Assembly: GCA_017475785.1 (NCBI GenBank)
Contig: JAFVEX010000055.1
Coordinates: 1-16,423, forward strand
Length of the DNA: 16,423 nt
Direction: 5' to 3'
Source of the DNA: Eubacterium sp.
Lineage (GTDB): Bacteria > Bacillota_A > Clostridia > Lachnospirales > Lachnospiraceae
Shown here: one piece after another, positions 1 through 16,423 of the stretch
Layout of the letters: every line of letters starts with the position of its first letter
How positions within the stretch are numbered: position 1 is the first letter of the stretch
The notes under the pieces: model-generated
What the model saw: only the letters and a program-made list of their open reading frames with translations
Told to the model about the DNA's origin: nothing
The model's database searches: none
Translations under genes and position numbers: made by a program

Positions 1-1
1 A

Positions 2-217
2 ACTGCCCTGACTGGCTACATTACACCATATAGTACAGCGCTGATGGTTTTGCTGGGGTTTGAGTTGATTATTGCAACAATAGGGACGATTGCTACATCA
101 ACATGGATCGGTATGGGGTTGTTGATACAGAAGTTTTATCTAAAACATTACAGAATCATCAATATCATTCTTGCCCTGACATTGCTGGAATGTATTTGGA
201 GCATGTTAAGAACATAA
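2..217 (+). CDS. LysE family translocator, C-terminal part (5' end outside window)
   Basis: An open frame runs in from the left edge and ends at TAA. It encodes about 71 residues with two hydrophobic helices (a Leu/Ile-rich stretch, then a TSTWIGMGLL segment), a basic FYLKHYRIIN loop and a last helix IILALTLLECIWSML. The Trp-containing helix, the lysine-rich loop and the final helix are how I know LysE/RhtB-type amino-acid exporters to end. The family exports amino acids or small metabolites across the inner membrane; the substrate cannot be told from this part. It converges on the minus-strand genes that follow. Family placement rests on the C-terminal third only. Confidence 0.65.
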   Translation, partial: TALTGYITPYSTALMVLLGFELIIATIGTIATSTWIGMGLLIQKFYLKHYRIINIILALTLLECIWSMLRT

Positions 218-235
218 ATTGTAGGGCATGCGTGT

Positions 236-391
236 TCAATCCCGCTCATTAATACACCAGATGTTATATCTGAGTAATGCCCCGTCTATAAACCATTGCA
301 GCAAAGCGAACACTGCCATCCATCCGGCTTCGCTCCTGCGAATCCATTTCCAGTTTGTGGTATCGATCAGATCCACTTTCTCATATCCCAT
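236..391 (-). CDS. Hypothetical small protein, 51 residues, possibly membrane-associated
   Basis: A short frame begins 9 bases after the stop of the hydrolase remnant and ends in TGA. The product has a charged N-terminus (MGYEKVDLIDTTNWKWIRRS), one hydrophobic stretch of about 17 residues (GWMAVFALLQWFIDGALL) and a polar tail. It is unusually rich in tryptophan (five). No good ribosome site precedes the ATG (AATCTGAAA), so expression would rely on coupling to the decayed gene upstream. I do not recognise the family. It may be a real small protein or the remnant of a larger membrane protein. Confidence 0.35.
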   Translation of the reverse strand: MGYEKVDLIDTTNWKWIRRSEAGWMAVFALLQWFIDGALLRYNIWCINERD

Positions 392-400
392 TTTCAGATT

Positions 401-826
401 TTACTTTTTCTCTTTCTGCTCCAGAAATGCTTCGATCTGCTCAACATACGTTTTCGTTTCTGCTTCCATATAGCCACAATGCGCGTAACCGGGGCGGATC
501 ACAAGTTCTGCCTTAGGCAACATGTTCACCAGGTTTGGTGAGGCCTCCACCCGGGTCTTTGCCAATGACTTTTTCCGGGCTCGGAACAGTCTTTTCATAA
601 ACCACTCTGCGAATCCTGCATTCTTACTCAGAGCAACCCCATCGAACCAGGCGCAATGGACCTCAAATGCAGGATCCATGAAGAGTCTCCAGCCCAGGGC
701 CACGCCAAGGGACGCCGCATAAACGAAAGCAACCGTATGGATCCCCTTATCAGAAAGCCACGCCTTAAGCTGTCTGTATTCTTCATCCGCACCTTTATAA
801 TTTCCGACTTTGCCATCCCCCGGCAA
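401..826 (-). pseudogene. Alpha/beta-hydrolase remnant, N-terminally truncated and probably internally deleted
   Basis: The frame encodes up to 141 residues but its only upstream start is a TTG without a ribosome site. The translation resembles the C-terminal half of a clostridial alpha/beta-hydrolase. The nucleophile elbow is YAASLGVALG (Ser39), followed by a conserved HCAWFDGVAL strand, and the catalytic-histidine loop is VIRPGYAHCGYM (His116). Whole members have roughly 80-100 residues before the nucleophile; here there are 38. Only about 76 residues separate Ser from His, against about 150 normally, and no segment able to carry the acid residue is visible between NLVNM and LPKAEL. The open frame extends past the TTG back to a TGA inside a duplicated mgtC tail. 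I infer a decayed gene. Confidence 0.6.
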
Positions 827-851
827 TTCTTCCTGCGAAGCTACACGCCTG

Positions 852-958
852 CCGGTTATTACTTCATCACCTCAGGATGCAAAACATACGCAGTACTGAC
901 GGGCGTATTCTGCCGGCGGAACCGGTTATTATTTCAATTATTTCATCGCCTCAAGATG
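852..958. repeat. Imperfect direct repeat: second copy of the mgtC 3' end
   Basis: Two related segments lie at about 922-958 (the true end of the MgtC-type gene) and 852-879. On the minus strand, 21 bases covering the last codons and stop (938-958 and 859-879) differ at only three positions. They encode YVSHLEAMK-stop and YVLHPEVMK-stop respectively. CCGGTTATT follows both. The differences sit in codon positions, suggesting a diverged remnant of a second MgtC-like gene rather than a fresh duplication. Confidence 0.55.
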
Positions 959-1663
959 TGAGACGTACTCCAGCGAGCGCATCGCCTCAATGATCTCCGC
1001 GTGGGTCTTGAACCGCTTCAGCTCCGGATTTCTGATGCTCAGCGAAACCGTGTACACACTGAGTCCGGAGTGCAGATAAGCCGGATTAAATTCAATCTCA
1101 TCGATGTGCATGCCCAGCTGCCGCACGGTCGCCACAAACTGCTTCAGATCCCCCGCGCTGTTCAGCTCCAGATGCACCTCGAAGAAATTGGAGCGGTCCT
1201 TGAGATAATCCTCGGTCCGCGGAAGCAGCGACAGGCAGATCATCATGATGATCGTCACGATGATAGCCGCCGTATAGAACCCGATGCCTATGGAAAGTCC
1301 CATGATGCCGCAGGTCCAGAGTCCCGCAGAGGTTGTCAGTCCCTTGATCTGGTTGCGGGAACTGAACAGAATCGTATAGACGCTGATGGTCGAGGCGCCC
1401 AGAACGACCGCCGCCGAGATAATCGGAATCGATGCGCCCTTCGTTTCCATCAGCCAGGCGTCCACCATCGCCGCCGAGGTAGCCGCCATGGAAACAAGGA
1501 TAAATGTGCGGAGACCGGCTGCATGACGCTTACTTGACCGCTCCCAGCCGATCAGTGCCGCGAGAATCACCGAGAGAAGCACGCGAAGCAGAATTGTGCG
1601 TCCGTTAATACCATAGGACCACGAGCCCAGAAAACCTGCAATCAGATCATGTCCGTTTATCAT
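938..1663 (-). CDS. MgtC/SapB family inner-membrane protein
   Basis: A 241-residue product with an N-terminal membrane domain of four or five helices (about residues 8-150) and a C-terminal soluble domain (about 155-241) of the ACT-like type found in this family. Hallmarks are GWER (39-42), AGLRTFILV (49-57) and GLTTSAGLW (108-116), the conserved signature blocks of MgtC. Length and architecture are typical of full members. MgtC proteins act in magnesium or phosphate homeostasis and modulate the F-type ATPase in pathogens; the role in Clostridia is not established. The start is supported by GGGAGGTAGGG just before the ATG. The gene lies 21 bases after the antiporter stop, so the two are almost certainly one transcript, which suggests a shared ionic-stress function. 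Confidence 0.9.
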   Translation of the reverse strand: MINGHDLIAGFLGSWSYGINGRTILLRVLLSVILAALIGWERSSKRHAAGLRTFILVSMAATSAAMVDAWLMETKGASIPIISAAVVLGASTISVYTILFSSRNQIKGLTTSAGLWTCGIMGLSIGIGFYTAAIIVTIIMMICLSLLPRTEDYLKDRSNFFEVHLELNSAGDLKQFVATVRQLGMHIDEIEFNPAYLHSGLSVYTVSLSIRNPELKRFKTHAEIIEAMRSLEYVSHLEAMK

Positions 1664-1684
1664 CCCTACCTCCCTTTCTTTTCT

Positions 1685-3178
1685 CTACCAGTTTACGCGG
1701 TTCCCGCCGCACCTGCGGGCGATCAGGCTGTCCCGCTGCGCCGTGCCGTACAGTGCCGCCAGCTGTTCCTCCGCCGCATCGAGAAATGCCTGTTCCTCCG
1801 GCGAAGTATCCTGCTGCTGCCGGTTTACCTCCTCCTGAATCTTCCCGATCCGCTCAATCAGAAGCTCCGCCTCCGTCTTCCGGTGTCCATCGGCAGTGGT
1901 CTCCTCCGCCTCCACGAGATCCTCCAGCTTGTCAGAGTAGGAACCCGAGAGATACAGTGAAGCCTTCGCGCACGCGGGACCGACCAGCTCGTAAAGCACG
2001 CTGCTCGCCAGAATAATGGTCTGCAGCGCCTCTCCGGTCTTTCCGCCCAGTGTCCGGGCACCCAGCATCGCGAGTCCGATCGCGACGCCCGCCTGCGGGA
2101 TCAGCGCGAGGCCGAGATAATTGCGCACAGATGCGGGTTTTCCCACAAACGCGCATCCGAACCAGGTACCAATATACTTGCCCGCGATCCGGACGATAAA
2201 GTAGACCACGCCGACCGTCAACAGCGAGACACTTCCGATCTCGCTGGAGGTATTGACGAGCGCGCTTAAATTGAAAGAGACGCCGGATCTGACAAAAAAC
2301 AGCAGCAAAATCGGCGGTGTAAAGTAATTCAGCTGCATAAACAGCCGGTCATCGTCAGATACGTTGATATAAACCATTCCCATGGACATGCACCCGAGCA
2401 GCGGCGACACATCCAGAATCGCGCAGATACCGCAGAATGCAAACAGCATGGCGATGGAAATGATCAGCCGGTTATCCGTCGACCGACCCTTCGGCATCAT
2501 CCATTTCATAAGCAGGCCGAAAAAGCCGCCGAGCGCAAGCACACAGATGTTGATCACGATGGGCTTCAGTACGCTTTCGACGCTGAAGCCCGCTCCGCGT
2601 CCGACCGCCAGCGCCACGGAGATCGCGATGCTGTACAGCACCAGTCCGACCACGTCGTCCAGCGCGACGACCTGCAGCAGCGTATTGACAAAGTCACCCT
2701 TTGCACCCGTCTGCCGGATCGTCATCATGGTAGATGCCGGAGCCGTTGCGGACGCGAGCGCGGCCAGCACAATCGAGAAGGGCAGGTTGATCCGCAGAAC
2801 AAAAAACGTGACGATAAATACAAACACCGACGCTAGGCACGACTCCATCAGTGTAATGATAATGACCTTCGGTCCGTTTTTCCGGATCGTCTCCAGCCTG
2901 AAAAATTCCCCCGTGCTGAAGGCGATAAACGCGAGCGCGATATCCGAGAGAAACGACATGCCATCCACAATCCCGGCCGGTATCAGATTCAGGCAGTACG
3001 GCCCGATCAGGATACCCGTGACGATATACGCCGTGACATTCGGCAGCTTCAGCCGCTTCGTCACGCGCGTCATCAGGAACCCCAGAAACAGCATAGCAGT
3101 GATGGAAAGGATCACACTGGCCACCTGACCGTTTTCGGCCATTCTGGAAAACATCTGCTCGATCAGAGATTCACTCAC
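1685..3178 (-). CDS. CPA2-type cation:proton antiporter
   Basis: A 497-residue protein with about 12 hydrophobic segments over residues 15-415 and a hydrophilic, Glu/Gln-rich tail (about 420-497). SATAPAST (143-150) and ALDDVVG (172-178, with the transport aspartates) are the paired motifs of the discontinuous helices in Na+/H+ and K+/H+ exchangers (KefB/NapA type). It should exchange Na+ or K+ for protons across the inner membrane; ion specificity is not visible. There is no TrkA-N domain. A GTG six codons upstream keeps the frame open, but AAAGGAGGAG (3184-3193) sits between the two GTGs, 5-6 bases before the one at 3178, so the internal GTG is the start. The gene is followed closely by the mgtC-like gene. 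Confidence 0.9.
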   Translation of the reverse strand: MSESLIEQMFSRMAENGQVASVILSITAMLFLGFLMTRVTKRLKLPNVTAYIVTGILIGPYCLNLIPAGIVDGMSFLSDIALAFIAFSTGEFFRLETIRKNGPKVIIITLMESCLASVFVFIVTFFVLRINLPFSIVLAALASATAPASTMMTIRQTGAKGDFVNTLLQVVALDDVVGLVLYSIAISVALAVGRGAGFSVESVLKPIVINICVLALGGFFGLLMKWMMPKGRSTDNRLIISIAMLFAFCGICAILDVSPLLGCMSMGMVYINVSDDDRLFMQLNYFTPPILLLFFVRSGVSFNLSALVNTSSEIGSVSLLTVGVVYFIVRIAGKYIGTWFGCAFVGKPASVRNYLGLALIPQAGVAIGLAMLGARTLGGKTGEALQTIILASSVLYELVGPACAKASLYLSGSYSDKLEDLVEAEETTADGHRKTEAELLIERIGKIQEEVNRQQQDTSPEEQAFLDAAEEQLAALYGTAQRDSLIARRCGGNRVNW

Positions 3179-3244
3179 GGCTTCTCCTCCTTTCACACCA
3201 TGCTGCCGCCTAATCGATCAGCCGGCATGTTCTAATATTCGTTC

Positions 3245-3272
3245 ATTGTAGTAAATTTCAGAAAAAAGGCAA
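3245..3272 (-). promoter_or_regulatory. Predicted sigma-A promoter for the antiporter-mgtC operon
   Basis: On the minus strand TTGCCT (3267-3272) and TACAAT (3245-3250) are separated by 16 bases, about 67 bases ahead of the GTG start. The position, downstream of the PfkB gene stop, would let the ion-transport pair be transcribed separately from the transporter operon. No convincing hairpin terminator was seen between the two operons, so read-through is possible. Confidence 0.5.
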
Positions 3273-3280
3273 CCGAGCAG

Positions 3281-4186
3281 CTAAAAATTATCACTTTTCA
3301 TAAGATTCTGCATATCCTCCTTCATACGCGCGCGGATTTCCCTCTCACCGCTTCGCAGCGGACCCGGCTTTTCCATTTTCATGGATACTGCAGCGGTCGC
3401 AAAGCCGAGTGCATCTTCCGGTTCCTCTCCTTTGAGCCTTCTGGCAAGATAGGATGCAAACACTGTGTCGCCCCTGCCGGTTCTGCCGGACAGATTCCGC
3501 GCGGTTACAGGCTTACTGTGAAAATGCGTTCCATCATATACCAGCATTTCCGCATGATTGGAGATCAGGATCTCCTTTGCGCCCCAGGAATGCATGATCC
3601 GGGCCGCCTCTTCCCTGTCCGCTGTCCCGGTCAGGATCTCCGCCTCCGCCGTATCGGCCTTCAGTACATCCAGATATGGAAGATATTCCTTCTTCCCGGT
3701 CCAGTCCTGAAACAGCATGCTGCCGTTCTGATTGTGCCGCAGGAATCCCTGCAGATCAGCGGATACGGTTCCGCGCTGCTTCAGATAGGGAATCATTGTC
3801 TCCTGAAAATCACCGTACAGGAGTCCTGCAAGATGATAGTGTCTGCAGTCAACCTGCGGAATCTCTTCCGGCGAGATCGGATCAGACTGCACGACACACT
3901 CCGTTTTTCTTCTCTCCCGATCAGCCGTAAAATAGGTGTTTCTCATCCGGGTAGTCTCTGCGGACGGAAGCAGAAAGAAATGGTCATCATCCAGTTCAAA
4001 AGCGCGCTGCATATCCGTGTCCTGCCCGCTGCATTTCACCGCAGCACACACATCTGCACCGCTGCAGGCGGCGGCAAAGACACCAAAAAAGGCGGCGCCT
4101 CCGATTTCCCTCACTACTTCGCCCGAAAAATCGATATTCTCATCTCTGGTTGCCGGTCCGATCAGCATCAGATCATAGCACTTCAT
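3281..4186 (-). CDS. PfkB-family carbohydrate kinase
   Basis: A 301-residue protein of ribokinase/PfkB size. The N-terminal lid/substrate region has an IGGAAFF glycine pair (about 28-34). The C-terminal PfkB signature is LSGRTGRGDTVFASYL with the catalytic base Asp240. The family phosphorylates a sugar, polyol or nucleoside hydroxyl with ATP in the cytosol; the substrate here is unknown. A longer frame reaches 4225, but AGGAGG and GAGGAGGAAATGC directly before the ATG at 4186 fix the start. That start overlaps the last 14 bases of the PHP gene, so translation is probably coupled. As the last gene of the transporter operon it would phosphorylate a dephosphorylated import product, or a sugar released by the phosphoesterases. 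It is fairly divergent from named kinases. Confidence 0.85.
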   Translation of the reverse strand: MKCYDLMLIGPATRDENIDFSGEVVREIGGAAFFGVFAAACSGADVCAAVKCSGQDTDMQRAFELDDDHFFLLPSAETTRMRNTYFTADRERRKTECVVQSDPISPEEIPQVDCRHYHLAGLLYGDFQETMIPYLKQRGTVSADLQGFLRHNQNGSMLFQDWTGKKEYLPYLDVLKADTAEAEILTGTADREEAARIMHSWGAKEILISNHAEMLVYDGTHFHSKPVTARNLSGRTGRGDTVFASYLARRLKGEEPEDALGFATAAVSMKMEKPGPLRSGEREIRARMKEDMQNLMKSDNF

Positions 4187-4874
4187 GCATTTCCTCCTCC
4201 GGAACAGCCAGTTGATACTGCCCACTCCTGATCATATCTGCAAATTCAAATCCGTCTTCCGGAAGCTCCTCGGCGACAATCCCTGCTGTACCCTCGTCTC
4301 CCGGCCTGTGAAAATCCGAGCCTGCCAGCATCAGCAGCCGATGCTCCTTCGCGTAACACAGAGCCAGTTCATTGTAATTTTCGTGGCGCGGATTGCAGTT
4401 GCACACCTCCATGCCGTCCAGCAGTTCCGCCGGCGCCGGCACGCAGTTTTTCCGATACGGGTGCGCCTGAATCAAAAGCGCTCCGTCTTCACGGCACGCC
4501 CGGCAGAAGGCTGCGAGCCCTCCGCGCATGACCTGCTCCGGGTCTGCCAGCAGGTCATGATGAAACCCAAACAGCAGATAGTCGTTCTCCGAACCGTCAA
4601 AACGTACTTCCGCGCCTTCATATACCCGGATCCCGTTTTCCTCCGCTTCGCGCTTCAGAAAGCGGTATCCGCGCAAAAAATCCTCTGTCTTGCTGCCCGG
4701 CGCATGCAGATTGATGCCTGCGTAATCAAAACAGGTCCGGTTATAGTGATCCGTTACACAGAGCGCGGAATACCCACGCTCCCTGTAAAGGCTGATAATG
4801 CCCTCTGCGCCCATCCAGCCGCAGCGGGAAATATACGTGGTGTGAAGATGTGGTTCGATCAAGAATTTTCCCAT
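4173..4874 (-). CDS. PHP-domain metal-dependent phosphoesterase
   Basis: A 233-residue protein with the full set of PHP metal-binding motifs: EPHLHT (His9, His11), VTDHYN (Asp42, His43), YEGAEVRF (Glu86, Glu89), FGFHHD, LIQAHPYR (His138) and AGSDFHRP (Asp187, His189). The length suits stand-alone PHP enzymes (YciV and the cyclic-phosphate dihydrolases), which hydrolyse phosphomonoesters or cyclic/diester phosphates with two or three metal ions. There is no signal peptide, so it is cytosolic. An upstream in-frame GTG lies inside the ATPase gene. The ATG at 4874, preceded by GGTGAG and 8 bases after the ATPase stop, is preferred. Overlap with the kinase gene and linkage to the importer suggest it cleaves the imported compound. 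Confidence 0.87.
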   Translation of the reverse strand: MGKFLIEPHLHTTYISRCGWMGAEGIISLYRERGYSALCVTDHYNRTCFDYAGINLHAPGSKTEDFLRGYRFLKREAEENGIRVYEGAEVRFDGSENDYLLFGFHHDLLADPEQVMRGGLAAFCRACREDGALLIQAHPYRKNCVPAPAELLDGMEVCNCNPRHENYNELALCYAKEHRLLMLAGSDFHRPGDEGTAGIVAEELPEDGFEFADMIRSGQYQLAVPEEEMHEVL

Positions 4875-4882
4875 GTTTTTTC

Positions 4883-6004
4883 TCACCGAAGAACACGCAC
4901 GCACTTTTCAATGAAGGTGACAGATACTTCCTGTCCCTCCTGAAACCGCTCAGTAAGCTGCGGGTTGTAGACCTCGACGATAATCGGCTGTTCGTGCAGC
5001 ATAATCTCATACTCAATCTTCGTGCCATAGTAGACCGCCCGCGTAATGCTGCCCCTGAAATGTCCTTCCTTCGCAGACAGCGTTACAGATTCCGGGCGAA
5101 CCGACAGACAGCACGGGCCGTTGATTTCGACGTCCTGCATCTCCCCGGGAGCCGGGATCTCGAGCGTTCTGCCATTCACTTCCACAAGTGCGCCCGCTCC
5201 CTTTTTCCCGAGGAATTTTCCTTCAACAAAGTTTGCCTTGCCGATGAAGTTCGCGACAAAGCGGGACGCCGGTTGCTCGTATATCTCCGTCGGACTCCCC
5301 TGCTGCATGATGTGGCCGTCCTTCATGATCACGACCTTGTCAGAGATGGCCATCGCCTCCGACTGATCGTGCGTGACATACAGCGAGGTGATGCCAAGGC
5401 GCTTCTGCAGGGCCCGGAGCTCATCGCGCATGCTCTCTCTGAGCTTTGCGTCCAGATTCGACAGCGGCTCGTCAAACAGCAGTACGCTGGGCTCAATTAC
5501 AACGGCGCGGGCGAGCGCCACACGCTGCTGCTGGCCGCCGGAAAGCTGATTCGGAAAGCGCTGCTCCATTCCCTTGAGCTGCATCATCTCTACCACATTT
5601 CGCGTCCGCTCGATGATCTCATCGCGCGGCAGGTTTTCCACGCGCAGACCATATGCGATATTTTCAAAAATATTCATGTGCGGAAACAGCGCGTAGCTCT
5701 GGAACACCATCGAAATCCCGCGTTTGTTCGGCGGAATTTTCGCGACGTCCCGGTCTCCGATCATGATGTTTCCGCTGGACGGATACTCAAATCCCGAAAT
5801 CATGCGAAGGGTGGTCGTTTTGCCGCAGCCGGAAGGGCCGAGCAGCGTTACCATCTCTCCGTCATTGATGTTTAAATTGATGTGATCGACTGCCACAAAA
5901 TCCTTGCCCGTGTCAGGCTGCTGAAAAATCTTGGTGACTTCTTTTAAGACGACGCCCGAGCTCTTCTTGCCCAGCTGCGCGTTTGCATTCATTTCCCGGC
6001 TCAT
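4883..6004 (-). CDS. ABC importer ATPase (AfuC/FbpC/PotA class)
   Basis: A 373-residue ATPase with Walker A GPSGCGKT (56-63), Q-loop Gln102, signature LSGGQQQR (154-161), Walker B VLLFDEP (174-180), D-loop SNLDAK and H-loop THDQ (His212). A C-terminal TOBE-type regulatory domain follows (about 280-373, with the block LSVRPESVTL). The length is typical of the spermidine/iron/sugar-phosphate importer ATPases. It powers the fused permease encoded just upstream; the two genes overlap by four bases (ATGA). GGAGGAAAG precedes the ATG. Sequence alone does not give the substrate; the binding protein and neighbours point to a phosphorylated compound. Confidence 0.93.
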   Translation of the reverse strand: MSREMNANAQLGKKSSGVVLKEVTKIFQQPDTGKDFVAVDHINLNINDGEMVTLLGPSGCGKTTTLRMISGFEYPSSGNIMIGDRDVAKIPPNKRGISMVFQSYALFPHMNIFENIAYGLRVENLPRDEIIERTRNVVEMMQLKGMEQRFPNQLSGGQQQRVALARAVVIEPSVLLFDEPLSNLDAKLRESMRDELRALQKRLGITSLYVTHDQSEAMAISDKVVIMKDGHIMQQGSPTEIYEQPASRFVANFIGKANFVEGKFLGKKGAGALVEVNGRTLEIPAPGEMQDVEINGPCCLSVRPESVTLSAKEGHFRGSITRAVYYGTKIEYEIMLHEQPIIVEVYNPQLTERFQEGQEVSVTFIEKCVRVLR

Positions 6005-7737
6005 TTTCTTTCCTCCGTATTTGACTTCAGTTCTTCGGGTACCCTGGAGCGCGGCGCCAGGAGCTTGTTGATCAGCGTATTGAACAGCCCGATGAATACC
6101 AGCAGGATCAGCACCATCATCGTGACGAACGCAGCCGCCTGCGAGTATTTCGCCTGATCAAAGAGCGTATAAATCTTGCTTGTGACAAGATTCCACCTCG
6201 GCGATACGAGGAAAATCACCGCGCTGACAGCCGTAATCGCACGTACAAACGAGTAGACGATACCGGAGTAAAACGCATTGCGAAGCATCGGCAGCGTAAT
6301 CCTGCGGAAGGAATAACCCGTGTCCGCGCCGAGGATCGTCGACGCCTCCTCGATCGAATTGTCGATCTGCAGCAGCGTTGTCGTACCGGATTCGATCGCA
6401 ACCGGCATATTTCGGAATACAAATACGATAACCAGGACGGTTGCCGTTCCGGTCAGTACCAGCGGCTTCGTATTGAAGCCGAGGACGTAGGAAATACCGA
6501 GCACGGTTCCGGGTACCGCGAACATCAGGACAGACGCCACTTCGATAAACGTCTTTCCGTAGTAGTTCCGCTTTGCGGTAATATAGGCGATCACCATACC
6601 GAGCAGCCCGCCCACAAATGCCGAGATCAGACCAAGCAGTACCGAATTGCGAAGGGAAGACCATCCATACGCCAGCGCTTTCTTATACTGATCAAACGTC
6701 AGGGCGTAATTGTATCCCCAGGTTGACACAAAGGAACCGTAAACCACCGTTCCGTACAGAAGAATTGTGATCAGACCGATCAGCAGACAGAACACGAACA
6801 GCGGGTATTTGATATGCGGTTCGTCAATCAGCTTTCTTGCCTGCGTCGGCTTTCCCGTAACGGTCACGAAGCTCTTCTTTCCGACCCAGTATTTATTCAG
6901 CAGGTACGCGATCACTGCCGGCAACAGCAGCAGAATTGCCAGCACGGAGCCCTTTCTCATATCATAGCTTCCCGTAATGGTCTTATAAATCTCCACGGAC
7001 AGCGTTCTGAAATCGCCGCCGATCGTCGCAGGATTTGAGAAATCCTCCAGAGACTGGATAAAGACCAGCAGACAGCCCGAGATAATGCCCGGCAGTGACA
7101 GCGGAAATGTCACTGTCCAGAAGGTGCGCCATCTGCCTGCGCCCATGTTGCAGGCGGCGTCCTCAACCGAGGCGTCTATCGACTCCAGGATTCCGGAGAG
7201 TGTGAGGTACGCGATCGGGAAAAATGAAATCACCTGAACGATGATCAGGCTGGGCATCCCGTACACGTTATTGTCCGTGATCCCCATAAGTCCCTTCGTA
7301 ATGATGCCCTGCTTTCCGAACAGGAAAATAATGGAGAGGGACAGAATAAACGGCGGAGACAAAATCGGCAGGGTCGCGATGATCCGCAGCAGTTTTTTGC
7401 ACGGTGCGTTTGTGCGCGTAATCGTGTAGGCAAAAATGTAGCCGATGAAGGTCGCGATCACCGCGACAATCAGGCCCAGCAGCAGGGTTCTTCCCATAAC
7501 GGCCAGGTAATTTGCATTTGTAACGATTGCGACGAGATTCGCAGCGGAGACATGTCCGCTTTCATCCGTCAATCCAAAGACCAGCACCTTGACGAGCGGG
7601 TAAATCACAAACAGAAGCAGCAGTGCAATCACTGCAATAATTGCAACCAACAGAATCGGCTGCCGCATAATCATTCTGGTCTCATTCCGCTTTTTCATGC
7701 GGGCGGCAGTATGACCTTTTGCGCCGGGATTCGCCAT
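6001..7737 (-). CDS. Fused double-domain ABC permease (AfuB/FbpB type)
   Basis: A 578-residue inner-membrane protein made of two homologous permease halves. Each has about six helices and one EAA loop that docks the ATPase: VEDAACNMGAGRWRTFWTV (about 191-209) and EEASTILGADTGYSFRRITL (about 463-482). A hydrophilic linker around 285-310 joins them. Fused permeases of this size are characteristic of the AfuB/FbpB group, whose transporters carry ferric ion, hexose phosphates or aminoethylphosphonate. A near-perfect AAGGAGGT precedes the ATG at 7737. The gene follows the binding-protein gene after an 80-base gap containing a GC-rich hairpin and overlaps the ATPase gene by four bases. The N-terminus is basic without a cleavable signal. 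Confidence 0.92.
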   Translation of the reverse strand: MANPGAKGHTAARMKKRNETRMIMRQPILLVAIIAVIALLLLFVIYPLVKVLVFGLTDESGHVSAANLVAIVTNANYLAVMGRTLLLGLIVAVIATFIGYIFAYTITRTNAPCKKLLRIIATLPILSPPFILSLSIIFLFGKQGIITKGLMGITDNNVYGMPSLIIVQVISFFPIAYLTLSGILESIDASVEDAACNMGAGRWRTFWTVTFPLSLPGIISGCLLVFIQSLEDFSNPATIGGDFRTLSVEIYKTITGSYDMRKGSVLAILLLLPAVIAYLLNKYWVGKKSFVTVTGKPTQARKLIDEPHIKYPLFVFCLLIGLITILLYGTVVYGSFVSTWGYNYALTFDQYKKALAYGWSSLRNSVLLGLISAFVGGLLGMVIAYITAKRNYYGKTFIEVASVLMFAVPGTVLGISYVLGFNTKPLVLTGTATVLVIVFVFRNMPVAIESGTTTLLQIDNSIEEASTILGADTGYSFRRITLPMLRNAFYSGIVYSFVRAITAVSAVIFLVSPRWNLVTSKIYTLFDQAKYSQAAAFVTMMVLILLVFIGLFNTLINKLLAPRSRVPEELKSNTEERK

Positions 7738-7759
7738 AAACTTACCTCCTTATCGGACC

Positions 7760-7786
7760 GTCCCCGCCCCGGAGGGGGGAGGGGAC
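7760..7786 (-). promoter_or_regulatory. GC-rich intergenic hairpin between binding protein and permease
   Basis: GTCCCC (7760-7765) pairs with GGGGAC (7781-7786), and CCCC (7767-7770) with GGGG (7776-7779). This gives a stem of about 11 positions with one G-A mismatch and a five-base loop. On the transcribed (minus) strand it is not followed by a T-run, so it is not a complete intrinsic terminator. Such hairpins after binding-protein genes commonly stabilise the upstream message or cause partial termination, raising binding-protein levels over permease. Confidence 0.65.
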
Positions 7787-7817
7787 AGATCCTTGAAGTC
7801 TCAATGCGGGATTCTGA

Positions 7818-8948
7818 TTATTCCGCAGGTGCTTCTGCCAGTGTCGATTCAAATTCTGCGGTCAGTTCTTCTTTGTTTTCAGCTGCCCAGACAGCGTCGT
7901 AGTCAATTACACTGACTTTATCCAGCGTGACGAGCCCGTCTGCGACGACAGCGTCTGTATTGGTCGGAACACGGAAGGAGTCATTCTCCGCATAGAGGTT
8001 CTGCCCCTCTGTTGAACACATCCAGTCGATGAATTTCTTTGCATTCTCCTGCTCTTCGGCCGGTCCGTTCTTAATGAGCGCGGTTGCTCCAACTTCGTAT
8101 CCTGTGCCATCCTCCGGGAAGGAGAGATCGATCGGGTATCCCTCCGCTGTCGGCTGCAGACCGTCATGTGAGAAGGTCAGCGCGATCGCGGATTCTCCGA
8201 GTGCGACTGCATTCGGCGCCGCGGAACCGGACTGCGTGTACTGGGTGATGTTCTTGTCGAGTTTTTCCAGATACGACCAGACATTGTCCTTGCCCATCAT
8301 CTGCACCAGTGTTGCGAGCACGGTATAAGCGGTACCGGATGTGGACGGATGCGCCATAATGATCTGATCCTGATATTTCTCATCCGGCAGGTCCTCCCAG
8401 CTGGTCGGGTAATCGTAGCCTTTTTCAGCGAACCAGTCACGGTTGCATGCAAATGCGATGCACCCGACATAGATCGGATCCCATACGCCATCCGGATCGA
8501 TGAAGCGCTCCGGTGTTGAGGAGAGTGACGGGGACTGATACGGCTCGAGAAGTCCCTGATTTGCAGCCGCGATATAGTTATCGGTGGAGCCGCCGAGCAT
8601 CAGAGACGCCTGCGGATTTTCCTTCTCCGCCGCGACACGTGTCAGCATTTCACCTGCCGACAGTCGGATGTAATTCACTTCAATTCCGGTCTCTTCACTG
8701 AATTTGTTGATATAGTAAACGACCTCTGCCTCCGGGAAGGCGGTGTAAATGGTCAGGCTCCTGCTGCTCTTCACTTCTCCCTCCGAAGCCTTCTCCGCTT
8801 CCGGTGCAGCTGAAGACGCAGACGCAGCCTTGCTGTCGGATGCCGCCCTGCTTCCCGCATCACCGGATCCTCCGCAGCCGCTTAACAGACCGACTGTAAG
8901 TCCTGCCGTAAGAAAAAGTGCTGCAATTTTCTTCATCGTCTTTTTCAT
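7818..8948 (-). CDS. ABC transporter substrate-binding lipoprotein, AfuA-like
   Basis: A 376-residue extracytoplasmic binding protein. It starts with a lipoprotein signal (MKKTMKKIAAL... with lipobox LLSGC, Cys25), then an Ala/Ser/Glu-rich linker (26-60), then the binding domain from LTIYTAFPEAE. The family is the one annotated 'ferric iron-binding' (COG1840). However, the adjacent ferric-ligand tyrosines expected near the domain interface are absent. Instead ALTFSHD (His261, Asp262) is followed 23 residues on by Glu285, a spacing that matches my memory of AfuA His205, Asp206 and Glu229, which hold glucose-6-phosphate. A Ser/Thr-rich STSGTAYT loop (about 202-209) could hold a phosphate. I infer an organophosphate ligand. 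A weak AAGGGG lies upstream of the ATG. The EEP gene ends 35 bases before it. Confidence 0.88.
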   Translation of the reverse strand: MKKTMKKIAALFLTAGLTVGLLSGCGGSGDAGSRAASDSKAASASSAAPEAEKASEGEVKSSRSLTIYTAFPEAEVVYYINKFSEETGIEVNYIRLSAGEMLTRVAAEKENPQASLMLGGSTDNYIAAANQGLLEPYQSPSLSSTPERFIDPDGVWDPIYVGCIAFACNRDWFAEKGYDYPTSWEDLPDEKYQDQIIMAHPSTSGTAYTVLATLVQMMGKDNVWSYLEKLDKNITQYTQSGSAAPNAVALGESAIALTFSHDGLQPTAEGYPIDLSFPEDGTGYEVGATALIKNGPAEEQENAKKFIDWMCSTEGQNLYAENDSFRVPTNTDAVVADGLVTLDKVSVIDYDAVWAAENKEELTAEFESTLAEAPAE

Positions 8949-8983
8949 CTCTACTGTTCCCCTTTCTCAATGTTTACAAGTTT

Positions 8984-10129
8984 TTATACAGCAAAATCTT
9001 TCTGATTAGAACGATCAGCCTCTGTGCATGCAGCCCACACTGCGTTGTGATCGGAGAGCTCCTCATCGGCAAACGAGCACAGCGCGCTTCCCGGCTTTGC
9101 AAATCCGAAATCCGCGCGGCGCGTGGAAATCATGCGGCTCTCCTTTACATCCATGCCTCTCGCCATAATCCAGTCGAGTCTGAGCCCGAGCACATCGCCG
9201 CCCGGAAGCGGTTTGCGCCGCGTCAGAACCGGCCGGTCAGGAACACATTTGTATCCTCTGTGCTCTGCGTCAGTCAGAAGCGGCTCGTTTTGAAACACAT
9301 CCTCCAGACATTGCCTGCGAAGCGTCTGATCTGCCGCGATCACACCGATGTCCTCCACAGAACGGCCGTCAAATGTATTTGTATTCAGATCCCCGCCGAG
9401 GATGACGGGCATCTCTTTAAAAAATTCATCCGCGGCATCCAACACCGTCTTCATCTGCATCCGTCTGCCGGCAGCGTCCGTTCTGTTTTCCAGGTGCATC
9501 ACGCCGACGCCGATATGCCGGCCCCTGCCGTCTTCGATTTCCGCAAGAATTGCACATCTGCCGCCGATCCGCGTCTGCCTGTCAAAATACCAGTTGTAAG
9601 CCTCCGGAAGCCTGACAACCCTTGCCCGTCTGAACGGCCATCTGGAGAAAATCGCGTTTCCGTGAAACCCCTTCGGATCCGCTTCATTCGCCAGCTCAAT
9701 AAATTCCAGCGCATAGACGTAATTCAGGCCCAGTGCCTTTGCGAGCTCTGCCGTCGTATCCAGTCCGCCGGAACGGACACATCCGTCATCAAGCTCATTC
9801 GCAAGAATAATGTCAAACGGTGATACATCCGGACAGTCCCGCAGAAAATCGCGGATGGCCTCGAGATGAACACCGCGCTCCATATTGAAGACCAGGATGC
9901 CGCAGTCATCGGAACGGGCTCGTTCCTCCTGCGCGGTTTGCTGTACATCCGGAGACAGATTGTGGATCTGTGCTTCTGCGAACTGCGGAATCAGCCGCAT
10001 CACTGATTCCTGCGATTCGATTTTCAGCCGTTCACCAAACTCCTTTCTGCTCTCACTCGAAAGCGTGTCCATTTTCTGTTTCTCTCTTTCTATTTCTTTT
10101 GTATGCATACGGTTATCGGATAAGTTCAT
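8984..10129 (-). CDS. Endonuclease/exonuclease/phosphatase (EEP) superfamily hydrolase
   Basis: Up to 381 residues. The EEP fold begins near residue 76 and shows every active-site block: LVFNME (Asn82), LANELD (metal-binding Glu112), HGNAIFSRWP (156-165), VMHLEN (His212), GGDLNTN (Asp247, Asn249), LDWIMA (Asp319) and LSDHNAVW (Asp360, His361). Family members cleave phosphodiester or phosphomonoester bonds in nucleic acids, inositol phosphates or phospholipids. There is no signal peptide, so it is probably cytosolic, acting on imported material. The N-terminal 70 residues are charged and helical and have no family match I know. The start is uncertain: the ATG at 10129 overlaps a possible -10 box and has no ribosome site; ATGs at 10108 or 10072 are alternatives, the latter after AGAAAGAG. 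First gene of the transporter operon. Confidence 0.85.
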   Translation of the reverse strand: MNLSDNRMHTKEIEREKQKMDTLSSESRKEFGERLKIESQESVMRLIPQFAEAQIHNLSPDVQQTAQEERARSDDCGILVFNMERGVHLEAIRDFLRDCPDVSPFDIILANELDDGCVRSGGLDTTAELAKALGLNYVYALEFIELANEADPKGFHGNAIFSRWPFRRARVVRLPEAYNWYFDRQTRIGGRCAILAEIEDGRGRHIGVGVMHLENRTDAAGRRMQMKTVLDAADEFFKEMPVILGGDLNTNTFDGRSVEDIGVIAADQTLRRQCLEDVFQNEPLLTDAEHRGYKCVPDRPVLTRRKPLPGGDVLGLRLDWIMARGMDVKESRMISTRRADFGFAKPGSALCSFADEELSDHNAVWAACTEADRSNQKDFAV

Positions 10130-10172
10130 TATACACTTAAATCGAATTATATTCCATTGTTAATATATACAA
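10128..10172 (-). promoter_or_regulatory. Predicted promoter region of the EEP-transporter operon
   Basis: Two TATAAT boxes are present on the minus strand, at 10146-10151 and 10128-10133. The first can pair with a weak TTGTAT (10167-10172, 15-base spacer). The second has only poor -35 candidates and overlaps the most upstream ATG, which would exclude that ATG if this box is used. An ATTCCAT half-site (10151-10157 on the plus strand) touches the first -10 box, a position suited to repression. Confidence 0.45.
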
Positions 10173-10219
10173 ATGAATATTATTCTTTTTTGTGCAGAAT
10201 GCACAGGTCTATTCGAAAC

Positions 10220-10289
10220 ATTATTCCATCAGCGTCACATCCCCGCCATGGACCGCAATTGGATCGCAATTGGATTGCAATGGAATAAT
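10220..10289. promoter_or_regulatory. Candidate RpiR operator: inverted ATTATTCCAT ... ATGGAATAAT
   Basis: ATTATTCCAT (10220-10229) and its exact reverse complement ATGGAATAAT (10280-10289) lie 60 bases apart centre to centre in the regulator-operon gap. A third related site, TATATTCCAT, is at 10148-10157 beside the operon's -10 box. The placement between divergent genes and the repetition make it a good candidate for binding by the RpiR dimer. The assignment to RpiR is inference. Confidence 0.5.
10254..10286 (+). repeat. Three tandem 11-base repeats, CGCAATTGGAT type
   Basis: The units are CGCAATTGGAT (10254-10264), CGCAATTGGAT (10265-10275) and TGCAATGGAAT (10276-10286). The first two are identical and the third differs at three or four positions. 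The period is about one helical turn, so equal binding faces would line up. The array lies 33 bases before the regulator's -10 box and merges into the ATGGAATAAT arm of the inverted repeat. Confidence 0.7.
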
Positions 10290-10318
10290 CTCCCGCAGTA
10301 GCGGCATTCGGACGGACA

Positions 10319-10327
10319 TGTTATAAT
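10319..10327 (+). promoter_or_regulatory. Extended -10 promoter element of the RpiR-family gene
   Basis: TG-T-TATAAT forms a consensus extended -10 box, 26 bases ahead of the chosen ATG. There is no good -35 at the standard distance, which extended -10 promoters tolerate. The 11-base repeats lie just upstream. Confidence 0.6.
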
Positions 10328-10353
10328 AATTCATGATTCAGGAGGTGCTCACA

Positions 10354-11214
10354 ATGACGCAGAATACCAATCCGTATGCATCAATTCAATCTCAATACGC
10401 AGGCTTTTCCAGAGTCAGCAGGAAAATCGCCGACTTCATCTTAAAGGATCCTACGCACTGTTCTTCGATCAGCGTCCAGCAGATGGCCGCTGAGTTAAAT
10501 ATCGCAGAATCGAGTATTATTCGATTTTCGAAATCAATCGGGTGTGCGGGCTTTACGGACATGAAGCTGATGCTGGCGAAGTTCTCGCCTCTCTCGGTGC
10601 GGACAATTTTTGAAGACCTTGATCAGAATGATCCGGTTGAGGCCATCACCAGAAATGTGTTTTCCAGAAACATCGATACGCTGCAGCGCGCGCAGGAGCT
10701 TCTGGATTTTGACCGGCTACAGGAGGCCGTTGAGTTGATGAGCCGCGCTTCCTGCATTACCGTACTCGGCATCGGGGCGTCCGGTACCATCGCGGATGAT
10801 TTTTATATTCGGCTGATGCGCGTGGGGATGCGGGCCGTTTCGCTGACAGATTCGCACCTGATGCAGATTGCCGCCCGCCAGGCGGGTCCTGAAGACGTGT
10901 ATCTGGCAATTACGCATACGGGGAAGACGCAGGAGATTCTGCGCGCGCTGAAACACGTGAGAGACCACGGTGGTCACACGATCAGCATAACCGGCTATCC
11001 GAACACGCCCGTGAAGGAGCTCTCAGACTTCTGTCTGGAACTCTATTCCCCGGAGCAGCTGTTTGTCTCGCCGCGCGTCGCACAGTTTTCACTGCTTGAC
11101 AGCCTGTACGTCTGTCTGACCATTCGCAAAGAGAAGGAAGTCACGGAAAATATCCAGGGCATGAATGCGGTTCTGGAACCGTTTCGGATCAATGATTTGC
11201 AGGAACTGGTCTGA
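10354..11214 (+). CDS. RpiR-family (MurR/RpiR, SIS-domain) transcriptional regulator
   Basis: A 286-residue regulator. The N-terminal HTH_6 domain (about 1-77) contains a clear helix-turn-helix, SVQQMAAELNIAESSIIRFS. The C-terminal sugar-isomerase (SIS) domain (about 125-255) has VLGIGASG (137-144) and AITHTGKTQE (185-194), the loops that bind phosphosugars in this family. RpiR proteins repress or activate sugar-phosphate and amino-sugar genes in response to a phosphorylated ligand. The frame is open from 10333, but AGGAGGTG (10340-10347) lies between that ATG and the one at 10354, fixing the start at 10354. It is divergent from the EEP-transporter operon, with repeated candidate operators between, so it very probably controls that operon and itself. 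Confidence 0.92.
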   Translation: MTQNTNPYASIQSQYAGFSRVSRKIADFILKDPTHCSSISVQQMAAELNIAESSIIRFSKSIGCAGFTDMKLMLAKFSPLSVRTIFEDLDQNDPVEAITRNVFSRNIDTLQRAQELLDFDRLQEAVELMSRASCITVLGIGASGTIADDFYIRLMRVGMRAVSLTDSHLMQIAARQAGPEDVYLAITHTGKTQEILRALKHVRDHGGHTISITGYPNTPVKELSDFCLELYSPEQLFVSPRVAQFSLLDSLYVCLTIRKEKEVTENIQGMNAVLEPFRINDLQELV

Positions 11215-11277
11215 CTTTCGCATCGTTCGTCTTCTCACAAAAAGGTTGTATCGATTTGATGCTTAACTACGTCTGTT

Positions 11278-11622
11278 TTATATATGCAAAAAACAGGCCC
11301 CGGCACCGCTGTTATATTCTCCTTTCAGCGCCTGGCCTTTATTGGTGCAGGCACGGCTGCAGTATTTCCTCACCCGGGTATTCTCACGTGCGGCAAAGAA
11401 CACCTCGCCGCAGACCGGGCAGATATGTTTTTCAAAAGAGCTCCACCCTTCCGCATTCGGATGCGCCTTCCAGAACTTCCGCCTGCACTCATCCGAGCAG
11501 AACTTCCGGGGCTGCCCGATCACAGAGTGCTTCCGGTCGATCCGGATCTCCTTTCCGCACTGCGGGCAGAAGCGGATGGCACACTTGGCGACGAACTCCT
11601 TCATGTCGGTTTCAATGAGCAT
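11278..11622 (-). CDS. Small protein with two zinc-finger modules
   Basis: A 114-residue protein with two copies of a C-x2-C ... C-x3-C zinc module: Cys19/Cys22/Cys42/Cys46 and Cys68/Cys71/Cys88/Cys92. The second pair of each lies in a CSxxC-type turn after Arg-Lys-Phe/Tyr (RKFCSDEC, RKYCSRAC), as in treble-clef fingers. The spacing and Trp/basic patches (RRKFWKAHP) suggest nucleic-acid or protein binding. Similar proteins are common beside mobile elements in Clostridia and are often loosely annotated; the function is unknown. The frame extends to 11787, but AAAGGAGGG just before the ATG at 11622 fixes the start, and the upstream part crosses a terminator-like hairpin. It converges on the RpiR gene. 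Confidence 0.75.
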   Translation of the reverse strand: MLIETDMKEFVAKCAIRFCPQCGKEIRIDRKHSVIGQPRKFCSDECRRKFWKAHPNAEGWSSFEKHICPVCGEVFFAARENTRVRKYCSRACTNKGQALKGEYNSGAGACFLHI

Positions 11623-11689
11623 CCGATCCCTCCTTTCCATGCGGGATGAAACCCCCACTTTACGGCAAGATTCCGTTAAAAAACAGCAC

Positions 11690-11724
11690 AAAAAAGCAGA
11701 GGCGGTTTTTGCCCCTGCCGCTGC
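11690..11724 (-). terminator. Predicted intrinsic terminator, minus strand
   Basis: On the minus strand GCAG-C-GGC ... GCC-T-CTGC forms an imperfect stem (11696-11724) with a purine-rich loop, followed at once by six T residues (11690-11695). It would end transcripts coming from the sigma-factor operon and the decayed fragments before the zinc-finger gene. Confidence 0.5.
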
Positions 11725-11762
11725 ACTGTAAGTGGTAAACTTAATTCCGTGAATTGGTAAAA

Positions 11763-11885
11763 GTACTTGCCGTTTACAAGCAGACACTGGATTTTTCCAA
11801 GTTGGTGCCGCACGGCTTTGGAACCGGCGACTGCGTGATCGTAGCAGATGACCTGCTGCACATCGTCGATTTCAAATACGGCGTT
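11763..11885 (+). pseudogene. Fragment of a DUF2800 phage protein (PD-(D/E)XK nuclease-like)
   Basis: The plus strand encodes about 40 residues including LDFSKLVPHGFGTGDC, then VIVADDLLHIVDFKYG. This is the conserved core of the DUF2800 proteins found in Firmicute prophages, where GTGD and DFK are the likely nuclease motif. Whole members have about 370-400 residues; nothing recognisable remains on either side. The homology stops at about 11882, where the opposite-strand DUF1016 fragment begins. The surrounding frame (11754-11939) opens with TTG and has no ribosome site. Dead prophage debris. Confidence 0.7.
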
Positions 11886-11979
11886 TCTCATTCACAGAAC
11901 GTGCGGCATCATACTGGCTCTGCAGGATTGCGGTCTTAATCAATTCTACGGCCTGTCTATAGTCGTTTTTGTCTCCCAT
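11872..11979 (-). pseudogene. N-terminal fragment of a DUF1016 (YhcG/PDDEXK) nuclease-family gene
   Basis: From the ATG at 11979 the minus strand encodes 35 residues, MGDKNDYRQAVELIKTAILQ then SQYDAARSVNEK, followed by a stop in unrelated sequence. The pattern (aromatic, then I-K-x-x-I-L-x-x-Q-Y-x-A-A-R-x-V-N) is the first helical segment of the DUF1016 N-terminal domain, which normally continues into a 'YYGIGKYI'-type block. That block is missing because the homology ends where DUF2800 sequence starts. The original start codon seems kept. The intact family has about 330-380 residues and is common next to restriction systems and on mobile elements. Confidence 0.65.
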
Positions 11980-12134
11980 CGATATGGGAGATTCGAGGGG
12001 ACTCCTTCAGGCAAATCCGTTCTGACATCGTCTCCGAATACTTCCTGGATCATCGGAAAGGTGCTCCAAGCCTTCGGCCAGCCGCAGTAAAAGGCAAGTT
12101 GCGTTACGATCTCGATTGCTTCCGCCTTCGTACC
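11946..12134 (-). pseudogene. Carboxymuconolactone decarboxylase-family gene, C-terminal fragment
   Basis: The minus strand encodes GTKAEAIEIVTQLAFYCGWP then KAWSTFPMIQEVFGDD, a close match to the conserved C-terminal helix pair of carboxymuconolactone decarboxylase/AhpD-like proteins ('EEIIEVVTQLAFYAGWPxAW'). The catalytic Cys-x-x-Cys/His part upstream is absent. The fragment has no start codon of its own. At 12104-12134 it overlaps, in another frame, the last codons of the small membrane-protein gene, so the two are joined at a recombination point. The stop is TAG at 11946-11948. Confidence 0.65.
11973..11990. repeat. Perfect 7-bp inverted repeat, CTCCCAT-CGAT-ATGGGAG
   Basis: The palindrome sits where the carboxymuconolactone-decarboxylase fragment and the start of the DUF1016 fragment meet; the ATG of the latter lies inside it. 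It may mark a rearrangement joint or be a leftover regulatory hairpin. Confidence 0.5.
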
Positions 12135-12403
12135 AGCACTCCGAGACAGAAAGCCAACAACGCGACCACTACATATCCAAGCGACGCATGATCGGCAAAG
12201 ATACTGGCAGCAGCGTTTCCGGTGATCTCACCGGGTGACTGGATCGGCAGTGACGCAATGACCAGTGCCATCGCAATGGTGATCGCAAGACACGTCGTAC
12301 AGGCAGCGGCACACATTAGCTGGTACCTGCGTCGGTTCTTCGCTTTTTCCATGGCATTCATGCGGCGATGCAATTCCTGAACGCGTTCCTCAGATGTCCG
12401 CAT
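12104..12403 (-). CDS. Small two-helix membrane protein, putative sigma-factor partner
   Basis: A 99-residue protein with a basic, helical cytoplasmic N-terminus (about 1-27, MRTSEERVQELHRRMNAMEK then AKNRRR) and hydrophobic helices at about 28-51 and 73-91. The linker between them contains SIFADHASLGY, and the tail is basic (RRRKQSRS). The start overlaps the last 14 bases of the sigma-factor gene, implying translational coupling. A short membrane protein encoded right after an ECF-type sigma factor is often its anti-sigma factor; here that is inference, since no zinc-binding anti-sigma motif (HxxxCxxC) is present. The last codons coincide with another frame of the decarboxylase fragment, so the natural C-terminus may have been replaced. 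Confidence 0.7.
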   Translation of the reverse strand: MRTSEERVQELHRRMNAMEKAKNRRRYQLMCAAACTTCLAITIAMALVIASLPIQSPGEITGNAAASIFADHASLGYVVVALLAFCLGVLVRRRKQSRS

Positions 12404-12935
12404 GTGTGATCCCCTCCTTTTCCAACTCCAGCCTCAGGCGGTTCCTTCCGTTGCTCAATAAATTGTCTATCTTCTTTTTCGTGCAGCCCATGACAGCAGC
12501 GGCCTGTTCATAGCTCAGATCCACATAGTAGAACAGCCAGAGCGCCTCCCGGTACTGCGGAGCGATGCGGTTCAGGCACCGCTGCAGGATGGCACTGCGT
12601 TCGCTCTGCCAGAGGGTGTCCTCAGGTGAGCCGCCCTGCATCGGCAGGTCCTCGTTCAGGCTGAATTCCTGCTGCCGGAACCGCAGCTTCCATAGATGAT
12701 TTGCCTTATTCCGAGCCATCTTGAACAGGTAATCCCGAAAATGCCCCTCACCGATCATAGGTCTGTCCACCAGAATGACGGTAAAGCAGTCCAACATCAA
12801 ATCTTCCGCATCATGCGCGTTGTGAAGGAAGGCATCCAGATAGGCCGTAAGCGCATCAGCATAGCGTAACATCAGTTCGTCGCCTGCTGACTGATCGCCA
12901 GCCAGATATTGTTGGTACAATTGATCGTCTGACAC
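12390..12935 (-). CDS. ECF-like sigma-70 family RNA polymerase sigma factor
   Basis: A 181-residue protein with region 2 at about 8-83 (AEDLMLDCFTVIL and HFRDYLFKMARNKANHLWK) and region 4 at about 115-172 (IAPQYREALWLFYYVDLS, then YEQAAAVMGCTKKKIDNLLS). There is no region 3, as expected for ECF sigma factors. It should direct RNA polymerase to a small set of promoters; targets cannot be predicted. The start is GTG at 12935, supported by AAGGAGGAGAGG. It overlaps the small membrane-protein gene by 14 bases. No strong promoter is visible in the 65 bases just upstream, where a terminator-like hairpin lies, so control by attenuation or read-through is possible. Confidence 0.87.
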   Translation of the reverse strand: MSDDQLYQQYLAGDQSAGDELMLRYADALTAYLDAFLHNAHDAEDLMLDCFTVILVDRPMIGEGHFRDYLFKMARNKANHLWKLRFRQQEFSLNEDLPMQGGSPEDTLWQSERSAILQRCLNRIAPQYREALWLFYYVDLSYEQAAAVMGCTKKKIDNLLSNGRNRLRLELEKEGITHADI

Positions 12936-13001
12936 AGCCTCTCCTCCTTCCTTTCATATAATCCTGCTTTTTAAGTCACCATGTATTCGGATCAGCAAAC
13001 A

Positions 13002-13049
13002 CAAAAAGCGCGCCATGGCCCAATATTATTCATGGGCGCATGACGCGCT
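13002..13049 (-). terminator. Hairpin terminator or attenuator ahead of the sigma gene
   Basis: AGCGCG-C-CATG-G-CCC (13007-13021) pairs with GGG-CG-CATG-A-CGCGCT (13034-13049) around an AT-rich loop, with one mismatch and one bulge. On the minus strand the stem is followed by TTTTTGTG (complement of 13002-13007), fitting an intrinsic terminator in that direction. It lies 67 bases before the sigma-factor start. It could end transcription from the AlbA_2 genes or act as an attenuator for the sigma operon. Confidence 0.65.
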
Positions 13050-13236
13050 GCATTATCATGAAGATAGCAAAGACGAGTTGCGAAAAAGGGCAGACTTATC
13101 CTGTCTGTCTGTCTGACTGAGTCTGGCGGAGGTCAGCATACTTGTCAAGTCCTTTCCCGATTTTATTTGCTTTTTTAATCCGGCGGTTTATGCGGAGGCA
13201 GGGTTCAGCATAACGGATCTCTTGATACAGTCATTT

Positions 13237-13328
13237 GCGTCCAAAAAAGCGGCCACTCACATAATTGCGTTCAGAAAAGCGTTCAGTTTTTGCTCTAGCG
13301 TTCACAAAGCGTTCAAAAAGCGGCCACT
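13237..13328 (+). repeat. Cluster of GCGTTCA repeats within a 14-base direct repeat
   Basis: GCGTTCA occurs at 13267-13273, 13279-13285, 13298-13304 and 13309-13315, and the variant GCGTCCA at 13237-13243. AAAAAGCGGCCACT occurs twice, at 13244-13257 and 13315-13328, each directly after an outer heptamer, so the outer 20-21 bases form a long imperfect direct repeat. The right copy abuts the read-through stop codon of the neighbouring pseudogene. Its function is unknown; it could be a protein-binding array, or slippage products of a coding repeat. Confidence 0.65.
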
Positions 13329-14342
13329 TTATTTCCTACGATAGGCCGTCGATACGGAGCTGCCTTCTTTTACAAGAATATCCAGCTGTACCAGTAACTT
13401 TAGTTAATTTGTGGAAGTGGTTTTCCCTTTCCCGGTAAGTTGCATAACCGTTGATCGCTCTATTACAGTGTGTGCTTTGAGATATTCAACGACCGGTAGG
13501 AGTTTATCTTTTTGCTTTTCATTCAGTTTTTGGCTCAGTATCTCCATCATCCGGTCGACGGATTTCTGCTCTTCTGATGTCAGACCTGCCACAACAGGCT
13601 GATTTCCCTTCACATATTCCTCATCCCCGGAATCAGTGTCTTCTTGTAGATAAGTATCATAGTATCTGCCGTATTTCAGCAGCTTCATGTACAGCTCACA
13701 GGCATCGCATTCCAGTTCTACACCGCCATAAGGATTTGCATTGATGATCGGATAAGGAGCAGGCAGTTTATCGCACTCCTGTTTTATTTTGTCAAACCCG
13801 CTTCCCCAGGATTCGATCTCTCCGGAGCGATAAAAGACATTTGCTATCTTTGGATTATGTGGAACGGACGGATGTCTTTCGTATATCTTTCTTACGTCAA
13901 TGTTTTTCGGCCATTGGCCATCATTCCAGATTGTGATTTTATCCTCGTAGATGCGGATCTGGATCGGAATTCCTGTTTCATAAGACTTGTGGTTGACAGC
14001 GTTCAGCAGCACCTCTCTGAAAGCATCTTCCGGCCAGAGGAATGTCTCTATTCTCTGGAGCCCTTCATAGGAAAACAATGCTTTCAGATACTTTGTATAA
14101 ATCAGATCGATTGCCTTGTCGACCTGCAGTATAAGGGGACCGTGTATATCGTCGCCATAAATAATATCATCAACTTTGTTCTTCCCATAGGCTCCCGCCG
14201 GTGCAAAATATCCGATCTTGATATAGGCACCTGTCGCAAACTTTTCCGGATCTTTTTCTATAGTGATCTTATCCCGCGCGCTGACGCTCTGTATTCCGTC
14301 CAGCACGAAGAGGAGAACCGCCGCAAGCGTGATACCTTTTCT
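13329..14342 (-). pseudogene. Truncated AlbA_2/HATPase_c_4 (COG2865) paralogue with an in-frame stop
   Basis: The frame is open from 14342 but has no supported start; a GTG at 14306 lacks a ribosome site. The translation begins inside the central region (RKGITLAAVLLF...EKDPEKFATGAYIKIGYF) and lacks the AlbA_2 domain. It keeps the ATP-binding N-box (FREVLLNAVNHKSYE), the strand block IRIYEDKITIWNDGQWP and the glycine loop SWGSGFDKIKQE. It then enters a winged helix, TVMQLTGKGKTTSTN, where TAA (13404-13406) interrupts. The same frame continues as LKLLVQLDILVKEGSSVSTA then YRRK-stop at 13329, exactly the missing recognition helix and wing. A tyrosine codon mutated to TAA explains this. About 17 residues after LLF (VLDGIQSVSARDKITIE) also look inserted. 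It follows the intact paralogue by a few bases. Confidence 0.75.
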
Positions 14343-14345
14343 TCA

Positions 14346-15971
14346 TTATTTCAGAATCCATTTCCCGCTGATGTCGCTGCCTTCCCGAATCAAAACACCT
14401 GCATCCTGAAAATCTTTCAGGTACCGCTGGACTGTCCTTGCGCTGGATCCGGACCGCCTCGTCATCTCTGTTATTGTAACGCTGCTATCTTCCAGAATGA
14501 TTAACGCCAGCTTTATAGCGGTTGCCTGTCTTTTCGGGCTATACTGTATCAGTCTTTCCTGCATGGCTTCCGAAAAACGCTCCATGTCATTTTCTACGCC
14601 ATTTTCTATGCCATTTTCTACGCCATTATTCTTGTCTTGCCCATTACCAGCCGGAGTACGTTCTTCCTCCTCCTGAATCCGTGCAAATTCCTCATTGATA
14701 TAGGCGACAGCAAGCGTATAATCGTCTGTATCATTATTCGGGCTGAAGACCAGCTTCGGAGAGCCGTTGACTTCCATGGCTGCCTTAGCCCGGCGGATGC
14801 CTGAACCGTAGGACTGGATCAGATCCAGCTTGAAGAACATCTCTTTCAGCTCATCGTTAACATACTGGCGGTCGGTAAATACAATCTGCTGGTTCAGATC
14901 CTCGATGGTCACAGGCGGTAAAGGCCTGTTGTGGTTTATGAACGCGATATGATCCCGATACACTTCGATTTCAATCGTCTTTTTCCGGGAGTAATCCTTA
15001 TGCAAAATGCAATTGGTAGCAAGCTCCTCAAACATCTCCAGCGGCCAGTTGGAAACCCTGTGAGCGCCCGATATGCCGGGTTCCCGAACCGTATAGGTCG
15101 ACATGATATTGTCGCGGAAATAGTCGCGCACCTGCTGAGCCTGGATCCATACGGGACCGTCAAAGGTCTTTGATTCCATCTTATCCGTCCCTTTAACCTC
15201 CCGGATGATCCGCACATATGCATATGGGATGAAATCCGCTGGCCTTTCGGCAAACATCAGCACGGCAAAGTTCTTCGCCCTGTAGCCGCCGTATTCGCTC
15301 GAATCAATCAAATGGAGTGCCTCAGCCATTTCCAGTTTCGTCAGATTCCGAACATCTGCTGCCGCGTTTGTTCGCACGAGGTATTCTTTCATGTATTCAA
15401 AGCTGAGATCATCAAGAGTGGCCTCCCTGTTCAATTCTGACGAGAAATGAAACTCTGCGAATTTCCTCAGAAGTTCAAACTCCTCCGTGTGGTTGGGCAT
15501 GCGGGAATCTCGCCGGATGCGGATATACCTCCCGGCTTTCAGGCTAATCTTTTTGTCTTTTTCGGCCCTCTGGTCCGTTTCATAGGGTCCATTGCTACCC
15601 GGTTCCACAGCAAGGATGACATAGAAGCGTCCATCAATTTTGTCCTGGATCAGGTGGTACACCGGCTTTGGGTGAATATGACCGAGCAGCGACTTGATCT
15701 CATTCTCCGTAGTTTCAATATTCGCTTCGTCTATGCCGGAGATGGGACGTACTGGAACGGCTTTTCTCCCGGTTGCTTCATCATCCTCTTCTTCGATCCC
15801 GATAAAGAGCAGGCCAATCTCACGATTCATGTAATTGTTCGCAAAAGCACAGGCAGTTTTCAGGATGCCGTCCTTGCTGACTGTCGATTTCTTGTACTCG
15901 ATATAATCATTTTCCACAGCGCAGCGATCAATGATGTCGTGCGCCATCCGCTGGATATCCTCGGTTCTCAT
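14346..15971 (-). CDS. AlbA_2 / HATPase_c_4 / winged-helix putative regulator (COG2865)
   Basis: A 541-residue protein in three parts. An AlbA_2 (Schlafen-type) domain occupies about 20-155, with EYKKS and the FANNYMNREIGLLFIGIEE strand. A GHKL-type ATP-binding domain occupies about 300-415, with N-box EELATNCILHKDYS (315-328) and glycine loop YGSGIRRAK. After an acidic, Asn-rich linker with NGVEN/GIEN/GVEN repeats (449-461), a winged helix (about 480-540) contains TITEMTRRSGSSARTVQRYL. Members are annotated as ATP-binding or RecG-related transcriptional regulators; some AlbA_2 proteins act in phage defence. The biochemical role is unproven. The ATG overlaps the stop of the upstream HTH gene by four bases (ATGA), so translation is coupled. 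Confidence 0.85.
   Translation of the reverse strand: MRTEDIQRMAHDIIDRCAVENDYIEYKKSTVSKDGILKTACAFANNYMNREIGLLFIGIEEEDDEATGRKAVPVRPISGIDEANIETTENEIKSLLGHIHPKPVYHLIQDKIDGRFYVILAVEPGSNGPYETDQRAEKDKKISLKAGRYIRIRRDSRMPNHTEEFELLRKFAEFHFSSELNREATLDDLSFEYMKEYLVRTNAAADVRNLTKLEMAEALHLIDSSEYGGYRAKNFAVLMFAERPADFIPYAYVRIIREVKGTDKMESKTFDGPVWIQAQQVRDYFRDNIMSTYTVREPGISGAHRVSNWPLEMFEELATNCILHKDYSRKKTIEIEVYRDHIAFINHNRPLPPVTIEDLNQQIVFTDRQYVNDELKEMFFKLDLIQSYGSGIRRAKAAMEVNGSPKLVFSPNNDTDDYTLAVAYINEEFARIQEEEERTPAGNGQDKNNGVENGIENGVENDMERFSEAMQERLIQYSPKRQATAIKLALIILEDSSVTITEMTRRSGSSARTVQRYLKDFQDAGVLIREGSDISGKWILK
14588..14630. repeat. 12-base tandem repeat inside the AlbA_2 gene linker
   Basis: Three near-identical units, CATTTTCTACGC, CATTTTCTATGC and CATTTTCTACGC (14588-14623), are followed by a partial unit. 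On the coding strand they give the Asn-Gly-x-Glu repeats between the ATP-binding and winged-helix domains. Being a multiple of three, copy-number change would alter linker length without breaking the frame. Confidence 0.75.
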
Positions 15972-16174
15972 CCCTGATCACCGTCCTTCTTCTTAATATA
16001 TTTCCCGCTTTTGATCCTTTTATCAGTCGGTTTTTCTGCCTCTGATGGGATGGCAAAAGATGCTCCGAATTTCACAACGCCATCGATGCGGCCTTCATGA
16101 CAAAGCGTATTGACACGCCGCGTACCGATTCCCCATTTTTCTGCTGCTTCTTTTATTGTCATATATTCCTTCAT
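15968..16174 (-). CDS. Small helix-turn-helix (excisionase-like) DNA-binding protein
   Basis: A 68-residue protein. MTIKEAAEKWGIGTRRVNTL followed by CHEGRIDGVVKFGASFAIPS is the winged helix-turn-helix of the MerR/excisionase-like family, in which the -G-R-I-x-G-A/V- turn and the IPxxAxKP end are typical. A basic tail follows. The frame is open up to a TTG at 16201, but GGAGAAGG lies 5 bases before the ATG at 16174. A second ATG four codons on, with AAGGA, is also possible. It is first in the operon with the AlbA_2 gene and overlaps it by four bases. It probably binds the inverted repeat in its own promoter, but excisionase-type duties on a mobile element cannot be excluded. Confidence 0.8.
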   Translation of the reverse strand: MKEYMTIKEAAEKWGIGTRRVNTLCHEGRIDGVVKFGASFAIPSEAEKPTDKRIKSGKYIKKKDGDQG

Positions 16175-16203
16175 CGCATCCTTCTCCACTTGTGATTTCA
16201 AAG

Positions 16204-16241
16204 CACAATCATATTATAGTCATAATTGTGAACAAAATCAA
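16204..16241 (-). promoter_or_regulatory. Strong sigma-A promoter with overlapping inverted repeat
   Basis: On the minus strand TTGATT (16236-16241), 17 bases, then TATAAT (16213-16218). CACAAT/ATTGTG arms (16204-16209 and 16225-16230) flank the -10 box symmetrically, a typical repressor arrangement. The promoter sits about 40 bases before the HTH gene's start, so autoregulation by that protein is likely. Confidence 0.75.
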
Positions 16242-16340
16242 TCCCGAGGCCAAAAAAGAGCGGAAACACAGTAAAAATGCGTTCGTAATGTGAAATTTTA
16301 AATTCCAGCGATTTCCGGAGTTTTTGACCCGAACCAGAAA

Positions 16341-16421
16341 TTACTCTTGCACACGCTCGTGAAGCCTATCCTTACTGTCCGTTGGGTGATCATCATCGGA
16401 TGACGGGCTGGCTGTCAAGGC
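16341..16421 (-). CDS. Possible C-terminal end of a gene entering from the right edge
   Basis: A minus-strand frame is open from the window edge to TAA at 16341-16343. It gives 26 residues ending TDSKDRLHERVQE, a charged helical tail as many proteins have. The stretch is too short to be statistically convincing and no family is recognisable. The 100 bases between this stop and the HTH promoter show no clear terminator. Confidence 0.3.
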   Translation of the reverse strand, partial: ALTASPSSDDDHPTDSKDRLHERVQE

Positions 16422-16423
16422 CT

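Follow-up and report, generated by a model that had tools for sequence, protein, structure and literature searches.

A candidate organophosphate uptake and breakdown operon with a TM0415-type kinase in a Eubacterium species

Gene content of the locus

The window analysed here is the whole stretch of 16,423 nucleotides from Eubacterium sp., a bacterium whose relatives occur in animal guts. Between positions 3281 and 11214 it carries seven genes, a divergent regulator facing six genes on the opposite strand (Table 1), and each of the seven proteins scores above the Pfam gathering threshold of its main family. Coordinates, strands and the two overlaps, of 4 bases between the permease and ATPase genes (6001-6004) and of 14 bases between the PHP and PfkB genes (4173-4186), agree with those given by the first-pass annotation of this DNA. 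The ATG at 10072 is taken as the likely start of the EEP gene because Met20 of the long open reading frame is invariant in 29 aligned sequences and the database copy has 362 amino acids, while the start of the RpiR gene was picked by eye behind a Shine-Dalgarno sequence, AGGAGGTG, at 10340-10347.

Table 1. Features of the locus, numbered from the first letter of the window
Feature	Coordinates	Strand	Remark
RpiR/MurR-type regulator, HTH_6 + SIS	10354..11214	+	Divergent
Three tandem 11-base repeats TGGAYYGCAAT	10249..10281	.	Divergent intergenic region; candidate operator, putative role
EEP-superfamily metal-dependent phosphohydrolase, Exo_endo_phos	8984..10072	-	ORF open to 10129
AfuA-like solute-binding protein, SBP_bac_6	7818..8948	-	
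G+C-rich hairpin	7738..7817	-	Between binding-protein and permease genes
Fused double permease, PhnU2/AfuB-like	6001..7737	-	
ABC ATPase, ABC_tran + TOBE_2	4883..6004	-	
PHP-family metal-dependent phosphoesterase, PF02811	4173..4871	-	Likely start 4871
PfkB-family kinase, TM0415 type (PPi-dependent myo-inositol kinase), PF00294	3281..4186	-	Likely start 4186
Na+/H+ exchanger family protein	1685..3196	-	Possible operon extension; 84 bases after PfkB
MgtC-family membrane protein	938..1663	-	Possible operon extension; 21 bases after exchanger

The operon as delimited in the first pass may stop too early, since PfkB is followed on its own strand by the genes for the exchanger and MgtC, and MgtC recurs beside the kinase elsewhere, with relatives at most 6 kb away in 25 of 81 kinase loci; the Na+/H+ exchanger is a neighbour in none of these 81. 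Among non-coding features, the hairpin has a z-score of -1.5, 16 of 200 shuffled sequences folding as well, and an Rfam search returned no match at gathering thresholds. A promoter scan of positions 1-11800 found no excess (7 sites versus 8.6 expected); terminator-like sites numbered 16 versus 10.2 expected, none being assigned to an operon boundary.

The importer

The transport module pairs its binding protein with a fused permease, in which BPD_transp_1 occurs in two stretches of a single 578-aa protein, and an ATPase. AfuA (4r72; E 7e-51), the binding protein's second-best solved relative, belongs to AfuABC of Actinobacillus, described as an importer of cyclic hexose and heptose phosphates, with AfuA binding both kinds (PMC4546632); the main text of that paper does not contain the word ‘inositol’. 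The sugar-coordinating triad His205/Asp206/Glu229, which AfuA requires to bind sugar phosphates, corresponds to H261, D262 and E285 here and is kept in all 11 window-type proteins (the window protein and 10 relatives). Conservation of the triad, together with the rank of AfuA, supports the organophosphate uptake proposed in the first pass. Of the two phosphate contacts of AfuA, Thr150 is kept in 11/11 window-type proteins; the position of Ser37 is Ala in 11/11, with a Ser one residue earlier. The settings differ, the window importer sharing its operon with EEP, PHP and a kinase of PPi type. The third-best solved relative, the pyridoxal-5-phosphate binding protein P5PA (PDB 6wce, PMC8427247; E 6e-46), is less similar at the triad, with Ala at the positions of Asp206 and Glu229 where the window protein has Asp and Glu.

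Family models name other ligands. The nearest NCBIfam models are PhnS2 for the binding protein, PhnU2 for the permease and the ferric PRK11432 for the ATPase, with PhnT2 third; however, every score shown for the three proteins lies below its curated cut-off (for example 219/393, 341/593 and 394/496), and the values against PhnS2, PhnT2 and PhnU2 are 219.1/392.75, 368.2/457.7 and 341.2/593.25, respectively.

The kinase

The best solved relatives of the PfkB-family protein, at E 3e-46 to 1e-44, are TM0415 (1vk4, 5ysp) and 7e4l, a near-identical chain. TM0415 of Thermotoga maritima is a PPi-dependent myo-inositol 1-kinase that makes Ins(1)P; it has a Km of 12 mM with inositol, and the authors who discovered it consider that a different compound may be the acceptor (PMC5931981). 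In the window kinase the RXGRGD motif reads R235-T-G-R-G-D240, and K171 and M266 of TM0415 correspond to K176 and M271. Across an alignment of 82 rows (the window kinase and 81 others), the PPi-binding positions K171, R229 and R232 are kept in 81, the remaining short ORF being gapped; of the acceptor residues, D11, Q141 and R145 are kept in 82/82 rows and N78 in 81/82, all four being present in the window kinase, which also keeps L116. The differences from TM0415 are Met for I76, Thr for S89 and Val (V227) for F221, so that four of the five PPi-signature residues are present. F221 and M266 are described as large hydrophobic residues that block the ATP cleft in TM0415 (PMC5931981); the position of F221 is I, V or L in 78 of the 82 rows, F in 2, Y in 1 and a gap in 1.

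On these residues the kinase is predicted to use PPi rather than ATP as donor and an inositol-type acceptor, and PfkB, which the first pass took for a sugar kinase that rephosphorylates the product, is probably not an ATP-dependent enzyme of that kind. Because the F221 signature residue differs, the enzyme is best said to work like the TM0415 group, rather than to be a proven member of it. The genomic settings are also distinct: the TM0415 gene lies in an inositol catabolic cluster (PMC5931981), whereas the window kinase is linked to an organophosphate importer. The kinase may even run backwards and make PPi, a direction hinted at by the pyrophosphatase genes, of two kinds, that adjoin it in 5/81 loci.

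The two hydrolases

Assignment of the two remaining enzymes to separate phosphoester-hydrolase superfamilies, EEP and PHP, is supported. The EEP protein has all the motifs of its fold (the catalytic Glu, Asp-x-Asn, Asp and Ser-Asp-His). Its fold matches are nearly tied, namely nocturnin (22.8), BT3783 (21.9), neutral sphingomyelinase (21.7) and TDP2 (21.6), and do not decide between a monoesterase and a diesterase. In the PHP protein, H8, H10, H42, E88, H137, D186 and H188, which we take to be the metal ligands, are invariant in 17 sequences; the nearest solved relative is TM0559, and among the fold matches RNases, polymerase domains and uncharacterised proteins predominate. In the C-P lyase pathway, a PHP enzyme reportedly has a cyclic phosphate as its substrate. 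Both enzymes of the window would act on the imported organophosphate. PHP genes of this family are widespread, occurring in 103 of the 391 genomes of the class, and 14 of them in EEP-less genomes have no other member of the set up to four genes away.

Co-occurrence and linkage in other genomes

Among 391 genomes sampled from one class, the EEP of the window turned up in a single one, the centre genome itself. At a threshold of E <= 1e-40, the kinase accompanies EEP in 51/53 genomes where EEP is known (12/13 and 39/40), versus 4/390 other genomes of the class. Inositol 2-dehydrogenase (IolG) scores above its curated cut-off in 32/53 EEP genomes, the other 21 having none above it, versus 31/390 others; it is also present in three of four genomes of the class that have the kinase without EEP. 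IolG is absent from the window; elsewhere it lies at most 10 kb from the kinase in 9 loci (0.7 expected), at 7.6-8.6 kb start to start and never within 6 kb.

Neighbour tables were built from codon-scored gene calls, since antisense ORFs spoil naive ORFs in G+C-rich DNA; the counts at kinase and EEP loci come from comparing ORFs with a reference set by BLAST, and a domain scan upheld the HAD, LacI, GDPD and Na+/alanine-symporter labels. A gene for EEP, PHP, HAD, permuted iPGM, MgtC, importer or GlpQ lies at most 6 kb from the kinase in 61 of 81 loci, or 58 when window-derived families only are counted; of the 42 loci with at least 5 kb on both sides, 7 have no listed neighbour. Elsewhere the kinase adjoins PHP, HAD or MgtC genes, and most linked hydrolases are HAD proteins. 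At 27/53 EEP loci an importer is encoded no more than 7 kb from EEP, in 6 cases of the window type and in 21 of a second, distantly related type, the binding protein of which has a weak match to SBP_bac_1 alone and none to NCBIfam models; the 26 EEP loci with no importer within 7 kb include some at contig ends. The whole six-gene operon was found in 0 of 53 other EEP loci, its genes being split there between clusters, and the regulators at EEP loci are LacI (23) versus RpiR (3).

The first pass had named a lack of linkage to the importer in other genomes as grounds for refutation; genes of these kinds are in fact linked in related bacteria. Of the tested families, 18 arbitrarily chosen stretches (8-13 kb) of such genomes contained none except one RpiR. 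The gene grouping is more than chance, because most parts recur beside other parts in related genomes and arbitrary stretches hold almost none of the tested families, although the linkage counts are not independent events, the genomes being mostly related. Uptake of an organophosphate as such is probable, an estimate that was lowered slightly because the importers of the second type are no more than distant relatives of that in the window.

Competing interpretations

Import followed by cytosolic breakdown stands as the best reading of the locus, as the first pass had it, with the kinase step in need of revision. Several other functions deserve comparison. A system like AfuABC would scavenge hexose and heptose phosphates (G6P, F6P, S7P), with EEP and PHP as sugar phosphatases and a kinase that serves salvage by phosphorylating a sugar; however, according to textbook background, imported hexose phosphates enter glycolysis without a phosphatase, and the acceptor residues of the kinase are of inositol type and its gene tends to occur in genomes with inositol 2-dehydrogenase. 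This function is unlikely. Somewhat more doubtful still is a phosphodiester route in which glycerophosphoinositol or a similar compound would be taken up, EEP cutting the diester and PHP the monoester, with the kinase handling the inositol set free. The EEP fold does include diesterases such as sphingomyelinase and TDP2, and a gene for GDPD (glycerophosphodiester phosphodiesterase) follows the HAD gene in 3/53 EEP loci; yet these three loci are near-identical in arrangement, the phosphomonoesterases nocturnin and BT3783 fit the fold equally well, and the predominance of HAD proteins among linked hydrolases elsewhere also speaks against it.

In a lipid or osmolyte route, forward operation of the kinase to give Ins(1)P, for inositol lipids for example, would reduce the importer and phosphatases to suppliers of inositol and phosphate. 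TM0415 works forward in vitro (PMC5931981) and gut Bacteroidetes make inositol lipids (PMC9246714), but no lipid-synthesis gene appeared among the neighbours identified in passing, and the pyrophosphatases encoded beside the kinase in 5/81 loci would waste its PPi donor; such a role is very unlikely. The least probable function is import of 2-aminoethylphosphonate, ferric iron or pyridoxal phosphate beside a loosely linked set of enzymes: the nearest family models, the many solved homologues named iron-binding and the rank of P5PA are consistent with it, whereas the sub-threshold scores, the residues that set P5PA apart and the recurring linkage to phosphatase genes argue against it. The phosphonate role in particular was set aside, given aminoethylphosphonate-model scores below cut-off and no phosphonate-cleaving or other phosphonate gene among the identified neighbours.

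Proposed pathway and its significance

Organophosphate uptake and breakdown, with an inositol phosphate or another phosphorylated cyclitol as the most likely substrate, is a reading to which we give about an even chance. It draws on gene content, the AfuA-type binding residues, the PPi and inositol residues of the kinase, linkage and co-occurrence, all read from sequence, and would assign the actual ligand, the EEP and PHP reactions, the kinase direction and the regulation as follows. Weighing against it are the changed F221 residue, the Km of TM0415 and its possible other acceptor, the hexose and heptose phosphates bound by AfuA, the absence of IolG from the window and from 21/53 EEP genomes above the cut-off, the EEP loci with no importer nearby or with the second type, the kinase loci with no listed neighbour, the wide spread of the PHP family and the relatedness of the genomes. 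The AfuABC-like importer would take in the phosphorylated compound intact, the EEP and PHP enzymes would strip phosphate in the cytosol, and the TM0415-type kinase would interconvert inositol and PPi with inositol phosphate and Pi. Free inositol would pass to inositol 2-dehydrogenase, encoded elsewhere in many such genomes, and a phosphorylated intermediate would probably be the signal for the RpiR protein. An extension that we regard as speculative and rather unlikely is that gut anaerobes import whole inositol (poly)phosphates and dismantle them in the cytosol, the last step being a phosphorolysis (inositol phosphate + Pi giving inositol + PPi), with the PPi powering either a pyrophosphatase that pumps sodium or protons or else metabolism linked to PPi.

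In the CC-licensed PMC literature, nothing beyond TM0415 was found to match the gene set, inositol-phosphate import or PPi-dependent inositol kinases. The phytate and inositol route of Mitsuokella and Anaerostipes (PMC7618129, PMC12482443) is similar in that gut anaerobes draw carbon and phosphate from inositol phosphates; as described, it comprises a phytase, an inositol transporter (MJ_0380) and Pst phosphate uptake and, unlike the pathway proposed here, includes neither an importer of phosphorylated compounds nor a PPi kinase. A 2025 review calls the inositol-to-butyrate route of gut bacteria such as Dysosmobacter not fully characterised (PMC12482443).

Phytate and lower inositol phosphates are plentiful in plant diets. 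If the proposed pathway is correct, a dedicated importer acting with phosphatases inside the cell and an inositol kinase linked to PPi would represent a novel means of exploiting inositol phosphates, would give the TM0415 enzyme group a physiological role and would tie importers often labelled ‘iron’ or ‘aminoethylphosphonate’ to these compounds. Should phosphorolysis also hold, the cell would conserve some of the energy in the ester bonds of dietary inositol phosphates, energy that is lost with a secreted phytase.

Organization of the operon

The seven genes of the first-pass annotation stand where it had placed them, with a divergent RpiR regulator facing six minus-strand genes in the order EEP hydrolase, binding protein, fused permease, ATPase, PHP phosphoesterase and PfkB kinase, and its two short overlaps are real (permease/ATPase, 4 bases; PHP/PfkB, 14 bases). 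The nearest EEP relatives belong to MAGs labelled Oscillibacter, Oscillospiraceae and Lachnospiraceae. Neither tRNA genes nor Rfam families were found in the window. The tandem repeats of the 281-base divergent region are a candidate operator, and the G+C-rich hairpin (z -1.5) possibly sets higher expression of the binding protein.

Features of the window and of surveyed loci (L-numbers) in related genomes
Feature	Position	Strand	Remark
MgtC-family gene	938-1663	-	21-base gap after exchanger
Na+/H+ exchanger		-	84-base gap after PfkB
PfkB	3281-4186	-	
PHP	4173-4871	-	
ATPase	4883-6004	-	
Permease	6001-7737	-	
Hairpin	7738-7817		between binding-protein and permease genes
Binding protein	7818-8948	-	
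EEP	8984-10072	-	
11-base repeat	10249-10281		three tandem copies
RpiR	10354-11214	+	
Sigma-70-like (region 4) gene	12390-12935		no evident operon link
Two HATPase_c_4-domain genes	13404-15971		one with Schlafen/AlbA_2; no evident operon link
Na+-translocating pyrophosphatase	L163:6898-8886; L165:6906-8894		between MgtC and PPi-type kinase
Permuted iPGM-like	L157:10069-11637; L163:4476-6065; L173:15148-16713		
HAD (Pfam)	L173:11974-15127		
Sodium:alanine symporter family (Pfam)	L192:7445-8872		

The kinase and the importer

The best solved relatives of PfkB are Thermotoga TM0415 (1vk4, 5ysp) and a near-identical chain, 7e4l (E 3e-46 to 1e-44); other sugar kinases and the Thermococcus inositol kinase (3w4s, E 3e-5) trail well behind. 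According to the TM0415 report, the donor is PPi, not ATP or ADP, and the product Ins(1)P; PPi is bound by K171, R229 and R232, the ATP cleft is closed off by F221 and M266, and RXGRGD is put forward as the motif; the gene lies in an inositol catabolic cluster, the Km for inositol is 12 mM, and the genuine acceptor may differ (PMC5931981). The window kinase resembles TM0415 in K176, R235-T-G-R238-G-D and M271 and in acceptor-site residues D15, N83, Q146, R150 and L122, but has V227 for F221, M81 for I76 and T95 for S89. The three PPi-binding basic residues occur in 81 of 82 aligned kinases (window plus 81 relatives; the exception is a short ORF with a gap there); each of the four inositol contacts is conserved in 81 or all 82. 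With four of five signature residues, PfkB is predicted to be a PPi-linked inositol-type phosphotransferase.

By sequence, the solved entries closest to the binding protein are 8x1a, 4r72 (AfuA) and 6wce (P5PA). P5PA is reportedly a pyridoxal-phosphate binder; in the same alignment it has Ala at the Asp and Glu positions of the AfuA triad, whereas the window protein keeps both. In the AfuA report, sugar-phosphate binding requires His205, Asp206 and Glu229, and Ser37 and Thr150 contact phosphate (PMC4546632). The triad and Thr150 map by alignment to H261, D262, E285 and T206, kept in 11 of 11 window-type binding proteins (the window's own included); all 11 have Ala at the Ser37 position, with Ser one residue earlier. 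Among NCBIfam models the closest are PhnS2 for the binding protein, PhnU2 for the permease and a ferric model for the ATPase, all scoring below their cut-offs. A phosphorylated polyol is a likelier predicted ligand than a phosphonate, PLP or iron.

Linkage and co-occurrence

The first-pass annotation had staked its reading in part on linkage of EEP, PHP and PfkB to the importer in other genomes. Among 53 EEP loci surveyed in reference genomes, several stopping at contig ends, importer genes lie within 7 kb of EEP in 27: the window type in six, in the window order EEP-binding protein-permease-ATPase, and a second type in 21, whose fused permease is a distant relative (23-26% identity) and whose binding protein matches only SBP_bac_1, weakly. 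Other neighbours are LacI (23), HAD (19), PfkB (7), MgtC (5), GDPD (3), RpiR (3) and PHP (2). Conservation of the whole set did not hold, the six window genes forming one run in 0 of 53 loci, but partial sets recur. In some Oscillibacter-type loci (L006, L015, L022, L026, L042) EEP stands apart from any importer, beside by-eye lookalikes of phosphate acetyltransferase, M23 peptidase and polyphosphate kinase; at L006 a membrane pyrophosphatase is near.

Of 13 EEP genomes chosen with neighbours in view, 12 carry the kinase, as do 39 of the 40 others. This total, 51 of 53, compares with 4 of 390 other genomes in the class of carrier genome G002 (391 genomes: kinase in 5, EEP in 1, G002 counted in both), extreme odds that shared ancestry inflates. 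The kinase is found without EEP too, since the family of carrier genome G420 has kinase in 3 and EEP in 1 of 120 genomes (G420 in both). PHP relatives occur in 37 of the 40 EEP genomes (E <= 1e-20) and 11 of the 13 (at 1e-10); their frequency in the class (103 of 391, E <= 1e-20) weighs against specificity, and 14 PHP genes examined in genomes lacking EEP had no other set gene within four genes.

Surroundings of the kinase

Surroundings were analysed for 81 of 90 kinase places (21 from the 13 EEP genomes, 65 from the 40 and 4 new ones from the G002 class); two more places, in the G420 family, lie outside this set. Within 6 kb lie LacI (38), PHP (36), HAD (32), MgtC (25; e.g. L109, L112, L114, L161, L166), permuted iPGM-like (22), second-type permease (8), window-type binding protein (6) and EEP (6). 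At least one set member is near in 61 loci and none in 20 (LacI, RpiR and pyrophosphatase uncounted); window-derived families alone (EEP, PHP, MgtC, binding protein, permease) link 58, and 7 of 42 loci with at least 5 kb on both sides have none of these. Eighteen control stretches (a 590-base piece dropped from 19) held no set genes. Typical layouts are LacI-PHP-PfkB opposite an iPGM-like gene and three or four HAD genes, joined in some loci by IolG (inositol 2-dehydrogenase), and HADs-iPGM-(MgtC)-PfkB with PHP nearby.

A sodium:alanine symporter family gene lies within 6 kb in 13 of 81 loci. The iPGM-like protein is circularly permuted, C-terminal half first and the DGWG start motif at about residue 292-329, in 20 of the 22 full-length rows, which cover 17 distinct genes, three of them appearing twice (in L166 the DGWG position alone was detected); in the other two, L022 and L042 (about 40% identical), the C-terminal motif sits at residue 456, the layout of ordinary iPGM. 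Motif I of the HAD proteins is D-x-G-x-T in 112 of 124 sequences (some counted twice from overlapping loci), all those with a detected motif, and D-x-D-x-T with the acid/base Asp in 0 of 112, a possible sign that these proteins transfer phosphate instead of simply hydrolysing the ester.

Inositol and the direction of the kinase

IolG exceeds its curated cut-off in 32 of 53 EEP genomes versus 32 of 391 class genomes (G002 in both), and in 3 of 4 class genomes with kinase and without EEP. In nine genomes, against 0.7 expected (uniform placement, 2.4-Mb genomes), IolG and the kinase are 7.6-8.6 kb apart; in one carrier cluster IolG is followed by a split transketolase-like pair and an iron alcohol dehydrogenase-like protein, these three below cut-offs. 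The chances that an inositol phosphate is the substrate appear about even.

In reverse, the kinase would convert InsP + Pi to Ins + PPi. A pyrophosphatase gene stands beside it in 5 of 81 loci, soluble in L072, L073 and L119 and Na+-translocating in L163 and L165 (proteins 94% identical), a pairing that fits a kinase making PPi and would be wasteful for one consuming it. Of 9 cases computed from assumed inputs (standard free energy +6 to +12 kJ/mol, 10 mM Pi and PPi at 10-100 uM), 8 favour the reverse direction. A reverse, PPi-forming kinase with energy conserved seems unlikely.

Overall, organophosphate uptake and breakdown, as first proposed, is judged likely. No description of the gene set was found in the CC-licensed PMC literature, the range covered. 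Each part belongs to a known kind, and the set is a new variant through the way they are combined and through the predicted PPi-linked step; the window operon resembles a condensed form of a module that is split into separate pieces in related genomes.
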